A DNA stretch of 64,000 bases, taken from positions 1-64,000 of the forward strand of contig JAHFRD010000008.1 of NCBI GenBank assembly GCA_023258975.1. The letters are read 5' to 3'. Under the pieces are notes generated by a model. It saw nothing but the letters and a program-made list of their open reading frames with translations. It was not told the origin of the DNA and searched no databases. The DNA comes from Hydrogenophilales bacterium (GTDB lineage Bacteria; Pseudomonadota; Gammaproteobacteria; Burkholderiales; Thiobacillaceae). The translations under genes were made by a program, and so were the position numbers. Positions 1 to 64,000 of this stretch are shown here, piece after piece (positions within the stretch are counted from its first letter, which is position 1; every line of letters starts with the position of its first letter).

Positions 1-2670
1 ATTCTCCGGCAGGCGCCCGGCATTGAGCGCGGCGATCTTGTCCGCGCCCCACTGCCGCACGGCGGCGGCGCGCAACACGAATTCACCGGGCGAGAGCCAG
101 GCCAGGAGGTTGTCGGAAGTGTCGGAGCCGGGGCCGGTGATGAGGCCGCCGGTGGCTTTTTTCGGCGCCGTGTAATTGGTGTCCAGGGCGTATTGCCCCT
201 GCGCCTGGACGATCACCTGCTGGATGATGGGGTTCTTGCTGGCGAATGCCTGCAAGGCGGCTTGCGCGGCCTGTAAGGCTTTTTCCGCTGCATCCTGATC
301 GATGCCGATCTTGATCGCCTCCAGGTTCTTGGCCATGTTTTGTAGCGCCAGGAGATCGTTGAAGGCCTTTCCCTTGTCCGCCAGGGCTTTCTCCTCTCCC
401 TTCGCCAGGGCCAGGTTCTCGATTTCGGCGACGGACTTGGCCAACCCGGAGAGCACCAGGCTGGATTCCGTTCCCGCCTCCTTCATCGCCAGCAGTTGCG
501 CGCGCAACGCCTCCACCCCGTTCAGCGCGGCGGCGGTATCGCCCGCCACGGCGGCCTGGCGCGCGGCGGCGGTGCCAGCGTCGAAATCGGCCAGGGTCTT
601 CTCCTCGGCCTTCTTCTCCGGGCCGGCAAGCAGCTTCTTCTCGAATTCTGCCTGTTTCTTCAGCGCATCACGGCGTTTCGTCTGCGCCTCTTCAACCGCC
701 TTGGCCGCGTCCTGGTAGACCTTGGTCTGCGCCTCCAGCGCCGCCTTGATTTGCGGCGTCAATTCCTCCTGGGTGAGCTTCAGGGCGCCGCTGTGGTCCT
801 TCTCCAGTTTCAGGCGCGCGGCCAGGATAGGCCTGAGTTCCGCCATCGCCTTCAGGCGCGCGTCGCGTTCGGCGGCGGCGGCGTCCTGGGCCTTCTGGTC
901 GCCCTGATCGCCACGCTTGGCCTCGGCCTCATAGAGCGCGTTGTAGTAGGTGATGGCGCCAGCCAGGCGGTCGCGGTAGGCCTTCAGTTCCTTGGTGGCC
1001 AACGCGGAGGCCTCGGCGCCGGTCAGGGTCAGAACGTCCTGATACTGGCTGGTCTGGGCCAGCAGCGCACCCGTGGCGGAGAGTGATTTGATGCGCGCGG
1101 CAGCGAGTGCTTTTTCTTGCTGCACATGCTCGTAGAGCGCATAGCCTGCCGCCACCAGCCCGGCGGCGACCAGCACCCAGGGCGATGCGATGAGCGCCGC
1201 GTTGAGCAGACTGGCCGCGCCCGTGGCCATCTTGAGATGCCCTGCCAGCAGCGTCAGCGGGTTACGCAGCGCCATCCATGCGACACCGGCGGTGCCGGCG
1301 ATTCCTCCCACCGCGACCAGGCCGGTCAGATAGGTCTTGAGTGCGCCATCCAGGTCGTTGAACGCGCCAATTCCCGCACGCAGCGCATGCACCACCGGCA
1401 ACAGGCCGCCGCTTACGGCCTGTCCGGCCGTGTTCTTCATTTCGTTGAATTCGTTGGAGAGGCGCGCGCTGTTCGCCGCCCAGGATTGCGCGGCCTCCAG
1501 CGCCGGGCCTGAGAACGCACGATTCAGTTCCGCCGCGAACTTCGGCAAAAAATCCGCCGCCATCACCTTGCCGGTTTCCAGCAGCTTGTTGAACTCCGCC
1601 TCGGACACACCCGCCGCCTTCGCGGCCAGGGCGAAGGCGCCGGGGATGCGCTCGCCCAGCTGGCCGCGCAGCTCCTCGGCGCTGACCGTGCCCTTGCTCA
1701 TCATCTGAGAGACGGCCAACAAGGCGCCGCTCATGTCCGGCGCGGACAAGGACAGGGCGCGCGCGGCGCTGGCCACGCCGGTAAAGATGTCGCGCGCGCC
1801 CTGGCCTTCCAGTTTCGTGCCACGGGCGGCGGCGGCCAGTTTCGCAAACGCGGCGCCGGCTTCCAGCACGGGCAGCCCGAGCGTGGACGCGGTGGCGCGC
1901 AGGAATTCCATTTCTTTCGCGGCGGCCTGCTCGCTACCCGTGGCATAGCGCAGCGCGGAATTCATCGCCGTAAAGCTATCGCTCACGCGCAACACCGCCG
2001 CGCCGGTAGCCACCAGACCGGCCCCGCCAGCGGCGGCGGAGAGCAGCGCCACGCGCGCATCGCCCAGCGACTTTCCCCAGCCATTGGTGGACTGGGTTAA
2101 TTCTGCCGTGCGCTCGCGCAGCTTCACTTTGGCTTGCGCCAGTTCCGTCACCGTCAGCGTACCGCTCTTGCGCAGCCGCTCATAGGCCAGATTGACCGCA
2201 TTGATTTCAGAGGTGACGGCGCGGTGATCGCCCAAGCCCAACCTGGCGCGCGCGGCATCATTGGCGCCGCCTGCCGTCTTGCTGGCGGCCAGGCCAGCGC
2301 TGATGGCAGATCGGTCTGTGGCGAGTAACGCCGCAGCCAGCGAGGCTTTCTGGTAGTCGGCCGCCAGACCGGCCACATTTTCCCGTGAGGTACGCAGCGC
2401 GTTGTTCTGCCCGTTCAGCGACTTTTCGAGCGCGGCGACCTCTTTTTGCGCGGCGGCGATGTCCTTGGCAAAAGCCTTCCCGTCCCCGGACACCTCCGCC
2501 TGGCGCTTGAAATACTCGACCCGGCGCAGCGCATCGGCCATCGCCTTGGCGGAATCCTGCGCCCGCTTCTCCATCTTGGCGATGGACTCGGTCGAGGCAT
2601 CCACAGCCTTCTTGAGTCCGGCCGCATCACCGCTTATTCTGAGATTGAGACCAATGTCTGGATTTGCCAT
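1..2670 (-). CDS. Tail tape-measure protein, outer prophage (3' end outside window)
   Basis: This frame stays open for 890 codons from the ATG at 2670 to base 1 and continues beyond the window. The N-terminus (MANPDIGLNLRISGDAAG) is typical of tape-measure proteins. It is followed by long alanine-, lysine- and glutamate-rich helical stretches suited to a coiled coil that sets tail length. The gene follows the tail chaperone pair, the standard place for a tape measure. Its start codon overlaps, on the opposite strand, the start region of a small membrane-protein gene. Function rests on context and composition; no catalytic domain can be judged without the C-terminus. Confidence 0.85.
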   Translation of the reverse strand, partial: MANPDIGLNLRISGDAAGLKKAVDASTESIAKMEKRAQDSAKAMADALRRVEYFKRQAEVSGDGKAFAKDIAAAQKEVAALEKSLNGQNNALRTSRENVAGLAADYQKASLAAALLATDRSAISAGLAASKTAGGANDAARARLGLGDHRAVTSEINAVNLAYERLRKSGTLTVTELAQAKVKLRERTAELTQSTNGWGKSLGDARVALLSAAAGGAGLVATGAAVLRVSDSFTAMNSALRYATGSEQAAAKEMEFLRATASTLGLPVLEAGAAFAKLAAAARGTKLEGQGARDIFTGVASAARALSLSAPDMSGALLAVSQMMSKGTVSAEELRGQLGERIPGAFALAAKAAGVSEAEFNKLLETGKVMAADFLPKFAAELNRAFSGPALEAAQSWAANSARLSNEFNEMKNTAGQAVSGGLLPVVHALRAGIGAFNDLDGALKTYLTGLVAVGGIAGTAGVAWMALRNPLTLLAGHLKMATGAASLLNAALIASPWVLVAAGLVAAGYALYEHVQQEKALAAARIKSLSATGALLAQTSQYQDVLTLTGAEASALATKELKAYRDRLAGAITYYNALYEAEAKRGDQGDQKAQDAAAAERDARLKAMAELRPILAARLKLEKDHSGALKLTQEELTPQIKAALEAQTKVYQDAAKAVEEAQTKRRDALKKQAEFEKKLLAGPEKKAEEKTLADFDAGTAAARQAAVAGDTAAALNGVEALRAQLLAMKEAGTESSLVLSGLAKSVAEIENLALAKGEEKALADKGKAFNDLLALQNMAKNLEAIKIGIDQDAAEKALQAAQAALQAFASKNPIIQQVIVQAQGQYALDTNYTAPKKATGGLITGPGSDTSDNLLAWLSPGEFVLRAAAVRQWGADKIAALNAGRLPEN

Positions 2671-2896
2671 GTCGCGTCAATTCAAGTTCATCTGGCTGCC
2701 GCTCATCATCATGGCGGCATGCCTTCTGGTCGCCTGGCCATACTGGCTGGGCGTGCCCGTTCCCGCGTGGCTGCTGCCCGTCCAGGCGCTGCTGTTCCCG
2801 CTCCTCATGGCGCTCCTCGTCTGGCTGATTGCGCTGCCGGTGCGCGCCGTCCTGCTCGGGTTCGGCGCCGCCGTCTTAGGCATGTTCGGGCGTTGA
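2654..2896 (+). CDS. Small hydrophobic membrane protein on the counter-strand of the tail operon
   Basis: This frame encodes about 80 residues (75 if the second ATG at 2669 is used). It has two strongly hydrophobic segments, one around FIWLPLIIMAACLLVAW and one around LLPVQALLFPLLMALLVW, and a basic C-terminus. Third positions are mostly G or C, as in real genes here. It lies against the direction of all neighbouring tail genes, between the chaperone and the tape measure. Its ATG at 2669 and the tape-measure ATG share the tetramer CATG. A weak GAGA precedes the first ATG. Function is unknown; a holin-like or superinfection role is only a guess. A chance antisense frame is the alternative, but the membrane pattern and codon use argue against that. 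Confidence 0.55.
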   Translation: MSGFAMSRQFKFIWLPLIIMAACLLVAWPYWLGVPVPAWLLPVQALLFPLLMALLVWLIALPVRAVLLGFGAAVLGMFGR

Positions 2897-3333
2897 GCCC
2901 CGCACCGCCGCCCGCCACACGCTCCACGGGTAATCCCACACCATCGCGTGGCCGTGGCTGATGAGCGCGCATGCGGCGGCCTCTAGGTCGCGGCGGGCGC
3001 GGGCGGGGTCTGAGCCAGCGCGGCCTGGCCGATCTCCGCCAGCTTCGCCCGCAGCGCGAAAAAATCCGCGTTCACCGCCCGCGCCGCGTTAAACACGGTA
3101 CGAATCTGGCTCGGGGTGAACGCCTCGATGGCCGCCGGCGTGAGGTCGGTCAGCAGCGCCAGGTCGGCCAGGTCTACCCCGTCGATCAGCGCGGTGCCCA
3201 CCAGGTCGAACTCGGCGGGCGCCGTCTCCAGGGTTTTCAGCCAGTTGCGGATGTCCGCCACGGTCAGCTCGCGCACCGCGATGTCGCGCTCGTCCAGGGT
3301 CAGGGTTTGGGTTTGGGTTTGGGTGTGGCGCAT
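2876..3333 (-). CDS. Tail assembly chaperone, -1 frameshift (G-GT type) product, outer prophage
   Basis: The zero-frame product (2983-3333, 116 aa) starts MRHTQTQTQTLTLDERDIAV and ends at TAG 2983. The -1 frame is open across that stop to TAA at 2876 and adds a tail containing RRDLEAAACALISHGHAMVW, which looks like the T extensions of lambda-type G-GT chaperones. A canonical slippery heptamer TTTTTTC (complement of 3058-3064) lies in the zero frame 26 codons before the stop, and the -1 frame has no stop after it. Such pairs assemble tail tube around the tape measure. The exact slip point is inferred. Confidence 0.7.
3058..3064 (-). other. Candidate -1 ribosomal frameshift site TTTTTTC
   Basis: On the minus strand the codons read GAT TTT TTC, giving the heptamer T TTT TTC, a classical X XXY YYZ slip site. 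Shifting here joins the short tail chaperone to its -1 extension ending at 2876 with no intervening stop. I see no other canonical heptamer in the overlap. Confidence 0.5.
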
Positions 3334-3351
3334 GGGGGCTCCTAACGCGGT

Positions 3352-3383
3352 TCAAAAGACGCCGGCGAGACGCCGGCGCTACA
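3352..3383 (-). repeat. REP-like palindrome (TGTAGCGCCGGC family)
   Basis: Read on the minus strand it begins TGTAGCGCCGGCG and ends GCCGGCGTCTTTT, with arms able to pair. It sits between the tail-tube and chaperone genes. The same core recurs near 4629, 15394, 15464, 24830, 25826 and 51341, in both prophages. The T-run after the hairpin could give it terminator or attenuator activity. Confidence 0.65.
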
Positions 3384-3385
3384 GT

Positions 3386-4120
3386 TCAGCGCGCCAGGCG
3401 CACGGTGAAATACTGGCTGACGCCCACGCCGGTCTTGGTCGTGTCCTTGAGCAGCTTGCCCTTCACCTCCAGGCCAGCGAAGTCGTCGCCGATCAGGGAG
3501 AGGCTGGCCAGGGCGCCGAGGCGCACGCGGTGGGCGTCTACGTCGGCGGCCTTGCCGCTGCGCGCTTCGTTCAGGCCGGCGAAGGCCAGCTCGTATTCCT
3601 TGCCGCTGCTCACCAGTGCCTGCACCAGATCGGCGGATACAGCGGTGTAGTCCACCAGGATGGCGGCGGCGGCGGCAATATCGGACGTGGCCGGAATGAA
3701 CAGGCCACCGGCGCGCAGCTCGTAGTCGGTGCCCGCGTCGTAGGTGACGGTGCCGGCCGCGTTGGTCACGGCGGCGATGGCGCTGGCCGGCTTGGCCAGG
3801 CGGATCAGGCCGCCCGGATAGGCCACGTGCGCCTCATCGGCGATGGCGCCGGCGGTGATCGCCTCGGCGCTACCGTAGAGCGCGCGCGCCAGGTTCTCGG
3901 CGGAGAGATCGTGCAGGGTCATGGAGACCTCCACCGCGCCGATGCGGCGCACCTCATTCATGGTTCCGCCACCGGGCTGGGTATGGTCCTTCAGCTCCTT
4001 CACGTCCTCGCTGACGCCGAAATCCAGCTTCGAGACGTTGCCGATCTCGGCGAGCGGCGCGGCGGCGCCGACTTCGCGCAGATAGATTTTTCCGGAACCG
4101 ATGTAGCTGTAGTCGGGCAT
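3386..4120 (-). CDS. Major tail tube protein, outer prophage
   Basis: This 244-residue protein opens MPDYSYIGSGKIYLREVGAA, a start typical of tube proteins of long-tailed phages. It continues with acidic and beta-prone segments. It lies directly after a Gp37-like tail terminator and before the frameshifted chaperone, which is where a siphovirus tube gene belongs. No sheath gene accompanies it, unlike the inner prophage, which has sheath plus tube. The assignment rests on N-terminal resemblance, size and order. Confidence 0.75.
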   Translation of the reverse strand: MPDYSYIGSGKIYLREVGAAAPLAEIGNVSKLDFGVSEDVKELKDHTQPGGGTMNEVRRIGAVEVSMTLHDLSAENLARALYGSAEAITAGAIADEAHVAYPGGLIRLAKPASAIAAVTNAAGTVTYDAGTDYELRAGGLFIPATSDIAAAAAILVDYTAVSADLVQALVSSGKEYELAFAGLNEARSGKAADVDAHRVRLGALASLSLIGDDFAGLEVKGKLLKDTTKTGVGVSQYFTVRLAR

Positions 4121-4138
4121 GGTGCGCTCCTGTGGGGG

Positions 4139-4573
4139 TTACTCGACGGGGATGATCAGACGGGCCTCATAGGCCAGGGGAAACCAGCCGGCCGCCGGGG
4201 TATAGCCGGGCCGGGGCGCGTTGACGCGCTGCAATGGGGGGTGGATGGGGTCGGGCCGGTAGCCCGCCAGCGCGGCGACGATCTCCGCCAGGCGCTCGCC
4301 GGCCAGCGCGCGCAACGCCGCGCCGCCATCCTGCGCCGCGTGGCGCGCGAACAGCACCACCAGCCAGCGTTGAAACACGATCTGGCGGGCGCCATCGTGC
4401 GACGCCTCGCCCAGGCGCTCGCCGTCATAGACGACATATACGGCCGGGGATTGCGCGGCGGATTCGTTCAGCTTCGCCAACTCCCCCGCGCCCGCCACGT
4501 GGGCGAGCGCCGGCACCCGCTCACGCAGGTGGGCGATCAGGGTGGATTCGAGGGAGAGGTGGTTGCGCGGCAT
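4139..4573 (-). CDS. Gp37-like tail terminator/minor tail protein
   Basis: This 144-residue protein starts MPRNHLSLESTLIAHLRERV and contains a central hydrophobic strand pattern (FQRWLVVLFARHAAQDGG) seen in Mu Gp37-type (DUF1834-like) proteins, which cap the tail tube and join it to the head. It lies immediately upstream of the tail-tube gene, 18 bases away. The inner prophage has its own Gp37 at 19,200-19,682, so the two tails are encoded separately. The family link is by pattern and order rather than a strong motif. Confidence 0.6.
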   Translation of the reverse strand: MPRNHLSLESTLIAHLRERVPALAHVAGAGELAKLNESAAQSPAVYVVYDGERLGEASHDGARQIVFQRWLVVLFARHAAQDGGAALRALAGERLAEIVAALAGYRPDPIHPPLQRVNAPRPGYTPAAGWFPLAYEARLIIPVE

Positions 4574-4628
4574 GGCGGACAGAGTGCCGCATGCGTGTGA
4601 GGGTGGGGATGCTGACGGGGGTCAGCGG

Positions 4629-4650
4629 GTTGTAGCGCCGGCGCTACAAC
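4629..4650. repeat. Perfect 22-bp REP-like palindrome
   Basis: Two 11-base arms (GTTGTAGCGCC and its complement) form an uninterrupted palindrome. It covers the stop codon (4644-4646) of the upstream gene and lies before the Gp37-like gene. It is the most compact member of the TGTAGCGCCGGC repeat family in this window and could form a stem in RNA from either strand. Confidence 0.7.
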
Positions 4651-5003
4651 CCCGCCCCCAGGCGCCACACTTCATCCGCCTGTTCCGGCGTGGCGCCGAT
4701 GGCGGCGATCATTGCCGCCACCATCGGGTGCGCGCGGTGGATTTCCACGCTGTACTCCCACCAGTCGCGCAGACCACGCGGGCCGGCGGCGACGGTGGCT
4801 TCCACCGCGTCACGCAGGCCGGCCTGATTGAGCGCCAGGCGGATTTGGCGGGCGCTGATGGCCTGGATGGACGGCGGCGACGGGATCATGCTCGGCGGGA
4901 GATCGTCGCCGGACTCATAGAGGGTCGCGGAGCCATCCCCGATGGGCACGCAGACGATGTAGGGCTGATCGTCCGAGGAGAGCGGGAGCGTGGCGGTCCT
5001 CAT
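4644..5003 (-). CDS. Hypothetical head-tail region protein (119 aa)
   Basis: The protein starts MRTATLPLSSDDQPYIVCVP. Its C-terminal half is helical (SIQAISARQIRLALNQAGLR, then WWEYSVEIHRAHPMVAAMI). The motif 'aISaRQiRlALnqaGLRdaVEaa' followed by a tryptophan-rich helix is common in small phage proteins encoded among tail genes, where their role is undefined. It is tightly packed behind the preceding gene, which ends 2 bases before its ATG. The stop codon lies within a REP-like palindrome. I cannot assign a function beyond the morphogenesis context. Confidence 0.65.
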   Translation of the reverse strand: MRTATLPLSSDDQPYIVCVPIGDGSATLYESGDDLPPSMIPSPPSIQAISARQIRLALNQAGLRDAVEATVAAGPRGLRDWWEYSVEIHRAHPMVAAMIAAIGATPEQADEVWRLGAGL

Positions 5004-5005
5004 GG

Positions 5006-5782
5006 TCAGATACCGGCGATGGCGGTCAGGAACAATTTCAGCGCGGTCTGCGGGGTAGCGCCGTTGATGTACAGCCCCCGCGCGTAACGACCAATGACGG
5101 CTCCTTTGACTCGCATCTGCGCGCTGCTGCTGGAGGTATACGCATCCTGTGACACTGACCCGTTATCGCGTCCGACGGAGACATACCAGTCCACCTGATC
5201 GTCGCTCCATTCGATGCGCAGGTTCTCTCCTGCGCTAGGGACACCTGTCTTATGCGCGATCAGCATGGTGTGCTGCCGATCCGCTGCTACTCCCATATTC
5301 ATCACTTCCGAGTATGCCGTGGCGCTGGCCGCCAGCGCGCCGATATTGGTGCGCACCTCGATGGGCGCGGAACTCGCGACCGGCACCGCCGACGCGCGCA
5401 ATTGCGTGTTCGTGAGCGGCTGAGACAGCCCGGTCTGAGCCGTCACCGTGCCAGATACCGGCACCGCCGCCGCGCGGAGTTGGGCATCCGTGAGCGGCTG
5501 GCTATGCGGCGTCGCCGGCAGCCGGTCGCGGATGGCGGTTTCCAGCGCGATCTGCGCGGCCTGGTTGGCGGCTGAGGCGTCGCCGCCACCCGCGCCACCC
5601 GCTCCCACGCTCTCCGGCGCCAGGATCACCCGGCCGAGGGTGTCGGTGCGCAAGGGCCGCGCCGCGCCTCCGGCATCCTGGCCGTGGGCCAGGGTGTGCA
5701 GGCGGCCGGAGGCGTCGGCCGCCAGTCTCCGCACTGCATTCGTGACGCCGTTGTTCCACAGCGCCTCCAGTAGATTGCTCAT
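5006..5782 (-). CDS. Putative virion structural protein with PLTDAQLRA repeats
   Basis: This 258-residue protein contains two near copies of a motif (QPLTDAQLRAAAVPVSGTV and QPLTNTQLRASAVPV, about residues 95-135). The motif is common in phage head or neck surface proteins. The C-terminal half is beta-rich (LRIEWSDDQVDWYVSVGRD), resembling a small adhesion or decoration fold. It sits between the connector-like gene and the tail terminator. The call as a structural protein is inferred from repeats and place; attachment function is not shown. Confidence 0.6.
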   Translation of the reverse strand: MSNLLEALWNNGVTNAVRRLAADASGRLHTLAHGQDAGGAARPLRTDTLGRVILAPESVGAGGAGGGDASAANQAAQIALETAIRDRLPATPHSQPLTDAQLRAAAVPVSGTVTAQTGLSQPLTNTQLRASAVPVASSAPIEVRTNIGALAASATAYSEVMNMGVAADRQHTMLIAHKTGVPSAGENLRIEWSDDQVDWYVSVGRDNGSVSQDAYTSSSSAQMRVKGAVIGRYARGLYINGATPQTALKLFLTAIAGI

Positions 5783-5793
5783 GTTTTCTCCAT

Positions 5794-6471
5794 TTATCGA
5801 TACCGCTCCGGATGCGTCAGGCGGTCGCGGCCCTGGCTGTCCGGCAGGGCCAGGTTCACCACGACGCCGGCCGGGCGTTGTCGTTTCGGGTCGATGCCCA
5901 GCGCATCGAAATAGCGTTGCCGCGCCGCCTTGGCCAGGCTGCGATAGATGTCCGATTTCGCGCGGTGGTCCACGCTGTCGGCCTGGATGGTGCTGTCGCC
6001 GTCCGTGGCGTACAGCGCCGCCAGCTGGTCGAGCAGCAGTCCGGCGGCATAGCTGGCCACCGGCTCATGGTCGGCGCTCGGCAGGGTATCGGTGGTGGCG
6101 TCCAGCACATGCGGAATCTGAATCGTCACCCGCACCGTCTGGCCCGGCCCGATGGCGCTCACCAGGCGGATTTCCTGGCCCGCCGGGGTGTTGGCCACCC
6201 CGACGAACACGGCATCCAGCAGGATCGGCGGCCAGCGGCCGATGGGGTATTCCAACGCCGCCACCACGCTACGCCCCGCCACCCAGGCGGTCGGCAGCGG
6301 CAGAATCGCCGTGCCGTCGGCGACGACATCTTCAACCACCGCACGCGGCAGGTCGCGGCTGTACTGCGCCACGGCCAGGCCGATGGCGCGGTCGCGTTCC
6401 GTGGTGGAGACCCTCCCCGCATCGTCGCGGAGCAGATCCACCACCAGGGCCTGGATAGTCGCCAGCGACAT
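5794..6471 (-). CDS. Putative head-tail connector/adaptor, first outer-prophage gene past the insertion
   Basis: This 225-residue protein starts MSLATIQALVVDLLRDDAGR. Helical ends flank a beta-rich middle, and a late helix carries 'YRSLAKAARQRYFDALGID', a layout usual for head-tail adaptors. It is the first outer-prophage gene beyond the left boundary of the inner prophage. In the uninterrupted outer phage it would follow the capsid gene now ending at 41,077. Its upstream sequence has a GGTGG element before the ATG, but its normal promoter or operon leader is now 34.5 kb away. Confidence 0.6.
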   Translation of the reverse strand: MSLATIQALVVDLLRDDAGRVSTTERDRAIGLAVAQYSRDLPRAVVEDVVADGTAILPLPTAWVAGRSVVAALEYPIGRWPPILLDAVFVGVANTPAGQEIRLVSAIGPGQTVRVTIQIPHVLDATTDTLPSADHEPVASYAAGLLLDQLAALYATDGDSTIQADSVDHRAKSDIYRSLAKAARQRYFDALGIDPKRQRPAGVVVNLALPDSQGRDRLTHPERYR

Positions 6472-6497
6472 GGATCAGGCCACCAGTAGAGCGGCTT

Positions 6498-6570
6498 TGA
6501 TTTCCGGACGGTCTGAGTATGATTTCAGGACGCGAATAAATACCAGAATCGCGTGATTTCTGGACGGTAC
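6498..6570 (+). repeat. Inner prophage right end: three transposase-site-like repeats
   Basis: Three directly repeated sites start at 6498 (TGATTTCCGGACGG), 6520 (TGATTTCAGGACGC) and 6554 (TGATTTCTGGACGG). The first two are spaced 22 bases apart, the spacing of R1 and R2 in Mu. The array lies where inner-phage genes stop and outer-phage genes resume. These are presumed binding sites of the inner MuA-like transposase; that is inference from position and repetition. Confidence 0.75.
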
Positions 6571-7151
6571 TTTCTCACCAGTTCCAGATAATCAACTCCC
6601 CTGTAGGTTCCGCTACACGGGGGATCGAGATAGAACAGGGTGTGGGGTCGGTCGTAGCGGCGGATGCATTCGTCCCAGGGGAGATGCTCGATGTAGGTTC
6701 TCGCCAGGCGCAAGTGGGCGGATGAAAGCTCTTCCTCGATCCGCAGTAGGTTGAGGCGCGGGGGAACGGTGGTGGCGGTGCCGAATGTCTGATTAGCCAC
6801 CTTGCCGCCGAAGGCCATCTTCTGCAGGTAGTAGTACCTTGCGGCGCGCTGGATATCGGTCAGGGTTTCAATCGGGGTTTGCTTAAGCCAGCCGTAGTTC
6901 TGACGGCTGACGAGTGCCCATTTGAACTGCCTGATGAATTCCTCCAAATGGTGTTTGACGACCCTGTAAAGGTTGATCAATTCGCCGTTGATGTCGTTGA
7001 GCACCTCGACATCGCATGGCACCTTCGTGAAGTAGAGGGCGGCGCCACCGGCGAACGGCTCTACGTAGCATTCATGGGACGGAAACAGAGGCAGTATCCG
7101 CTTGGCCAGGCGGCGCTTGCCGCCGATCCAGGGGACGATGGGTTTGGTCAT
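6525..7151 (-). pseudogene. Truncated DNA adenine methylase (D12 class) at the prophage right end
   Basis: The first 180 or so residues match a Dam-type N6-adenine methyltransferase. They include the AdoMet-binding start PIVPWIGGKRRLAKRILPLF, the YVEPFAGGAALYF motif and a DPP motif near residue 176. The catalytic DPPY is DPPC here. The frame ends soon afterwards in sequence shared with the terminal transposase sites. The usual C-terminal third, about 60 residues, is missing. The gene occupies the place of mom in Mu, a common slot for modification genes. The start at 7151 has an AAGG element upstream. Activity is unlikely. Confidence 0.7.
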
Positions 7152-7278
7152 GGAACACCTTACGTGATAGCTTCGGCGCCGCTGTGTGCACAGCACGGTG
7201 CCTTGGCCGAACGCAGGTAACGCTGCGGGAGGTGGCCGCGATGGATGCTCCAACATCCACCACGGTCGCACCGTCTCA

Positions 7279-7782
7279 CTACGCTGGCCAGGTGGCGGAG
7301 GCCAGAGCCGCGTCGATGTCGATCTGAGTGTCCGCGCTCAGAATGGACGCCTCCACTCGATCCGATTCCTGCCGCACCGCGCTGATCCATGCCCAGACAG
7401 CGGATAGCGCATCCCATTCGGCGCCAGATGCGGTACCAGCTGCCAGCAATTGCACCGCGCGGGCGGTCATGTTGCGCTGTTTCCAGTCCGGGTAGCGGGA
7501 CAGGATGATCTGGCTGGCGCCGTGCTTGATTTGGGTCACTGCCGCTGCACGCAGATCATCAATAGACGACACCGACTCGGGTTCCGGCTGGACAGGAAGA
7601 GCTCGATACTCCCAGCGACCCGCCATGAAATGCCGGGTCGAACCGGCCACGTCCGCGGGCGGCTCCACAGGGGTGGAATGTGACGGGATCAAATAGACGC
7701 CAGGCTCAAGTGGAGATTCGTCGGCATCAGAGATGATGCCAAGCAGCAGGCCGGTATCGGGGTGGGTGTGGTAAATGCGCAT
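7279..7782 (-). CDS. Tail fibre assembly chaperone
   Basis: The start ATG at 7782 follows GGAGGAG. The 167-residue protein opens MRIYHTHPDTGLLLGIISDA, and its C-terminal part (SIDDLRAAAVTQIKHGASQI, then PDWKQRNMTARAVQLLA) matches the helical C-terminus of tail-fibre assembly proteins that help fibres trimerise. It follows the collar/fibre gene 13 bases downstream, the standard pairing. No alternative or invertible fibre genes are seen here. Confidence 0.75.
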   Translation of the reverse strand: MRIYHTHPDTGLLLGIISDADESPLEPGVYLIPSHSTPVEPPADVAGSTRHFMAGRWEYRALPVQPEPESVSSIDDLRAAAVTQIKHGASQIILSRYPDWKQRNMTARAVQLLAAGTASGAEWDALSAVWAWISAVRQESDRVEASILSADTQIDIDAALASATWPA

Positions 7783-7795
7783 GAGACTCCTCCGG

Positions 7796-8500
7796 TCAGT
7801 ATTTGATACATGCGAGCAAGGCAACGTTGCGCGGGCGTGTTTCGGTTCCGCCAGTTGCCCCGCTATTCGCACCAGTTGCCCCGCTCGGGTGTCCAGTCCC
7901 GCCCACCGACCCTTGGCCCGTAGATTGCTGAGGTAATGAGTGCGTGTGCGATTTCAGATCGTCCGCTTGCGCCGAACCGAAGGCCCGTCCACTGTCAGCC
8001 CCCCTCCCATCGTCCCACCCCCGGAGGAACTCGCCGCGTAGGTCCGGGACGACGAAGGTAGTAGAGCCATCGCCAGCTCCGAACGTAGTGCCGATGGCCG
8101 CGAACAGATAGGCGTAGGTGGTGCGGGAGATGGCCGCGCCGTTTGCTTTGAGATAGCCCGCAGGGGTGGTGCTGCGCGCGACGTGGATCACCGTGCCGGC
8201 GGGCAGTCCGGCGCCGGCGATGGCGGCAGCCAGATCGGCATCGGTGGCGTAGACCGGATGCGGATCGGCTCCGCCGGCATGCCCGGATACCGCAGCCGCC
8301 ACGACAGCCAGAATGGCCTGGCGCAGTTGGGTGTTGTCGGCCTTGACCAGGCCGAGGCCGGAGAACTCAATAAAGCCCGCCAATTCCTCCTGCAAGCTAT
8401 TCATCCACTCGGACGTGATCTCTGTCGGCGGCCGGCTCGTCGCCACATCCTCCGGTACGAACATATTGCCGACGTTACCGGCCCCATCAATTCGGTGCAT
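7796..8500 (-). CDS. Short tail fibre with collar domain
   Basis: This 234-residue protein has an N-terminal part that would dock on the baseplate (MHRIDGAGNVGNMFVPED). It is followed by a phage tail-collar domain with the signature GYLKANGAAISRTTYAYLFA and FVVPDLRGEFLRGWDDGRG at about residues 112-170. A glycine- and threonine-rich tip follows, ending RPRNVALLACIKY. It is much shorter than Mu gpS (about 500 residues), so receptor binding must rest on a compact tip. It overlaps the gp48-like gene by 14 bases. Confidence 0.8.
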   Translation of the reverse strand: MHRIDGAGNVGNMFVPEDVATSRPPTEITSEWMNSLQEELAGFIEFSGLGLVKADNTQLRQAILAVVAAAVSGHAGGADPHPVYATDADLAAAIAGAGLPAGTVIHVARSTTPAGYLKANGAAISRTTYAYLFAAIGTTFGAGDGSTTFVVPDLRGEFLRGWDDGRGADSGRAFGSAQADDLKSHTHSLPQQSTGQGSVGGTGHPSGATGANSGATGGTETRPRNVALLACIKY

Positions 8501-9059
8501 AGATGCCCCCTACTCCTGTTATGTCCTCGAACCACAGATGGACGTGAGCCTGCTTGAAGGCGTCCAGGGCCTCCCATAGCACGGCTGGATTGACTACAGA
8601 CCGGTAGTAGCGCACCCGCATCACGTAGCGGCTACGGGTGCTCCAGAGACCATCGCCGATATGGCTGCCGACACGGGCCGGCCCCAATAGGTGATCGATC
8701 TGGACCAGGGCGACGGGGAACGTCAGTCCGGGCGCCGCATGGCTCCACATTCGATCCCCGATATGGCTGCCGATGCCGAATATGCGGCGCGGCATGGTCT
8801 CTGCCAGCCCGGACAGCGCTGCCGCGGCGACGGCCCGATAGGCGCTGATGTGCCAGGTGCCGGCCGCCGGCCGGTGGGTGTCGACCGCCGTGTCCAGTAC
8901 AGCCGGCGTGGCGGCGTCCACGCGGGACAATTCCTGAGCCGTGCCGATCAGCATTGCATCGCCCAGGCCGCCCACCGGCCAGTCCCAGGCCGCACCGGGC
9001 GGCAGCAGGGCCTTGGTAGCGTCCGCGTAGTCGCGGGGGGTATGGGTGGCGAGGTTCAT
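8487..9059 (-). CDS. Mu gp48-like baseplate protein
   Basis: This 190-residue protein starts MNLATHTPRDYADATKALLP and carries the LLPPGAAWDWP segment typical of Mu gp48-type (DUF2313-like) tail proteins. It overlaps the baseplate J gene by four bases and lies just before the fibre gene, as in Mu. It probably links the baseplate wedge to the fibres. Assignment is by family pattern, length and gene order. Confidence 0.8.
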   Translation of the reverse strand: MNLATHTPRDYADATKALLPPGAAWDWPVGGLGDAMLIGTAQELSRVDAATPAVLDTAVDTHRPAAGTWHISAYRAVAAAALSGLAETMPRRIFGIGSHIGDRMWSHAAPGLTFPVALVQIDHLLGPARVGSHIGDGLWSTRSRYVMRVRYYRSVVNPAVLWEALDAFKQAHVHLWFEDITGVGGIYAPN

Positions 9060-10102
9060 GCCCAGACTATCGGGTTCAGGAGCAGCACTTCGCCGGCCGC
9101 CACGGCGATATCGGCCGTGGGCGCCACACGGGTGTACTGGGTGGTGACGGTAGCGATGGCCGCGTCGATCTCGGCCATGGCCAAAACCGATGTCTCGCTG
9201 ACTTCGGCCAGGACGGTGGCGCCGACGGCGGCGGAAATCGCAGCCCGGTTGCCGGCGGTGTCGTATCCGGGCAGGAGATGGATGGAGACCGTCACCGCCC
9301 GTTTCACCGGCGCGGCGACGCGCCAGTCGGCGGTGGCCGGGGCGATGTCCAGCAGACAGGCGGATACCGCGTCCAGCACGGCCTGGGAGGGCAGACGATC
9401 TACCAGGCTGTCGCAGAGGGGTTGCACCACCACCGTGCCGATGCCCAGCGCATGGGGCCGGACCAGGGCGGCGGTTACGGCCGGATGGGCGGTGCGCGCC
9501 CAGTAGCGGTAGTCGTCAGGCTTGCCGGATCGGGCGCCGCGAGTGACGACGGTACGCCATTCATCCGCCACCCGTGCCCGCCAGGCCTCCAGGGTCTCGA
9601 CTTCGGCGCCACCGGTCAGGCCGGGGGCGGCGATGGACAGGGTGCTGGCACAGCCGGGTACCGGATCGACCAGAGACAGAGCGAGTCCGGCGGCCTGGTT
9701 GCCGGCGCTGCCAGTAGCGCCGCAGCGGATGGATACCGGGGTCGATCCCACGCCCAGCACCACGGCGGCCAGCACCGTGTAGTCCAGCCCGCTGAGGCCG
9801 CGCAGCAGGGTGCCGGCGAGCACCTGAGTGCCAACCGTCCCGGTGGCCAGGGCGGCGCCGGTGGCGGCGGTGGCCAGCAGACGATCCACGCCGTACAGAG
9901 CGGCCCAGTCGTAGAGCCGCTCCAGTTCGCAGGTCAGGGGAGAGCATTGGGCGTCGATCCATCCCAGATAGCCGTGCTGGCTATGGCAGGCCCGCGCCCA
10001 GGCGGCCGAGAGCGGGCCGCGCAACACGGCGGGCAGCGCGACCAGGTCGGCGGCGATGCGCGCTTTCAGATCCTCGTAGGTGGGACGGGCGTAATCGGTC
10101 AC
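9056..10102 (-). CDS. Baseplate assembly protein J (Mu gp47-like)
   Basis: This 348-residue protein has the order expected of the baseplate J family: an N-terminal helical region with YLGWIDAQCSPLTCELERLY, a middle with beta segments rich in glycine and alanine, and a region ETLEAWRARVADEWR near residue 185. It starts with GTG at 10102, overlapping the gp46 stop by four bases. It forms part of the baseplate wedge of the contractile tail. It is translationally coupled within the gp45-gp48 cluster. Confidence 0.85.
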   Translation of the reverse strand: MTDYARPTYEDLKARIAADLVALPAVLRGPLSAAWARACHSQHGYLGWIDAQCSPLTCELERLYDWAALYGVDRLLATAATGAALATGTVGTQVLAGTLLRGLSGLDYTVLAAVVLGVGSTPVSIRCGATGSAGNQAAGLALSLVDPVPGCASTLSIAAPGLTGGAEVETLEAWRARVADEWRTVVTRGARSGKPDDYRYWARTAHPAVTAALVRPHALGIGTVVVQPLCDSLVDRLPSQAVLDAVSACLLDIAPATADWRVAAPVKRAVTVSIHLLPGYDTAGNRAAISAAVGATVLAEVSETSVLAMAEIDAAIATVTTQYTRVAPTADIAVAAGEVLLLNPIVWA

Positions 10103-10500
10103 AGGGGCACGCGAACGGTGAATTTGCGGCCATTGTGTTGGCCGGCTATCTCCATCACCACGCTGGAAACGATTCCCGCTGGCGTGATCTCTGACACGGT
10201 CACGTCGACGAGGCCGGGCGCGCGCGCCTGAAGCGCGGTGCGCACCATGTCCAGCGCCTCCCGCCTGGCGGCGCTGCCCAGGGGTTGGCGGCGGACATGC
10301 CAGAGGCCGCTACCGGCCAGCGGATCAGCCCACCAGCCCCGGCGTTCGTAGCCGTCCGGCACCCGCGCGGCCGGCGCCTCCGCATCGGTGAACAATACCG
10401 CGTAGATCAGCGTGGCCACGGCCGCGTCGGCATCCGCCAGTGCCGGATCATCCGGCGCCAAGTCGAACACGCCCCAATCGGTCTGCACCAGTTTCAGCAC
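10099..10500 (-). CDS. Mu gp46-like baseplate protein
   Basis: This 133-residue protein opens MLKLVQTDWGVFDLAPDDPA and includes GYERRGWWADPLAGSGLWHV, the hallmark segment of the GP46 family. Phage baseplate wedge proteins of this kind resemble T4 gp25. It starts with GTG just after the gp45 stop and overlaps the J gene. Role: wedge component that nucleates sheath contraction. Confidence 0.85.
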   Translation of the reverse strand: MLKLVQTDWGVFDLAPDDPALADADAAVATLIYAVLFTDAEAPAARVPDGYERRGWWADPLAGSGLWHVRRQPLGSAARREALDMVRTALQARAPGLVDVTVSEITPAGIVSSVVMEIAGQHNGRKFTVRVPL

Positions 10501-10501
10501 G

Positions 10502-11077
10502 TCAATTCACCCCATATGTTGGCGTACCCGGCTGGGTACTGGTGTGGGTGTGGCTATCGCTCACGTCCTTTCCGTTGACCGTGAATACCCCGGTCACGCG
10601 CGCCCCGCCATACATCATCGCGGCGCCGCCCGCCTGGCCGTAATAGCCGCCCACCGATGTGGTCATGCCCTGAACAGTGAGGTTGCCGCGTACCAGCATG
10701 TCACCGGTCGCCTCCACCAGCGGCGTGTCGGCAATCACCTTGGCGGCGGCCTTGACCTCGATTACCCCGCCGCGCTGGAGGTGGACGTGGTTGCCTTCAT
10801 CGTCGTGGATGGCCACCTCGCCGGCCACCAGCTCCATCTGATAGCGCCGGTCGCCGATGATCAGGGCAACGCCATACGAGCGATCGCCGGAGGGGAACAG
10901 CAGATAGGTCTCGCTACCAGGGTGCGGGCGGTAGCTGAAGCCGTAGGGCTCGACGCGGGCGATATTGCCGACCGTCTCCTCATCCAGCACACGGGCTTGC
11001 ACCAGGTCTTGGCCGATCAGGAGGCTCTTGCCCTGCGCGAACAGGAGCTGGAGACGTGCCCACACCTGGTCGATCAT
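10502..11077 (-). CDS. Baseplate spike/hub protein (gpV family, Mu gp45-like)
   Basis: This 191-residue protein has an OB-like N-terminal part (RVEPYGFSYRPHPGSETYLL) and a C-terminal beta-helix stretch ending GKDVSDSHTHTSTQPGTPTY. The histidine-threonine pattern is the metal-binding tip seen in gpV-type spikes. It acts as the puncturing device under the baseplate. It overlaps gpP by four bases, as in Mu-like tails. Confidence 0.85.
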   Translation of the reverse strand: MIDQVWARLQLLFAQGKSLLIGQDLVQARVLDEETVGNIARVEPYGFSYRPHPGSETYLLFPSGDRSYGVALIIGDRRYQMELVAGEVAIHDDEGNHVHLQRGGVIEVKAAAKVIADTPLVEATGDMLVRGNLTVQGMTTSVGGYYGQAGGAAMMYGGARVTGVFTVNGKDVSDSHTHTSTQPGTPTYGVN

Positions 11078-12075
11078 TTCTTCACCCCGGCGCCACGGCG
11101 GGCTTTCTTCTTCTCGACGCCCAGATAGGCGGCGCGCGGCATGGCCTGGAGATGGGTGATGCTGCCGCCCTTGTCGTCGAGACTGAGCGTCCGCTCACCA
11201 ATCAGGAACACGTCGTCGATGCCTTCATGCGGGATGATCACGCGCACCTGAGTATTGGCCGCCCAGAGGCCGCCGTTGTGGCTCCAGCCCGCCACCTGCA
11301 TATCGAGGCGATGCGCCCTGGCCAGGCGCCGATTGCGCTCCAGCGTGGCGCGGCGATCGCAGCCCCCAACGCCCTGTCCGTGCTTGTCGGCAATGACGTG
11401 CATGGGCCTGAAATAGCTGATTCCGGCGTCCCGAGCGACCGCCGAATGCGCCGAGTTGGTGGCGTGGTCGTAGCCCTTGATCCGGTACTCGCTGTAGCGC
11501 AATTTCCACTCGTCAACCACCGCATAGCTCATTATGTTGATGCCATACTCCAGCGTGGCCACCGGCGCCGCATTGGTCGGGCTGGTCAGGATCAGGCCGC
11601 CATCCGGGAGGGCATAGAGCAGCAGGTTGGCCGCCCGGGCAGCATTGATCAGCGCATTCGCCGGCACCTCGCACTGCATGGAAAAATCCAGCACCACGGC
11701 GGTCTGAACATCGATCTTCACAGGCACTTTGAAGGCCGCGCAAAGCCGCTTCACCACCTCCCCTAATTTGAGGCCTTTCATGGTCACGGAGTGCTGGCAA
11801 TCCACCAGCTCGCGGCTCAGCGTGCGGGCATCCAGATGAATGGTGTGGTTCTCGGCAGATACCTGGCGGTGCAGGCTGTCCGGCCGCACGGTGGCCACCA
11901 GGTGGCCATCGGCCAGCACCTGCACCACGGTGTTCGGCGTCAGCCCCAGCGCATCACCCGCGCCGGGCCGGGTGATGGCCAGGCGGACGCTGGCGCACAG
12001 ATCATCCACGGACTCGCGGATCTCCACCTGCTGCCAGTAGGCATAGCGGCGGCCGTCGAATAGGAGTTCAACCAT
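11074..12075 (-). CDS. Baseplate hub protein gpP (Mu gp44-like)
   Basis: This 333-residue protein opens MVELLFDGRRYAYWQQVEIR and carries the late-control D / gpP-type hub pattern, including VCDR-like KHGQGVGGCDRRATLERNR near residue 240. It overlaps both the gpN gene (8 bases) and the spike gene (4 bases). The protein forms the central hub that holds the spike. Its C-terminal lysine-arginine tail (KKKARRGAGVKK) is compatible with a scaffold contact. Confidence 0.8.
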   Translation of the reverse strand: MVELLFDGRRYAYWQQVEIRESVDDLCASVRLAITRPGAGDALGLTPNTVVQVLADGHLVATVRPDSLHRQVSAENHTIHLDARTLSRELVDCQHSVTMKGLKLGEVVKRLCAAFKVPVKIDVQTAVVLDFSMQCEVPANALINAARAANLLLYALPDGGLILTSPTNAAPVATLEYGINIMSYAVVDEWKLRYSEYRIKGYDHATNSAHSAVARDAGISYFRPMHVIADKHGQGVGGCDRRATLERNRRLARAHRLDMQVAGWSHNGGLWAANTQVRVIIPHEGIDDVFLIGERTLSLDDKGGSITHLQAMPRAAYLGVEKKKARRGAGVKK

Positions 12076-13276
12076 AGACCACCCCGCGCACGAACAGCGG
12101 GTGCCTCACCCCATTGCGGGCGATGAAGCCATCCTCATCCACCCCCAGGCGATGCGCCAGCACGGTGGCGGGCAGGGCGGCGACGACGGTGCGGGTGCTG
12201 GCCGGCGCCAGGTCTTGCGCCATGAGGGCGGCGATCAGGTCGGCGCGCATCGTGGCGCCGGCCTGGAAGACAGGATCGGGCGCGCCGGGGAGGATGGCGT
12301 CGATGGCGGCGAGCACGCTGGCCAGGGCCGCATCGCGTTCGCCTTCCGCCTGATAGCTGGCCAGCGCGGTGCCGGCTGCGGCCGTGGCCAGCAGCATCCC
12401 GCGCAGCGCGGCCTCGGCGACGGCATTGGCGCGTGCGTCAGCGTCAAGGCTATCAATGCCGCCGCCACGCGCGGCGGTGATGGCCTCGGTGGCCAGCCTG
12501 GCCACCACGCGGGGGCGGTCGCTGGCCGCCAGGTCATCGGATTCCGCATCCAGGCCCAGAGCATCTGCCAGGCCGCGCAAAGCGGCGGCGTACTGGCCGG
12601 GCAGCGCCATCAACGCGGCCAGGTCGCCCTTGATGCCGGCGAGCAGGTTCTGCGCCTGGCTCGCCCAGGTCAGCGGTAGCGTGGCCAGCGCCAGCACGGT
12701 GCGCAGACCTTCCAGCTTGCCTTGGACCTTGGCGACGAATGCAGTCATGGCCGTCGCGCTCAGGGGCCGGGGCGTGTATTGCGCCACCGCCACATCGGCC
12801 GTCTGGCGGATCGAGGCGGCGGCCACGTCCACCTTGTCCGGCGTCGCCGAGAGGGGGTGGCGGCTGATGGTGTAATCACGCGCCTGGCCAGTGCGGGCCA
12901 GATCGTAGTCGGCGCCTCCACCAGGGACGAAATCCACCTGGATGGTGCAGTAGCCGCCCTCCTTATTGCTCTCATGGATCGACCAGGACTGCACCCGCAC
13001 CCACAGTTGTCCCAGCCAGGGATGTATCAACCACGCTGGGCCGGGTTGGGCGAGGAGGTCGAGAAACAGATTCCGCTCCAGGTCGTAATCCGGCCCAATG
13101 AAATAGGCGGCCAGCTTGTAGCCGGGCGCCTTGCCGCCCAGGTCTTCCACGGCCGGCGCCTCGGCGCCGGGGAACTCATGCACCGCCAGGCGGCGGCCGC
13201 CACTGGTCTCGTGGGAGTCGGTCAGGAACTCGACGCCCCGGAATGAGGCGCGGGCCATACGGTCGGCGTAGCTCAT
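12068..13276 (-). CDS. DNA circularisation/tail protein gpN (Mu gp43-like)
   Basis: This 402-residue protein starts MSYADRMARASFRGVEFLTD, with GRRLAVHEFPGAE close behind. That is the signature of the N-terminal domain called DNA circularisation protein N in Mu. In the virion it is a distal tail protein. The rest is helical and alanine-rich. It overlaps the tape-measure stop by four bases and is followed by gpP, the conserved Mu order. Confidence 0.85.
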   Translation of the reverse strand: MSYADRMARASFRGVEFLTDSHETSGGRRLAVHEFPGAEAPAVEDLGGKAPGYKLAAYFIGPDYDLERNLFLDLLAQPGPAWLIHPWLGQLWVRVQSWSIHESNKEGGYCTIQVDFVPGGGADYDLARTGQARDYTISRHPLSATPDKVDVAAASIRQTADVAVAQYTPRPLSATAMTAFVAKVQGKLEGLRTVLALATLPLTWASQAQNLLAGIKGDLAALMALPGQYAAALRGLADALGLDAESDDLAASDRPRVVARLATEAITAARGGGIDSLDADARANAVAEAALRGMLLATAAAGTALASYQAEGERDAALASVLAAIDAILPGAPDPVFQAGATMRADLIAALMAQDLAPASTRTVVAALPATVLAHRLGVDEDGFIARNGVRHPLFVRGVVYG

Positions 13277-15306
13277 CGCGGCGCCCCCGTGTGGACGTTG
13301 CCGGTGTTCATCTTCGCGTCAACGCCCTTGGTCGCCAGCCGCGCCCGCGTGATCTGTACGCGGTCATCGGTGACGGAAATTGTCACATCGGCCTTTATTT
13401 CTGGATGGTTCTGGGCGCGCAGCTGGGCCAGTTCCGCCTCGGCGGCTTTTTGACCTTTGATTTTGTCGCCGTTGAACCACTCCCAAATATGACCACCGGA
13501 GTCAGTAGCGCCAGCGATCAACTTGCCGATCTCCCAGCCAGTTCCGGCTGCGGCGACCGGCGCAAGCATCTTTCCGCCGAGCTTTGCCGCCTTTGCGGCA
13601 GCTGGGCTTCTCGCAAGGCTGCCAGCACGATCAATGGCGCCTCCCGCCACCCGAGGGAGCTTGCCGCCGTTCATCACCAGCGCAGCCCCACCCGCCGCCA
13701 CAGCAAACGCCGAGATCGCGCTGGTCGCGGCAATCGTCGCGCCGGACAGCAACGGGTACTTGGTCACCATGTCGCCAAACAAGTCCGCCACTTTTCCGAT
13801 GGCCGGGGTCAACTTGTCCATTGCATCGATCTTGGACATGTCCACCTTTTCCGCCGCAATCCGCGTCCTCACCCCGGCTTTCTCGGCCATGTAGCCATAA
13901 TCGGTATCGATGATCCTGCCGGACAATTGTGTGATCGCCTGGTCTACCTCACGGCCGACCGTCTTGTTGCGCAGACCAAACAGGGCGCCCTGGGCCTGCA
14001 TGTCCTGGAAGAACATGCCCATGCTCTGGCCTTCAGCCATACCCTTGATGGCCTCGATTGCCGCGTCCTGCTCTTCCTTGTTTTTCGCTTTCTGGATTTT
14101 GGCGATGGCCGGCGCCAGGTTCTTGTTCTTGGCGATCTCGGATTCGATGACGTTTTGCCAGGCGGTCAGTGGGTCCACGCCCTGGGCGCGTTGATCCATC
14201 AGAAACTTGTACAGATCGCCACGCCCGGACTTCTGGAAGTCTTTTGCCGTGTCGTTGGATTTCAGCTTGTTGAGCAGGTTCTTGACGTTGATCGCGGCCT
14301 CGTCGGAAGAGCCCGCCGTGGTGCGCGCCTGCTGCAAGAGCACCAGCAGCCGCTTGAATCCATCCTCACCCGCCAGACCTGCACTCTTGGCCAGTGGCAA
14401 AAGGCCAGGTAGATGCTTGGCCATATCGTTCTTCTCGAACGCGCCGGCCGTCGCGGCGGCCGAACTGATGCCCAGCAGCCGCTTGGCACCCGTGACATCC
14501 TTGGCGTAACCGCTGCCGATGAACCCGCCCATCATGGCGGCCACGTCCTGGCCAGAACCACCCTGGCCCGTCGTGACCTTGCCGATAAACGGCAGCAGCT
14601 CCAGCGCCCCGGCGACACCGCCCACCTGGTTGTCGGCAATCAGCTTCTCCAGCGCATCCATTGCCGCGTCTTTGGTGATGCCCGTCCCGATCGCCTTAGT
14701 GACCGCCGCACGTATCTGTGTCTCGCCCAGCTTGCGGCCATCCGCGCCATATTCCGCATAGGCGGTATTGGCCAGCAAGCCCAGACGTTCGTCGTAACTC
14801 ATTGCCGCCTTGGCCGGGTCGCGCAGCACATACCCGGCGGCGGTGATGCCGGCGCCGATGGCGGCGGCGGTCTTGATGCCGGCCATGACCTTCTGTTGCG
14901 TGGTCAGCTTGCCCATCTCATTGGTGAGCTGCTCGACCTTGGCCCGCATCGCCTCGGCGGCGCGGGTCTGTTCATTGAAAGACAGGGTGCCGGAATCTTT
15001 CAGCCGGTTGTAGGCCGCAACGGTTTGCTGAATCTCGCGCTGGATGGCCTGCTCGGAACGCATGCCCAGGGTCTCGCGGGCATGGGACAGACGCTCGTAA
15101 CTGCTGCGCTGGCGGGCGGCGGCCTGTTCCGTCGCCGTAGCGGCCTGCTCGGCCGCGCGCTCTGTCGCGGAGGCCGCCTTTTCGGCTGCGGAGATGCTGA
15201 CGGCGGCGGTCTTCTCGGCGGCGTCCTGGACGGCCGCCATGCCCTTGGCGACACCGTCGTCGCGCATCTTGAGCGCGACTTCTACATTGACTGCCGAGTT
15301 AGCCAC
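13273..15306 (-). CDS. Tail tape-measure protein, inner prophage
   Basis: This 677-residue protein starts with GTG at 15306, preceded by GGAG. It has a long alanine- and glutamate-rich coiled coil over the first 150 residues (AAEKTAAVSISAAEKAASA). Glycine-rich hydrophobic segments follow (IGAGITAAGYVL, GATIAATSAISAFAVAAGG) and may act as membrane-inserting regions at injection. It follows the frameshifted chaperone and precedes gpN. It is shorter than typical Mu tape measures, suggesting a shorter tail. A late-promoter palindrome lies 65 bases upstream. Confidence 0.85.
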   Translation of the reverse strand: MANSAVNVEVALKMRDDGVAKGMAAVQDAAEKTAAVSISAAEKAASATERAAEQAATATEQAAARQRSSYERLSHARETLGMRSEQAIQREIQQTVAAYNRLKDSGTLSFNEQTRAAEAMRAKVEQLTNEMGKLTTQQKVMAGIKTAAAIGAGITAAGYVLRDPAKAAMSYDERLGLLANTAYAEYGADGRKLGETQIRAAVTKAIGTGITKDAAMDALEKLIADNQVGGVAGALELLPFIGKVTTGQGGSGQDVAAMMGGFIGSGYAKDVTGAKRLLGISSAAATAGAFEKNDMAKHLPGLLPLAKSAGLAGEDGFKRLLVLLQQARTTAGSSDEAAINVKNLLNKLKSNDTAKDFQKSGRGDLYKFLMDQRAQGVDPLTAWQNVIESEIAKNKNLAPAIAKIQKAKNKEEQDAAIEAIKGMAEGQSMGMFFQDMQAQGALFGLRNKTVGREVDQAITQLSGRIIDTDYGYMAEKAGVRTRIAAEKVDMSKIDAMDKLTPAIGKVADLFGDMVTKYPLLSGATIAATSAISAFAVAAGGAALVMNGGKLPRVAGGAIDRAGSLARSPAAAKAAKLGGKMLAPVAAAGTGWEIGKLIAGATDSGGHIWEWFNGDKIKGQKAAEAELAQLRAQNHPEIKADVTISVTDDRVQITRARLATKGVDAKMNTGNVHTGAPR

Positions 15307-15370
15307 GAAAAAAACTCCAGGACCGGGGGGTGACTGGAGCTTATGGGGTGAGGCTGACGGGGTCAGGGCG

Positions 15371-15382
15371 GGAAACGTTTCC
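15371..15382 (-). promoter_or_regulatory. Palindrome GGAAACGTTTCC, putative late activator site (tape-measure block)
   Basis: The core is embedded in a 16-base perfect palindrome (15369-15384). It lies 65 bases upstream of the tape-measure GTG. Downstream on the minus strand, 31 bases after the core, comes CTCCAGTCACCCC. A matching CTCCGGTCACCCC lies 31 bases after the copy at 32658. The core-to-leader spacing suits an activator site centred near -45. The promoter call is inference from repetition. Confidence 0.6.
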
Positions 15383-15393
15383 CGGTGGGGACA

Positions 15394-15428
15394 TGTAGCG
15401 CCAGCATCTCTGCCGGCGTCTTAAAAAA
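15394..15428 (+). repeat. REP-like element followed by T/A-rich run
   Basis: It starts TGTAGCGCCAGC and ends TGCCGGCGTCTTAAAAAA. It is a diverged member of the family seen at 3352 and 25826. It sits between the chaperone extension and the tape-measure gene, just upstream of the palindromic promoter. In this position it may end or attenuate the upstream transcript. Confidence 0.55.
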
Positions 15429-15463
15429 CAGCCGGCTGGATACCGAAGGGTAGGGGCTTCATC

Positions 15464-15477
15464 AAGCCGGCGCTACA
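15464..15477 (-). repeat. Half REP-like element
   Basis: This is the sequence AAGCCGGCGCTACA, the complement of the TGTAGCGCCGGCTT half-site. It lies just after the stop of the frameshifted chaperone and is oriented opposite to the copy at 15394. The pair brackets about 35 bases and could fold together. Confidence 0.5.
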
Positions 15478-15923
15478 TCACTCGAAAGTCCGGCCATCCA
15501 TCGCCGCCGCCAACCTGGCCCACAAGAACAACTCGGGTAGCGGCAGGGCCTTGGCCACCGGGATGGGCTGGTGCAGCACCTTCGCCAACAGCCCCACGGC
15601 GGTGAGGATGCGGACTACTTTTTTTCAGCGGCCTGTTCCTCCGCCGTCTGCGCTGGCGGCTCGCCGGCCGGCGCTTCGGGCGTCTCATCGGCCAGCATCA
15701 GCCCATCGGCGATCTTCTCCGCCGCCCGATAGTCCGGGCCACGCAACTGCAGGATCAGCGCCTCATCGGTGCCGGTCAGGCTGGCGATCAAGGTGATGCG
15801 CTGCGCCACGCCGCCCCGCTGGTCGAACGCCAGGTAGTCGGCGGCGGTGGTGTAGTCGCGGAAGGTCAGGCTGGCCACCGTGGTGGTGCCGAAGGTGAGA
15901 GGGTGCTTGAGGGCGAGCTTCAT
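15478..15923 (-). CDS. Tail assembly chaperone, -1 frameshift product (Mu gp41-type), inner prophage
   Basis: The zero-frame protein (15615-15923, 102 aa) opens MKLALKHPLTFGTTTVASLT and ends EEQAAEKK at a TAG. Directly before that stop the codons GAA AAA AAG form the slip heptamer A AAA AAG. The -1 frame then runs 46 codons to TGA at 15478 with a sensible hydrophobic sequence (VVRILTAVGLLAKVLHQPIP). Mu-like phages make their chaperone pair the same way. The extension fills most of what would otherwise be a 300-base gap before the tape measure. Confidence 0.8.
15618..15624 (-). other. Ribosomal -1 frameshift site AAAAAAG
   Basis: The minus-strand codons read GAA AAA AAG TAG, so the heptamer A AAA AAG abuts the stop codon, a very efficient arrangement in bacteria. 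Slippage fuses the 102-residue chaperone to a 46-residue extension ending at 15478. Confidence 0.75.
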
Positions 15924-15924
15924 T

Positions 15925-16170
15925 TCACAACCCCAGCTTGGTTTTGACGATTGCATACGCCACCGCCCCCATCGCCTGCTGCACGGTCTGGCCGGCGGCC
16001 AGGGGGGCGGTGATCAACGGGGCGCACTCGGATTGGCTGGCCTCCACGCTGAGGCGGCGCAGCTCAGTGTCGCCATCCATCTCGGCCACCTCAATGGCGG
16101 CATCCCAGAGGTCGGAGATGGTGACGCGCTTGATCTGGTAGGTCAGGGTCTTGGTTTTGCTCAAGGGCAT
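15925..16170 (-). CDS. Small tail-assembly region protein (gp40 position)
   Basis: This 81-residue protein begins MPLSKTKTLTYQIKRVTISD and is mainly helical. It ends one base before the chaperone start codon, so it is translationally coupled to it. In Mu the slot between tail tube and chaperone is gp40. I see no diagnostic motif. Role in tail assembly is inferred from context only. Confidence 0.6.
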   Translation of the reverse strand: MPLSKTKTLTYQIKRVTISDLWDAAIEVAEMDGDTELRRLSVEASQSECAPLITAPLAAGQTVQQAMGAVAYAIVKTKLGL

Positions 16171-16182
16171 GATGGGCTCCGA

Positions 16183-17355
16183 TCAGGTGTAAGAGAGATT
16201 GACGACGACTTCGTTTGCGCCGATCGCCGTGGTGTCGCTGTCGGCGAGGCCGGCGGTGATCGCGTAGGCGATGCCCGCGCTCAGGCGCAGGCCGATGCCG
16301 CTCTGGATGTTGAGCGTCTGCCCGGCCGCGAGCGGGAACACCCACACCGGGACATCCGTCCCCACCGTCGGCGCGGACGTCTTGTTGTAAACCTTGAGGA
16401 AGCGCGTCGTCGCGGCGAGGTTCGTGGCGATGATCGAGGCGAGGGTGCCGCTGGTTGTCTTGACGCTGGTGGCGTTGGTCGAGGCCGCGCTGATGGCCTT
16501 GTGCTGCGCGGTCACGCCAAATGAGGTGGCGTGAGACTGGACGACGCTGCCGCTGACCGTCACCGCGATCGCCTTTGCGGAGACGGTATCGCCGCGCCCG
16601 CCGGTGATCTCGGCGGTCAGCTCGTTGATGTCCTGCACGCAAACCGCGCCCAACACCAGATTGGTGTTGCTGGCCGGTGCGGCGGCGCCGTTGAGCGCGC
16701 GTATCTGGAGGTAATAGGTCTCGTTGGGGTCGGGGACATTGCGGGTCAGGCAGAGATTATAGGTCTTGCCGTTGGCCGTATCGGCACCGCGCGTCGCGAA
16801 CCACGCCTCGTCGACGAACAGTTCGATTTCCAGGATCGAGTCGGACGCGCTGGTGTTGATGGTGGACCCCGCCGACACGGCGCCGTTGCCGCCGTTGGTC
16901 GCCTGATATTTGCCGACGGTGGCGCTGGTGCCATCCAGCACCCAGCGCGCGGCCATGTCGCCGGCGGCGTTCACCAGCTCCAGAAAAAACGTCTGGTTGG
17001 CGATGCGCTGGCTGATGCGGCCGATGAACCACGCCCGCACCGGGATGGAGAGCGGGGTCAGACAGCGCAGGATCGTATTTTCGTTGGCGGCGGTGCCGGC
17101 GGCCAGGGTGAGTTCGCCGCCGGCGAGGGTGATGGTCTGCCCGGCGCCTTGCGCCAGGACAGCCCACTTCTCGGGGTCCAGGGCGGCGCCGTTGAAATCG
17201 TCGCGCCAGGCGGCGCGCAGGCTCGACACGAGCGAATTGGCCTCTCGATCCAGGGACGCCTCCCCCCGCATCAGCGCGTGCCCATCAGCCGTACCCGCCT
17301 GCTCGATCCAGTGCGTCTTGCCCTGCTCGTCGACGAGCTTCAACAGGTGGCTCAT
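16183..17355 (-). CDS. Putative virion surface protein with lectin-like domain
   Basis: This 390-residue protein has a middle domain beginning DDFNGAALDPEKWAVL (about residue 52) with GQTITLAGGELTLAAG. That pattern resembles jelly-roll carbohydrate-binding domains. The C-terminal 120 residues (RFLKVYNKTSAPTVGTDVPV, then GIAYAITAGLADSDTT) resemble a module seen in phage decoration proteins. It overlaps the tail-tube gene by four bases and precedes the gp40-like gene, a position with no counterpart in Mu. It may coat the tail or capsid and bind surface sugars; this is inference. Confidence 0.6.
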   Translation of the reverse strand: MSHLLKLVDEQGKTHWIEQAGTADGHALMRGEASLDREANSLVSSLRAAWRDDFNGAALDPEKWAVLAQGAGQTITLAGGELTLAAGTAANENTILRCLTPLSIPVRAWFIGRISQRIANQTFFLELVNAAGDMAARWVLDGTSATVGKYQATNGGNGAVSAGSTINTSASDSILEIELFVDEAWFATRGADTANGKTYNLCLTRNVPDPNETYYLQIRALNGAAAPASNTNLVLGAVCVQDINELTAEITGGRGDTVSAKAIAVTVSGSVVQSHATSFGVTAQHKAISAASTNATSVKTTSGTLASIIATNLAATTRFLKVYNKTSAPTVGTDVPVWVFPLAAGQTLNIQSGIGLRLSAGIAYAITAGLADSDTTAIGANEVVVNLSYT

Positions 17356-17714
17356 GAAATCTGCTCGGACGTATTGGCCATGATGGTCAGCTTGCTCTCG
17401 CCATCGGTGATGCCCACCGGCTCAGTCACGAAGGCCTGGCTGAGCAGGTGGACATGGCCATCGGCCAGTCGCACCGTCACGTCCTCGCCCGCGATGGCAT
17501 TCAGCGCGACCACGTCCACCCCGCCCAGCAGGTTGATGGACAGTTCCAGCTTGGCGGCCACGCCGGTTTCGGTGAAGCCGCCATCCTCCGGCAGTCGCCC
17601 GCCCTTGTGCTCGCGCTTGTTGCCGCTGGGGGTGAAGGTGCCGGGCTTTTCCGCCAGCGGCAGCTTGCCGATGCTGGGCACCGAGACGGTGCGAATGTTG
17701 TTGATTTGAGCCAT
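17352..17714 (-). CDS. Tail tube protein (Mu gpM-like)
   Basis: This 120-residue protein starts MAQINNIRTVSVPSIGKLPL and contains LPEDGGFTETGVAAKLELSI, a pattern of Mu gpM-type tube proteins. Length matches Mu gpM (about 118). It lies 24 bases after the sheath gene, the usual order. It polymerises to form the inner tube of the contractile tail. Confidence 0.9.
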   Translation of the reverse strand: MAQINNIRTVSVPSIGKLPLAEKPGTFTPSGNKREHKGGRLPEDGGFTETGVAAKLELSINLLGGVDVVALNAIAGEDVTVRLADGHVHLLSQAFVTEPVGITDGESKLTIMANTSEQIS

Positions 17715-17737
17715 GTTCGTGTCCTCAGCAAATTAGG

Positions 17738-19195
17738 TCAGGCGGCCACTTTCCGGAACTGCGCGCGGCCGGCCAGGATGTAGAAGGGCGAGAGCACCAC
17801 GGGGGTATCCAGGTAGTTGAAGCGGCTGGGGTTGGTGGGGTCTTGCTCCACCACCAGGTGGTCCTTGTAGTAGCCGTATTCCTGTACCCATCCGAACTCC
17901 TGCATCAGCGTGTGCTGGTAGAGGCTGAGCAGGTAGGCGCGCACGTCGTCGATGGTGGTGATGCGCAGGCCGGGCCGATAGCCCTCATTGGTTTTGGCCG
18001 CCGCCGTGCCGGTGAAACGCTTGATGGCACCGATGCGCTGCTCGTAGCGGATGCGCTCCATTACCTCGCCGGCGTTGATGTCCAGATATGCGTCGTCAGT
18101 CGAGCCATCCGGCCGGAACTGGTACATGGAAATCAGGCGCTTGATGCTGCACGAGCCGTCGCGGGTCATCTGCATCACGCTCATGCCCTTGTAGAGCAGC
18201 GAGTTGCTGTTGGTCCAGTCGTGATAGCTGACGCCGACCATGCCGGTGAGCGGGGTGCCTTCCAGGGATTCCACCGGGTTGTTGTACAACTTCGGCCCGG
18301 CTGCCGCCGCCACGATGGCCGCCGCTTCCCAGGTGGAGGTGGGGTTCAGTTCCAGCGAGAGGCAGGCGATGTGCTCGTAGTTCTTGGCCGTCCCGAAGGT
18401 GGCCGCCGTGGCGTAGTCGCCACGGAAGGCGGTGAAGGCGCGGAAGCCGGCCTGGACGGGGGGAGCGTAACGGCGCTGGCTCTCGGTGTGCCAGGCAGCC
18501 AGGGTGGCGGCGTCGTTGATGCCCAGCGCCACATACCACCAGCGCTGCAGGCCCAGGATGGCGGACAGCGTGCCGGTCGCCGGGTCGCCGGTGCCGCCGG
18601 CCAGGGCGGCCAGGGTCAGCGCCAGGCCGGTGGGGGTGGGCTCGCCGTACAGGTTGGTACGCAAGTCGATGTTGTTGCCGCACGTGCCCTTGTGCTTGGC
18701 GGTCAGCGTCACCACGCCCAGGGCGGAGGTGGCCGTCACCGGCAGATCGGCATCAGTCATGGCCGCGACGATGGCCGCCGCCACCTGGGTGGTCGTCTGG
18801 CCGGTGGCCAGACCCACGCTGACCAGGCGGCCGGCGATGTACAGGGCCAGGGTACCGGCCACCGTCGGCGCGGCCGTCACCGTGAGCGTGCCGGTAGCCG
18901 CCACCCCGGCGCCGTTGTCGGCGTAGGGCAACAGGTAGAGGTCCAGGGTCGGGTCGATGGCGCGGTAGCGGGCCGCCATCTGCGCCAGCATGGAGCCGGC
19001 GCCGGCCTTGGCCACCGCATCCGCCACACTGGAGACGCGCACCACCTGGCCGGCGGGTGCGGTGCCCGTGGCCAGCTTCTGGCCCACCAGCAGCACGGTG
19101 GGAATGTCACCGCCCAGGCCGGCCTGGGAGCCGTCGATCTCGACGTAGGCGCCGGGATAGCGCAGCGCGGTGGGAACTTGGTTGTACGAAATCAT
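17738..19195 (-). CDS. Contractile tail sheath protein (Mu gpL-like)
   Basis: This 485-residue protein is close to Mu gpL in length (495). It starts MISYNQVPTALRYPGAYVEI, the canonical sheath N-terminus. It ends with the conserved region RPGLRITTIDDVRAYLLSLY and LVVEQDPTNPSRFNYLDTPV. It proves that the inner phage is a myovirus, in contrast to the outer phage, which shows no sheath gene here. It follows gp37 by four bases. Confidence 0.95.
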   Translation of the reverse strand: MISYNQVPTALRYPGAYVEIDGSQAGLGGDIPTVLLVGQKLATGTAPAGQVVRVSSVADAVAKAGAGSMLAQMAARYRAIDPTLDLYLLPYADNGAGVAATGTLTVTAAPTVAGTLALYIAGRLVSVGLATGQTTTQVAAAIVAAMTDADLPVTATSALGVVTLTAKHKGTCGNNIDLRTNLYGEPTPTGLALTLAALAGGTGDPATGTLSAILGLQRWWYVALGINDAATLAAWHTESQRRYAPPVQAGFRAFTAFRGDYATAATFGTAKNYEHIACLSLELNPTSTWEAAAIVAAAAGPKLYNNPVESLEGTPLTGMVGVSYHDWTNSNSLLYKGMSVMQMTRDGSCSIKRLISMYQFRPDGSTDDAYLDINAGEVMERIRYEQRIGAIKRFTGTAAAKTNEGYRPGLRITTIDDVRAYLLSLYQHTLMQEFGWVQEYGYYKDHLVVEQDPTNPSRFNYLDTPVVLSPFYILAGRAQFRKVAA

Positions 19196-19199
19196 GAAG

Positions 19200-19682
19200 T
19201 CACTCCGGTAGGGTGGAGACGTAGGTCAGGCCCGAGTAATTCGGCGGGTCCGGCAGGTAATGGGTGATGAGGGCGTTGAAGGCGTAGCGGTCCGCCCAGT
19301 ACAGGTCGCCATCGGTGTATTCCAGGACGCGGCCGCCCTCCCACTGGATGGGGCGCACGTCCGGTTCGATCTCCCAGCCCAGCAGCAGGTCTTTGACGGC
19401 CTGGCGATAGCGCAGCAGCGCGTCGTCGGTATCGCCCTGGGCATGGGTGCGGGCGTTTTCGATGGCAATGACGACATCGAAGGCAAAACGGCAATCCTCG
19501 GCGCGCTCCCCGGCGTGGTGCACCTGGTCCGCCGCCCGCACGATCCAGCAGGCCGGCAGAGGCAGGGCCTCCGGGCGCAGGCGGGCGTATTCCGCCGCGC
19601 CCGCCACCTGGCGGAACCAGAGGCCGTCGAAAGCGGCTGGCTTGGGGGTGAGGTGGAGAATCAGGGGCTTGAGGCTGAGCAT
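19200..19682 (-). CDS. Mu gp37-like tail terminator
   Basis: The start ATG at 19682 overlaps the gp36 stop (ATGA). The 160-residue protein opens MLSLKPLILHLTPKPAAFDG and ends DLYWADRYAFNALITHYLPD, a pattern of the Gp37/DUF1834 family. It lies between gp36 and the sheath, as in Mu. It probably closes the tail at the head-proximal end. Confidence 0.85.
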   Translation of the reverse strand: MLSLKPLILHLTPKPAAFDGLWFRQVAGAAEYARLRPEALPLPACWIVRAADQVHHAGERAEDCRFAFDVVIAIENARTHAQGDTDDALLRYRQAVKDLLLGWEIEPDVRPIQWEGGRVLEYTDGDLYWADRYAFNALITHYLPDPPNYSGLTYVSTLPE

Positions 19683-20179
19683 CAGAGATCCCAATCGGTG
19701 GATTCCACGGCGCCACCATAGCGCCGGGGCTGGCTTTCGATCATCGGCACGTCCTCGGACGGCGCCGGGCCGCTGGGGGCGGCGGGAATCAGGTCGAGGT
19801 CGCCGCGCGCATGGGATTTGAGGGTGTCGATGGCACCCTCATAGGCCTTTCGGTCGCCATCGGTCATGCGCTCCGCGCCCTGCAGGTAGTACAGGGCGAT
19901 GGTGGAGGCCAGCCGCGCCAGCAGGGTGGTCTGCACCGTGGCGGGGATGCCGTAGGACAGGATCAGCGCGTCGGCATCGGCCAGGGCCTGGTCGATGGCT
20001 GCCAGCGCCAGGGACAGGGCTGCCTGGCATTCGGCCGGATAGACCGTCAGATCGCCGCCCGCCACCGCCGTGCGCAGGGCATCGTCCGGCACCATGTCCA
20101 GGTCGGCGGGCACCGCCAACTGGGCCAGGCGCCGGGCGTTGCTGCGCGCCAGCAGATCGGAGCGGGTGGCGAAGAGCAT
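19682..20179 (-). CDS. Mu gp36-like head completion protein (DUF1320)
   Basis: This 165-residue protein begins MLFATRSDLLARSNARRLAQ. It contains ALAAIDQALADADALILSYG and SIALYYLQGAERMTDGDRKA, the helical signature of DUF1320 proteins that serve as head-tail connectors. It is followed by overlapping gp37. The last 25 residues are proline-rich and probably disordered. Confidence 0.9.
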   Translation of the reverse strand: MLFATRSDLLARSNARRLAQLAVPADLDMVPDDALRTAVAGGDLTVYPAECQAALSLALAAIDQALADADALILSYGIPATVQTTLLARLASTIALYYLQGAERMTDGDRKAYEGAIDTLKSHARGDLDLIPAAPSGPAPSEDVPMIESQPRRYGGAVESTDWDL

Positions 20180-20182
20180 GGC

Positions 20183-20599
20183 TTACTTCTTGGCCTTGGT
20201 GGGCTTGACGGCTTCGACCTGGGCCGCGCCGTCGGCTTCGGGCAGGCTGGAAGCCTGCGCTACAAGTTCGGGTGCATCCAACGGGATGTCGGATTCCGTC
20301 CCCTCGCCCGTGGCGCTCACGGGGTCACCGGGGGTAGTTTCTGGCTCGACGTGGGTATCGGGTGCAGATGCGACCGTGTCGGGTTCGTCGGCCGTCTCGC
20401 CCTGGCCCACAGAGTCGGCCGGGGAAACGTCATCGGCCGGCGTGTCAGAAGACACTTCCAGCATCTGCTCTTCGCGCAGGCGCTGGGCGGTGGCGTCATC
20501 CACCGTCACCAGCGACCACGCCAGGGTGAACAGCATGGCGCAGCGGTGAAACTGCTCCGCGCCGATCTTGGGTTTAACTCGCACATACAGTTCGTTCAT
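20183..20599 (-). CDS. Mu gp35/HI1506-like connector-region protein
   Basis: The N-terminal 60 residues (MNELYVRVKPKIGAEQFHRC and MLFTLAWSLVTVDDATAQRL) match the small HI1506/Mu gp35-type proteins encoded between capsid and gp36. The remainder is an acidic, threonine- and proline-rich linker, likely disordered. It includes a short peptide VAQASSLP encoded by a REP-like palindrome (20,241-20,263) read in frame. Its role in head completion is inferred from order. Confidence 0.7.
   Translation of the reverse strand: MNELYVRVKPKIGAEQFHRCAMLFTLAWSLVTVDDATAQRLREEQMLEVSSDTPADDVSPADSVGQGETADEPDTVASAPDTHVEPETTPGDPVSATGEGTESDIPLDAPELVAQASSLPEADGAAQVEAVKPTKAKK
20241..20263 (-). repeat. REP-like palindrome inside the gp35-like gene
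   Basis: On the minus strand it begins TGTAGCGCAGGCTTCC, with inverted arms around GGCTGGAAGCC. It is read in frame as VAQASSLP within the disordered C-terminal part of the protein, so the insertion appears tolerated. Confidence 0.5.
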
Positions 20600-20618
20600 G
20601 GCGTTCTTCTCCTACGGG

Positions 20619-20637
20619 GGGCCGGCGGCGCCGGCCC
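20619..20637 (-). terminator. GC hairpin downstream of the capsid gene
   Basis: The arms GGGCCGGC and GCCGGCCC flank a three-base loop in the 45-base gap between the capsid stop and the gp35-like gene. There is no T-run, so it is more likely a partial terminator or an RNA-stabilising stem that favours capsid expression. Confidence 0.4.
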
Positions 20638-20644
20638 GGTGGGG

Positions 20645-21544
20645 TTACATCCAGGGGGTGACGTGCAGCGCGACCGCCTTGTAGTTGATGTTGGTGGTGC
20701 TGTTGACGATTTCCGTCTCCAGCACCGCCTTGGCGGCGGCCCGATTCGCGGCACCGCATACCAGCAGGTCCGGGGTGATGCCCAGCTTGCGGGCGCCGTC
20801 GCCTTTGAAATCCATCATCGCGGCATAGGCGCCGTTGAAGTTGTCGGCGGTGAGCGCGGCCTTGCTGCCGAAGGCGCACTGCCAGAAGCCATAGGCCGCA
20901 TTGCCGCGCCAGCGCCCACCGTAGCTGTACAGGTCATGCTCGAACACGCCGTCCGAATTGGCCGCCGAGACCTTGGCGATGAATTCCGCCGCGATGCGTT
21001 CCTGCAGATACATGGGCGACGCCGCGCGCTTGGTGCACAGCAGAATCCAGGGCGCACCGGTGCCGGCCTGCATGTTGCTCACGGAACCGGCCACGCCGGT
21101 GCCGTCCTCATTCGGGTAGACCGGGTGGTCGGAATCGAAGAAGTACTGGCCGTCGTAGCAGGTCGAGGCAAAGCCATCGGCCAGCGCCTGGAAGATCAGG
21201 TCATTCTTCAGGTCGGTAGCAGACTGTCCGGCGCCCTCGGCGAGGGTGCCGTACTGGCCGATGTCATCGTCCTCGATGTCGGTACGCTCCACGTCCACCG
21301 TGGCCTCGAACTTCTTGTTCGTGACGATGTAACCGTGTTCTGCGTAGACCTTGTGCAATCGGGCACCCACCCACTCGCGGAACGCGGGGAACTGGGACAG
21401 CCACTTGTAGGTGTTGCTCTTGTTGCTGCTCTTCACCAGCTTGGCGATGATCTTCCAATCGTCCGGCGACATGGCCAGGCCCGCGTTCCAGCGGGCGATG
21501 AGAGAGGTCTTGAGGGCGTCGAGTTGCGCTTGGGTCACGGGCAT
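20645..21544 (-). CDS. Major head subunit (Mu gpT-like)
   Basis: This 299-residue protein (Mu gpT is 305) starts MPVTQAQLDALKTSLIARWN and carries SQFPAFREWVGARLHKVYAE and FFDSDHPVYPNEDGTG, characteristic of the Mu major capsid family. It follows the protease/scaffold gene by 45 bases. It forms the icosahedral shell after cleavage of scaffold by the upstream protease. Confidence 0.95.
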   Translation of the reverse strand: MPVTQAQLDALKTSLIARWNAGLAMSPDDWKIIAKLVKSSNKSNTYKWLSQFPAFREWVGARLHKVYAEHGYIVTNKKFEATVDVERTDIEDDDIGQYGTLAEGAGQSATDLKNDLIFQALADGFASTCYDGQYFFDSDHPVYPNEDGTGVAGSVSNMQAGTGAPWILLCTKRAASPMYLQERIAAEFIAKVSAANSDGVFEHDLYSYGGRWRGNAAYGFWQCAFGSKAALTADNFNGAYAAMMDFKGDGARKLGITPDLLVCGAANRAAAKAVLETEIVNSTTNINYKAVALHVTPWM

Positions 21545-21589
21545 GTTGCTTCTCCTGTCGGGATGGGTGGGTCAGTGCCGGCGTGCCGC

Positions 21590-22570
21590 TCAGCACTTGG
21601 CCTTTTTGAAGTCTTCGGGCTGGACGCCCATCTTGGTGCACATGGCCAGCTCTTCCGGGGTCAGGCCATCGCCGCCCGCCTGGCGTCCGCCTGCCTGGCT
21701 GGTCGCCGCAATCGGTAGTGGGCTGGTGGCGTCCAGGTATTCGGTCAGCGCGGCCAGGGGCTGCTTTTCCGCCCAGGGCTTCTGGGCCGGGGTGAGGCGG
21801 CCACTGGTCAGCGCGGCGGCGAGCATGTCGGCGTGCTTGGCCTTGTCGGCCGCGGCGGCGGCGGTGGCCTTCTCCTGTTCCAGGACGGTGACCTTGGTAG
21901 TCAGGCCGTCGCGTTCCTTGGTGAGCGCGGCCACCTGGTTATTGAGCCCATCGCGTTCAGCGGCCAGGGCCGCCACTTTGGTGCTCAGGGTGTCGCGCTC
22001 GGCAGTGAGCGCGGCCAGGGTCTTCTCATCCGCCATGGCGGTGTCCTCCTCGGGGTGGTGAAACGAACGAGCCAGGTCGGCCAGGGCTTCCAGCCCGTCG
22101 ATGCCTGGGGTATTGGTAAGCGCGACAGAGACGATTTCCAGGACATCGCCGGTGACAGGCGAATAGAGGAACAGCGCGGAGATGTAGCGGTATTGCTTGG
22201 CGGCGATCAGCGCGGCGCTGTCGCCCACCCACCTGATGCCAACGGCCCACAGGCCGGAGCCCTCGCGCCATTCCAGCGTGCGCGGAATCCACCCGGCGGC
22301 CTCGACGCGGCGGCCGTTGTCCTTCGAGCGCAGGGACTGGTGCTCGAAGTCGATGACGATGTCGGTTTTCTGGGCGGAGGCCAGGGCGATCAGCCGGGCG
22401 GCGATGGCCGCGTCCAGTTGCCAGGCCGCGCATTCAGCCGGCCGGCTATCCGTGGACCGGAACGGCCCCGGCGGCAGCAAGTGCGCCTCAGTCGGCGCCA
22501 CCTCGCCTTGAGCGGGCATCAGCTCGAAGGCGAGTGCGGCAAGTGCGGTCTTGGGGGGGGCTGAACTCAC
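21590..22570 (-). CDS. Prohead protease with C-terminal scaffold (Mu gpI/gpZ-like)
   Basis: This 326-residue protein starts with GTG at 22570, with GGAG eight bases upstream. Residues 1-170 resemble the Mu I protease (LLPPGPFRSTDSRP, DIVIDFEHQSLRSKDNGRRV with the DxxHQ element, GDVLEIVSVALTNTPGIDGL). Residues 175-250 form a long coiled coil (LAALTAERDTLSTKVAALAA) like scaffold gpZ, which Mu makes from an internal start in the same frame. A palindromic late-promoter element lies 60 bases upstream. This is the first late gene after mor here; in Mu it would follow gpG. Confidence 0.9.
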   Translation of the reverse strand: MSSAPPKTALAALAFELMPAQGEVAPTEAHLLPPGPFRSTDSRPAECAAWQLDAAIAARLIALASAQKTDIVIDFEHQSLRSKDNGRRVEAAGWIPRTLEWREGSGLWAVGIRWVGDSAALIAAKQYRYISALFLYSPVTGDVLEIVSVALTNTPGIDGLEALADLARSFHHPEEDTAMADEKTLAALTAERDTLSTKVAALAAERDGLNNQVAALTKERDGLTTKVTVLEQEKATAAAAADKAKHADMLAAALTSGRLTPAQKPWAEKQPLAALTEYLDATSPLPIAATSQAGGRQAGGDGLTPEELAMCTKMGVQPEDFKKAKC

Positions 22571-22629
22571 GGTGCGGCTCCGGTTGGGATGGAGCCAGTT
22601 TCGTGATTCAGCGGGGGCGAGGTAACGCT

Positions 22630-22641
22630 GGAAACGTTTCC
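22630..22641 (-). promoter_or_regulatory. Palindrome GGAAACGTTTCC, putative late activator site (protease/capsid block)
   Basis: It lies in the 225-base gap between the Mor gene (stop at 22795) and the protease gene, 60 bases before its GTG. It is identical to the cores at 15371 and 32658. The downstream leader holds CTCCATCCC, a weaker match than in the other two. It probably drives the capsid and tail genes on the leftward arm. Confidence 0.6.
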
Positions 22642-22794
22642 CGACCCTGACGGGTGGGGCGGAACTCAGGAGAGGCGTTTTGCGGGGTCTTGGCCCGTGG
22701 GTGTGGCCGTCCTATACCCGAGGTGCAGAAAGCGCCGTTCAAATGGCTTTCAAATGCGATTCAGGCCATTGCGGCCGAATCAGAACAGATCAAT

Positions 22795-23220
22795 CTACCG
22801 ATCATCGCCCTCGCGGCAGATGTTCTGCACATGGCGCGCTGTCAGGCGGTGCGCGCGGGCCAGCGCGGAGAGGCTGGCGCCTGATCGATCCTTCCGGATC
22901 TGCGCGTTGCGCGCGACCTGGAACAGCTTATCGGCCTTGGGCATTGCCACGCGGCCATTATCGTCCATGTGCGCCGCCAGGGTGAGGCGCAGGCGGGCGA
23001 GTTCATCCGGCTCCAGTCCCAGCGCCTGGGTACGCCGCGCGGGGATGCTGACATTGACGCCGCCATGGTCCACCAGCCAATCCCGCGCCCTGGCATAGCC
23101 CAGCGCCTTCACCACCGCGCGCAGCACTGCGGGCAAGACCTTGAGCAACTCCTCATCCACCACCGGCCACACCAGATCGGTGGCGGCGGTGGGCTGAGGA
23201 TGGCGACGGTGGCGCGACAT
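22795..23220 (-). CDS. mor: Mor-family middle/late transcription activator
   Basis: This 141-residue protein has a dimerisation part (LLKVLPAVLRAVVKALGYAR) followed by a helix-turn-helix with ASLSALARAHRLTARHVQNI, typical of the Mor/C family. In Mu, Mor turns on the middle promoter. Here it is the last gene before the capsid block, and no separate C gene is seen, so it may activate late promoters directly. It is a good candidate to bind the three GGAAACGTTTCC palindromes, as this family recognises short dyads just upstream of -35. Confidence 0.85.
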   Translation of the reverse strand: MSRHRRHPQPTAATDLVWPVVDEELLKVLPAVLRAVVKALGYARARDWLVDHGGVNVSIPARRTQALGLEPDELARLRLTLAAHMDDNGRVAMPKADKLFQVARNAQIRKDRSGASLSALARAHRLTARHVQNICREGDDR

Positions 23221-23225
23221 GGCGA

Positions 23226-23684
23226 TCAGCGGGCGAGCCAGGCCTTGAGGGCTTCGGTGATGGCCTGGCGCTCAGCCATGGAGAGGCTGTCCAGGTTCGG
23301 CACCTCGCGGCCCTGGCACTGCCGCGCGCAGAAGGCCAGCAGGGCCGGGCGGCTGGCGTTGGCCACCTTGCCGGCCTGGCCAAGCTTGCCCCACAGACGC
23401 ACGAGGTGGGCGATGCCGGCCGGCACCGGCTTGGCGGCGGCACCCTGGCCGGCGCCGAACACCTTGCGCTGGCGCGACCAGCCGCGCCGCTCGTAATCGT
23501 CCAGCACCGCGTCGAGCTGGGGCACGTTGAGGGTGGAGGCCGAGACGCGCCCGTCGATCATCACCGCGCCATGGCGGGTGAGCAGATCGCGGTGGGTCTC
23601 GTCGCACCACCCAGGCAGATTCTTGGCCGCCCAGGTCTTGGCGATGCCGACCAACTGGCGGTAGTGCTTGACCAGGTCGTTCAT
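23226..23684 (-). CDS. gemA: GemA / gp16-like regulatory protein
   Basis: The start ATG at 23684 overlaps the upstream membrane-protein stop (ATGA). The 152-residue protein begins MNDLVKHYRQLVGIAKTWAA and contains LTRHGAVMIDGRVSASTLNV and LDAVLDDYERRGW, the pattern of Mu GemA (gp16) proteins, which modulate host gene expression and DNA supercoiling in Mu. It precedes mor by five bases. A second GemA belongs to the outer prophage at the right window edge. Confidence 0.8.
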   Translation of the reverse strand: MNDLVKHYRQLVGIAKTWAAKNLPGWCDETHRDLLTRHGAVMIDGRVSASTLNVPQLDAVLDDYERRGWSRQRKVFGAGQGAAAKPVPAGIAHLVRLWGKLGQAGKVANASRPALLAFCARQCQGREVPNLDSLSMAERQAITEALKAWLAR

Positions 23685-23953
23685 GCCCGCCTCCCGAAGC
23701 GCCGCGCCATCCAGGGGTGAATGGCCATGCTGGTGACGATGCCCAGTGGCCCGCCGGTCAGGTAGGCGGCAATCTCCAGCCAACCGGTGGGGCCGGGCAT
23801 CACCTTGAGCACGGCCAGATTGGCCGTGCCGATGGCGAGGCTGGTGAGCGCGGCCATCACCTTGTGGCCACCGTTGACGTTGAGGCTTTGCAGCCCCAGC
23901 GCCAGCACCAGCATGTAGGTGGAGACGAACAGGATCAGGGCGCTAGTCGTCAT
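23681..23953 (-). CDS. Small membrane protein with three hydrophobic segments
   Basis: The ATG at 23953 is preceded by GGAGGGG. The 90-residue protein has hydrophobic segments near residues 3-22 (TSALILFVSTYMLVLALGL), 35-52 and 58-78. It is coupled to gemA in the early operon and lies next to another small membrane protein. Its position among early genes argues against the main holin, which is on the other arm at 32,732. Function unknown. Confidence 0.65.
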   Translation of the reverse strand: MTTSALILFVSTYMLVLALGLQSLNVNGGHKVMAALTSLAIGTANLAVLKVMPGPTGWLEIAAYLTGGPLGIVTSMAIHPWMARRFGRRA

Positions 23954-24062
23954 AGCCCCTCCAGAACACATCCATATCGCGCTCCCAGCGCCTTACCAAC
24001 CAACCGGCCGCGATGAGGCAGGCCAGACTGACGCCAAGGGAAACCCAAGGTAGCCATTGCAT
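23943..24062 (-). CDS. 39-residue single-pass membrane protein
   Basis: The ATG at 24062 has an excellent AGGAGGT five bases upstream, which decides the start. The peptide has one membrane helix (LPWVSLGVSLACLIAAGWLV) and a charged C-terminus (RRWERDMDVFWRGYDD). It overlaps the next gene by 11 bases. Similar tiny membrane genes sit in the same place, next to the zinc-ribbon genes, in the outer prophage at 61,336 and 61,503. Confidence 0.65.
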   Translation of the reverse strand: MQWLPWVSLGVSLACLIAAGWLVRRWERDMDVFWRGYDD

Positions 24063-24072
24063 TTGATACCTC

Positions 24073-24297
24073 CTATAGCGCCGCCAGGAGGGCCTGGCAG
24101 CGCGCTTTGTTTGCCGCCCGCTCTTCTGTCGAGAACGTGGCGCGGGCTTCTTCGGCCGCTTTGATCGCGCGGCCATTTTCCCACCCCTGGAGCCATGCGG
24201 AGCGGCGATCCGGGCGGCGATAGGGGCAGGCATCCGCCGACACACCGCGCACGCCGCAATAGGTCGCCTCTTCGCGGATGTCCGCCAGGGTGAGCAT
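24073..24297 (-). CDS. Rmf/CrpP-like small protein
   Basis: This 74-residue protein has the core YCGVRGVSADACPYRRPDRR followed by AWLQGWENGRAI. The pattern CPY-x-W-x(2)-GW is characteristic of ribosome modulation factor-type and CrpP-type small proteins. It starts directly at the Gam stop (TAATG overlap). Possible roles are ribosome hibernation or modulation of the host during phage growth; CrpP in Pseudomonas was linked to ciprofloxacin resistance. Neither role is shown here. Confidence 0.55.
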   Translation of the reverse strand: MLTLADIREEATYCGVRGVSADACPYRRPDRRSAWLQGWENGRAIKAAEEARATFSTEERAANKARCQALLAAL

Positions 24298-24818
24298 TAC
24301 GCGGCCTGCTGCTCGAAGGGGGTGATGACGAAATCCTCCACCCCGGTCGAGATGGACAGTCCGACGATGCCGCTGACGGCATCAGGATCGGCCAGCACCG
24401 CTTCCTTGTTGATTTCGGTTTTGACGCGCAAAAACCGCCCGAGGCCGAGTTTTTCCAGGGTTTCGATCACCATCTCTTGAGCACGCACACGGACGCTGGG
24501 CGGACGCTGGCGCCACTGGATTTCGCCGGTGACCAGATTCGCCGTCTTGGTTTTGCCGCCGCCAGTCAGCTCGTCGCGGTGGGATTCGCACCAGGTTTGC
24601 ACCCCGGTCTGGATTTCCCGCATAGCGAGGTCCAGCGACTCCAGCGCGGGCTGGTGGCGCTGGGTAATCACCGCGATGGCATCGTTCATGTCCGCCGTCT
24701 CCCGCGCGGCCGTGCGTTGCAGGTCGCCGAGTTCCTTGATCTTGGCCGCGACCTCGTCGCGGCTCTGTGGGGCGACGGTGGCTAGGGCGGGGGCTTTAAC
24801 GCGAGCGGATTTGCTCAT
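24297..24818 (-). CDS. gam: Host-nuclease inhibitor Gam
   Basis: This 173-residue protein has the Mu Gam layout: an N-terminal coiled coil (DEVAAKIKELGDLQRTAARE), a second helix and the beta segment RQRPPSVRVRAQEMVIETLE. It ends VEDFVITPFEQQAA. Gam binds DNA ends, like Ku, and shields linear phage DNA from RecBCD. The C-terminal 85 residues are very close to the outer prophage Gam at 62,781, despite unrelated transposases. Confidence 0.9.
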   Translation of the reverse strand: MSKSARVKAPALATVAPQSRDEVAAKIKELGDLQRTAARETADMNDAIAVITQRHQPALESLDLAMREIQTGVQTWCESHRDELTGGGKTKTANLVTGEIQWRQRPPSVRVRAQEMVIETLEKLGLGRFLRVKTEINKEAVLADPDAVSGIVGLSISTGVEDFVITPFEQQAA

Positions 24819-25417
24819 TTCACTTCTCCTGTAGCGCCGGCGTCCCCGCCGGCAGGGGTTGGGATCGGGGCGCCGTCCAGCACCGCGCGCAGGCTTTGCA
24901 GCCCGGCTGCGGTGGCGGAGCGACTGGAACGGGGGGCGGGCTTGGCGGCCGGCTCGGGCGGGAATGCCTGGTGCGCGGCGCTGGTGCCCACGGGGGTGTT
25001 GCCGGCGCGGGTCTGGTGGGCCTTGGCCTCGCTGGCGGCGTCGGCTTTCCTGGCATAGCCGGCGATGATGGTCAGCAGGTAGCCGTGGCTCTTGAGCGGC
25101 AGGGTCAGGCGGTCTCGGCCGATGATCATTTCATCCATCGCCTCGCGCCAATACTCGGCGGGCGCCGGGTAGATCACGCCGCGCCAGGTGATCTTCGCCT
25201 CCAGGATCATCGGCAGCAGATCCTCCAGGATGGCCGCCGCGCGGCTGCTGGATAGCGCCCGCTGCGCCGGCCGGAACAGGCGCAGGTACTGCTGCACCTG
25301 CTGCGCCAGCGGCGCCGGGGCGGACAAGGCCAACAGCAGCGCACGCGAGGCGGCCACATCGGCCATGTAGGCATCCGGAGGGCCGTAGTAGCCGCAGGAA
25401 GGGCAGACGAGCTTCAT
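24815..25417 (-). CDS. Zinc-ribbon early protein upstream of gam
   Basis: The ATG at 25417 overlaps the preceding gene by four bases. The 200-residue protein starts MKLVCPSCGYYGPPDAYMAD, a CxxC half-ribbon, then is helical with APAEYWREAMDEMIIGRDRL. A motif NTPVGTSAAHQAFPPEPAAK in the C-terminal part is shared with the outer-phage protein at 62,219 (TTPVGGSAAHKPFAAEPARK). The last residues PAGGDAGATGEV are encoded by a REP-like element. Function unknown; conserved partner of gam. Confidence 0.65.
   Translation of the reverse strand: MKLVCPSCGYYGPPDAYMADVAASRALLLALSAPAPLAQQVQQYLRLFRPAQRALSSSRAAAILEDLLPMILEAKITWRGVIYPAPAEYWREAMDEMIIGRDRLTLPLKSHGYLLTIIAGYARKADAASEAKAHQTRAGNTPVGTSAAHQAFPPEPAAKPAPRSSRSATAAGLQSLRAVLDGAPIPTPAGGDAGATGEVK
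24830..24858 (+). repeat. REP-like element at the 3' end of the zinc-ribbon gene
   Basis: It reads TGTAGCGCCGGCGTCC then CCGCCGGCAGGGG. It encodes, on the minus strand, the peptide PAGGDAGAT near the C-terminus of the gene and lies just before the gam ribosome-binding site. Confidence 0.6.
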
Positions 25418-25656
25418 GGCCGGACGGCCCAGGTCACATGCACATCCGGGCACCCGACCGGGTGATGGATCGGGTTGCGGTCCAACACCAGTTCGGTCTC
25501 CACACCCGGCCGGGTGGACAGGCGCAGGAAACATACCTTGCAGCCGCGATGGCTCATCTGGCGGATGGCGCGGTTAGCCTCGGCGAGGCGATCCAGCAGC
25601 CAGGGCGTGAACACCACCGGCTCGGACGGGATCAGGTCGATACGCGGGTCGCTCAT
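25414..25656 (-). CDS. Hypothetical early protein (80 aa)
   Basis: The chosen ATG at 25656 gives an 80-residue protein MSDPRIDLIPSEPVVFTPWL with a helical stretch and GCKVCFLRLSTRPGVETELV. The isolated CxxC and the two-histidine NPIHHPVGC could bind a metal. It overlaps the downstream zinc-ribbon gene by four bases, indicating a shared transcript. No family recognised. Confidence 0.55.
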   Translation of the reverse strand: MSDPRIDLIPSEPVVFTPWLLDRLAEANRAIRQMSHRGCKVCFLRLSTRPGVETELVLDRNPIHHPVGCPDVHVTWAVRP

Positions 25657-25681
25657 GGCGGGGTCCTCAGCGGTCATCGGG

Positions 25682-26263
25682 TCACAGGTCATAAGGGCCG
25701 ACGCGCCTGGCGCGACAGGAGGTGCAGAGGCGGTTGTGCGCGCCCTGGCTGGCGAAGGGCTTGCCGCAGCACAAGCAGGCGCGTTGAGTTGTCGCCAGTC
25801 GTGGGATGCGCTGCACGTAGCCGGATGTAGCGCCGGCATCCCTGCCGGCGTCTTTCCTGACCGGCGGCGCTGGACTGGCAGCGGGTGCCACAGGGCGGGG
25901 TTTCCGCTCCGCGCGATCCTTGTCGCGTGGGCGATATGGCGGCATTGCCACCTCCTTATCTGCTCCCATCACGCGCACCTCCGTGACTGGATAGTTCAGC
26001 CATGACCTCTCCCCGAATCGGAGGTAGTCACCAGGCGCCAAGGCGGTGTTCATGACCGCCCGCCCGTTCCATGCGTCGCCCTGGAACGGGCGGGTGGCGA
26101 TGATGCGGCGGCCAATGATGTCGAACTCCAGGAAGTCCTGGCCGTGATCCTCGATCTCGACAGTGCAGCCGTCGATGGGGTTAGCGTGCTGACCCCGGTA
26201 CTTAGCCAGGAGGGCGGCCGCGACAGCGTCGTGGTCTTGCGGGTTGGCGCGATAGGTTTTCAT
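25682..26263 (-). CDS. Early protein with C-terminal CLCCG zinc finger
   Basis: The second ATG (26263) has GAGGGG six bases upstream and is preferred. The 193-residue protein ends with a treble-clef-like finger: CLCCGKPFASQGAHNRLCTS followed by CRARR. The outer prophage has the same finger at 61,667-61,984 (CLCCGRLFPSEGPHNRLCTG), so a zinc-finger cassette is shared. A linker peptide KDAGRDAGATS is encoded by a REP-like element (25,826-25,855). The N-terminal domain is unrecognised. Confidence 0.65.
   Translation of the reverse strand: MKTYRANPQDHDAVAAALLAKYRGQHANPIDGCTVEIEDHGQDFLEFDIIGRRIIATRPFQGDAWNGRAVMNTALAPGDYLRFGERSWLNYPVTEVRVMGADKEVAMPPYRPRDKDRAERKPRPVAPAASPAPPVRKDAGRDAGATSGYVQRIPRLATTQRACLCCGKPFASQGAHNRLCTSCRARRVGPYDL
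25826..25855 (+). repeat. REP-like element within a coding gene
   Basis: It begins TGTAGCGCCGGCATCC and ends CTGCCGGCGTCTTT. It is read in frame as part of a linker (KDAGRDAGAT) before the zinc finger. It is the copy closest to the apparent consensus. Confidence 0.65.
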
Positions 26264-26273
26264 GGTCATCCCC

Positions 26274-27209
26274 TCACGCGATGGATTGCAGGCACAGCGC
26301 CTGCCGCGCCACGGCATCGACCAGCTTCACCGTGAGCGGCTGGCCGCGCCGGAACTCGCGCAGCGCCGCGATCAGCCCCTCCACCAACATCCGGGCACTG
26401 CCCTGGGCGTAGCGGTGCATCCGCGTCACCACCTCCTCGGCCACGTCCTCGGCGCCGAAGCCGGCCTGCACCAGGGCGGCGGCATCCTCGGCCGTAATGC
26501 CCTTCACCGTCTCCGGCCAGAAGCCGGCGCGGCTGCGAATCTGGTCGAACTGGCCGTGCAGGGGCTTGATCAACCCGGTCAGGTGCTCGGTACCGCAGAG
26601 CACGATGCCCACGTTGGCCAAGTCGCGCAGGCGGCGCAGGGTGTGGAGCTGGTGCGGGGTGAGCGTTTCCGCCTCATCGACGATCAGCAGGCTGTCGGTA
26701 TTGCGCAGGGCATCCACGGTGGCGCGGAACTTGTCGTCGATGCTGCCCTTGCCCTCATAGCCCGCCACCTCGCGCGCCAGCAGCTTCACCAGGCTTTGCG
26801 GCGTCATGGTCGGCGTGGCCTCGATCAGATGGGTGTTCGGGTGGGATGCCGCGTAGTGCTTGATGGCAAAGGTCTTGCCGGTGCCGACGAAGCCGGTGAA
26901 CACCGCGAAGTTGCGGTACTTGCGCGCCATCTTGCAGGCCGAAACGGCAAGCTGGTAAACGCTGGTCTCCACCGGCGCCACCACGTCCCGGCTGGTCTCG
27001 TCGGCGTGGCGCATGGCGCTTTCCACCTTGCGCAGCAGCGGCGCCGGGGGCGTGGCATAGGCACCCTTGAGGATCTGGTTGAGGCTGGATGCCGAGATGC
27101 GCGCCAGCCGGGCCAGGGCGGCCTGGGTATAGGCGCGGGTGGCCATCCAGTCCTGGATACGGGCGATCAGGGCGATGTCGGCGGCGGTGTAGTGGGTGGG
27201 GTAGGTCAT
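26274..27209 (-). CDS. MuB-like AAA+ ATPase, target-DNA activator
   Basis: This 311-residue protein (MuB is 312) has an N-terminal helix-turn-helix (YTQAALARLARISASSLNQI, residues 27-48), Walker A GFVGTGKT at 106-113 and a Walker B segment SLLIVDEAE near 172. MuB polymers choose target DNA and deliver it to MuA. It sits just downstream of the transposase with one small gene between. Its start overlaps that gene by four bases. Confidence 0.9.
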   Translation of the reverse strand: MTYPTHYTAADIALIARIQDWMATRAYTQAALARLARISASSLNQILKGAYATPPAPLLRKVESAMRHADETSRDVVAPVETSVYQLAVSACKMARKYRNFAVFTGFVGTGKTFAIKHYAASHPNTHLIEATPTMTPQSLVKLLAREVAGYEGKGSIDDKFRATVDALRNTDSLLIVDEAETLTPHQLHTLRRLRDLANVGIVLCGTEHLTGLIKPLHGQFDQIRSRAGFWPETVKGITAEDAAALVQAGFGAEDVAEEVVTRMHRYAQGSARMLVEGLIAALREFRRGQPLTVKLVDAVARQALCLQSIA

Positions 27210-27481
27210 AGCAGCACCCCCTTGTCCTTCAACCAGGAGGCGAAAGCAGATTCCAATTCACACAGAGATTCACCAGTCCACGAACCGAAGAACTCCCGCT
27301 CGGCACGGCAGATCATGCGTTCCATCCGGCCTTTGTCGCGAGGCAACATGAGAGCCGGCTTGGTCACGCGCTCCGCCTCCACCGTCATGTAAATACGCAG
27401 GATGGGCCTGTGCATCTCCCCGTTTTTTGGATTGACCACCTGTACGGGGGCTATGAATTCGTCGAACACTACGGTTTTCAT
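27206..27481 (-). CDS. Hypothetical protein between transposase and MuB
   Basis: This 91-residue protein starts MKTVVFDEFIAPVQVVNPKN. It has a helical C-terminus with aromatic residues (ICRAEREFFGSWTGESLCEL). It is packed between the MuA and MuB genes, with a 4-base overlap into MuB and a 9-base gap from MuA. Mu itself has no gene here. No family recognised; a modulator of transposition would fit the place but is speculation. Confidence 0.55.
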   Translation of the reverse strand: MKTVVFDEFIAPVQVVNPKNGEMHRPILRIYMTVEAERVTKPALMLPRDKGRMERMICRAEREFFGSWTGESLCELESAFASWLKDKGVLL

Positions 27482-27490
27482 GGTGACTCC

Positions 27491-29161
27491 TCAGTCGATG
27501 TCAGTCAGGTCAAGAATCAGGGGGGTGTCGTCGTCGATCAGCGTGGCTTCGCCTTCCAGCGCCGGCAGGGCGCCGGTGGCCACTGCCTCGGCGTCGATGA
27601 CGCGGCTGGCGCGGGCTTGCTGTTCGTCGATCTTCTTTCGCAGGCGCTTGACGGCTTCGCTTGCGCGCACCTGGCGCTTCTCTTCCAGCCGGTTGACCGG
27701 AATGGCGTCCATGTGGCGCACCAGGTTGGCGTCGCAAATCCAGCGGCCGGCATCGGTGCGGATCACGGCCACGCCGTCATCCATCAAGTCGTATTCCAGC
27801 ACCACCTTGGCGCCGTTGAAGGCGTGCAGGTCGGGGTGGCCGTACTCGCGCTTGCCGTGGCGCAGTGAGGCGCGCTGCACGGTGAGCACCACCGCCTGGC
27901 GCTTGAGTTCGCACACGCTCGCAATAGGCGGGATGGGAACCAGGGCGGACCACAGCGAAGCGCGGGTGACGGTCTTGTCCTCCGGGTGCGGGCGCTGGGC
28001 GTAACGCTCCAGCCAGGCATTGAAGGCGTCGCGGAACTCGGCCAGGGAGGGCGGCGTCATCCGTCCCGCCTTGCACTCACGCACCGTGCGCATACTGGCC
28101 TCGGCCGCAATGTCTTCGCCGCAGTAGAACGCCGGCCGCCAGAGCTTGAGGAAGTCATCCTTGACGATGCGGAAGAAGCGCTCCACCCAACCCTTGCCGT
28201 GCGGGTTGCCGGGGATGGAATGGATGATCTGCTGGATGCCGGCGCGGGCGTAGAAGCCGGTCAACTCATCGTCCATGAGCTTGTTCTTGTAGCCCGAACC
28301 GTTGTCCACGTAGAGCATCAGCGGCACATGGCCCCAGCGCGCGAAGGTCTCCGCCCACATGTTCTGCACCGCCACCGTGCCTTCGTGTTCGTCAGCGCGC
28401 CAGCCCACCACCACGCGGCTGCGCAGGTCGAGGGCCACCGTCAGCTCCGGCCGGAAGATGTCGCCGGTGATCGGGTGGGCCAGGTACACATCGGCACGGT
28501 AGCCGTCGGCCACGTACACGTCGCCCGGCAGCGCGTTTTCCGTGGAGCGGCGAATGAAGGCCTTCTCGGTCAGGCGGTACAGGTTCTTGCCCAGCCTGGC
28601 CGGGCTGTTGCGGCCCAGCTGGGCGGGCACGCTGGCGAGGTAGCCGCGCACCTGGTCGTAGGAGACAGCAAAGCCCTCCACCTCCACCAGGCGGCGATGC
28701 ACGGCAGACATATCCGGCTTGCTGGGGGCGTTGAACAGCTCCAGCGCCGGACCCCACCAGGCGGCCTGCTCGACCACCCGGCCCTTGTGGTCTGGCAACA
28801 GGGCCGCGACGTTGCCCTCGCGGTGCAGGGCGCACCATTCACAGACCACCGATTTCGATGGCGCGGCCCGGCCGGCCTTGGCCACCCCGCGCACGGCGGC
28901 GGATACATGGGTCGGCAGCGCGCCATCCAGGGCGCGGGCCAGCAGCAGGGCCACTGCGTTGTTCTGGCTCACCCCCTGGGCGGTCATGCCCAGGATGTAG
29001 GTCACCACGGTCTCGCGCATCGTCGCCACCTGGCGGGCGCGTTCGGTCGCCTCCCGCCAGGGGTCGCGCGCCCGCATCGCCAGCACCCGGCCGGCAGGCA
29101 TGACCGCCACCTTGCCGCCGCTGGGCTCGATATGCATCACCATTGCGCTCGCCGCTCCCAT
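27491..29161 (-). CDS. Mu-type DDE transposase (MuA-like)
   Basis: This 556-residue protein has an integrase core with the catalytic triad at D219 (VYVADGYRADVY), D286 (LMLYVDNGSGY) and E327 (HGKGWVERFF). The 67-residue spacing between the aspartates matches MuA (D269-D336). The N-terminal 200 residues hold end-binding helical domains, and the C-terminal region is rich in arginine (KRLRKKIDEQQARASR) as needed for strand transfer and ClpX/MuB contact. It should act on the TGATTTCCGGAYGG sites at the prophage ends. Confidence 0.92.
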   Translation of the reverse strand: MGAASAMVMHIEPSGGKVAVMPAGRVLAMRARDPWREATERARQVATMRETVVTYILGMTAQGVSQNNAVALLLARALDGALPTHVSAAVRGVAKAGRAAPSKSVVCEWCALHREGNVAALLPDHKGRVVEQAAWWGPALELFNAPSKPDMSAVHRRLVEVEGFAVSYDQVRGYLASVPAQLGRNSPARLGKNLYRLTEKAFIRRSTENALPGDVYVADGYRADVYLAHPITGDIFRPELTVALDLRSRVVVGWRADEHEGTVAVQNMWAETFARWGHVPLMLYVDNGSGYKNKLMDDELTGFYARAGIQQIIHSIPGNPHGKGWVERFFRIVKDDFLKLWRPAFYCGEDIAAEASMRTVRECKAGRMTPPSLAEFRDAFNAWLERYAQRPHPEDKTVTRASLWSALVPIPPIASVCELKRQAVVLTVQRASLRHGKREYGHPDLHAFNGAKVVLEYDLMDDGVAVIRTDAGRWICDANLVRHMDAIPVNRLEEKRQVRASEAVKRLRKKIDEQQARASRVIDAEAVATGALPALEGEATLIDDDTPLILDLTDID

Positions 29162-29164
29162 GAT

Positions 29165-30337
29165 TTAGGCCTTGGGTTTGTTCTGTGAGCCTTTCGGGCG
29201 GCCTGCAGTCTTGGGCTTCTGGGCTTCTCGCTGCGCCTCGCGCGCCGCCTTGGCGCCCTCGTAGGCGTTGGCGATCAAGGGGGCGTCATGCAGCCACTTC
29301 TCCGCCTCGGCAGGCGTTAGGCAGTGCTGGGAAAGGATGCGGTCAGGCAATCCTCTTCCGGCTGACTGCCCATGCATGTACTCGATCAGGTCAAGCGCTT
29401 TGGCTGCGGCGATATGAGCGGCTACCCATACCTGTTCAATCTGCAGGCTGTATTCGGTGTCAATCGCGCCTGTTGTCACGACGGATTCGAATAACGTTTT
29501 AAGTCCCTGCAAATGCACTTCAACGCCCTTGCCGAGGGCCATGCATTCCTCACGCACCTCTTCGGTTCGGAAGCTGAAATCAGTCAGCTTCTTCTTGCCC
29601 GAGGTCAGGTTCTTGATCTGCAGGGTGGCCCGTTCGATCTCCGCCTCGTAATTGGCCTCGCGGCGATGCAGGCGTTGCGCTTCCTCTTCCAGTTCGGCGG
29701 TCCGGGCTGTCAGCGCTTCCTTCTCGGCTGAATGCTTCACCATCATGGATTCCGCCAGATCCAGCAGCGTGTCTTTGTCGCCGGTTCTGGCGGCTTCGAT
29801 AAGCGCGGTTTTTTCATCGTCAGGCAGGCGGCGGTATTGGGCCAGATCGCGGTAGCCAATACCCATGCGGGACATGCTGTCCAGAGCCTCTTCACCGAAC
29901 GCCCGCAGGTTGGCGATATCGGCATCGACCTTGTCCACACTCATACCGAGCATGGCGCAATAGCCCTCCCAGGTTCCGTCAAATTCCGTACCGTTCGGAG
30001 AAACCTGCCCGGCAAGATGTTTGTAACCCTTTGTTTCTTTGACAAATGCCAGTTTTGAAACTCCGAACGTTCGGAGTAATCCAGCCGCTGCCGTGAGCGC
30101 TTGCGCCTGCCCAAGTATCTGATTGGCCAAATCACGACCTTCTGACGGGGTCGATACCGCACTCGTCGCTTGCTTCTTCAGTTCAGCCAGTGCCTTGCAA
30201 ACACCCCAACCCCAGGTAAAGCTCGGGTCGGCGTCACCAGGCATCGGCACATCGCCTGCGTAGATGCGCTCGGCATAGAGCTTTTCGGCCATGGTTGGAT
30301 TGGGGGTCAAGCTGACCTCGGTAGGCGCTTTTTTCAT
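29165..30337 (-). CDS. Large early coiled-coil protein upstream of the transposase
   Basis: The ATG at 30337 follows AGGAGGAG. The 390-residue protein has a DUF3102-like plan: an N-terminal globular part, a long coiled coil (EKEALTARTAELEEEAQRLH, about residues 205-255) and a C-terminal basic tail. The tail contains an AT-hook-like GRPKG (TAGRPKGSQNKPKA). The outer prophage has a gene of similar plan (56,685-57,596) in the same slot before its transposase. A DNA-binding or partition-like role is plausible, not shown. Confidence 0.65.
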   Translation of the reverse strand: MKKAPTEVSLTPNPTMAEKLYAERIYAGDVPMPGDADPSFTWGWGVCKALAELKKQATSAVSTPSEGRDLANQILGQAQALTAAAGLLRTFGVSKLAFVKETKGYKHLAGQVSPNGTEFDGTWEGYCAMLGMSVDKVDADIANLRAFGEEALDSMSRMGIGYRDLAQYRRLPDDEKTALIEAARTGDKDTLLDLAESMMVKHSAEKEALTARTAELEEEAQRLHRREANYEAEIERATLQIKNLTSGKKKLTDFSFRTEEVREECMALGKGVEVHLQGLKTLFESVVTTGAIDTEYSLQIEQVWVAAHIAAAKALDLIEYMHGQSAGRGLPDRILSQHCLTPAEAEKWLHDAPLIANAYEGAKAAREAQREAQKPKTAGRPKGSQNKPKA

Positions 30338-30543
30338 GACTCCTCCTTGTTCTGATGCTTGGCCACCAGGGCATTGAGCTTGTCGGCGATTTCCTTGCCT
30401 GCGCCGAAGTGAGCACGGCTCAAGCCGCGCAAGACGTTGGAGGCATTCCGATAACCGTAGTGGTTGGCCTCCGCCCATTTCCTGAGGCTCATTCCTTCCT
30501 GCCTTAGGGCATGGAGAACAGCGTTTCTGTCGACTGCTGGCAT
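30334..30543 (-). CDS. ner: Ner-like DNA-binding protein, inner prophage
   Basis: This 69-residue protein begins MPAVDRNAVLHALRQEGMSL and carries the helix-turn-helix SLRKWAEANHYGYRNASNVL, close to Ner of Mu. It is the first gene of the leftward early arm and is divergent from the repressor. Ner-type proteins shut off the repressor and early promoters during lytic growth. It overlaps the next gene by four bases. Confidence 0.8.
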   Translation of the reverse strand: MPAVDRNAVLHALRQEGMSLRKWAEANHYGYRNASNVLRGLSRAHFGAGKEIADKLNALVAKHQNKEES

Positions 30544-30629
30544 GGTGATATGCTCCTTTCGTGAAACTCATTGGGCGTCATTATGGGAAAGAAATCTTTC
30601 CCAGTCAACACGAAAAAGGGAATGTTTTT
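30544..30629. promoter_or_regulatory. Divergent early/repressor control region with operator dyads
   Basis: The 86 bases between ner and the repressor hold a perfect 8-2-8 inverted repeat GGGAAAGAAATCTTTCCC at 30585-30602. It is flanked by a second dyad, TTTCGTG at 30557-30563 and CACGAAA at 30609-30615. These are the likely operators for repressor and Ner. AAAGGGA before the ATG at 30630 is the repressor ribosome-binding site. Confidence 0.65.
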
Positions 30630-30974
30630 ATGACCATAGGTGACCGACTACGAGAAGAAAGGGAGCGGCTGAATCTGACGCAGCCGTCGATTGCTTTGGC
30701 AGGCGAGACAACGAAACAAACGCAGCACGCCTATGAATCGAATCGCACACCGCCTAAAGCCAGCTACCTGGCTAAAGTCGCAAGCCTTGGCGTGGATGTG
30801 GCCTATGTGGTTACCGGGGTACGCCTGGAAAACTCGGCCACTACACCTATTGAATTGAGCTACCTGCGAATCTGCAGGAGGCTTGCCAACGTAGAGGGCG
30901 GGCAGATGGCCGGGAATGCGGCCTTGCTCGGCGTGCTGGCGTCTTATGGGTTGACGCTTAACGACGAGGCCTGA
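30630..30974 (+). CDS. c: Repressor (XRE helix-turn-helix), inner prophage
   Basis: The start at 30630 is chosen because MTIGDRLREERERLNLTQPS is the canonical beginning of an XRE domain; an upstream ATG at 30561 lies in the operator. The 114-residue protein has the helix-turn-helix in residues 5-60 and a short C-terminal helical domain (LSYLRICRRLANVEGGQMAG). There is no LexA-type protease domain, so induction is unlikely to be by RecA-stimulated cleavage. It maintains lysogeny and reads into the rightward arm. Confidence 0.85.
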   Translation: MTIGDRLREERERLNLTQPSIALAGETTKQTQHAYESNRTPPKASYLAKVASLGVDVAYVVTGVRLENSATTPIELSYLRICRRLANVEGGQMAGNAALLGVLASYGLTLNDEA

Positions 30975-31012
30975 ACGCCACCAAAGGCCCAACAACAATC
31001 AGGGGGAAACAA

Positions 31013-31672
31013 ATGCCATTGGAAATTCCGCTGGATTTGCCTGGTCATTCCTTCGACCAGCAATTGACGGATCTGGCGCGTTGGGCGTGTTTTGACCCGG
31101 CGCTGCTACTAGCCAAGCAAACCGAAATCAGAGAAGTCATGCAGGCTGGGAACAGGCCCAAGGCGGTCAAGGCAATGCTTACGTGCTTGCCAAGCGATCC
31201 TTGGCCCTGGCCGGCCTATGAGGCCATGATCCAGCGCAGGATGGATTTGCACGAGGCGGAACCGGAAGACGATCCTATTTCCGCTGATGACGTGCGGGAG
31301 TTTCATACCGATGCGCTTACCGATATGGCAGGGCATCTCTATGACAAGTGGTTGACACGCCATTTCTGGCTGTTCCGCAAGCAACAGATGGATGCTATCA
31401 AGCACTTGCGTCCGTTCTGGCAGATGAGTGGGTGGTGTATCTCCGGGGTCGATGAAATGGGTAGGCCACCGCTACGCAGTGAGACTCGCCTGGCAGATGA
31501 TGCGATATGGGAAAGTGACAGAACACCATGGCACTGTAAGCGGCTGCACTGCCGCTGCGAGATACGAACACTGTCGCGATTGGAAATGACCCGCTATGTC
31601 GATGCCGGGTGCAAGGGTGATGAACATGCGCCAGAACTGCTGCGCATATGGCAGGCACAAAACGGACTTTAG
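31013..31672 (+). CDS. Orphan protein with MuF-like C-terminal cysteine motif, next to the repressor
   Basis: A good AGGGGGAAAC precedes the ATG. The 219-residue protein is helical. Its C-terminal region (QQMDAIKHLRPFWQMSGWCI, then PWHCKRLHCRCEIRTLSRLE) resembles the end of Mu gpF/SPP1 gp7-type head proteins; compare GWGCKCRVDSLSRLE in the MuF protein at 39,005. It is not in the head cluster but directly follows the repressor. The outer prophage has a protein with a comparable terminal motif (APCGRLDCSC) beside its own repressor. Possible lysogenic gene; function unknown. Confidence 0.55.
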   Translation: MPLEIPLDLPGHSFDQQLTDLARWACFDPALLLAKQTEIREVMQAGNRPKAVKAMLTCLPSDPWPWPAYEAMIQRRMDLHEAEPEDDPISADDVREFHTDALTDMAGHLYDKWLTRHFWLFRKQQMDAIKHLRPFWQMSGWCISGVDEMGRPPLRSETRLADDAIWESDRTPWHCKRLHCRCEIRTLSRLEMTRYVDAGCKGDEHAPELLRIWQAQNGL

Positions 31673-31675
31673 CCC

Positions 31676-31873
31676 TTGAACACCATCACGCGGACCATCG
31701 GCATAATCCTGGCGCTTCTGATCTTTGAAGCTGTCGCCCACGCTGCCAACACCCCATGTTCTGGGAAAAAGGGCGGCGTTTCCCACTGCGAGAACGGGCG
31801 GTTCATCTGCAATGACGGCTCTGTGAGCCAATCGAAAAGGATCTGTGATGGCCCCAACAAGAAGCGTCGTTAG
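31676..31873 (+). CDS. Small secreted cysteine-rich protein
   Basis: It starts with TTG at 31676, three bases after the previous stop. The 65-residue product has a signal peptide (TIGIILALLIFEAVAHA, cleavage near residue 23). The mature part has four cysteines in CSGKKGGVSHCENGRFICND and SKRIC, a pattern of small exported proteins found widely in proteobacteria. It probably folds with two disulphides in the periplasm. Probably a lysogenic-conversion gene; activity unknown. Confidence 0.65.
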   Translation: MNTITRTIGIILALLIFEAVAHAANTPCSGKKGGVSHCENGRFICNDGSVSQSKRICDGPNKKRR

Positions 31874-32636
31874 CCTTCTGCTGCTGGCTCTTTCCCTGCC
31901 AGTCAGCGCTGCCGATGTCATCGACCAGGTGACGATCAATAGCACGGGGGAGACACTCGAATTCAGGAATAGCCACAACCTGGACCGCTGCCTGGAATAC
32001 GACCGGCGCAGCAACCGGGTTGAGCCGTTGGATGCCAAGGAATGCGAGGGAATGCGCGGCTACCAGGCGCGCCAGGAAGCGGCGCGGGTTGAACGAGAGC
32101 GGCGCGCGGCGGAAGCCGAAGCCAACCGCGCTCAAGCGCTGGCACAGCGGGCGGCGGCACAAGAGGAGCGTAAATGGCGCGAGGCGGAAGCCAATGAGGC
32201 AGTTCGCGCGCGTGAAGCCCAGGCCGATGCCGCGCGTGCGGCGGAATGGCCCGCCCGCCTGGCCAAGCTGGCTGCGGATCAGGCGCTGGACGAACGCCGG
32301 GCGCAGATGAAAAAGGAGCTTGATGCCTGCCTGCACACGGATGCTTATGCCCAGTATGAGATTCGCCAGGAAATCCAGGAAAAACTTGAGAACTTGCGCG
32401 GTATCGCGGCGCTACAGGCGCAGGAGCGCGAAATCCAACGTGCAAGCGGTGTTCGCTCGCTGACGCGCGATTACTCGCTGGGAAAGGATAAAGTCGAGGT
32501 GACGGCAGAATTGCAGGCTAGTTGGCGCGAATACAAGCAACGTGGTGGGAAAGGGGCGCGGCCCGAGGCCATACCACCACAGCCAAACCCTTGCTCGAAG
32601 CTGGAATCAGAAATCAATGCCTTGAGCGGCAAATAG
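31848..32636 (+). CDS. Exported coiled-coil protein
   Basis: The ATG at 31848 has AAGGA nine bases upstream. The 262-residue product has a signal peptide (SVVSLLLLALSLPVSAADV). An N-terminal domain with paired cysteines follows (NLDRCLEYDRRS, DAKECEGMRGY). Next comes a long, charged coiled coil (residues 75-180, rich in A, E, R) and a C-terminal domain ending PNPCSKLESEINALSGK. It overlaps the preceding small gene by 26 bases. It is likely periplasmic and expressed from the repressor side in the lysogen; role unknown. Confidence 0.6.
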   Translation: MAPTRSVVSLLLLALSLPVSAADVIDQVTINSTGETLEFRNSHNLDRCLEYDRRSNRVEPLDAKECEGMRGYQARQEAARVERERRAAEAEANRAQALAQRAAAQEERKWREAEANEAVRAREAQADAARAAEWPARLAKLAADQALDERRAQMKKELDACLHTDAYAQYEIRQEIQEKLENLRGIAALQAQEREIQRASGVRSLTRDYSLGKDKVEVTAELQASWREYKQRGGKGARPEAIPPQPNPCSKLESEINALSGK

Positions 32637-32657
32637 AACGGCAGGACCCTCACCCCT

Positions 32658-32669
32658 GGAAACGTTTCC
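32658..32669 (+). promoter_or_regulatory. Palindrome GGAAACGTTTCC, putative late activator site (lysis/packaging block)
   Basis: It lies in the 95-base gap before the holin gene, 63 bases upstream of its ATG. It is identical to the cores at 15371 and 22630 on the other arm and strand. CTCCGGTCACCCC begins 31 bases after it, the same distance as CTCCAGTCACCCC at the tape-measure promoter. This ties the rightward arm to the same regulator as the leftward late genes. Confidence 0.65.
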
Positions 32670-32731
32670 CGCCTCATAGCGCTTCGCGCGCCAGCGTAGT
32701 CTCCGGTCACCCCTGACCTGGAGCCCACGCC

Positions 32732-33058
32732 ATGAAACTCCCCCGCCTGTCCGGTTGGCTTATCGCCACCCTGCTGTTGCTGCTCGCCGTGCTGGCCCTG
32801 GCGCCGCAGCAGCTGCCCGTGAGCCTGTACAAGCTGTCGCTGATCACCATGGCCGGGGTGGCCGGGTATTGGCTGGACCGGGAATTGTTCCCCTACGGCC
32901 GACCTGATTCCTACCTGATCCAACCCTTTTCGCCGGGGTCGCCTTATGTCCCCGGCATGCTGGTGCGGCAAGGCTATGAACTGGTTTTCGCCGCCGCCAT
33001 GCTGCGCCGGGCCGTGATTGTCGGCGCGGCGATGCTGGCCATCGGGTTGGGGGCGTGA
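32732..33058 (+). CDS. Putative holin, inner prophage
   Basis: This 108-residue protein has an N-terminal membrane helix (LIATLLLLLAVLALAP), a second one (LITMAGVAGYWLDREL region) and a C-terminal one (AVIVGAAMLAIGLGA). The segment QQLPVSLYKLSL and GYWLDRELFPYGRPDSYL is nearly the same as in the outer prophage protein at 51,817, also first in a lysis cluster. Placement right before the transglycosylase supports a holin role. It is the first gene of the rightward late block. Confidence 0.7.
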   Translation: MKLPRLSGWLIATLLLLLAVLALAPQQLPVSLYKLSLITMAGVAGYWLDRELFPYGRPDSYLIQPFSPGSPYVPGMLVRQGYELVFAAAMLRRAVIVGAAMLAIGLGA

Positions 33059-33060
33059 GC

Positions 33061-33387
33061 ATGAACCGCCGCCAGACCCGTGCCGCCGTCTTTGCCTGGC
33101 TGCTGCTGGCGCTGGGCATGCTGATCGCCGCCGGTATCGGCCAGGCACGCGCCGACATCCCCCGCGCCGCCCTGCAGTACCGTGCCGATCTGGTGCGCAT
33201 CGCCCACGCCGAGTGGGGACTGGATGCGCCGGTGGCCGGCTCTTATGATCGCCTGGCGGTGGATGCCGCCTGTGGCCAGTCCCGCCGCGCCGCCGTGCAT
33301 TGCCGCGAGAACCTGGGCTATCCGCGCCGCATCCTGCTGACTTTGCAGTCGCGCTATCTGGCCTGGGGCCGGGGGGTAGCGGCATGA
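33061..33387 (+). pseudogene. Internally deleted lytic transglycosylase
   Basis: This 108-residue product keeps a signal-anchor (AVFAWLLLALGMLIAAGIG) and the YRADLVRIAHAEWGLDAPVA segment at its N-terminus. It also keeps the HCRENLGYPRRILLTLQSRY segment at its C-terminus. Both match the outer phage enzyme at 51,143. The whole catalytic middle, including the QIHQESAW glutamate motif and GYNGGLGWV, is absent; only about 20 unrelated residues join the two parts. It cannot cleave peptidoglycan by the usual mechanism. Reading frame and operon spacing are intact, so the deletion may be recent or a new role has been taken. Confidence 0.65.
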
Positions 33388-33887
33388 ACCTGATCCCCGT
33401 CTGGCTGGTCGCCGTCATCGCCTTATTTGCCGGCGCTCTGAGCGGCGGCGCGGTGGTGCGCAATCACTACCTGGTGGAGATCGCCGACATCCAGGCCGAG
33501 CAGGACAAGGCCGTGGTGGCCGCCTATCAGTCCGGCGTGGCCCGGCTGGAGGCCGCCCAGGCGCGCGGCAACACGCTATCCGCCGATCTCGCCCAGCGCG
33601 AGGCGGAAATCGACAAACTGACCCTGGAGGTGACCCGTGCCGCGAAACGCCATACGACTGGCCGTACTTGCCTGGATGCTGCCGCTGTCCGCGTGCTCAA
33701 CCGCGCCGACCCAAGCCCCGCCGCAACTGACGTGCCCCAAGCCGCCGGCGCATCTGTTGCGCAAAGTGCCGCCGTTGCCACCGATACCGACATCTACGAG
33801 TGGATTGCCGCCGCCTGGGGCTACTACACCACCTGCCGCAGCCGGCTCGGCGCATTGATTGACTGGGAAGAGGGAGTGCCGCGATGA
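33384..33887 (+). CDS. Rz-like inner-membrane spanin
   Basis: The ATG at 33384 overlaps the preceding stop (ATGA). The 167-residue protein has an N-terminal membrane anchor (LIPVWLVAVIALFAGALSGG) and a periplasmic coiled coil (EIADIQAEQDKAVVAAYQSG on to about residue 95). It contains an embedded out-of-phase lipoprotein gene (33637-33858), the Rz/Rz1 arrangement. With Rz1 it spans the periplasm and fuses inner and outer membranes at lysis. Confidence 0.8.
   Translation: MNLIPVWLVAVIALFAGALSGGAVVRNHYLVEIADIQAEQDKAVVAAYQSGVARLEAAQARGNTLSADLAQREAEIDKLTLEVTRAAKRHTTGRTCLDAAAVRVLNRADPSPAATDVPQAAGASVAQSAAVATDTDIYEWIAAAWGYYTTCRSRLGALIDWEEGVPR
33637..33858 (+). CDS. Rz1-like outer-membrane lipoprotein spanin, nested in Rz
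   Basis: It starts with GTG at 33637 with GGAGGT five bases upstream. The 73-residue product has a lipoprotein signal (LAVLAWMLPLSAC, lipobox LSAC at residues 17-20). The mature part is proline-rich (PKPPAHLLRKVPPLPPIPT), diagnostic of Rz1. It lies entirely within Rz in the +1 frame. It pairs with Rz across the periplasm. Confidence 0.85.
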   Translation: MPRNAIRLAVLAWMLPLSACSTAPTQAPPQLTCPKPPAHLLRKVPPLPPIPTSTSGLPPPGATTPPAAAGSAH

Positions 33888-34303
33888 CCACGGAAAACAA
33901 GGGCGTGGACAATGCCCAGATCATGCACAGCATCGGCCAGTTGACCGGCGCGGTGCAGGGCATGCAGCAGGGCTTGACGGCCCGTATCGACGACATCCGC
34001 CAGGACATCCGGCGTCTCGACCAGGCCAACAACGACCGCATGGATCGAATTGAAACCAGCCTGGGCCAGAAGATCGCCGAACAGGGCGACGCCATCAACC
34101 GTCGCATCGACGACGTGGCCGGCCAGGTGAAGAGCCTGGAGGTCAACGTAGGCAAGCGTATCGACGGCCTCGGCTCGCGGGTGACCTCGTTGGAAACCGA
34201 GGACAAGCGGATCATCGAAAAGGTCGCGCGTATGAGCGCGATGGGTGGCGGCATCGGCGGCGCCCTGGTGGCCGCCGCCGTCGAGCTGATCAAGCGCATC
34301 TGA
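33884..34303 (+). CDS. Coiled-coil membrane-tail protein before the terminase genes
   Basis: This 139-residue protein is a long coiled coil (LTARIDDIRQDIRRLDQANN on to SLETEDKRIIEKVARM). A C-terminal hydrophobic segment follows (GGGIGGALVAAAVELIKRI). It overlaps Rz by four bases and the small terminase by one. The equivalent outer-phage gene (50,012) has the membrane segment at the N-terminus. Similar proteins (Mu gp25-like place) have no established role. Confidence 0.65.
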   Translation: MTTENKGVDNAQIMHSIGQLTGAVQGMQQGLTARIDDIRQDIRRLDQANNDRMDRIETSLGQKIAEQGDAINRRIDDVAGQVKSLEVNVGKRIDGLGSRVTSLETEDKRIIEKVARMSAMGGGIGGALVAAAVELIKRI

Positions 34304-34797
34304 TGGCCCACCCCCAGGACACCCGCGACCTGGTGCGCCGGCTCTATATCGAGGGCCTGCCCCTCAATGGCGCGGCCGTGGCTGGCGGCGTGAGCTACGA
34401 CACGGCGCGCGACTGGAAGGCGCGCGCCAAGTCCAAGGGCGACGACTGGGACACCGCCCGCGCCGCCTACCGTATCAGCGGCCAAGGCATCGATGACCTC
34501 AACCAGCAGCTGGTGGAGGACTTCGCGCGCCAGGTGATCACCACCACCCGCGAACTGGAGGCCGCCACCATCCCCGCCGCCGACAAGGCGACGATGCTGG
34601 CGCAACTGGCCGACGCCTACGCCAAGTTCAGCAAGGCGTTCGCCCGCGTCAACCCGGCCTACTCCGGGCTGGCGGTGGCGCTGGATACCCTGCGCACCAT
34701 CGCCGACCACCTGCGCGTGGCCGACCCGGCGGCACTGCGGGCGCTCCAGCCGCATCTGGAGGATGTGGGGGCGGTGTTGGGGGCGCGGTATGGATAA
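34303..34797 (+). CDS. Small terminase-like protein (DUF1804)
   Basis: This 164-residue protein begins MAHPQDTRDLVRRLYIEGLP, with an N-terminal helix-turn-helix (LPLNGAAVAGGVSYDTARDW) typical of DUF1804 proteins in Mu-like phages. A helical C-terminal oligomerisation part follows. It would recognise the phage end for packaging. It starts at TGATG, coupled to the gene before. The outer phage uses an unrelated DUF3486 protein instead. Confidence 0.75.
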   Translation: MAHPQDTRDLVRRLYIEGLPLNGAAVAGGVSYDTARDWKARAKSKGDDWDTARAAYRISGQGIDDLNQQLVEDFARQVITTTRELEAATIPAADKATMLAQLADAYAKFSKAFARVNPAYSGLAVALDTLRTIADHLRVADPAALRALQPHLEDVGAVLGARYG

Positions 34798-35494
34798 GCA
34801 ATCAATCCTCGCCAAGGTACGCAAGTGCATGGCGCTCTCCGCGTCATCCAATGAACATGAGGCCGCCGCTGCGCTGCGCCAGGCGCGCAAGCTCATGGAT
34901 GCGCATGGCCTGACCGATGCCGACGTGCTTGCCGCCGAGGCGGGCGAATCAAGCGCTAAGGCCACGGCAGCGCGGCAGCCGGCGAATTGGGAAACCGCCC
35001 TGGCCAGCCGTACCGCCAAGGTGTTCGGCTGCGAGATCATTTATCGACAAGCATTTTTGGGGCATCCGGCAACCTGGATGTTCGTCGGCACCGGGGCGAA
35101 TTACGAGGTGGCGAAGTATTGCTACGAGGTGCTGTTGCGCCAGGTCAAACGTGCCCGCACAGCGCACATCAAAACCGCCCTGAAACACTGCAAGACAGCC
35201 ACCAAGACCCGCCGTGCTGATCTGTTCTGTGAGGGCTGGGTAGCCGCCGCCGTGGGTAAGGTGGATGCGCTGGCTTTGGGGGAGCGCGAACAAGCCGCGC
35301 TCGACGCCTATCTCGCCATCCACCATGCCAGCCTGGCCACGCTCAAATCCAGAGATCGCAATGCCGGCAAGGAAAGCCTCTCAGACCGTGACTACCGCGA
35401 CTACGCCGCCGGCCGACGCTCTGGCTCTGAGGCGCAATTGAATCGAGGTGTCGGGGGTGGCGATGCGCCGCTGGCGCTGGGCGGGGTCAAGTAG
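34790..35494 (+). CDS. DUF2786-type protein
   Basis: The ATG at 34790 is eight bases inside the terminase gene end. The 234-residue protein opens MDKQSILAKVRKCMALSASS with NEHEAAAALRQARKLMDAHG, the DUF2786 signature. A domain with TWMFVGTGANYEVAKYCYEV follows. Such proteins are frequent near terminase genes, but their role is not established. It ends two bases before TerL. Confidence 0.75.
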   Translation: MDKQSILAKVRKCMALSASSNEHEAAAALRQARKLMDAHGLTDADVLAAEAGESSAKATAARQPANWETALASRTAKVFGCEIIYRQAFLGHPATWMFVGTGANYEVAKYCYEVLLRQVKRARTAHIKTALKHCKTATKTRRADLFCEGWVAAAVGKVDALALGEREQAALDAYLAIHHASLATLKSRDRNAGKESLSDRDYRDYAAGRRSGSEAQLNRGVGGGDAPLALGGVK

Positions 35495-35496
35495 CC

Positions 35497-37233
35497 ATGG
35501 CCGACATAGCCACCAAGGAAATCCGCACCCGCCGCGAGTTCGAGCTTGGGCTGGCCAAGCTGGGCGAGGAACTCCGGCAGATGATCGAGTTGGAGTGCGA
35601 GGCGTTCCCCACTGATGCGGCAGCCAGCCAGGCGCGGCGGGAGCGGGCGGTTATCGACTATAAATTCTTCTGCCAGACCTACTTCCCGCACTACGTACCG
35701 ACACCGCACTTCTCGATTTTCCAAGAGTTCGTGTTCAAGCGCCTGCCCGGCCTGATTGACGGCGATACCGACGCCCGCGAGGTCCATGAGGCACCACGCG
35801 GCGAGGCGAAATCGACCTACGAGACGCAGCTCGGGACGCTGTGGTGCGTGTGCCGGGCGCCCTACCTCGCCAGGCTGGCGCCGCACCTGCCCAAGAAGGC
35901 GCGCAAGTGGCTAATCGTCATCATCATGAACACCATCGATCAGGCCGCCGAGATGCTGGAGGCGATCAAGGCCGAGTTGGACACGAACCCCAGGCTGGCG
36001 GCGGATTTCCCGGAGGCGTCCGGCCAGGGCCGGATCTGGCAGGCGTACACCGCGATCACCCACGGCGGCATGAAGCTGCGCACCGCCGGCACCGGCAAGA
36101 AACTGCGCGGCATGCGGCACGGCCCTTATCGGCCCGATCTGGTGTTCCTGGATGACCTGGAAAACGACGAGAACATCGACGAGCTCAAGCAACGGGTGAA
36201 GGTGCAGAACTTCGTGTTGCGGGCGGTGCTGGGCTTGGCGCCGCCGATGGGCGGCATGGATGTGTTCTACGTCGGCACCAGCCTGCACTACGACGCGGCG
36301 ATCAATCGTGTCGGCAAGGCGCCAGGCTGGCGGCGGCGGGTGTTCCGAGCCATCGTCACCCTGCCGGACAAGATGGATATGTGGGACCGCTGGGAGGGCA
36401 TTTACACCAGCGCGGCCACCGGCACGGATGAAGAGAAGGAAGCGGCCGAGGCGGAGGCGCTGGCCTACTACCGCCGCCACAAGTCCACGATGGATGCGGG
36501 CGCGGTGCTGTCCTGGCCAGAGGTGCGCGGGCTGTATCGGCTGATGTGCATCCGGGCGACGGATCATGCCGCCTTCGATCAGGAGTACCAGAACCAGGCC
36601 GGCAACGACGATTCAGCGCCGTTCAAGAACATTCAGTTCTGGATTGATCGGCGCTCGGATTGGCTGTTCTTCGGCGCCATTGACCCGTCGATGGGCAAGC
36701 AAGCCAAGGCGCGTGACCCGTCCGCCATCCTGGTGGGCGGACTGAACCGCAACACGATGATCCTTGACGTGGTGGAGGCGGACATCGCCCGCCGCGTGCC
36801 GGACTTGATCATTTCCCGCGCCATCGATCTACAAGCGGAATATGGCTGTCTGCTCTGGTCTGTGGAGACGGTGGCGTTCCAGGAGTTTCTCTATACCGAG
36901 CTGATCAAGCGGGCGGGCCTGCGCGGGATTGCGTTCCCGGCCCAGGCTGGGCCGACCGGGCGCGATAAGGATCTGTCGATCCTGTCGCTCCAACCCCATG
37001 TCGCCAATGGCTTGATCCGACTACATCGCTCTCAGCACACGTTGATCGAGCAACTCCAGTACTGGCCGGAGGCGGACCACGACGACGGGCCGGACGCCCT
37101 GGAGATGCTGTGGCGCATCGCCACCGCATTCAGCGTCGAGTGGCAATACACCTCGGCGGGCCGGGGCCGCGCGCGCTCCACCAGTCGGGGGCGGCGTAAT
37201 GATTTCGAGGATGGGTGGGGCGATGACGATTAG
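35497..37233 (+). CDS. Terminase large subunit, inner prophage
   Basis: This 578-residue protein has an ATPase with Walker A-like APRGEAKST at residues 99-107 and Walker B DLVFLDDLENDE near 215. A C-terminal nuclease domain begins WLFFGAIDPSMGKQAKARDP. It translocates DNA into the prohead and cuts at headful. It lies between DUF2786 and portal genes. It is clearly different from the outer phage TerL (484 aa, GGAAFGGKT), so the two packaging motors are not duplicates. Confidence 0.9.
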   Translation: MADIATKEIRTRREFELGLAKLGEELRQMIELECEAFPTDAAASQARRERAVIDYKFFCQTYFPHYVPTPHFSIFQEFVFKRLPGLIDGDTDAREVHEAPRGEAKSTYETQLGTLWCVCRAPYLARLAPHLPKKARKWLIVIIMNTIDQAAEMLEAIKAELDTNPRLAADFPEASGQGRIWQAYTAITHGGMKLRTAGTGKKLRGMRHGPYRPDLVFLDDLENDENIDELKQRVKVQNFVLRAVLGLAPPMGGMDVFYVGTSLHYDAAINRVGKAPGWRRRVFRAIVTLPDKMDMWDRWEGIYTSAATGTDEEKEAAEAEALAYYRRHKSTMDAGAVLSWPEVRGLYRLMCIRATDHAAFDQEYQNQAGNDDSAPFKNIQFWIDRRSDWLFFGAIDPSMGKQAKARDPSAILVGGLNRNTMILDVVEADIARRVPDLIISRAIDLQAEYGCLLWSVETVAFQEFLYTELIKRAGLRGIAFPAQAGPTGRDKDLSILSLQPHVANGLIRLHRSQHTLIEQLQYWPEADHDDGPDALEMLWRIATAFSVEWQYTSAGRGRARSTSRGRRNDFEDGWGDDD

Positions 37234-38776
37234 AGAAAAACTCACGGCGGCCTTGGCTCGCGTGTCCAAGAGCGCGCTGGCCACCTTGCAGGCCGGGCCG
37301 CGCTCTACCCAGGGCGGCACGCTCAACTATGCCAGCGTCAACACACTGGACCCGTCGCGCCTGGCCAGCGCATTCGCATCGGCCGATCAGGGCTTCATCA
37401 CCGAACAGGCCACCCTGTTCGAGTTGGTGGAAGAGCAAGACCCGCACATCTTCGCGGAGCTGGCCAAGCGCCGCCGCGCCGTCACTGGCCTGGGCTGGCA
37501 GTTGTCGCCGCATGATGATGCCAGCCAGTCCGAGATCGACAGGGCGCTGGAATTGTCGATCATGCTGGCCGAAATTCCCCGCTTCGAGGATGCGCAATAC
37601 GATGTGACCGATGCGGTCGGCAAGGGCATCGCGGCGCTGGAGATCGACTGGCGCACCGGCGCCGAGTGGACGCCTCGGGCGCTCAATTGGGTGCCGCAGC
37701 GCGAGTTCCGGGTGGATGCCACCACCGGCGTGTTGCAGTACGTTAAAAACGGCATGCCGGAGCCGCTGCGCGAGTGGGGCTGGATCGTGCACGAGCACCG
37801 CGCCAAGAGTGGCTATATCGAGCAGGCCGCGCTGTTCCGTGTGTTGGCCTGGACCTACGCCTACAAGGCCTACAACATCCGCGACATGCAGCGCTTCCTG
37901 GAGATGTACGGCCTGCCGCTGCGCCTGGGCAAGTACCCGGCCGGCATCGCACCCAAGCAACGCGACGAGCTGCTGCGCGCGGTGCGCAACATCGGCCACG
38001 ATGGCGCCGGGGTAGTGCCGTCGACCATGAGCATCGACTTCATCCAGGCGGCCAAGGCCGGGACGGTGGATGACTTCCTCAACGCCACCGAATACTGGGA
38101 GCGCAAACAGTCGATGGCGATCCTCGGCGGCACGCTGACATCGCAGGCGGACGGCAAGACCAGCACCAATGCCCTGGGCGAGATCCACAACCAGGTGCGC
38201 CGCGAGATCATGCTGCACGATGTACGGCAGATCGTCCCGACCATCCAGGCGCAGCTGGTGCGGCCGATCGCGTTGCTGAACGGCATGTTCCCGGAAGATC
38301 GGTTGCCGACGTTCAGCTACCAAACCGAGGAGACGGTCGATCAGAGCCAGATGGCCGACGTGCTGGAAAAGGCGGCCACGATGGGCATGGAAATTGACCT
38401 GGACTGGGCGCACAAGACCATGCAAATCCCCCGCGCCGGCAAGGGCGCCAAGCTGCTGACCATGCCCGGCAATGCCGGCGCCACGCCAGCCGGCGCCGCC
38501 CTGGTGCGCATGGCCGCCCTCGCCGCGCAAGGCAAACCGCCACCGGCAGACCTGCCAGCCGCCTACGTCGCCCAACTCGCCGCGCTGTGCGCCCCGCACG
38601 AGCAAGCCTTGATCCAGCAGATCGCCGCCGTAGTGGCCGAGGCGGGCGATTTCGAGGCCGCGATTGCCGGCATGGAGGCGCTGACCGCCAACAACCCGGC
38701 CTGGGCTGAGTCGATTGTGCTGGGGATGGCGGCGGGGAATCTGGCGGGGCGGGCGGATGTGGGGGATGGGAAATGA
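37223..38776 (+). CDS. Portal protein (DUF935, Mu gp29-like), inner prophage
   Basis: I prefer the ATG at 37223 (MTIREKLTAALARVSK), preceded by GGGTGGGG; an in-frame ATG at 37199 is possible. The protein, about 517 residues, carries LFELVEEQDPHIFAELAKRR and GLGWQLSPHDD of the DUF935 portal family, and YGLPLRLGKYPAGIAPKQRD in the middle. It forms the dodecameric gate of the head. It overlaps the terminase end and is followed by a small gene, then MuF. Confidence 0.9.
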   Translation: MTIREKLTAALARVSKSALATLQAGPRSTQGGTLNYASVNTLDPSRLASAFASADQGFITEQATLFELVEEQDPHIFAELAKRRRAVTGLGWQLSPHDDASQSEIDRALELSIMLAEIPRFEDAQYDVTDAVGKGIAALEIDWRTGAEWTPRALNWVPQREFRVDATTGVLQYVKNGMPEPLREWGWIVHEHRAKSGYIEQAALFRVLAWTYAYKAYNIRDMQRFLEMYGLPLRLGKYPAGIAPKQRDELLRAVRNIGHDGAGVVPSTMSIDFIQAAKAGTVDDFLNATEYWERKQSMAILGGTLTSQADGKTSTNALGEIHNQVRREIMLHDVRQIVPTIQAQLVRPIALLNGMFPEDRLPTFSYQTEETVDQSQMADVLEKAATMGMEIDLDWAHKTMQIPRAGKGAKLLTMPGNAGATPAGAALVRMAALAAQGKPPPADLPAAYVAQLAALCAPHEQALIQQIAAVVAEAGDFEAAIAGMEALTANNPAWAESIVLGMAAGNLAGRADVGDGK

Positions 38777-39012
38777 GCGGCCGCCATACCTATCCGAGCG
38801 ATGTTTCCGGCCCTGACTATCGCAATACCTTAGTCGTCACCCGAGATGGCGGGGGGGATTTCATGATCGGCGTCCAGCATGAGTCCGACGGCCTCAATCA
38901 TGGCGCCCACTTCGTCCGCTTCCGCCGTGCCAACGGAGGCGCCAGCCAGCATCCGCGCCTGATCGCTGCCCTGGCCGAGCTTGAGGCGGCGCTGGAAGAG
39001 ATCAATGCCTGA
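38773..39012 (+). CDS. Hypothetical protein between portal and MuF
   Basis: This 79-residue protein starts MSGRHTYPSDVSGPDYRNTL, overlapping the portal stop by four bases. It has a beta-rich first half (TLVVTRDGGGDFMIGVQHES) and a C-terminal helix (RLIAALAELEAALEEINA). It overlaps the MuF start by eight bases, so all three are translated from one message. No family recognised. A role paired with the MuF nuclease tail is possible but unsupported. Confidence 0.55.
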   Translation: MSGRHTYPSDVSGPDYRNTLVVTRDGGGDFMIGVQHESDGLNHGAHFVRFRRANGGASQHPRLIAALAELEAALEEINA

Positions 39013-40300
39013 TTCCCCCGCCCGCCTGCCCTTCAAGCAGGCCATCGACTTCTTCCGCCAGAAAACCCAGCTGCCGACGTCGGGCTGGACGGACATCTGG
39101 CAGGAACAGCACAGCCACGCCTTCGTGGTGGCCGGCGCCGCCCACGACGCACTCGTCGAGGATTTCTATAACGCCGTCCGCCAGGCGCAGGAACAGGGCA
39201 CCGGCTACGCGGCGTTCCGCGAGCAGTTCGAGGCGATCGCCGCGAAACACGGCTGGGCCTACAACGGTTCCCCCGGCTGGCGCAGCAAGGTGATCTACGA
39301 CACCAACGTGACTCAGGCCTACAACGCCGGCCGTTGGCAGCAGATGATGGCGGTGAAGCACCTGCGGCCGTATCTGCGATACCGTCATACCAGCATCGAA
39401 CACCCGCGCCTGCAGCACGTCGCCTGGGATGGCCTGATCCTGTCCGCCGATGATCCATGGTGGGATACCCACGCGCCGCAAAACGGCTGGGGCTGTAAAT
39501 GCCGGGTGGATTCCCTGTCACGCCTGGAAGCCTCGCGCGAGTGGGAGAAGGCTGGCAAGACCGGCCCTGACGATGCGCCGCCTATCGAGTGGGAAGAGAA
39601 AGTGGTCGGCAAAACCGGCAGCAACCCGCGCACGGTGCGTACACCTGTCGGCATCGATCCCGGCTTCGCGCACAACCCCGGCAAGTCCTGGCTGGAGCCG
39701 CACACCGTGCCGCCACTGCAAGGCTACGACGCTGTGCTACAGGAGCGCGGAACGCCCTGGCCTACCAGCGCCCATAAGCCACAACTTCCTACCCCGACGC
39801 GAGTGCCAGAGCGCGTAATTCTGCCTGCTGACACACCCCCAACAGAGGCGGTGAAGGACTTCCTGGAGGTCTTCGGTGCAGACCTGGAACAGGGCGCCGT
39901 ATTCGCCGATGCAGCCGGTAGCAATCTGGCCATTACCAAGGCGCTGTTCCAGGATGGAAAGGGCGATTTCAAGTGGCTCGCCAAGCCCGACAAAGCCGAG
40001 CGGATGAAATACATCAACCTGCTGGCCATGACGCTAATCGAGCCGGATGAAATATGGTGGGACTGGGTAAAGGACCAAGCCGTGAACGGTCGCTGGCGCC
40101 TGAAGCGCCGTTACCTGCGCGCTTTCGAGATCAATGGAAGTGATGAGTTCGGCGTGTCCATCTTCGAGTGGGGCCGCACCGGATGGACCGGCGCCACCGC
40201 GTTCATGACCACTCAGAAGACAGCCGCCCAACGCCAAGCCTACTTCAGCCGCCAGCGAAAAGGGCGTCTGGTGTTCCAGAAACAGAAACGCGGCCCGTAG
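39005..40300 (+). CDS. MuF minor head protein with C-terminal PBECR-like nuclease domain
   Basis: This 431-residue protein has an N-terminal MuF domain (residues 1-190) ending in the family motif DTHAPQNGWGCKCRVDSLSR. After a proline-rich linker (TPTRVPERVILPADTPP) comes a second domain, about residues 277-431. That domain has EPDEIWWDWVKDQ, RWRLKRRYLRAF and GATAFMTTQKTAAQRQAYF ending in QRKGRLVFQK. This pattern resembles phage PBECR (barnase/EndoU/ColicinE5/RelE-like) domains fused to MuF proteins. The domain could be injected with DNA and act as an RNase toxin. The nuclease call is by resemblance. Confidence 0.75.
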   Translation: MPDSPARLPFKQAIDFFRQKTQLPTSGWTDIWQEQHSHAFVVAGAAHDALVEDFYNAVRQAQEQGTGYAAFREQFEAIAAKHGWAYNGSPGWRSKVIYDTNVTQAYNAGRWQQMMAVKHLRPYLRYRHTSIEHPRLQHVAWDGLILSADDPWWDTHAPQNGWGCKCRVDSLSRLEASREWEKAGKTGPDDAPPIEWEEKVVGKTGSNPRTVRTPVGIDPGFAHNPGKSWLEPHTVPPLQGYDAVLQERGTPWPTSAHKPQLPTPTRVPERVILPADTPPTEAVKDFLEVFGADLEQGAVFADAAGSNLAITKALFQDGKGDFKWLAKPDKAERMKYINLLAMTLIEPDEIWWDWVKDQAVNGRWRLKRRYLRAFEINGSDEFGVSIFEWGRTGWTGATAFMTTQKTAAQRQAYFSRQRKGRLVFQKQKRGP

Positions 40301-40306
40301 GCCGCG
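40289..40306 (+). terminator. Hairpin at the MuF stop codon
   Basis: The arms CGCGGCC and GGCCGCG with loop CGTA cover the MuF stop codon. No T-run follows, so strong termination is doubtful; it may limit read-through into gpG or protect the 3' end. Confidence 0.35.
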
Positions 40307-40372
40307 TGGGTGTGGTTCCGATATTGGGCAGTAGCGCCGAAACGCAGTCTGACGTAACCACAAGGTCACTAT

Positions 40373-40876
40373 ATGCAATACGCCATCGAATTCCAAGTCT
40401 CCCACCTCGCCCGCGCCCTGGAAGCCGTCCGCCGCGAGATCGCCACGCCACAGGAAATGCTGGGAAGCCTCGGAGAATCGCTACTGCGGGTGAACCAGGA
40501 ACGCCACGACGCCGGTCTGGCTCCAGATGGCACGAAGTGGAAGGAACTGTCACCCCTGACACTCCAGACCAAACGCAAGTCGAAGATGTTGTTCGACCAC
40601 GGCGACCTGCTGCGCTTCCACTACCAAGTAGATGGCGACACGCTACGCATCGGCACGAACGACTGGAAAGCAGTGTTCCATCATTTCGGCACCAAGCCCT
40701 ACACCATCACGCCGAAGAAGGCGAAAGCACTCAAGTTCGGCGGCATGTTCCGCAAGCGGGTGAACCATCCCGGCCTTCCATCTCGTCAACTTGTCGGTTT
40801 CCCACCCTCCGACCAGCAGCTCGTTTCAGATGTGATCGAAGACCATTTGTCTGCGGTATTGATTAACGTTCGATGA
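40373..40876 (+). CDS. Virion morphogenesis protein gpG, inner prophage
   Basis: This 167-residue protein opens MQYAIEFQVSHLARALEAVR and contains DAGLAPDGTKWKELSPLTLQ and IGTNDWKAVFHHFGTKPYTI, the phage virion morphogenesis (Mu gpG) family pattern. It assists tail or head assembly. It is the last gene of the rightward arm, 97 bases before the terminal transposase site. In Mu the protease gene follows gpG; here the phage ends. Confidence 0.85.
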   Translation: MQYAIEFQVSHLARALEAVRREIATPQEMLGSLGESLLRVNQERHDAGLAPDGTKWKELSPLTLQTKRKSKMLFDHGDLLRFHYQVDGDTLRIGTNDWKAVFHHFGTKPYTITPKKAKALKFGGMFRKRVNHPGLPSRQLVGFPPSDQQLVSDVIEDHLSAVLINVR

Positions 40877-40918
40877 ACGCTTAAACCGCCTACGAACTTG
40901 GATAATTCCCCCCAACAT

Positions 40919-40986
40919 CCGGCCGAATATCCCTTATTTATCTACCTCATTTCCCCGTCTTTTCTACCCAATCCATCCGGAAATCA
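40919..40986 (-). repeat. Inner prophage left end: transposase-site-like repeats
   Basis: Read on the minus strand, TGATTTCCGGATGG starts at 40986 and matches the right-end site at 6498 in 13 of 14 bases, in inverted orientation. A second, weaker site (GGATATTCGGCCGG) starts at 40932, 54 bases further in. Unequal spacing at the two ends is also a feature of Mu. The outer boundary may lie anywhere from 40986 to about 41022. Confidence 0.65.
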
Positions 40987-41076
40987 AGATTTTCCGCCTG
41001 TGGCCAACATCTCAGTAACCACGCGGCTTCCCGGCCGTTTTTTCCCCTTTTCTACTGTCCGGTTTCTCCCCCCTCC

Positions 41077-43386
41077 CTACTCCACCACGGCCTTGTACAG
41101 GCCGCGATAGTCGGTCACCACGCCGCCGTAGATGTGGCGCAGCTTCCAGGTCAGCTTGTCGTTGCTGAACATGCTGCCCACACTCGGGTTGTCCTGGACG
41201 AACAATTCCGGCTCCTCGTTGCCATCCAGGAAACCGATTTCCACGCTGGGGATGTCGAGCGGGTCCGCGCTGGCGCACCAGTCGTTGGCATCCGTCCAGT
41301 ACCACACCGGGATGATGTTCGGCTTCAGGGTCTGGACGAAGGTCTCGTCCAGGTTGGTCGAGCGCTTGAAGATGTTGCTCGCGGCCTCTTCGAGCGCCGC
41401 CGGCACCCACAGATCGCGCGGGCCGATGCCGATCGGATCGTTCGAGTCGCGTTCCTGCTGCGCCATCATGGCCAGGCGGGCGGCGGCATAGCTCACCGCG
41501 TCCAGGGCCGCGCTGCCCAGGTTGCCGTGGCTGGCATGGAACAGCGCCGCGCCGTCGTAGATGGCCGGATTGGTGCGCAGGAAGTCCATGACAAACTTGC
41601 CCAGCGTGCGCTTGGCGGCGCGGGACAGCTTGGTGGGGATCTGGCGGATCACCCCCACGTCGTCGTTCTTGATCATTTCCAGCGTCACCGATTCCAGTCC
41701 ACCGCGCTTGCTCACCGCGTAGGTCGCCTTCACGTCGGTAGGGCTGGTCAGCGCCGCATACGAGGCACCCTGGGCGACCGCCGGCAGATCGCCATAGCCG
41801 CCGTAACGCACCCGCTCCTGGGTGCGGAAGTCGTTGATCGGCACCGGCGACCCGGTGAGCTGGCGCCACACGTCATACACGGACGGCGCGCGGTAGTCGG
41901 CGACCATCCGGCGCGTCAGGCTGTTGCCCAGCACGTTGGCGAAACTGGTGGAATCCAGCGCCTCGCGGAAGCCGGTCGCCTCGCGCAGCTTCGCGCGGTC
42001 GCAATCCTCGACGCGGCCGGTCACGCGGCGGTCGCCGGTGACCTCGATGTACGCCTCCTTGAAGCTGCGCACCTCGCGGTGATCCTTGTGCGCGGGGTCG
42101 AAGAAGGCATCGAGCATGTCCGCCATCTTGACGCCGCGATCCTCGGCGCGGGCGCCGGTACCGAAGTCCAGGCCGGCGACATGGCCGGACTCGGTGAACT
42201 TCGCCAGGTAGCCGCGCTCGGCCTCGATGGCGGCGGCGACGTCCGCCTCGACGAAGCTGGCGCGGCCGTCGAAATCAGCGGTCAGGCGATCCCGTGCGGG
42301 CTGCGGCAGGTTGCAGCCAGAGATGGCGGCGCGGGCGTTGGCGCGGGCCTCGATCATGCGGATGCGCTGTTCGACCTCGCCCAAGGCGGCGGAAGGCGCG
42401 TGAACGGGAGCCGTGGCTACCGCCTCCCGCCAAACCGCCATCACCGTCTCGTCCGGCGTGTCGCCGTTGATCTTCTGGTAGGCGGCGGGCGCCTTGCCCT
42501 GGATTTCTTGCAACATCTTTTCTCGGAGCATATCGCCCTCCTGTTGGGTAACGGACTCAACCATGCGGATCAGCTCGCCGCCCGCACTGGGCTCGACGAT
42601 CAGATCCACGGAATTCACTTTGGAAATACGGGTGGCCACGCGGATCTTGCGGCCCTCGCGCATCTGGGTTTTTGCTACGCCATCGGCATCGATGCTGAAA
42701 CCGAACAGGCCGGAGAGCCCACGGGCGGCGGCCTCGCGCAGCTTCACGGCGACGTCGCCAGCCGGCTCGATCAGCGTCAGCACCGCGCGCAGCTCGCCGC
42801 CGTCGGGCGTCTTGCCCTCGACGAATCGCGCGGCGGACAGGCCGCCGATCAACTGGCTGAACGCTTTGCCCTGGCCCTTGACGTGCTGCTCGTCGGATTT
42901 CTCGAACACACGGGCACCATCGAACAAGGCGGCGGCCTCGCGCAGCACCGCATCCGGGTAGATATTGCCGTTGGCGCTGAGGCCGGCGCGCATCACGCGG
43001 ATCATCCAGCGGCCGGAGTCAGCCGCGCCCACGGCCTCCATGAAACTCCCCTCTCCCGCCGGGAGAGGGACCGGGGGAGAGGGAATCACGCCCGCCGCAG
43101 CGATCGGCTCGTACTTCTCCACCACCTCGGACGGCTCACCCAATTCCACCTGGTTGGCGGCATTGATCGTGTAGGGGAACGAGAAATAGCGGCCATCGCG
43201 CTCGATGATGGCGCGGTCCGTGTAGACCGCCTCCAGGCCGAACCAGACCGGGGATGCGCCGGGAATATTGGAAGCATTGAGCCGGGCCTCGATGGCCGAG
43301 CGCACCATGTAGATGATGGCGCGCAGGTCGGCCACCGCCTCGCGCAGTTGCACCCCGCGCAAACCCGTTGCAGGAATGGGCGGCAT
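41077..43386 (-). CDS. Fused prohead protease-scaffold-major capsid polyprotein, outer prophage
   Basis: This single 769-residue frame has an N-terminal module (1-98), a protease-like domain (about 125-265, RWMIRVMRAGLSANGNIYPD and DGVAKTQMREGRKIRVATRI), a helical scaffold-like linker (270-410) and a capsid domain (about 410-769, with MADMLDAFFDPAHKDHREVR and NPAIYDGAALFHASHGNLGS). In Mu these are separate I/Z and T genes. Residues 100-115 come from a repeat insertion. The inner prophage is inserted just downstream, so this is the last outer late gene before the interruption. Confidence 0.85.
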   Translation of the reverse strand: MPPIPATGLRGVQLREAVADLRAIIYMVRSAIEARLNASNIPGASPVWFGLEAVYTDRAIIERDGRYFSFPYTINAANQVELGEPSEVVEKYEPIAAAGVIPSPPVPLPAGEGSFMEAVGAADSGRWMIRVMRAGLSANGNIYPDAVLREAAALFDGARVFEKSDEQHVKGQGKAFSQLIGGLSAARFVEGKTPDGGELRAVLTLIEPAGDVAVKLREAAARGLSGLFGFSIDADGVAKTQMREGRKIRVATRISKVNSVDLIVEPSAGGELIRMVESVTQQEGDMLREKMLQEIQGKAPAAYQKINGDTPDETVMAVWREAVATAPVHAPSAALGEVEQRIRMIEARANARAAISGCNLPQPARDRLTADFDGRASFVEADVAAAIEAERGYLAKFTESGHVAGLDFGTGARAEDRGVKMADMLDAFFDPAHKDHREVRSFKEAYIEVTGDRRVTGRVEDCDRAKLREATGFREALDSTSFANVLGNSLTRRMVADYRAPSVYDVWRQLTGSPVPINDFRTQERVRYGGYGDLPAVAQGASYAALTSPTDVKATYAVSKRGGLESVTLEMIKNDDVGVIRQIPTKLSRAAKRTLGKFVMDFLRTNPAIYDGAALFHASHGNLGSAALDAVSYAAARLAMMAQQERDSNDPIGIGPRDLWVPAALEEAASNIFKRSTNLDETFVQTLKPNIIPVWYWTDANDWCASADPLDIPSVEIGFLDGNEEPELFVQDNPSVGSMFSNDKLTWKLRHIYGGVVTDYRGLYKAVVE
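43042..43089. repeat. CTCTCCC-type palindromic repeat inserted in the capsid polyprotein
   Basis: The core CCTCTCCCGCCGGGAGAGG is a palindrome, followed by CCGGGGGAGAGGG. It resembles short dispersed repeats common in GC-rich proteobacterial genomes. It is read in frame as VIPSPPVPLPAGEGSF between the N-terminal module and the protease domain, adding a flexible linker rather than breaking the gene. Confidence 0.65.
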
Positions 43387-43580
43387 TACGCGGACTTCCG
43401 ACCAATGAACTTCTGGCCGTCGGTGGTGACCACCACCACATGTTCCTGGTGCTCGGCGAAACTGAGCACCTCGTTGGCCTTGATCGGTACCGGCTTTCCA
43501 CCCTCCTCAACGGGCGGGCGGAACACCATCTTGGCCGCCTGGGCGGCGGTCAATGCTGCGGGGGATTTGTCTTCGGCCAT
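43386..43580 (-). CDS. Small protein preceding the capsid polyprotein
   Basis: This 64-residue protein starts MAEDKSPAALTAAQAAKMVF. Its second half looks like a small beta-barrel (NEVLSFAEHQEHVVVVTTDG QKFIG). Its stop overlaps the polyprotein start by one base. It is the first gene after the dyad promoter and terminator at 43.65-43.69 kb. Function unknown; a head decoration or assembly factor would fit. Confidence 0.6.
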   Translation of the reverse strand: MAEDKSPAALTAAQAAKMVFRPPVEEGGKPVPIKANEVLSFAEHQEHVVVVTTDGQKFIGRKSA

Positions 43581-43647
43581 CTGGCGCTCCTGTCGTCGGG
43601 GGAACAACGCATCAGGGGCCAGTTTCACGGTATCGCGCGGGGCCGGC

Positions 43648-43665
43648 TTCTAGTCCGGGTTAAAA
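43648..43665 (-). promoter_or_regulatory. Dyad TTCTAGTCCGGGTTAAAA, putative outer-prophage late promoter element
   Basis: TTCTA and TAAAA half-sites flank GTCCGGGT. A near-identical dyad, TTTTAGTCTGGGTTAAAA, lies at 52219 before the lysis genes. Here it is 68 bases upstream of the first capsid-operon gene and just past a terminator. It resembles the spaced AT half-sites bound by Mu C/Mor-type activators. The role is inferred from repetition and position. Confidence 0.55.
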
Positions 43666-43690
43666 ACAGAAAAGCCGCCCGGAGGCGGCC
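43666..43690 (-). terminator. Rho-independent terminator after the MuF gene pair
   Basis: On the minus strand GCCGCCTCCGGGCGGC forms a six-base-pair stem with a four-base loop and is followed by TTTTCTGTTTTT. It lies 20 bases after the stop of the small gene at 43,711 and directly before the dyad promoter element, cleanly separating the two transcripts. Confidence 0.75.
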
Positions 43691-43710
43691 TGGAGCGGGG
43701 CTGCGGGCTG

Positions 43711-43902
43711 CTACGCGGCCTGGGCCTGTTGACCGATCAGGGCCGCGGCTTCACTGAGCACCGCCTCTTGATGCTGCCGCAACGAGGCCTGCTCGGATGG
43801 CGTCAGCATCCGCGGTGCGTTCGAGGTATCGCGCTTCAGATTCTGTAAGAAGCTCGAAACCGTATCCGTAGCGTTGCCGCCACCAGTCTTCGAGTGGTCC
43901 AT
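43711..43902 (-). CDS. Small gene overlapping the 3' end of MuF-PRTase
   Basis: The ATG at 43902 follows GGAG with five-base spacing. The 63-residue product (MDHSKTGGGNATDTVSSFLQ, then NAPRMLTPSEQASLRQHQEA) is hydrophilic and helical at its end. The NAPRMLTPSE-type element resembles small conserved phage proteins. It overlaps the MuF gene by 152 bases in another frame and ends just before a terminator. Its place after a MuF protein with an enzymatic tail would suit an immunity or partner protein, but that is unproven. Confidence 0.5.
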   Translation of the reverse strand: MDHSKTGGGNATDTVSSFLQNLKRDTSNAPRMLTPSEQASLRQHQEAVLSEAAALIGQQAQAA

Positions 43903-45463
43903 GCTTGCTCCGCAGTTTCGCCAGGGTTTCAGGGGTGATTTTCAGTATAGCCGAGTAGGGTTTACCGGTCAGCGCGGTGGCCGCCCGCACCTCGCCGCCG
44001 CCCGCCTCGATGTAACCGCGCAGGTTGGCCAGGGTGCCGCCCTGGCCAACGAAATCGTCCACCAGCACGTAAGCCTCGGCGGCCTCGACCACGCCACCGA
44101 ACAGGGCCGGCGTGGCCAGGCGCTGGAAACCGCTGGCGCCGGTGTGGCCGACCCGGTTGATCTGGATGATGCCGGCCTCCACCGGCCACGCCAGCCGCTC
44201 GGACAGCGCCGCCGCCATCACCGCGGGAATCACGTTGACGCTCTGCCCCTCCACGGCATGCACCCCCACCAGGCGCGGCCGGCTGTCGCCCGCCAGCTCG
44301 CGCAGCCGTGCCACGGCGGCATCGTCCAGCGTGGCCTCGACCAGGCGCACGGCCGCCGCCACCTCGCCGGCCTTGGCGGCGGCATAGTCCGGGTGCTGCT
44401 TGACGGCGGTTTCCGACGCCTGGATCAAGACATTCGGGAAATCGCCCCAGGGCGTGCGGTGCGGCAGATCGTTGGACATGGCGGCGATCTTACCCGCGCC
44501 AGCCTGGCCCGCCGCCTTCGTCTCGGCGGCGCCGGACGCCGCATGAATGGACTGCCCCGTCGCCTTCGCCTCCTCGATGTCCGCCAGCTTCGGGTTCGCC
44601 GCCAATTCCTCCTCGGTGAAGGGCTTGTGGTCCGGCTGGCGCGAGGTCTTGCCGCGCGGCCGGTACAGCGCCTGGCAGCCGCAGTTGATCACCTCGGAGG
44701 CGGGGGCGGCCGGATCGTGCGGATACATCAGCCGCACGCCGCCCTCGAAGCCCTCCGGCACCGTGGTCATGCCGATGACAAAGGGCTCGTTCAGCGGCCG
44801 GCGCTGGCCGTCCATCGTCATGTGCGTCAAGCGCGGATGCGACTTACCCGAGCGCCGCCATATCTTGTCCATTTCCACCCCAGCCGCCTCGGCCTGCAAG
44901 GCGCGCTGCTGCGCCGCCGAAGAAAACGCCGACGACAGCGAGGTGCGCACGATGGTGGTGGCGCGGCGCACGCTGGCGCCACCCAGATGGTCCCGCGCCT
45001 TGGCAATCGCCACGTCCGAGGTCTGGGCGCCGATCATCACCAGGGACAACTCGTTGTTGATAGCGTTGATCGCCGTGGTAGCCACGTTCGTGATGCGATC
45101 CGTGCCGAAAGCCTGCATCGCCGTCAGTAGCCCGGTATCCAGGTGCGGCATTACCCCGGCGATGCGCATACCGCCGGCGGCCAGCGGCCGGTCCAGCAGC
45201 GCCTGGCCCAAGTCCCAGGATTTCCCCAGCGCCCCGCTCACCACGCCGGCGGACTGCTGCCCCCAGACCTGCATCACCCGCCCGATCTCCGCTTGCAACT
45301 GCGGCAGATACCAGGCCGCCCACTCGCCCGGCGTACTGGCCAGGGATACCTTCACCTGGTCAGCGGCCGCCTGGAGCATGCGCAGCACCTCGGCGCGGGT
45401 GTCCGTCAGCAGCGCGTTGCGCTCGCGGAAGACGGCGGATTCGGCCTGGAGCGGCGTGGTCAT
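43751..45463 (-). CDS. MuF head protein fused to a phosphoribosyltransferase-like domain
   Basis: This 570-residue protein has a MuF/SPP1 gp7-like N-terminal half (about 1-270, with IVRTSLSSAFSSAAQQRALQ, KIWRRSGKSHPRLTHMTMDG and the terminal PASEVINCGCQALYRPRG). After a linker, residues 325-535 carry a type I phosphoribosyltransferase fold marker, AYVLVDDFVGQGGTLANLRG, the PRPP loop (466-478). ALTG GKPYS follows later. Tails of MuF proteins are often toxin or effector domains carried in the capsid. Substrate unknown; a purine- or NAD-related activity is only a guess. Confidence 0.8.
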   Translation of the reverse strand: MTTPLQAESAVFRERNALLTDTRAEVLRMLQAAADQVKVSLASTPGEWAAWYLPQLQAEIGRVMQVWGQQSAGVVSGALGKSWDLGQALLDRPLAAGGMRIAGVMPHLDTGLLTAMQAFGTDRITNVATTAINAINNELSLVMIGAQTSDVAIAKARDHLGGASVRRATTIVRTSLSSAFSSAAQQRALQAEAAGVEMDKIWRRSGKSHPRLTHMTMDGQRRPLNEPFVIGMTTVPEGFEGGVRLMYPHDPAAPASEVINCGCQALYRPRGKTSRQPDHKPFTEEELAANPKLADIEEAKATGQSIHAASGAAETKAAGQAGAGKIAAMSNDLPHRTPWGDFPNVLIQASETAVKQHPDYAAAKAGEVAAAVRLVEATLDDAAVARLRELAGDSRPRLVGVHAVEGQSVNVIPAVMAAALSERLAWPVEAGIIQINRVGHTGASGFQRLATPALFGGVVEAAEAYVLVDDFVGQGGTLANLRGYIEAGGGEVRAATALTGKPYSAILKITPETLAKLRSKHGPLEDWWRQRYGYGFELLTESEARYLERTADADAIRAGLVAAASRGGAQ

Positions 45464-45954
45464 GGTCCCGCCGCCGCGATGCGTTGCAAGGCCCGCTCCA
45501 CCGCCGCGGCGAAATCCGCCTCGATCTGCGCCTGGTTGTCATCCATGGCGCGCTGGAACATATGCGCCCCCTTCGTTCCGGGGTGATGCACCGACTTCAC
45601 GAAGATATTGCCGAAATGCAGCGCCCGCGCATTCCTGGCGCGAATGATGTGCGGCCGGGTGCCTAATTCCACCGGGATGGCATAAGGCACCACCGTGCCC
45701 ACGATGCCCAACACCCCGGCGCCTGCAGCGCCCAGCACCCCCAGCGAAGTGGCCCCCAGCACCTCGCTGCTGTACTGGGTGTTCATATGGGTGTGATCGA
45801 GCTTGCTGACCGGCGTCAGGTCGATGATGTCGCTGCGCAAGGTGTTGACGCTGGCATGAGCGAATTTAGCCAGCTCCTCCGCCACGATCTCCGGCGCCCG
45901 CTTGAGCGCCGCCTCAAGCTGGTCGAAGCCTTCCAGGCTGAGGGTCAGTTCCAT
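45460..45954 (-). CDS. Virion morphogenesis protein gpG-like, outer prophage
   Basis: The ATG at 45954 gives 164 residues starting MELTLSLEGFDQLEAALKRA. It carries VPYAIPVELGTRPHIIRARN and LHFGNIFVKSVHHPGTKGAH, typical of the HK97 gp10/Mu gpG-like morphogenesis proteins. Its stop overlaps the MuF start by four bases. Order here is portal, gpG, MuF, whereas the inner phage has portal, small gene, MuF, gpG. Confidence 0.8.
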   Translation of the reverse strand: MELTLSLEGFDQLEAALKRAPEIVAEELAKFAHASVNTLRSDIIDLTPVSKLDHTHMNTQYSSEVLGATSLGVLGAAGAGVLGIVGTVVPYAIPVELGTRPHIIRARNARALHFGNIFVKSVHHPGTKGAHMFQRAMDDNQAQIEADFAAAVERALQRIAAAGP

Positions 45955-46011
45955 GATTCCGCCCTTCGGTAACCGCACTCGATGCAGCTGGCCAGGCCGC
46001 CGCACCGTTGT

Positions 46012-47478
46012 TCAAGCATCGGCCGCCGGCGTCATGAAAACATCCGCCTCCGCCGCCGTGGCCGCCTCGGCCTGCGCCGACTCCAGTTCCGCTTCGGCGT
46101 CGATCTCCACCCCCAGCCGCCCGGCGATGCTGTTGATGACGCGCACGGCGGTGGCCTGGGTGATCAGGCCCTTGTCCAGCGCCAGCCCCACCGCCACCAC
46201 CGCCTGTTGCAGCGCGGCGGCATATTTGGTGGTATCCCGCGCCGTCATCTCGGGGAATATCGCCTCCACCTGGTAGGCCTCGTCTTCCAGGTCGGGCTCG
46301 CGCCCGCCGCGCGCCAGGAGCGACTGGCGCAGCACGTAGACGCCGATGGTCTCCAGCAGGTGCTTCACCACCCGTTGCCGCATGGAGAGCACCTTGAGCG
46401 TCGGCTCGGCCATGCTCTCGCCAGTAGATCGGTTCACATCGCCGCCGCCGCCGTACCAGTGCTCCGGCAGCGTTGCGCCACCCAGAACATGATTGCGGAA
46501 AAGTCGCGCGCCCTCGCTGGCGTCCTGCGCTTTCAGGTCCGGCGTTTCCGCCTTCCACACCTCTGCCTCGTTGTGTACCCGCGCGGAGCCGGGGCGCGGC
46601 GTGGTGAGGGTCTTGGCGCGCGCCGCCACTTCATCCGGCGTGGCGCCGGTCAGGGTCACATCCCAGATGAATGCGCGCATGAACTGCGCTCGATCCAGCT
46701 CGCCGAAAAGGTACTGGTCGTAGCCGTCCAGGTAATCGGCCTGTGCCAGCAGGTCGGAGCGGCCCCGGCGGCCGTTGGAGAGATCGTTGATGGTGAACCA
46801 GAATGCCTCGCCGTCCGCGAAGGTCTCGCGGATGGCGCGGGTGCGGGCGGTGAACAGGTCGGCGTCATCGCCGTTGACGATCACCCGGTAGCGCCGGGCC
46901 GCGCCCTTCTTGTCTCTCACCGTGACGATGCCGATCGGCTGCTCGGGGTTGTCCGGGTCCATCACCACCGTCTCCACCAGGCCGGGGTCGAGGTAGCCAA
47001 GACGCACATGGCCGGTGCGCGCGTTGACGAAGGCGGGATAGCACTGCTCGCCGTAGATGCCCAGCTCGCGCACCTTCTTCGGCAACTTCACCGCCATCTG
47101 GTTGATCGGGTCGCGCCAGAAGCGGGTGAGGATCTGCTGATTCGCCGCGTCGTCGCAGCGCAGCGCGACGCCCTCGGCCAGCAGGTAGGCGATGGGCAGT
47201 TCGATCAGGCGGTTGGCGAGCAGGTTGGTTTCCCACAGGTACTGCGCCATCTCGCGCATGCGCTGGTGGGTCATCGGCGAGAGGTCGCGGCGGGTATCGC
47301 CGGAGAGCCGGCGCCATTGATCGTCGTCGGCGTCCACCGTCACGCCGGCCGCCTCGCGGAATTGGACGCCGCTACCGCCCGTGGGCGGAGGGCCAGGCGG
47401 CTGGTTGCTTTTCTCGGGTTGGTAGCCGCCATCGATGGGCGCGGATAGCCATTCGCCGAATTTCTGGAGCAGGTTCAT
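46012..47478 (-). CDS. Portal protein (DUF935), outer prophage
   Basis: This 488-residue protein begins MNLLQKFGEWLSAPIDGGYQ. It contains QRMREMAQYLWETNLLANRL and IDRAQFMRAFIWDVTLTGAT-type segments characteristic of Mu-like portals. The C-terminal part ends in an acidic alanine-rich helix (EIDAEAELESAQAEAATAAE). It follows TerL by 66 bases. The sequence differs from the inner portal, showing independent head modules. Confidence 0.9.
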   Translation of the reverse strand: MNLLQKFGEWLSAPIDGGYQPEKSNQPPGPPPTGGSGVQFREAAGVTVDADDDQWRRLSGDTRRDLSPMTHQRMREMAQYLWETNLLANRLIELPIAYLLAEGVALRCDDAANQQILTRFWRDPINQMAVKLPKKVRELGIYGEQCYPAFVNARTGHVRLGYLDPGLVETVVMDPDNPEQPIGIVTVRDKKGAARRYRVIVNGDDADLFTARTRAIRETFADGEAFWFTINDLSNGRRGRSDLLAQADYLDGYDQYLFGELDRAQFMRAFIWDVTLTGATPDEVAARAKTLTTPRPGSARVHNEAEVWKAETPDLKAQDASEGARLFRNHVLGGATLPEHWYGGGGDVNRSTGESMAEPTLKVLSMRQRVVKHLLETIGVYVLRQSLLARGGREPDLEDEAYQVEAIFPEMTARDTTKYAAALQQAVVAVGLALDKGLITQATAVRVINSIAGRLGVEIDAEAELESAQAEAATAAEADVFMTPAADA

Positions 47479-47544
47479 TGTTCGTCGCCTCTCAAAATGC
47501 GGGCCTGCGGTGTCATGACACCTGTTACGGCGGTTTTGTGGTGC

Positions 47545-48999
47545 CTAGCCATACCGATGCCGCCCAGACGACCCGTGTGGCCGCCTGAGGCCGATTCTCG
47601 AAGTCAGGCCGGTTTGCTCCGGGGTATAGGTGTCCGGGGTGGGTTCGACGGTGGCGCCGGCGGCGGGTTGGGTGTTGTCCCCCTCCAGGAAGTTGAACGC
47701 GCCGGAGAGGCCGTCGACCTGGTCGTCGTGCTTGCCCTTGGGGAAGTTCTCCAACTCATCCAAAAACGCTTTGTTCCAGGCACCGCGCACGATCCTGATC
47801 AAGCCGTTCTCGGCGGCGCTGCTGACAGGCCGGGCGCGTGTTTCCTTGTCCGACTCCGGCCGCACCGCCTTGGTGATGAACCCGGCCAGTTCTCGCACGT
47901 AGAGATCGATCTCAACCTTGCCCGCCTGGGCCGGGTCTTGCTCCAGCACCACGGCACAGCCCACCCCATCGGCGCGGGCCGTGCCCTTGATCAACTTCTT
48001 CACCCCGGCCGGGCGCTTGCGGTCGCGCGCCACATGGCCGACGTAGTAGTTGCCGTCGCGGTCCTTGCCCAGCTTCACGCCGGCGCTCCAGTCCGGATCC
48101 GGGTTCTGGCTGCTGGGCTCGGTGGCGGCTCGGTCCCAGTAGCGCACCCAGCGGCACTCCGCCGGGGCCTTCTCCACCACCTCGAACCACAGTGCCTTGA
48201 AGTAGTCGCCGGCCGCCGGGCGAATGGCCCAGTTGCCGTTCTTCAGCTGCTCGCGCTCGACCATGGTCAGCGCGTCCAGGTTGGCCATGTAACCGGGGTC
48301 GCGCTCCATGCCGATTTTGTTGTCGCGGTAGCTGGAGGCGATGAAGGTGAGCGACTTGGGCGAGAGCTGCGGGTACTGCTCGCGCAGCTCCTCGGCGCTG
48401 TCGCCCCAGATCAATTCATTCCGGTACCGGATGAACCAGCGCACCACGCCGGACCGCTCCGGGATGGCATAGCCGGTGTCCTGGTCGATCCACCAGGCGA
48501 TGAGTTCCGCCACGAACGAATCCGGGTCCGGGTTGGTGGTGGCGCGGATGTAGGGCGCCACGCCGGAGCCGGAGCGGTTGCGGGACAGCATGTACCAGAA
48601 CTGCCCAGCGGTGAAATGCGTCAGCTCGTCGAAGCCAATCATCGCCACCTGCGCGCCCTGCCAGTCGAGCTTGTTCTTTTCGTGCTCCAGGTGAGCGAAG
48701 GTCACCTTGGCGCCGGACGGGAAGGTCCAGGAAAGGTTGGATGACGTGGCGCCCAGCAGCGGGAACAACTCCTCGGAGGTATCCCACAGACCGCCCTCGG
48801 CCTTCACTTGTTTGGTGGTGCGTCGGAAGATCACCGCGCCGAACTGGCCGTTGTCGCTGTGCCGCGTGGCCTCCAGCAGTAGCGCGAAGGTCTTGCCGCC
48901 GAACGCCGCGCCACCGTAGATGACGATGTCGGCGGAGGAGGCGAGGAACGCCTCCTGGGGGCCGGGCTGGGGGCGGATGATGGTGGGGGCGGCGCTCAC
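47545..48999 (-). CDS. Terminase large subunit, outer prophage
   Basis: It starts with GTG overlapping the stop of the small zinc-ribbon gene. The 484-residue protein has Walker A GGAAFGGKT at residues 29-37, Walker B VAMIGFDELTHF, and a nuclease domain starting YWDRAATEPSSQNPDPDWSA. It ends with EGDNTQPAAGATVEPTPDTY in a flexible tail. It packages the outer phage genome. The GGAAFGGKT form is shared with many siphovirus-type transposable phages. Confidence 0.92.
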   Translation of the reverse strand: MSAAPTIIRPQPGPQEAFLASSADIVIYGGAAFGGKTFALLLEATRHSDNGQFGAVIFRRTTKQVKAEGGLWDTSEELFPLLGATSSNLSWTFPSGAKVTFAHLEHEKNKLDWQGAQVAMIGFDELTHFTAGQFWYMLSRNRSGSGVAPYIRATTNPDPDSFVAELIAWWIDQDTGYAIPERSGVVRWFIRYRNELIWGDSAEELREQYPQLSPKSLTFIASSYRDNKIGMERDPGYMANLDALTMVEREQLKNGNWAIRPAAGDYFKALWFEVVEKAPAECRWVRYWDRAATEPSSQNPDPDWSAGVKLGKDRDGNYYVGHVARDRKRPAGVKKLIKGTARADGVGCAVVLEQDPAQAGKVEIDLYVRELAGFITKAVRPESDKETRARPVSSAAENGLIRIVRGAWNKAFLDELENFPKGKHDDQVDGLSGAFNFLEGDNTQPAAGATVEPTPDTYTPEQTGLTSRIGLRRPHGSSGRHRYG

Positions 49000-49145
49000 T
49001 GCGGCGCGTCCTCATCGTCGAAGTTCATGCCGGCCGGGTGCGGCACAGCGTCATGGGTGATGACACCATGCTCATCCGCGAGCAGAAAGCGGCCGCACAC
49101 CACGCACCAGTATCCGGATTTCATGTCGTCGGCGTTGTCGCTCAT
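48996..49145 (-). CDS. 49-residue zinc-ribbon protein between the terminase genes
   Basis: The ATG at 49145 overlaps the small-terminase stop by four bases. The peptide is MSDNADDMKSGYWCVVCGRF then LLADEHGVITHDAVPHPAGM, with CVVC and a following H-x(5)-H that could complete a zinc site. Its stop overlaps the TerL GTG. Tight coupling on both sides supports a real gene. Role unknown. Confidence 0.65.
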   Translation of the reverse strand: MSDNADDMKSGYWCVVCGRFLLADEHGVITHDAVPHPAGMNFDDEDAPQ

Positions 49146-49717
49146 CGCCCGTTATCCGGCAAATAAATCTGAATCCGAGACGCCACCGCCGCGCCCACCC
49201 GCGCCGCCTGCTCGGGTGTCAGCCCCTCGGCCGTGGCGCCGGCTACCGCTGCGGCCTCAGCCTCGGCCGCCATGCGCCCGCGCGCTTCCACCTGATAGCG
49301 CTTCAGGTTCACGCTGGCACGGGTGAGGGTGGCGATGTTCTTGGCCGCGCTACTGAGCAACTTCACACGCTCGGCTGGGTCGATCTCCTCCTCGGTGGCT
49401 TCCTGCAAGTTGAGGATGGTCTCGAACAGTTCGGTCTGCACCAGCGCCACCACGGCGCCGGAGCGGGCGTCCTGGTCATCTTCCGCGCCCTCCACAATCA
49501 TCTTGGCCGCCTCGGTGCTGGCGCGGATGGCAGACAGCCTGCGCTCGAACTTCTGCCCGTAGCGGTGAATGGCGCTCTTGCTGATCTGGTAGCCTTGGTC
49601 GCGCAGCGCGGTCTCCAACTCCTCATAGCCTGAGAAATTCCCGGCCAGCAGGGCCTTCTTCAGCCAGGCCTGGACGGCTTCCGGCATGCCGGCGATGGCG
49701 CCACGCCGTCCCATCAC
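49142..49717 (-). CDS. Small terminase subunit (DUF3486, Mu gp27-like)
   Basis: This 191-residue protein opens MMGRRGAIAGMPEAVQAWLK and carries FSGYEELETALRDQGYQISK SAIHRYG, the helix-turn-helix signature of DUF3486 proteins. These sit before TerL in Mu-like phages and probably recognise DNA for packaging. A long helical C-terminus follows. It overlaps the winged-helix gene upstream by four bases. Confidence 0.88.
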   Translation of the reverse strand: MMGRRGAIAGMPEAVQAWLKKALLAGNFSGYEELETALRDQGYQISKSAIHRYGQKFERRLSAIRASTEAAKMIVEGAEDDQDARSGAVVALVQTELFETILNLQEATEEEIDPAERVKLLSSAAKNIATLTRASVNLKRYQVEARGRMAAEAEAAAVAGATAEGLTPEQAARVGAAVASRIQIYLPDNGR

Positions 49718-50019
49718 GCCCCCCGCGCCGGACGCGCAATGCCCGGCTCGATGTCCACCGCGTACTCCACCACGTCGATGCCGTAGCGCGTCAGGTCAGC
49801 GAACCAGCGGCCGCCCGGCTCGCGCACCACCTTCACCAGGTCGCGGTCTGCCAGGTAGTCGAGTTGCTGGCGCACCTCCAGCTGCGTGGCGTCGGCATAG
49901 ATGCCCTGCATCGTGGCCAGCACCAGCTCCTCGTAGGCGCCCACCGGGTGCGCGTTGTACAGCGTCAGCAACACGTACCAGCGCATGGATTCGCGCCGCA
50001 CCTTGGCGTGGTCAATCAT
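49714..50019 (-). CDS. VpaChn25_0724-family winged-helix phage protein
   Basis: This 101-residue protein (MRWYVLLTLYNAHPVGAYEE, YADATQLEVRQQLDYLADRD LV, RYGIDVVEYAVDIEPGIARP) matches the pattern of a small winged-helix family regularly found just upstream of DUF3486 in transposable siphoviruses. It could regulate packaging or late expression. It overlaps its neighbours on both sides. Confidence 0.75.
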   Translation of the reverse strand: MIDHAKVRRESMRWYVLLTLYNAHPVGAYEELVLATMQGIYADATQLEVRQQLDYLADRDLVKVVREPGGRWFADLTRYGIDVVEYAVDIEPGIARPARGA

Positions 50020-50389
50020 TTTTCAGCCCCTTGAGATATTGGTTTTCGATGCTGAGACGGAGCTGGTCGAGCTTGGCCTCGATAACGGTCTGGTTGCGCA
50101 CATAGTCCTCGCGGCGCACGTACTGGATAGGCAACTCGGCCTTCCAGCCCAGGAAATCCCTTTCCAGCCGCTGCCATCCGGCCGCCTCGCGCTGGTTCTG
50201 CTCGGAGAGGGTGGCGAACTGGCTATCCCAGTGCGATTGCCCGGACCGCCGCGCTTCTTCCATTGCCGCGAATCGCCCATCCAATCGCCGGTCGATCTGC
50301 GTCAGCAGCAGCCTACCGGCGGCGAAGGCGAAGCCCAGGAAGGCCAGTAGCAGGACGATGATTTCCCGCATTTCCAGTTGCACGGTCAT
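50012..50389 (-). CDS. Membrane-anchored coiled-coil protein (gp25 position)
   Basis: This 125-residue protein has an N-terminal membrane helix (EIIVLLLAFLGFAFAAGRLL) and a coiled coil (RLDGRFAAMEEARRSGQSHW on). Mu-like phages carry such a protein between lysis and terminase genes. It overlaps the zinc-finger gene upstream by four bases. A structural or lysis-timing function has been suggested for neither; unknown. Confidence 0.65.
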   Translation of the reverse strand: MTVQLEMREIIVLLLAFLGFAFAAGRLLLTQIDRRLDGRFAAMEEARRSGQSHWDSQFATLSEQNQREAAGWQRLERDFLGWKAELPIQYVRREDYVRNQTVIEAKLDQLRLSIENQYLKGLKND

Positions 50390-50607
50390 GCCGCTCCCCT
50401 CAGTCGTATCAGTTGTTGCTCGTGTTCCCAGTCATCGCGGCAGGCCGCGTTGCACCAGCGCCGCGCAGCCAGCAGCCGGGCGCCGCAGAACAGGCAGGCG
50501 CCGGTTGCTGCGGGCCCGGCCTGTTCTGCCTGGTGATGCTGCTCGGCCAGGCAGTCCTGGGTGTATTCCTCGGCCCTGTCCTGGGCGCGGTCGATGTCGT
50601 CGGGCAT
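50386..50607 (-). CDS. Small zinc-finger protein in the lysis-packaging operon
   Basis: The ATG at 50607 gives 73 residues: MPDDIDRAQDRAEEYTQDCL, then CLFCGARLLAARRWCNAACR. The four-cysteine C-x(2)-C-x(10)-C-x(3)-C pattern resembles TraR/DksA-type fingers, as does the DDIDRAQDRAEE start. TraR/DksA proteins bind RNA polymerase. It lies three bases from the upstream gene. Transcriptional modulation is plausible. Confidence 0.7.
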   Translation of the reverse strand: MPDDIDRAQDRAEEYTQDCLAEQHHQAEQAGPAATGACLFCGARLLAARRWCNAACRDDWEHEQQLIRLRGAA

Positions 50608-50609
50608 GG

Positions 50610-51149
50610 TCACCACCTGTAAAAAGCCCCGACTCCGGCGAACCATTGCCCGTCCTGATCGAGTGTCGCGGTCGCGCCGAGGCGCACTGATTTGAGTTGC
50701 AACAGGTTCTGCCGCAGCGATAGCCGGCCAACCGGCATGCCGTCGCGGATGCCGTAACTGATGCCCAGCTCGCCGCGCGTTTCGGGCGCCAACCAGGGCA
50801 GCGGATCGGCGCGGTCAAACGTGGTCGCCTCGCCGGTGCGCTCGTCGAGCAGGGTGATGAGCGTATGCGGCCGCTCATCGGCGCGTACCTGGCTGGCGGC
50901 CAGCACGTGCTGGCCGGCATCAGCCGACACGGCGGCGGGCAGCTTCAAGCGCGCTTTCGCCGCCGGTGAGTGGACCCTCACCATCGAGGGCTTGATCACC
51001 ACGGTCGGCGCCGCCTGGCGCAGCTCCGGCGCCGGGGTGGCCACGCTGATTCGCGGCGCCGACGTGGGCGTTGCCGGCCAGAAAATCAGGGCACACACGC
51101 CACAGGCTGCAACGGCAACGACGATCAGCATCGTGCGGACAGTCAACAT
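50610..51149 (-). CDS. Membrane-anchored periplasmic protein in the lysis cluster
   Basis: The ATG at 51149 (MLTVRTMLIVVAVAACGVCA) overlaps the transglycosylase stop by seven bases. The 179-residue product has one N-terminal membrane helix and a beta-rich periplasmic domain ending ATLDQDGQWFAGVGAFYRW. It occupies the slot where the inner phage has Rz/Rz1, yet it has no coiled coil and no nested lipoprotein. It may be a different lysis or envelope factor; unproven. Confidence 0.55.
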   Translation of the reverse strand: MLTVRTMLIVVAVAACGVCALIFWPATPTSAPRISVATPAPELRQAAPTVVIKPSMVRVHSPAAKARLKLPAAVSADAGQHVLAASQVRADERPHTLITLLDERTGEATTFDRADPLPWLAPETRGELGISYGIRDGMPVGRLSLRQNLLQLKSVRLGATATLDQDGQWFAGVGAFYRW

Positions 51150-51820
51150 GATCCATTCCCCCACCCCGCTCGGATATAGGCCGGTTCGATGCGCCCCAGG
51201 ATGCGGCGCGGGTAATCCAGGTTCTCCCGGCAGTTCGCCGGCGAGCGGAACGCCTCGCACGGCTGCCCGGTGCGAGCCTCTTTCAGCACCCACCCCAGAC
51301 CGCCGTTGTAGCCGCGCAGGGTGGCGGCCATGCGGGCACAGGTAGCGCCGGCGTCCCCGCCGGCCTGCCGGCTGGAAGCCGGCGCCACACGCTCCCATAT
51401 CCACCGGTCATATCGGGTGAGCGCCCGCAACGCCCACACCGGGTTCCCGGAATCCGCCGCGCCCAGCTCGCGCGGGTAGACCCCGGCAATCCAGCGCGTA
51501 GTGGCCGGCATGAATTGCGCCAGGCCATGGGCGCCGACACGCGAACGCACATCCTCACGCCACGCGCTCTCCTGGTGGATCTGCGCGGCGAAGGTCGCCA
51601 GCGGCGCCTCCAACCCCCAGGCGAGACGGGCGGCGCGAGTCAGATCGGCGCGGTAGCGGGTGGCGTCGTGGGGGATATTCACCATTTTCCCGGCGCCGGG
51701 AAAATGGTCGGCGGCGGACGCCTCCGCCACCCAGACCCAGAGCACCCCGGCCAGCGCCATGATGGCCACCACGATCAGCGTGGCGACGGCCCCCTCGATC
51801 CGGCGGGCGCGGCCCATCAC
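51143..51820 (-). CDS. Lytic transglycosylase endolysin (SLT fold), outer prophage
   Basis: This 225-residue protein has an N-terminal signal anchor (AVATLIVVAIMALAGVLWVW). The catalytic motif AAQIHQESAWREDVRS (likely catalytic Glu) comes next, then GAHGLAQFMPATTRWIA and LRGYNGGLGWVLKEA, the classic SLT pattern. A 16-residue insert (VAPASSRQAGGDAGAT) encoded by REP-like DNA lies between the last two motifs. It degrades peptidoglycan after export. It overlaps the holin by four bases. Confidence 0.85.
   Translation of the reverse strand: MMGRARRIEGAVATLIVVAIMALAGVLWVWVAEASAADHFPGAGKMVNIPHDATRYRADLTRAARLAWGLEAPLATFAAQIHQESAWREDVRSRVGAHGLAQFMPATTRWIAGVYPRELGAADSGNPVWALRALTRYDRWIWERVAPASSRQAGGDAGATCARMAATLRGYNGGLGWVLKEARTGQPCEAFRSPANCRENLDYPRRILGRIEPAYIRAGWGNGSC
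51341..51390. repeat. Double REP-like element inside the transglycosylase gene
   Basis: It comprises GGTAGCGCCGGCGTCC plus CCGCCGGC, then a second half GCCGGCTGGAAGCCGGC. It is read in frame as VAPASSRQAGGDAGAT. The gene remains open and its motifs intact, so the insert probably forms a surface loop. Confidence 0.65.
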
Positions 51821-52161
51821 GCCCCCAGGCTCACGGCGATCATCGCGGCGGCAATGATCAGGGCCCGGCGGATCATCGCCGCCGCCAGCGCCACCTGGAT
51901 GGAGGGCTCCACCTGCGGCTCGCCCACCGCGCCGACACCGGGCGACCAGGGAATCAGCAGGAACGAATCAGGGCGGGCATACGGAAACAGCGAGCGATCG
52001 ATCCAGTACCCCACCCAGGCGGCGGAGGTGACCAGGGAGAGCTTGTAGAGCGATATGGGAAGCTGCTGCGGCGCTAGCAGGCCCACGGCCCCCATCAACG
52101 CCAGGCTGACCCCCAGCCACAGCAGCATGCGGGAACGGAGGAATTGATGGAATGGGTACAT
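51817..52161 (-). CDS. Putative holin, outer prophage
   Basis: The ATG at 52161 is preferred over a GTG at 52170, with GGTGG upstream. The 114-residue protein has hydrophobic segments (MLLWLGVSLALMGAVGLLAP and AALIIAAAMIAVSLGA-like end) around LPISLYKLSLVTSAAWVGYW. It is clearly homologous to the inner-phage protein at 32,732. It is the first gene of the lysis-packaging operon, 58 bases after the late dyad at 52,219. Confidence 0.7.
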   Translation of the reverse strand: MYPFHQFLRSRMLLWLGVSLALMGAVGLLAPQQLPISLYKLSLVTSAAWVGYWIDRSLFPYARPDSFLLIPWSPGVGAVGEPQVEPSIQVALAAAMIRRALIIAAAMIAVSLGA

Positions 52162-52218
52162 CGCGGCCACCTGTGTTTAGGACAGGGGGCCATGCTCATC
52201 GCCCGCGCGCGGGGGGTC

Positions 52219-52236
52219 TTTTAGTCTGGGTTAAAA
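52219..52236 (-). promoter_or_regulatory. Dyad TTTTAGTCTGGGTTAAAA, putative outer-prophage late promoter element
   Basis: TTTTA and TAAAA half-sites flank an 8-base spacer that nearly repeats the copy at 43,648. It lies 58 bases before the putative holin ATG on the minus strand. The two copies together suggest activator-dependent late promoters for lysis/packaging and for capsid/tail. Confidence 0.6.
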
Positions 52237-52290
52237 GCGATCACCAGTCCCTACGCCATACTGTTCCAGTGAATTCTGGAGACGCTTACG

Positions 52291-52515
52291 ATGATCCTTA
52301 CCCATACCCTGTTCGCCTTGCTCGTGGGCTTGCTGATCGGCCTATTTCTGGGCTGGGTGAATGCTCATTCGACCATCGCCACAGAATGCCGGCGGCTGGG
52401 CGGATTCTATGTGGACAGAAGCACTTTCAAGTGCATCGAGATTCAGGAACCGACTCCCCGCAGAATCCGCGCACCGGCCTCAGACGTTCCGCCGCCAACC
52501 CTCAATGACAGTTGA
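52291..52515 (+). CDS. Small membrane/periplasmic protein, counter-strand moron
   Basis: A GGAG lies 11 bases before the ATG. The 74-residue product has one N-terminal membrane helix (LFALLVGLLIGLFLGWVNA) and then TECRRLGGFYVDRSTFKC with two cysteines. It is read against the late operon, with its own upstream sequence (52,237-52,290), and converges with the gene ending at 52,480. Probably expressed independently in the lysogen. Function unknown. Confidence 0.6.
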   Translation: MILTHTLFALLVGLLIGLFLGWVNAHSTIATECRRLGGFYVDRSTFKCIEIQEPTPRRIRAPASDVPPPTLNDS

Positions 52516-53436
52516 AATCAAACAACTGCAATCCAGACGGCCACACGGCGCCAGAGTACCGAGTTCAGGATCGTTCAAGGCATAGGTCTGGCCATTGCGC
52601 AGGATGCAGGTCTTTGGCGTATTCATTGTTCCGCCAGCCCTGAAAACCGCCTTCATCTGGTCTAGAACTGGCGATTCCCGCAACTCTTCGAGATTCCGTT
52701 TGCTGTAAGCCAGTGCCGATAAACGGTGGATGAACACCTCGCATTGCTCCGCGTAGTCAAATTTGTAAGGGTCTGGAAGCGCATCCATCAGCAACTGCCT
52801 GCCTTGGCTGATCAATGCTAGAAGGTCTTCCCCTGGCAGATTCGTTTTAAGTGCCTCAATCAAATCCTGCTTCCCGCGTCCCTTGGCTCGCCCCGCCGCG
52901 AGCTTTCGCAAATCCTGCATGCGCAACGCATCCAGCACCTGGCTATCTGCCATGACCTGGATATTTACGAGCGCCGCGGCATACGCGGATTGCTGTCGCT
53001 CGCCCCATTGCCGCTCGAATTCAGGCCAGCGCCAGCTATCGTGTGGCAATTCCTTCATTAACCATTCCCGGCCGCGATAGTGATTTCCACTCATAGCCTC
53101 TGAAATCAACAGCGGGGCGAGTTCGCGCATACCCTTGGTGTCGCCATCTAATTGCACCAACAAATGGTCGAATGCCACCATGAAGTATTCCTGTAGAGGT
53201 CGATCGGATGGGGAACTCAACGCCGATCCCACTAACTGCGCAGTCACTATCGAGGGCATCCCCCTGGGCGATGGCACGGGATGCACAGCCGGGCGTGGCT
53301 GACCAGCGGATGTGTCGCCGCTCACTAATTCATCCAAGGTTTTTTCCCGCCCACCCGACGCGGCGCGACGGTCATGCGCGTACCAAGCCACCGCGCCCAG
53401 CCCAGCCAGCGCCAGCAGCACGATGAACAGGGTCAT
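52480..53436 (-). CDS. Membrane-anchored protein with terminal cysteine motif, downstream of the repressor
   Basis: This 318-residue protein has an N-terminal membrane helix (TLFIVLLALAGLGAVAWYAH) and a proline-rich linker. A helical domain follows (GREWLMKELPHDSWRWPEFE). The C-terminus is TCILRNGQTYALNDPELGTL APCGRLDCSCLIST, reminiscent of the MuF-type cysteine end and of the inner-phage protein at 31,013. Lower GC in parts (the 52.5-53.2 kb stretch) marks it as an acquired gene. It is co-oriented with the repressor. Unknown function. Confidence 0.55.
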   Translation of the reverse strand: MTLFIVLLALAGLGAVAWYAHDRRAASGGREKTLDELVSGDTSAGQPRPAVHPVPSPRGMPSIVTAQLVGSALSSPSDRPLQEYFMVAFDHLLVQLDGDTKGMRELAPLLISEAMSGNHYRGREWLMKELPHDSWRWPEFERQWGERQQSAYAAALVNIQVMADSQVLDALRMQDLRKLAAGRAKGRGKQDLIEALKTNLPGEDLLALISQGRQLLMDALPDPYKFDYAEQCEVFIHRLSALAYSKRNLEELRESPVLDQMKAVFRAGGTMNTPKTCILRNGQTYALNDPELGTLAPCGRLDCSCLISTVIEGWRRNV

Positions 53437-53672
53437 GGCGCGCCGGTGCCGAATGGATAGGGCTTGAGCGGCAGGCGCCCCGCCTCCCGCTCCACGTTGG
53501 CCAACGCTTCCACCAGCCGATAGACACCGGGTTGCGTCAGACCGTGAAGTTTGACCGCAACGACGAGCCCCTCCGCGATGATCGGGTTGAGGGTAATGCC
53601 CTCCGACTCGGCGGCCTCATTCACGATCTTCTCCGCTTTGGCCATGAGTTCCAGGCGTTTTTCCGCGTCCAT
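53433..53672 (-). CDS. Small protein between repressor and membrane protein
   Basis: AGGAGGT lies seven bases before the ATG at 53672, which decides the start. The 79-residue product (MDAEKRLELMAKAEKIVNEA, IAEGLVVAVKLHGLTQPGVY) is helical. It overlaps the next gene by four bases. It is probably in the repressor transcript and so expressed in the lysogen. No family recognised. Confidence 0.6.
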   Translation of the reverse strand: MDAEKRLELMAKAEKIVNEAAESEGITLNPIIAEGLVVAVKLHGLTQPGVYRLVEALANVEREAGRLPLKPYPFGTGAP

Positions 53673-53706
53673 GGTGCTACCTCCTACAAGGGGTTGAGAA
53701 ACTGTG

Positions 53707-54066
53707 TCATCCCGCCTTCTTGCGGGGGACGCACGGCGATTGCGCCAGCGCAGCGCTTGTCGCCTTGAGCGCGTCACGGCCGGCTGGCGGGGAATTCCGG
53801 TAGTTGTCGAGCAGGGCGGCTTCGTCGGGGGCCAGGGACACCGCAGACTGGGCAGTACGCTGACCGGTTAGTAGCCATATCGGGTCTATGCCCAGAGCCA
53901 CATTGATGCGCGTTATGAATATCGCGTCAGGCATCCGCTCCCCCGCCTCATAACGCACCACTGACGTGCGCCCAACCCCTAGCAGATCAGCGAAATCCTT
54001 CTGGGTCATTGCCCCGCGCACTTCCCTGATGCGTGCACCGATTTCTTCCTGATTCAGATCAGTCAT
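53707..54066 (-). CDS. c: Repressor (XRE helix-turn-helix), outer prophage
   Basis: The ATG at 54066 (MTDLNQEEIGARIREVRGAM) has GGAG nine bases upstream. The 119-residue protein carries the helix-turn-helix MTQKDFADLLGVGRTSVVRY and the segment VALGIDPIWLLTGQR common to phage XRE regulators. It is divergent from the Ner-like gene. It holds the outer prophage silent; it has no self-cleavage domain. Confidence 0.85.
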   Translation of the reverse strand: MTDLNQEEIGARIREVRGAMTQKDFADLLGVGRTSVVRYEAGERMPDAIFITRINVALGIDPIWLLTGQRTAQSAVSLAPDEAALLDNYRNSPPAGRDALKATSAALAQSPCVPRKKAG

Positions 54067-54167
54067 AAAAATCTCCATATGGCACTTGTAAATGTGCCAA
54101 TCGGGAACTACTATTCGCCACACTCACACCGAATAACCCCGCTTAAACCACCTGCGAGGACGCAAAC
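54067..54167. promoter_or_regulatory. Divergent control region with operator dyads, outer prophage
   Basis: The 101 bases between repressor and Ner-like genes contain a 6-8-6 dyad TGGCACTTGTAAATGTGCCA (54080-54099). A wider inverted repeat ATTCG (54113-54117) and CGAAT (54130-54134) follows. These probably bind repressor or Ner and overlap both promoters. The sequences differ from the inner prophage operators, so immunity should be separate. Confidence 0.65.
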
Positions 54168-54377
54168 ATGACCGCCAAACAGCTCGCCTCGAAGCGCCAA
54201 GAGTTACACGCCAAGGGCATCAATCTCCGCGCCCTGTGCGCGGAGAAAAACATCTCCTACCAGGCCGCGCGCGACCTGCTGCGCGGCCGTGCTCGCGGCT
54301 TGCGCGGAGAAACCCATAAGGCCGCCATCCTGCTCGGGCTCAAGCCCGCGCCCGAATCCACTGAACTTTCCGCCTGA
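54168..54377 (+). CDS. ner: Ner-like DNA-binding protein, outer prophage
   Basis: This 69-residue protein starts MTAKQLASKRQELHAKGINL. Its helix-turn-helix is LRALCAEKNISYQAARDLLR, followed by GRARGLRGETHKAAILLGLK. Length and placement match Ner, the first early gene that turns down the repressor promoter. The same architecture occurs in the inner prophage at 30,334. Confidence 0.75.
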   Translation: MTAKQLASKRQELHAKGINLRALCAEKNISYQAARDLLRGRARGLRGETHKAAILLGLKPAPESTELSA

Positions 54378-54435
54378 GCCATGGAACCCGGAACTTACGC
54401 GTACTGCACCCACTGCCGAAGCATGGTCTACCAGC

Positions 54436-54627
54436 CTAATGCGCGGCCAGCGCCGGTATCTGTTCTTCTGACTTCTGAAGCACTTCGTACAGGGTCGGAA
54501 TCAGGTCGCCCAGTCGCAGTGCCCAATCCGCCTCCGCACGGATGCCAGCACCCAGGCGAATGTCCCCATTCGCCACAAACGCTGCCGCCAACTCAACCGC
54601 CATCCGATACCGGTCTTGAGGATTCAT
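54436..54627 (-). CDS. Small counter-strand gene in the early arm
   Basis: The ATG at 54627 has AGGGAGAAAG just upstream. The 63-residue product (MNPQDRYRMAVELAAAFVAN, RAEADWALRLGDLIPTLYEV) is a well-behaved helical protein. It opposes the early operon and overlaps a dubious plus-strand frame. An antisense gene here could be transcribed in the lysogen and dampen early expression. Function unknown. Confidence 0.5.
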   Translation of the reverse strand: MNPQDRYRMAVELAAAFVANGDIRLGAGIRAEADWALRLGDLIPTLYEVLQKSEEQIPALAAH

Positions 54628-54672
54628 CACTTTCTCCCTTCGTTGAAAAACCAGCCCCCTGAAGGAGCCACC

Positions 54673-55197
54673 ATGAAATCCGACCTGTTCCCCGAAACCC
54701 TGCTCGTCAATGTCGCCGACGGCCATACGTTCACCACGTCGTTGATGGTCGCCGACCATTTCCACAAGCACCATAAAAACGTCCTGCGCGCCATCGAATC
54801 CCTGATCGCTGACTGTCCCGATCAGGCGTTTGGACGGCTCAATTTTGAGCCGTCCTCCTACCTCAACGCCCAGAGCAAACCCCAACCCCTGTACCGCCTG
54901 ACCCACAACGGTTTCGCCCTCCTGGCGATGGGCTTCACCGGCGCCGAGGCGATGGGCTGGAAGATCGCCTTCTTGCGCGCCTTCAACGCCATGGAAGCCC
55001 AGCTTCGCGCCCACACCGAACGCGAAGCCGCCGCCCTGCATCTCCTGCGCCCGGTGACGGTCGCCGTGGCCGAGCAGACGGAAGCCGGCCTGAACCGTTC
55101 CGCCATCGGCTTCGAGGTGGACCGCTCGCCCAACAGCATCAGCTACCACCGCCGCAGCGCCCGCCGCCTGGGCCTGCTCCCGCAACGCGCCGCCTGA
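54673..55197 (+). CDS. Rha-family phage regulatory protein
   Basis: This 174-residue protein opens MKSDLFPETLLVNVADGHTF. It has the pRha pattern VADHFHKHHKNVLRAIESL, then PQPLYRLTHNGFALLAMGFT and AMGWKIAFLRAFNAME. Rha-type proteins modulate phage growth, sometimes dependent on host IHF. A C-terminal helical region with SPNSISYHRRSARRLGLLPQ is extra. It follows a ribosome-binding site AAGGAG. Confidence 0.85.
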   Translation: MKSDLFPETLLVNVADGHTFTTSLMVADHFHKHHKNVLRAIESLIADCPDQAFGRLNFEPSSYLNAQSKPQPLYRLTHNGFALLAMGFTGAEAMGWKIAFLRAFNAMEAQLRAHTEREAAALHLLRPVTVAVAEQTEAGLNRSAIGFEVDRSPNSISYHRRSARRLGLLPQRAA

Positions 55198-55204
55198 GGC
55201 CACC

Positions 55205-55465
55205 ATGACCACTCTCCGCACCCTGGCCACCCTGCGCCGCCGCCTGGCGCTGGCCGAGCTGGACCTGCTGCGCCAGGTCGCGGCCGATCAGGCCGCGCGT
55301 ATCGAGATTCTGGAAGACCAGATCGAGCGCCTGGAAAGAGCGGCCGACGCCATGCAGGCGCGCGCGGAGCTGTGGGAAGACAACTATTTCGCCGCCGCCG
55401 ACGAGCGCGCCGCCCCGCCCTGCCTGGCCAAGGATGGCCGGGTGTCCTTTCCCGTCACGCACTGA
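55205..55465 (+). CDS. Small coiled-coil early protein
   Basis: This 86-residue protein is almost entirely a coiled coil (LRRRLALAELDLLRQVAADQ, RIEILEDQIERLERAADAMQ). It ends with a short tail DGRVSFPVTH. It is spaced seven bases after the Rha-like gene, in the same operon. Function unknown; may dimerise with another early regulator. Confidence 0.6.
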   Translation: MTTLRTLATLRRRLALAELDLLRQVAADQAARIEILEDQIERLERAADAMQARAELWEDNYFAAADERAAPPCLAKDGRVSFPVTH

Positions 55466-55472
55466 GGTTTTC

Positions 55473-55673
55473 ATGATCACTGGTCATCCCGATGAAATTC
55501 GGCGGATTGCCGAACAGGGCAAACGGATTGCAATTCGTCTTGCCGAACAGTTACAGGCTCGGCATGAGGCCCGGCAGCAAGCAAGCCAATCAACACCTCC
55601 CGCGCGTCATTCTGTACCGACCGAGTCAGCTCATGCTGGTCTGGATGGTTGTACAGCGTGTCCAGGTCAGTAA
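55473..55673 (+). CDS. Small early protein (67 aa), convergent with an antisense gene
   Basis: A GAGG lies before the ATG at 55473. The N-terminal half is a plausible helix (PDEIRRIAEQGKRIAIRLAE). The second half (STPPARHSVPTESAHAG) looks unstructured and is antisense to the gene at 55,477-55,788. It could be a truncated early gene. Confidence is limited by that overlap. Confidence 0.4.
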   Translation: MITGHPDEIRRIAEQGKRIAIRLAEQLQARHEARQQASQSTPPARHSVPTESAHAGLDGCTACPGQ

Positions 55674-55788
55674 GCAGACCAGCCATGTCCATGCCGCTGT
55701 CGATACATGCCCGCCTGACCACGGCGGCTACCACGCTGTGCATGCCAGCCATCATGGCCGCGAGCTCTGTCCGATCCTGCTTATTCAT
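55477..55788 (-). CDS. Counter-strand small protein in the early arm
   Basis: GGAG lies upstream of the ATG at 55788. The 103-residue product (MNKQDRTELAAMMAGMHSVV, then LLTDLDTLYNHPDQHELTRS) looks like a genuine helical protein for its first 80 residues. It opposes the early operon and covers the 55,473-55,673 gene. Together with the gene at 54,436 it forms a pattern of antisense small genes in this arm. Function unknown. Confidence 0.5.
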   Translation of the reverse strand: MNKQDRTELAAMMAGMHSVVAAVVRRACIDSGMDMAGLLTDLDTLYNHPDQHELTRSVQNDAREVLIGLLAAGPHAEPVTVRQDELQSVCPVRQSAEFHRDDQ

Positions 55789-55899
55789 GACCGTCTCCTG
55801 TTCCGTTCCTGCTCGCCCCGAATTCTACGCAGCGCAACTCCGTTGCCCATGCGCAAACACGGGTTTTGTTTGGGTTATGTCTTTTGATAGAGGGATGCA

Positions 55900-56376
55900 A
55901 TGAACCGTAAGAATTGGAAGCGCTTCAATCCGCGCTCGCTGCGCGAAGCGATCGAGGGCTGCAAGGACTACGCCCACTCCCGCCACAACCGCAGTGTGGA
56001 GCGGATCGCGGAACTGGCTGGGGAGAACAGCCAGTGGACGGTGTACGGCTGGCTGCGCGACGGCTCCATCCCCGGCGCCAAGATTCATTCCTATCAGCAC
56101 GCCTGCGGTTGCGACTTCATCACCCGCTACCTGGCGCATTCGGCCGGGCAGTTGCTGATCGACATCCCGGCCGGCCACTTGGTGGATGGCGAGGAGGTGC
56201 ACCAGCTGCAGGGCACACTCAACGCCGCCGTCGGCGCCCTGCTGGGTTTCGCCGCCGGCCGGCTGGATGGTGACGAGGTCAACCACGAGCTGTCCGTGGC
56301 GATGGAGGCGCTGGCCTGGCACCGCGAGAACGTGCTGCGCGAGCCGGAACTGGACCTGGAGGAGGGTCATGGCTGA
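55900..56376 (+). CDS. Helix-turn-helix early regulator
   Basis: AGAGGGA precedes the ATG. The 158-residue protein (MNRKNWKRFNPRSLREAIEG, HNRSVERIAELAGENSQWTV YGWLRDGSIP) has a DNA-binding N-terminal half resembling CII- or YdaT-like phage regulators. A helical C-terminal half follows. It overlaps the next gene by eight bases. Likely a transcriptional regulator of the early arm; target unknown. Confidence 0.65.
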   Translation: MNRKNWKRFNPRSLREAIEGCKDYAHSRHNRSVERIAELAGENSQWTVYGWLRDGSIPGAKIHSYQHACGCDFITRYLAHSAGQLLIDIPAGHLVDGEEVHQLQGTLNAAVGALLGFAAGRLDGDEVNHELSVAMEALAWHRENVLREPELDLEEGHG

Positions 56377-56677
56377 GCGCTTGCCCCTGCAATCCAGCGC
56401 CACCACCCTGCGCATCCTGACCCTGCTGATGCGCCACTTCGCGCACGGGATCACCAACAAGGACATCGCCGCAGCGCTGTCCCTGGAGCCCAGCGCGGTG
56501 ACTCGCCATACCCAACTCCTCATCGATGAGGGGTACGCCGAGCGCATTCCGGAAACCCTGCGGCTGCGCGCCGGAATGCGCCTGGCCAAGGGGGCGCAGG
56601 AAATCCTGCAATCCCTGGATGCGGCCTCACTGCGCATGGTCGAGCTGCGCACCCGGATCACCACTCCCACTCACTGA
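56369..56677 (+). CDS. Small winged-helix regulator
   Basis: GGAGGAGG upstream decides the ATG at 56369. The 102-residue protein carries a winged helix (TLLMRHFAHGITNKDIAAAL, SLEPSAVTRHTQLLIDEGYA) like IclR/MarR readers. It is followed by a helix. It sits between the HTH gene and the DUF3102 gene in one operon. DNA-binding role is likely, target unknown. Confidence 0.7.
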   Translation: MAERLPLQSSATTLRILTLLMRHFAHGITNKDIAAALSLEPSAVTRHTQLLIDEGYAERIPETLRLRAGMRLAKGAQEILQSLDAASLRMVELRTRITTPTH

Positions 56678-56684
56678 GACCACC

Positions 56685-57596
56685 ATGGCCCGCAAACCCT
56701 CCCCCCCTACGATCGTTGACTACGCCACGCCCACCGCCACCCTGCCGGTACCCGCCGATCACGACCAGGTGCAAGCCAATGTGCTGGCCCTGGCCGAGCA
56801 GCTTGGCTACGACGGCATCATGACCGTCGGTGCGCTTGAGGACGAAATCCGCTTCTACCAGCGGCGCAGCGTCGAGGCGCTGCTGGCCGTCGGGACTCGG
56901 CTGCTACTGCTCAAGGAGCAGGTTCAACACGGTGAATTTATTCATCGGGTTGAGCTGCTGGGTTTCTCTGACCGCACCGCACGGCGCTTCATGCAGGCGG
57001 CGATCAAGACTTCCAAATCGGCCAACATGGCCGTTTTGGCCGACCAGATCGGCAGCGCCGGAAAGTTCCTTGAACTCGTCACCCTGGACGACGACGACCT
57101 TGAAGTACTGAAGGATGGCGGTTCTATGGCCGGACTGACCCTGGATGATGTGGAGCGGATGACTGTCCGAGAACTCCGCGCCGCCCTGCGCGAAGCTCGC
57201 GAAAACGAGCAGGCCACCGGGCGCGTCCTGGCCGAAAAAAACACCAAGATCGACCAGCTCGCCATGCAGATCGAGAAGCGCCCACCCCCCATCGCGCCGA
57301 TCTGGGACGACCAGATCATGCAGCTTTCCCGCGAGGCGCATGACATTGGCCTGGTGGCGGAAGAGGCGGTGGCGAAGCTCCAGGTCTACACCGATGTGGC
57401 CGAGGTGCTGGCCAACAAACTGGACGAGGATGCGCCCGATTTCCGCGACCGCCGCGAGCAGCTGCGCCTGCCGGTGGGGCAACTCCAGGACCAGATCGAG
57501 CGCCTGGCCACCTTGGTGGCCCGCCTGCGCGCTGATTTCGAGGTCCGCGTCAGCTACCTGATCGACCGCTCCCACCTCCTGCCCGACGTGGAGTGA
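56685..57596 (+). CDS. DUF3102 family protein preceding the transposase
   Basis: The ATG at 56685 gives 303 residues. Residues 40-160 fit DUF3102 (VEALLAVGTRLLLLKEQVQH GEF, GFSDRTARRFMQAAIKTSKS). The rest is a coiled coil with DDVERMTVRELRAALREARE and a C-terminal helix. These proteins are common just before transposase genes in BcepMu/B3-like phages. They may bind DNA; role unproven. It ends three bases before the transposase. Confidence 0.75.
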   Translation: MARKPSPPTIVDYATPTATLPVPADHDQVQANVLALAEQLGYDGIMTVGALEDEIRFYQRRSVEALLAVGTRLLLLKEQVQHGEFIHRVELLGFSDRTARRFMQAAIKTSKSANMAVLADQIGSAGKFLELVTLDDDDLEVLKDGGSMAGLTLDDVERMTVRELRAALREARENEQATGRVLAEKNTKIDQLAMQIEKRPPPIAPIWDDQIMQLSREAHDIGLVAEEAVAKLQVYTDVAEVLANKLDEDAPDFRDRREQLRLPVGQLQDQIERLATLVARLRADFEVRVSYLIDRSHLLPDVE

Positions 57597-57599
57597 TCC

Positions 57600-59372
57600 A
57601 TGCCCATCTCCCCTGATATCCGCGAGCATCTGGCCGAGATCGCCCAGCGCCTGGATGCTGCCCAGCATGGCGGCACCGGGGCCATCGTGGACGATGCCTG
57701 CCGCTACTACGGCTGGTCTCTCTCGAAGCTGTACCGTCGCCTGCGCGATGACGTGGGCTGGAACTCTGGTCGCAAGGTCCGCGCGGACAAGGGCGCTACC
57801 CTGGTTGCGGTGGACAACCTGGACGTGCTCTCAGCGATGAAGCGGGAGGGCGTGCGCCTCAACGGCAAACGGACGATGGCCACGACCACCGGCGCCAGCG
57901 TCATGGTGGTCAATGGCTACGACCTGCCGGTTTCCAACAGCCGCCTCAACGCCCTGATGCGCGCACGCAAGATGAACCTGGACGCTCTGAGCCTGGCCGA
58001 TGCGCCGATCCACATGCGCAGCCTCTACCCCAACCATGTGCACCAGGTCGATCCGTCGCTGTGCGTGCTGTATTACCTGGGTGGCAAGCAGAACATCATG
58101 GAGGCGGACAAGTTCTACAAGAACAAGCTGGAGAACTACGCCAGGGTGAAGTTGAAGGTCTGGCGCTATGTCCTTTACGACCACGCCAGCGCGCTCCTGG
58201 CGGTGCGCTACTACGAGGCGGCGGGCGAGAACCCCACCATCCTGTTCGATTTTCTGACCTGGTGCTGGGGCAAGCAGCCAGACCGGGAGTTCCACGGCGT
58301 GCCGGCGTTGATGGTGTGGGACAAGGGTTCCGCCAACACGGCGCATGCGATCAAGAACCTGCTGGCCAGCCTGGAAGTGAAGCCCATCGAGCACGCCCCC
58401 GGCAAGGCGCGGGTGAAGGGCGGCGTGGAGAAGGGCAACGACATCGTCGAATGCAAGTTCGAGAGCCGCCTGAAGCTGGAACCGGTCTCCACGGTAGAGC
58501 AACTGAACGCCAGCGCCCTGGCCTGGCAGAACGCCTTCAATGCCGACCTGATCGTCCGCGAGGATAACCGCCTGCGCCGCCGTGGCATGGAGCCGGTGGC
58601 CCGCTATCACCTGTGGCGGCGCATTCTGGCGGCGCAGTTGCGCCTGTTGCCGGATATCGCCATTTGCCGCTCCTTGCTGGAAGGAAAAGAGGCCGAGCGC
58701 AAGGTGCGCGGCCTGGAGATCACCTTTCGTCATCCCGCTGCCACGGCGACAAGGTCCTACAAGGTCGATGGCCTGGCCGGCGTGTGCGACGGCGACACGG
58801 TGCTGGTGCGCCCGCTGCTGATCGGCGGCGATTGCGCCATCAACGTGCGGGTGGCTCGCTATGACGGCGAGGATCAGGTGTATCGCCTGGAGGCCGAGCC
58901 GGCGCCGGACGAATATGGGTTCCCGGCCCACGCCGCCACCTGGGGCGTGGAATACAAGGCCACCCGCGACACCGAGGCGGACAAGGCCGCCAAGCGCCTG
59001 GATGCCCTTGCCTATCCCGACCAGGATGCCGACGCGGCCCGCGCCAAGCAGGCCGCGCCGTTCGGCGGCGCGCTCAACGCGCATTCCCACCTGGCGGACA
59101 TCCAGTTGCCCAGCGCGCTGCCGCGCCGGGGAACGGAATTGAACGTGCCCATGCGCGCGCAGGTGGAGATCAAACCCCTCAGCCATTTCCAGGCCGCGCA
59201 GGCGATCAAGCCGCGCATCGAGGCCATGGGCCTGGCCTGGTCGATGGATCACTACCAGCGCCTGGTCGCCGGCTGGCCGGAGGGGGTGATGGAACAGGAT
59301 TTGGATTCAGTGGCCACCACATTGAGTGGCCAGGACACACACCAGCGGCACGGTTTGCGGCTGGTGAGTTGA
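57600..59372 (+). CDS. BcepMu-type DDE transposase
   Basis: This 590-residue protein has an rve-type core with D151 (HVHQVDPSLC), D241 (ALMVWDKGSAN) and E277 (KGGVEKGND). The last two are 36 apart, the DDE-35 type. An N-terminal helix-turn-helix (DDACRYYGWSLSKLYRRLRD) precedes it. The C-terminal 250 residues hold a beta domain and an arginine/alanine-rich tail. It resembles the BcepMu/Tn552 branch rather than MuA. It works with the downstream ATPase. Confidence 0.9.
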   Translation: MPISPDIREHLAEIAQRLDAAQHGGTGAIVDDACRYYGWSLSKLYRRLRDDVGWNSGRKVRADKGATLVAVDNLDVLSAMKREGVRLNGKRTMATTTGASVMVVNGYDLPVSNSRLNALMRARKMNLDALSLADAPIHMRSLYPNHVHQVDPSLCVLYYLGGKQNIMEADKFYKNKLENYARVKLKVWRYVLYDHASALLAVRYYEAAGENPTILFDFLTWCWGKQPDREFHGVPALMVWDKGSANTAHAIKNLLASLEVKPIEHAPGKARVKGGVEKGNDIVECKFESRLKLEPVSTVEQLNASALAWQNAFNADLIVREDNRLRRRGMEPVARYHLWRRILAAQLRLLPDIAICRSLLEGKEAERKVRGLEITFRHPAATATRSYKVDGLAGVCDGDTVLVRPLLIGGDCAINVRVARYDGEDQVYRLEAEPAPDEYGFPAHAATWGVEYKATRDTEADKAAKRLDALAYPDQDADAARAKQAAPFGGALNAHSHLADIQLPSALPRRGTELNVPMRAQVEIKPLSHFQAAQAIKPRIEAMGLAWSMDHYQRLVAGWPEGVMEQDLDSVATTLSGQDTHQRHGLRLVS

Positions 59373-59448
59373 GGTGTTGGCGGCCTGGGTGCAACCAGGT
59401 CGCCAGCGGTTGTCGGCCTGAGCCGGCAGATATGCGTAGGAGATTGTA

Positions 59449-59766
59449 ATGGAACATTTGAGTAATTTTGGCGAGTGCAATTGGCCTCCAGGGTTGGGGA
59501 CGCCTGCCGTATTCCAGCCACACGAACTTATCAACCTCCTTCTCATCGCTGGGGTAATGCGAGTGGAGGTGGACCTCTATTCACAGCGCATCGGCGGCGA
59601 TAGCAATGCGTTCAATGTGGATCTCTGGGAAAGCGAGAAGCTGGTCATCGAACTCTCTCCGGGTCGTGCTAACTGGAAACGCGCCCACTCTTCGGCCCGT
59701 TCGGCTCTACGGAATAAGGCGTTCGCGCGCAGTCTCAAGCTCAATCCGCTGCCTGAGCGAGGCTGA
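59449..59766 (+). CDS. Hypothetical protein between transposase and ATPase
   Basis: AGGAG lies eight bases before the ATG. The 105-residue product starts MEHLSNFGECNWPPGLGTPA, with a beta-rich centre (MRVEVDLYSQRIGGDSNAFN). Codon use is less GC-biased than its neighbours, suggesting a later insertion. No family recognised. It sits between the two transposition genes, the same slot where the inner phage has a different small gene (27,206). Confidence 0.55.
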   Translation: MEHLSNFGECNWPPGLGTPAVFQPHELINLLLIAGVMRVEVDLYSQRIGGDSNAFNVDLWESEKLVIELSPGRANWKRAHSSARSALRNKAFARSLKLNPLPERG

Positions 59767-59768
59767 TC

Positions 59769-61010
59769 ATGCCCAGCGCCCGTAACACCCCCTACGCCCC
59801 GATCCGCCTGAAGACCGTAATGGTCACGCACGGCATCAGCCAGACCGATTTCGGCGACCAAGTGCTGCAGCCCAGCGGTCGGCCGGTCTCGCGGGTGGCC
59901 ATCAACCGCTTGATCAATCACAACGAGTGGCCGGTGACGACGCCGCGCGCGTCCATCGAGGAGGCCGCCGAGCAGCTGCTGCGCGAGCGTGGCGTGCCCG
60001 AGGCGGTGATCGACACGATCTGGGAACCGGAGGATCACGACCGCCGCCATCCGCGCCCCATCCATTACCTCCCCAGCGGCGCGCAGCACCCGAAGACCGG
60101 ACCCCGCCGCACCACCACCGCTGATGAAGAACCGGAGATCCACGAAATGCTTTCCACCGATGCCCGCCGCCATTTCAATCTGTTCCGCGACCCGTTCCAG
60201 GACGATGTCCAGGGCGCCGATGACGTGTATCTGTCCGCCGACCAGCGTTACATCCGCGAGGCGATGTTCACCACCGCCAAGCATGGCGGCTTCGTCGCCG
60301 TGGTGGGGGAGTCCGGCGCCGGCAAGACCATCCTGCGCAAGGATCTGATCGAGCGCATCAACCGCGAGGGCCAGGCCATCGTGCTGATCCAGCCGCAGGT
60401 GATCGACAAGACGCGCATGACCTCGTCGATGATTTTTCACGCGATCATCGATGACCTGGCGCCCGGCACGCCGGTGCGCAGCAGCCAGGAGGCCAAGGCC
60501 CGCCAGGCACAGAAGATGCTGACGGAATCGAGCCGGGCGGGGAATGCCCACGTCCTGATCATCGAGGAGGCCCACGATCTTTCCGTGCCGACGCTGAAGG
60601 TGCTGAAACGGTTCTGGGAGCTGGAAGACGGCTTCAAGCGGCTGATGTCGATCATCCTGATCGGCCAACCGGAACTGAAGCTGCGCCTGGACGAGCGCCA
60701 CAACTACGAGGCGCGCGAGGTGATCCGCCGCTGCGAGGTGGCGGAGTTGATGCCGCTGGATCGCAACCTTGAGGCCTACCTGGCGGTGAAGCTGGGCCGC
60801 GTCGGCGCCGAGGTGGCGAAGGTGTTCACGCAGGATGCCTTCGATGCGATGCGCGCGGTGAAGGGCCCGCAGATGCGCCCCGGTGGCGTGGTCGCGAAGC
60901 CGTCGCAACTCTATCCGCTCGTCGTCAACAACCTGGTCACCCGCGCCATGAACGCCGCAGCCGCCCTGGGCGCGCCGATCGTCGACGCCGATGTGATCCG
61001 CTCGCTGTGA
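59769..61010 (+). CDS. ExeA-like AAA+ ATPase, transposition partner
   Basis: This 413-residue protein has an N-terminal helix-turn-helix (TVMVTHGISQTDFGDQVLQP), Walker A GESGAGKT at 180-187 and Walker B VLIIEEAHD near 262. A sensor-like RCEVAELMPLDRNLEAYLAV follows. It is the functional counterpart of MuB in BcepMu-type phages, choosing targets for the transposase. It ends just before a small gene cluster. Confidence 0.85.
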   Translation: MPSARNTPYAPIRLKTVMVTHGISQTDFGDQVLQPSGRPVSRVAINRLINHNEWPVTTPRASIEEAAEQLLRERGVPEAVIDTIWEPEDHDRRHPRPIHYLPSGAQHPKTGPRRTTTADEEPEIHEMLSTDARRHFNLFRDPFQDDVQGADDVYLSADQRYIREAMFTTAKHGGFVAVVGESGAGKTILRKDLIERINREGQAIVLIQPQVIDKTRMTSSMIFHAIIDDLAPGTPVRSSQEAKARQAQKMLTESSRAGNAHVLIIEEAHDLSVPTLKVLKRFWELEDGFKRLMSIILIGQPELKLRLDERHNYEAREVIRRCEVAELMPLDRNLEAYLAVKLGRVGAEVAKVFTQDAFDAMRAVKGPQMRPGGVVAKPSQLYPLVVNNLVTRAMNAAAALGAPIVDADVIRSL

Positions 61011-61018
61011 GGCCCGCC

Positions 61019-61339
61019 ATGCAAACCAACAAACTGTTCAACCCGCGAGATAAGGGCCGCGCGGAGAAGCTCTACCTGGATTCCCTGTCCACCCGCCTGC
61101 GCCAGATCGCCGACGAGGTGGCGCAGCTGGAGCACGACGGCCACCACCCCATCGGCGCCGGCATCCGGAACGGCCGCATGTGCGTCGAGCTGGCGCCGTC
61201 GCCGCGCCTGATGCACATGGCCTGCCACGCGCAGGCCGCTTACTACATGCGCGGAACCGATGAGTTCGGCTCCTGGCGCCGGGGTCGCTTCATGGGCCGC
61301 AAGGCCACCGTGTTCTGGACTGAGAGGGGCACATCATGA
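61019..61339 (+). CDS. Hypothetical early protein (106 aa)
   Basis: This protein starts MQTNKLFNPRDKGRAEKLYL. It has a helix (LSTRLRQIADEVAQLEHDGH) and a basic C-terminus (FGSWRRGRFMGRKATVFWTE). It is three bases from the next gene, overlapping ATGA. Likely part of the early operon. No family recognised. Confidence 0.55.
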   Translation: MQTNKLFNPRDKGRAEKLYLDSLSTRLRQIADEVAQLEHDGHHPIGAGIRNGRMCVELAPSPRLMHMACHAQAAYYMRGTDEFGSWRRGRFMGRKATVFWTERGTS

Positions 61340-61500
61340 CGACGCTGATGATCCTCCTGGGCACCGTGGTTCTGCTCGCGGTCCTCTACCTGGCGCGGGT
61401 GTGGTGGATGGAGCTGCATCCCCTCTATCCCGTGTGGCCGGATGACGACCCGCAGACGGCGTTCCGCGACCACAACGATTACCTCGGAATAGGGAGCTGA
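61336..61500 (+). CDS. 54-residue single-pass membrane protein
   Basis: The ATG overlaps the previous stop (ATGA). The peptide begins with a membrane helix (LMILLGTVVLLAVLYLARVW) and has an acidic C-terminal tail (PDDDPQTAFRDHNDYLGIGS). Tight coupling on both sides supports the call. Counterpart of the small membrane genes near gam in the inner phage. Function unknown. Confidence 0.6.
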   Translation: MTTLMILLGTVVLLAVLYLARVWWMELHPLYPVWPDDDPQTAFRDHNDYLGIGS

Positions 61501-61502
61501 CC

Positions 61503-61670
61503 ATGGGCGCACAACGAATCACCCCGACGTTTTCCGACTGGCTGCTGGTGCTGGCGGTGCTGTTCCTGGCGCTGGTGGGCTTGGCCATGTTGGATGAATA
61601 CAACCGCATCGAGGCGGATACCGCCGCCAACCTGGCGCGCGGCCAGGCGGTGGCGAAGGAGCGGCCATGA
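61503..61670 (+). CDS. 55-residue single-pass membrane protein
   Basis: It begins MGAQRITPTFSDWLLVLAVL, with one membrane helix (LLVLAVLFLALVGLAML) followed by an acidic-alanine tail (EADTAANLARGQAVAKERP). It starts two bases after the previous gene and overlaps the next ATG. Function unknown; probably early, host-membrane directed. Confidence 0.6.
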   Translation: MGAQRITPTFSDWLLVLAVLFLALVGLAMLDEYNRIEADTAANLARGQAVAKERP

Positions 61671-61984
61671 GCGGTTACGCCTATTGGTCCCCCGCCGAGG
61701 ATGCCGAGCTGCTGGAGCTGCGGCGCAAGCAGCTCACCCTGGCGCAGATCGCGAAGCTGATGGATCGCAGCTATGAAAGTTGCAAGGCGCGCGTGGCCGA
61801 GCTGCGGAAGTCGGGCGTGGTGGTTGCGCCGGACGCGAACCACAGAAAGGCAAAACTGCGCCACACCACTACCCAGCGCAAGTGCCTGTGCTGTGGCCGC
61901 CTCTTCCCCAGCGAGGGGCCGCATAACCGTCTGTGTACCGGTTGCCGCAGCAAGAGCTGTTCCCCCTATGCACTCTATGCGTGA
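61667..61984 (+). CDS. Myb/SANT-like and zinc-finger early protein
   Basis: This 105-residue protein has an N-terminal Myb-like helix-turn-helix (YWSPAEDAELLELRRKQLTL AQIAKLMDRSYESCKARVAE). The C-terminal finger is CLCCGRLFPSEGPHNRLCTG then CRSKS. The finger is nearly the same as in the inner-phage protein at 25,682, joined there to a different N-terminal domain. Probably DNA-binding. Confidence 0.7.
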   Translation: MSGYAYWSPAEDAELLELRRKQLTLAQIAKLMDRSYESCKARVAELRKSGVVVAPDANHRKAKLRHTTTQRKCLCCGRLFPSEGPHNRLCTGCRSKSCSPYALYA

Positions 61985-61994
61985 GGAGTACGCC

Positions 61995-62222
61995 ATGAGC
62001 AGCATCGCATCCATCAAGGCGGCCATGCACTGGCAGCCACTCAAACGCCGCGCGGCGTGCGTCAATTGCATGCACGTCGAGGAGCGCCTCACGGTGGGAA
62101 TCTCCACCTGGTGGTGCAAATCCGGGAATTTTCTGACCCATGCGCTGGCGATCTGCAATCGCCACCACGGCATCGGTCAGGCGCCCAAGGTGATGCCGGA
62201 CATGCCGGGGTCGCGCGCATGA
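61995..62222 (+). CDS. Small cysteine/histidine-rich early protein
   Basis: GGAG precedes the ATG at 61995. The 75-residue protein contains CVNC (residues 22-25), WWCK (39-42) and AICNRHHG (52-59), a likely zinc site of three to four ligands. It overlaps the following gene by four bases. Function unknown. Confidence 0.6.
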   Translation: MSSIASIKAAMHWQPLKRRAACVNCMHVEERLTVGISTWWCKSGNFLTHALAICNRHHGIGQAPKVMPDMPGSRA

Positions 62223-62788
62223 GTTCCGGCCTGCCGCTGATCGCCTGCCCGGTCTGTCTGGCCGAGTACGGCCTGGAAGTCGCCCTGGGCCAGGACGATG
62301 CGCGCGGGGTGATCCGCGAGATTGCGCGCTGCCCTGGTGATGCGGCGACGCGCAAGGCGCTGTTGCGCTACGCGGCACTGCATGCGCCGGCGAAGTCGCG
62401 CCTGCGCTGGTCGCGGGTCGAGGCCATCATGGCCGAGATCAACGGCTGGATGGAGGCCGGGCGCATCGAGCGCGGTGGCCGTCTCTGGGCGGCGCCGGCG
62501 GCGCTCTACCTGGCGGCGATAGAGGCCATCGAGGCGATGCCGGCGCTGCGCCGGCCGCTCAAGGGGCATGGCCTGTTGCTGGAGGTGCTCTCCGGCCAGG
62601 TCGGCCGCGCCGACGCGCAGGCGGAGCGCGCCCAGGAGACCCGCGCGCGGGGCACCACGCCCGTCGGCGGCAGCGCCGCGCACAAACCCTTCGCCGCCGA
62701 GCCGGCGCGGAAACCCACCCGTAACCCGGAGGCCGCCATTGCCGCGCTGGCAAAGGCGAAATCCATCGTTGGAGGCCGCAATGGCTAA
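62219..62788 (+). CDS. Zinc-ribbon early protein upstream of gam
   Basis: The ATG at 62219 gives 189 residues starting MSSGLPLIACPVCLAEYGLE, a CxxC half-ribbon. A helical region follows (KGHGLLLEVLSGQVGRADAQ). A C-terminal motif TTPVGGSAAHKPFAAEPARK is shared with the inner-phage protein at 24,815. It overlaps the gam start by eight bases. A conserved gam partner of unknown role. Confidence 0.65.
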   Translation: MSSGLPLIACPVCLAEYGLEVALGQDDARGVIREIARCPGDAATRKALLRYAALHAPAKSRLRWSRVEAIMAEINGWMEAGRIERGGRLWAAPAALYLAAIEAIEAMPALRRPLKGHGLLLEVLSGQVGRADAQAERAQETRARGTTPVGGSAAHKPFAAEPARKPTRNPEAAIAALAKAKSIVGGRNG

Positions 62789-63308
62789 ATCCGTGAGCAA
62801 GTCCCGCATCAAATCCGCCGCGCTGGAGGCCGGCACCCCGCAATCCCGCGAGGAGGTGGCGGCGCTGATCCGCCGCATCGGCGATGTCTCGCGCGACTTC
62901 GAGCGCCGGCGTGCGGCGATGAACGACGAGATCGCTGCCATCACCGCGCGCTATCAGCCCGATCTGGAGGCGCTGGACAAGGAGGCCCAGTCCATGCAGC
63001 AGGGTGTGCAGACCTGGTGCGAGGCGAATCGCGACGAGTTGACGCGCGGCGGCCGGGTGAAATCCGCCAACCTGGTCACCGGCGAGGTGCAGTGGCGGCA
63101 GCGCCCACCGAGCGTGCGGGTGCGGGCGCTGGAGATGGTGATCGAGACCCTGGAGCGCCTGGGCCTGGGGCGCTTCCTGCGGGTGAAGACCGAGATCAAC
63201 AAGGAAGCGGTGCTGGCCGATCCCAAGGCGGTGGAGGGCATCGTCGGCCTGGTGGTGGTGACCGGGGTAGTGGATTTCGTGATCGTGCCGTTCGAGCAGG
63301 AGGCGTGA
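62781..63308 (+). CDS. gam: Host-nuclease inhibitor Gam, outer prophage
   Basis: This 175-residue protein has the Gam layout with N-terminal coiled coil (RRIGDVSRDFERRRAAMNDE) and RQRPPSVRVRALEMVIETLE. It ends VVDFVIVPFEQEA. The second half is almost the same as in the inner-phage Gam (24,297). It protects linear DNA ends from RecBCD. Likely expressed early. Confidence 0.9.
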   Translation: MAKSVSKSRIKSAALEAGTPQSREEVAALIRRIGDVSRDFERRRAAMNDEIAAITARYQPDLEALDKEAQSMQQGVQTWCEANRDELTRGGRVKSANLVTGEVQWRQRPPSVRVRALEMVIETLERLGLGRFLRVKTEINKEAVLADPKAVEGIVGLVVVTGVVDFVIVPFEQEA

Positions 63309-63309
63309 C

Positions 63310-63693
63310 ATGCGCAACATCAACTTCCTTCCCCGATTCGCCGATGCCGTGCAGATGGGCAAGAAGCGTCAGACCATCCGCAAGCGCGGTAAGCAGGCAC
63401 CGCCCACTGTGGGTGACGCGCTCATGCTGTTCACTGGCCTGCGCACCAGCAGTAGCCGCAGGTTGCGTGCCGCGACGGCGACTAGCGTGGAGAGCATCAC
63501 CATTACATGCTCCACACGCCAGGTGTTCATCGCCCGGCCCAGTAATGGGCAGCTGGCTTACTTTGCCTTGGCCGCCGAAGAGATTGAACAACTGGCGCGT
63601 GAGGATGGGTTCTACAACGCCGATGAGTTCTTCCGCTTCTTTCATGATGTGCATGACGGCGGATTGTGCGGCTACCTGCTCAAGTGGGATTGA
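63310..63693 (+). CDS. ASCH/PUA-like early protein
   Basis: This 127-residue protein carries FLPRFADAVQMGKKRQTIRK and GDALMLFTGLRTSSSRRLRA. Together these match ASCH-type domains, usually nucleic-acid binding. The C-terminus is helical (EQLAREDGFYNADEFFRFFH). It lies between gam and gemA, separated by one and two bases. Function in the phage unknown. Confidence 0.65.
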   Translation: MRNINFLPRFADAVQMGKKRQTIRKRGKQAPPTVGDALMLFTGLRTSSSRRLRAATATSVESITITCSTRQVFIARPSNGQLAYFALAAEEIEQLAREDGFYNADEFFRFFHDVHDGGLCGYLLKWD

Positions 63694-63694
63694 G

Positions 63695-64000
63695 ATGCCC
63701 AGTTCGCGTGCCAGCCTGATCAAGCTCATCCACGTCGGACGCCGCGAGCTGGCGCTGGATGATGACACCTACCGCGCCATCATCCAGGCCAAGGCCGGCG
63801 GCAAGACCTCCAGCGCCGATTGCACGCTGGAGGAACTGGATGCGGTGGTGAAGTACCTCAAGCGTAGCGGCTTCCAGGTGCGCCACTCCAAGCCGCAGAA
63901 ATCCCGGAAGCTCGATACCAGTGCTGAGGCCACCAAGGTGCGCGCCCTCTGGCTGCTGCTGCATCAGATCGGCGAGGTTCGCGACCCGTCCGAGGCGGCG
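63695..64000 (+). CDS. gemA: GemA / gp16-like regulatory protein (3' end outside window)
   Basis: The ATG at 63695 gives at least 102 residues: MPSSRASLIKLIHVGRRELA LDDDTYRAIIQAKAG, the diagnostic start of Mu GemA-type proteins. It follows the ASCH-like gene with a one-base gap and runs off the window. By analogy with the inner phage, mor should follow outside. Confidence 0.85.
   Translation, partial: MPSSRASLIKLIHVGRRELALDDDTYRAIIQAKAGGKTSSADCTLEELDAVVKYLKRSGFQVRHSKPQKSRKLDTSAEATKVRALWLLLHQIGEVRDPSEAA

Follow-up and report, generated by a model that had tools for sequence, protein, structure and literature searches.

The window, a stretch of 64,000 nucleotides, carries the tail operon of a siphophage on its minus strand (Table 1). 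The tape-measure protein (TMP) gene is cut short in its C-terminal part where the contig ends, at position 1 of the window. Of the two families matched by the zero frame of the chaperone, phrog_7608 is given without a function and phrog_1442 is a tail assembly chaperone. The chaperone extension ends in ...MVWDYPWSVWRAAVRGSTPEHA*, with its stop codon at 2876–2878, and YPW-containing extensions of a similar kind are found in several relatives.

Antisense to this operon lies P0001, whose predicted protein has basic residues at R3, K6, R59 and R75; an in-frame ATG at 2654 is an alternative start that would give 80 amino acids. An earlier note on this DNA had described an antisense, two-segment membrane gene of 75–80 residues here, and this description is upheld by hydropathy, GC content by codon position and recurrence in relatives (see below). 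The note was also right that P0001 and the TMP share a CATG at their divergent starts and that the end of P0001 runs into the chaperone extension; given the position of the extension's stop codon, the overlap is 21 nt.

Table 1. Features of the tail operon and of the antisense gene (window coordinates)
Feature	Position	Strand	Basis
Tail tape-measure protein (TMP)	1..2670	-	Pfam TMP_3 E=6e-29; PHROG tape measure
Predicted membrane helix of the TMP (aa 443-467), then LRNPLTLLAGHL	1270..1344	-	
CATG common to both divergent start codons	2668..2671	.	P0001 ATG 2669-2671 (+); TMP ATG 2668-2670 (-)
P0001 antisense gene, 75-aa two-helix membrane protein	2669..2896	+	predicted
Chaperone extension, -1 frame, translated from 3001	2876..3001	-	presumed frameshift
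Tail assembly chaperone, zero frame	2983..3333	-	phrog_7608 E=1e-24; phrog_1442 E=0.0017
Major tail protein	3386..4120	-	phrog_807 E=5e-68
Tail terminator	4139..4573	-	PF23840 E=2e-33

Coding evidence for P0001

We compared P0001 with what would be expected of a chance ORF in GC-rich DNA. The length of the ORF alone is weak evidence for a gene: DNA of such GC content often contains long antisense ORFs, and at least 70 codons stayed open in 3,348 of 5,000 dinucleotide shuffles. The synonymous-codon score of P0001 (.118, the 57th percentile of real frames) did not discriminate either, as antisense frames of real genes span the same range. P0001, moreover, has no homologue. The chance explanation is nevertheless very unlikely in our judgement, because P0001 contains two hydrophobic segments (Kyte–Doolittle (KD) hydropathy 2.16 and 2.59), a combination that, together with at least 70 open codons, arose in only 12 of the 5,000 shuffles, because GC content by codon position fits coding on the plus strand, and because the same layout occurs in 36 other loci. 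Two such segments were found in 2 of 232 window ORFs of 60–129 amino acids, both of which match a holin family; P0001 is outside this set, since its ORF reaches 164 amino acids when read from TTG 2402.

GC by codon position is 0.68/0.43/0.87 for P0001, the last value bearing out the strong third-position G/C noticed earlier, and 0.72/0.51/0.76 for 29 long window ORFs that we took as genes. This fits plus-strand coding, unlike the composition of the competing sense ORF at 2677–2883 (minus strand), which was rejected since its values (0.41/0.71/0.88) are inverted. Another open minus-strand frame translates into a charged, low-complexity peptide, although its whole-codon score (.216) is close to that of the P0001 frame (.227).

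AlphaFold2, run on the single sequence of P0001, predicted a two-helix hairpin (helices 3–26 and 33–74; mean pLDDT 83.9), and the model of a relative, L184, built with a 24-row alignment, has two helices too (pLDDT 75.8). A promoter and terminator scan of the region around P0001 gave no pattern, and no strong Shine–Dalgarno motif was seen upstream of its ATG. Coding is well supported for the antisense group described below, and for P0001 itself it is supported by architecture.

Small membrane proteins with two helices are often holins, and P0001 might accordingly be a holin or another lysis or virion protein. We regard this as highly improbable, given that two holin-family genes lie at other places of the window (the family phrog_1528 is present there), that the orientation of P0001 opposes late transcription, and that P0001 matched no holin family in PHROG or Pfam.

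Indeed, we found no convincing sequence homologue of P0001. None was detected in 50,697 phage records or in viral contigs, and 60 relative genomes gave weak matches alone, in 10 of them (E 0.008–0.1). There was no match in Pfam, PHROGs or PADLOC; PF13974 and phrog_5031, both of which are matched by HK97 gp15, were negative, as was Imm_superinfect (PF14373), which the 24 members of alignment A4 likewise failed to match. P0001 also gave no alignment to a 24-member profile of its antisense relatives (hhalign probability 0.2). We therefore compared the slot between the chaperone and TMP genes across relatives, rather than the sequence.

The slot between chaperone and TMP in relatives

Relatives of the chaperone were collected from whole genomes (10 of 399, 6 of 369 and 27 of 398 genomes, each count including the window's own), viral contigs (75 loci) and named genome contigs (15 loci). 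From the set of 398 genomes, 29 of the 53 places outside the window's genome were taken in as loci and 24 were left out; L048, a second chaperone match beside L043, was left out as well. The final set comprised 134 loci with the window, of which 126 were usable, the other 8 having no TMP on the stretch. A locus was scored as positive if an antisense ORF of 35–140 amino acids had its ATG in the CATG of the TMP start and encoded a hydrophobic segment with a KD value of at least 1.9.

Such an ORF was found in 37 of the 126 loci, window included, representing 30 distinct proteins, all 47–75 amino acids long except for one of 120. At other gene starts of the same loci, used as controls and including ORFs that may not be genes, a CATG was present in 166 of 401 cases and an ORF of this kind in only one (Fisher p=3e-24; 7e-20 with distinct proteins). 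The slot itself came in two forms. In 79 loci the gap between chaperone and TMP was shorter than 175 nt (mostly 70–140 nt) and held no insertion, whereas in 47 it was at least 175 nt, and 37 of these 47 are the positive loci. Inspected by eye, 45 of the long gaps hold an antisense gene, L183 holds a sense gene, and L076, a contig end, was left unassigned. Antisense genes, which the earlier note had thought rare in tail operons, are thus the usual occupants of a long gap.

The long gaps outside the positive class are varied. By eye, a small hydrophobic antisense gene that does not share the CATG was seen in L036, L165, L050 and the duplicate L210, an antisense multi-helix membrane protein in L046, antisense zinc-ribbon membrane genes in L191 and an antisense methyltransferase-like gene in L225; L071 has an antisense exonuclease-like gene (phrog_255, E=8.5e-10). 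In L172, L174, L177, L188, L242, L244, L286 and L287 a second hydrophobic antisense gene stands behind the first.

Stops in the plus-strand frame of relatives with a conserved TMP start, which had been named beforehand as evidence against the gene, are absent from the 36 other positive loci (29 other distinct proteins), where the frame is open and the TMP start is kept; this comparison covered the slot genes of relatives, the remaining 89 loci being the 79 without an insertion and 10 with a long gap. K or R occurs within the first 8 residues in 25 of the 30 distinct proteins and within the last 10 in 28. A Shine–Dalgarno motif precedes 7 of the 30 distinct antisense starts, compared with 6.6% for the antisense of other starts, and the same list of motifs gave 0 of 30 at the TMP starts; the excess is suggestive, and only suggestive, of a translation signal.

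In a wider set of TMP relatives, collected regardless of chaperone type, the CATG arrangement was seen in 1 (L113) of 76 usable loci out of 80. Titles were available for eight positive loci: Pseudomonas for L241–L246 (one a MAG), and further MAGs for L247 and L248. The TMP start of L184 matches 34 phage records (33 from Pseudomonas phages, F10 included, and one cyanophage), and its chaperone matches 33, all Pseudomonas and again including F10. The annotation of F10 and of five records found via the major tail protein shows no antisense gene in the slot, taken here from the chaperone or major tail protein to the TMP. What groups the window gene with these slot genes is its position, orientation, overlapping start, size and hydropathy rather than its sequence.

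Purifying selection and allele replacement

Substitution patterns demonstrate purifying selection at the level of the protein in three of four close pairs of relatives, drawn from the 40 listed pairs with the most similar TMP. L185 and L241 encode an identical small protein, with six synonymous and no nonsynonymous differences; dN and dS are.14 and.62 for L169/L243 and.08 and.31 for L193/L202, that is, dN/dS of about 0.2–0.3 in both. The fourth pair at or above 75% identity is L173/L181, which differs by one synonymous and two nonsynonymous changes; for L173/L187 and L181/L187 (42% identical) dN exceeds dS. As overlap with other genes is limited to the ends of the slot, dN/dS is little confounded by an overlapping frame.

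Antisense alleles have also been replaced between near-identical tails. In L184, L185 and L186 the first 200 amino acids of the TMP are 98–99% identical and the flanking DNA is 85–100% identical per 40-nt window, and the antisense proteins are only 28–44% identical. Likewise, the pairs L168/L169, L172/L174 and L242/L244 have TMP N-termini that are 91–95% identical and small proteins that are 36–43% identical.

Covariation with a predicted membrane helix of the TMP

We asked where the TMPs of such phages differ, using a clade whose TMP starts with M[TS]DVRLS and whose named members are Pseudomonas (L241–L246). Longer copies of the same phages replaced shorter ones, and the near-duplicates L241 and L181 were kept unless stated otherwise. 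TMP divergence was centred on residues ~500–600 in L184/L185/L186 and in L168/L169, and was more widely spread in L172/L174 and L242/L244. L185 and L241, which have a common allele, are 94% identical in TMP residues 500–600. Partial Mantel tests placed the peak of covariation with the antisense protein at residues 526–575, both with 20 phages and 50-residue windows (partial r.51) and with 22 phages and 25-residue windows (partial r.47–.48; p=0.002, the floor of 500 permutations).

The correlation also held when permutation was confined to groups of similar TMP backbone. It was.61 in a run with 19 phages out of the 22, divided into groups of 10, 6 and 3, and.60 in a run with the 15 phages left without L241 and the L173/L181/L187 group, with p=0.0003 in both, the floor of 3,000 permutations. 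Of the 28 windows, 526–575 scored highest, and the p value would be ~0.008 after Bonferroni correction. A control segment at ~226–275 gave r.27 (p=.17) with 15 phages and r.29 (p=.035) with 19, its mean identity being.52 compared with.36 for 526–575. A second TMP stretch, ~151–250, also correlates, more weakly (r ~.3–.4).

The rule that links allele and helix is statistical, not strict. The pairs L173/L187 and L181/L187 are exceptions, with identities of.88 and.89 in TMP 500–600 and of.35 in the antisense protein. In 18 directed comparisons, partners that share an allele (antisense identity.5–.99) were set against phages whose TMP backbone was just as close or closer. The partner had the best-matching helix in 9 comparisons and shared first place in 3; in the other 6 it did worse, as in L174/L304 (allele.59, helix.40). 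All 9 successes fall among the 12 comparisons with antisense identity of at least.69.

The covarying segment 526–575 contains the strongest predicted membrane helix of the TMP (hydropathy peak at 543), flanked by FNxLPxPxR-like and LRNPF-like stretches. By these motifs it corresponds to the predicted helix in the TMP of the window, where the module FNDLDGALKTYLTGLVAVGGIAGTAGVAWMALRNPLTLLAGHL (amino acids 437–479) is the counterpart of the covarying segment; the covariation itself is known from the Pseudomonas-type relatives, not from the window phage.

These results bear on an explanation in which the peptide is a by-product and the antisense transcript, or competition at the CATG, tunes TMP synthesis in cis. 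The overlapping start codons would suit such control, as would the fact that the likely ribosome-binding region of the TMP gene, which in several loci reads AGGTGAT or similar and which we take to match the 16S end, falls inside the first codons of the small gene. We think it unlikely, however: three pairs show purifying selection on the protein and hydropathy is constant, the alleles covary with a distant TMP helix, and 89 of the 126 loci keep the order of chaperone and TMP unchanged without any hydrophobic ORF at a shared CATG.

Another reading is a type I toxin-like or abortive membrane protein that the late transcript of the opposite strand would keep silent: the protein is small and hydrophobic, a complementary transcript is expected at this locus, and toxin–antitoxin-like genes (HTH by Pfam; VapC-like by eye) are present at a slot-like contig end, L076/L162. 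Type I toxin-like proteins, though, usually have one helix rather than two, and a toxin predicts neither alleles matched to the TMP nor their replacement, which makes this reading improbable.

A candidate superinfection-exclusion gene

For a prophage membrane protein whose variants track a membrane helix of the TMP, the protein that takes incoming DNA through the inner membrane, exclusion at the stage of injection is the most plausible role. We consider the chances evenly balanced that P0001 is such a gene, a prophage-expressed superinfection-exclusion (SIE) gene in the chaperone–TMP slot. The lysogen would express from it a two-helix protein of the inner membrane; when a phage with a matching TMP injects its DNA, the small protein would recognize, presumably by binding, the helix that the TMP inserts into the membrane, and the injection channel would be blocked. 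The antisense layout with a shared start would make the excluder independent of the late operon and readable in the lysogen, and late transcription would oppose it, perhaps to the point of silencing, at the stage when the phage's own TMP is being made. That the window gene shares the exclusion function proposed for its relatives is something we infer, because its sequence has no detectable homologue.

A more specific proposal, which we put forward tentatively and with somewhat less confidence, is that the hypervariable antisense protein and the hypervariable TMP helix form a self-recognition pair of matched alleles, such that phages of the same type are excluded at injection and late TMP transcription switches the excluder off. 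The proposal bears on how TMPs bring DNA through the inner membrane and on how a lysogen tells which phage is injecting. Membrane proteins of ~50 residues with alleles that track one TMP helix would mark a contact surface, which a small plating matrix of alleles and phages could test. The proposal also suggests a reason for the antisense placement, as the same late transcription that makes the target could silence the exclusion gene.

The proposed function has partial precedents. HK97 gp15, a protein of 62 amino acids with a hydrophobic segment, is encoded in the same chaperone–TMP slot; passages of PMC10883804 describe it as an exclusion protein, and hybrids carrying the tail tube and TMP genes of HK022 as able to escape its block. 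It differs from P0001 in its sense orientation, its YebO-like family (PF13974) and, by eye, a single strong hydrophobic segment. Ltp of TP-J34 is a prophage exclusion lipoprotein that acts on the TMP of the incoming phage, but it is described in parts of PMC3952083 as a surface lipoprotein with repeats and a proposed binding to the charged C-terminal region of the TMP. SNIPE, a membrane-located defence, associates with siphophage TMP during injection but is, according to PMC13190303, a nuclease that carries a DUF4041 domain and cleaves the DNA as it enters.

The small protein might instead act on the TMP after entry, as does Tab of Pseudomonas phage JBD26, which is prophage-expressed and targets the TMP, blocks tail assembly and is paired with a counter-defence protein (passages of PMC10884400). 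The gene does adjoin the chaperone, and its alleles covary with the TMP. An assembly blocker appears to us a poor candidate, however, as the small protein is predicted to be an all-membrane hairpin and the TMP segment with which its alleles covary to be a membrane helix, whereas inhibition by Tab is tied, in the same passages, to the C-terminal region of the TMP.

No description of the antisense layout was found among the titles and abstract starts listed by searches of open-licence PMC, and in a term search the superinfection-exclusion review PMC11436027 did not contain 'tape measure', 'antisense' or 'opposite strand'.

Exclusion by injection block is the reading that a further locus, L100, found by TMP similarity, bears on. 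Its slot holds an antisense gene that matches Imm_superinfect with E=7e-6 (26.3 bits, cutoff 27.9) and phrog_1039, 'immunity to superinfection', with E=6e-4; homologues of this gene were found on its own contig alone. We take PF14373 to comprise T4 Imm-like superinfection immunity proteins, which resemble P0001 in being small membrane proteins. An Imm-like gene lying antisense beside the TMP, even one recognized by a weak match, would agree with the exclusion reading and points the same way.

Antisense genes between chaperone and tape measure

The motif YHL, within MKxYHLV, recurs in the small antisense proteins encoded opposite the start of the tape-measure protein (TMP) gene. At positions 3094-3110 of locus L184, and in similar loci, it is coded opposite AGGTGAT, which is likely the TMP ribosome-binding site; conservation of YHL may, therefore, be owed in part to the other strand.

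In eight loci (L172, L174, L177, L188, L242, L244, L286 and L287) the antisense gene is followed, in tandem, by a second hydrophobic one, also antisense. As judged by eye across these loci, the second gene is more similar between phages than the first. The tandem genes perhaps represent stacked exclusion specificities.

Other antisense genes were found in further loci (see table), including L100, which entered the comparison through TMP similarity. The gene in the chaperone-TMP slot of L071 also gave an Rv2179c-like match (E=4e-5, under the cutoff), and the genome carrying this locus, G795, has seven chaperone matches.

Features of the window and of related loci
Feature	Location	Strand	Remark
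Exonuclease-like antisense gene	L071 776-1330	+	chaperone-TMP slot; phrog_255, E=8.5e-10
Methyltransferase-like antisense gene	L225 2917-3738	-	chaperone-TMP slot; by eye
Imm_superinfect-like antisense gene	L100 4528-4740	-	12 nt upstream of TMP
Short inverted-repeat-like element, gccggcgctacag type	window about 3350-3400		between major tail protein and chaperone
Holin-family gene, phrog_1528	window 32732-33058	+
Holin-family gene, phrog_1528	window 51817-52170	-
Mu-like myophage TMP	window 13273-15306		separate from siphophage TMP
Mu-like myophage sheath	window 17738-19195
Mu-like myophage transposase	window 27491-29161
Head genes: capsid/protease	window 41077-43386
Head gene: portal	window 46012-47478

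Prophage modules in the window

The window seems to contain two prophage modules (regions 5794-6471, 12068-30571 and 41077-47478). The siphophage tail module lies at its left end, and a Mu-like transposable myophage module carries a transposase, a sheath and its own TMP. The siphophage may have been split by the Mu-like myophage, and the head genes may belong to either phage. The holin family phrog_1528 is represented twice within this one window. In other parts of the host genome, 54 short matches trace back to the gccggcgctacag-type element of the tail operon.
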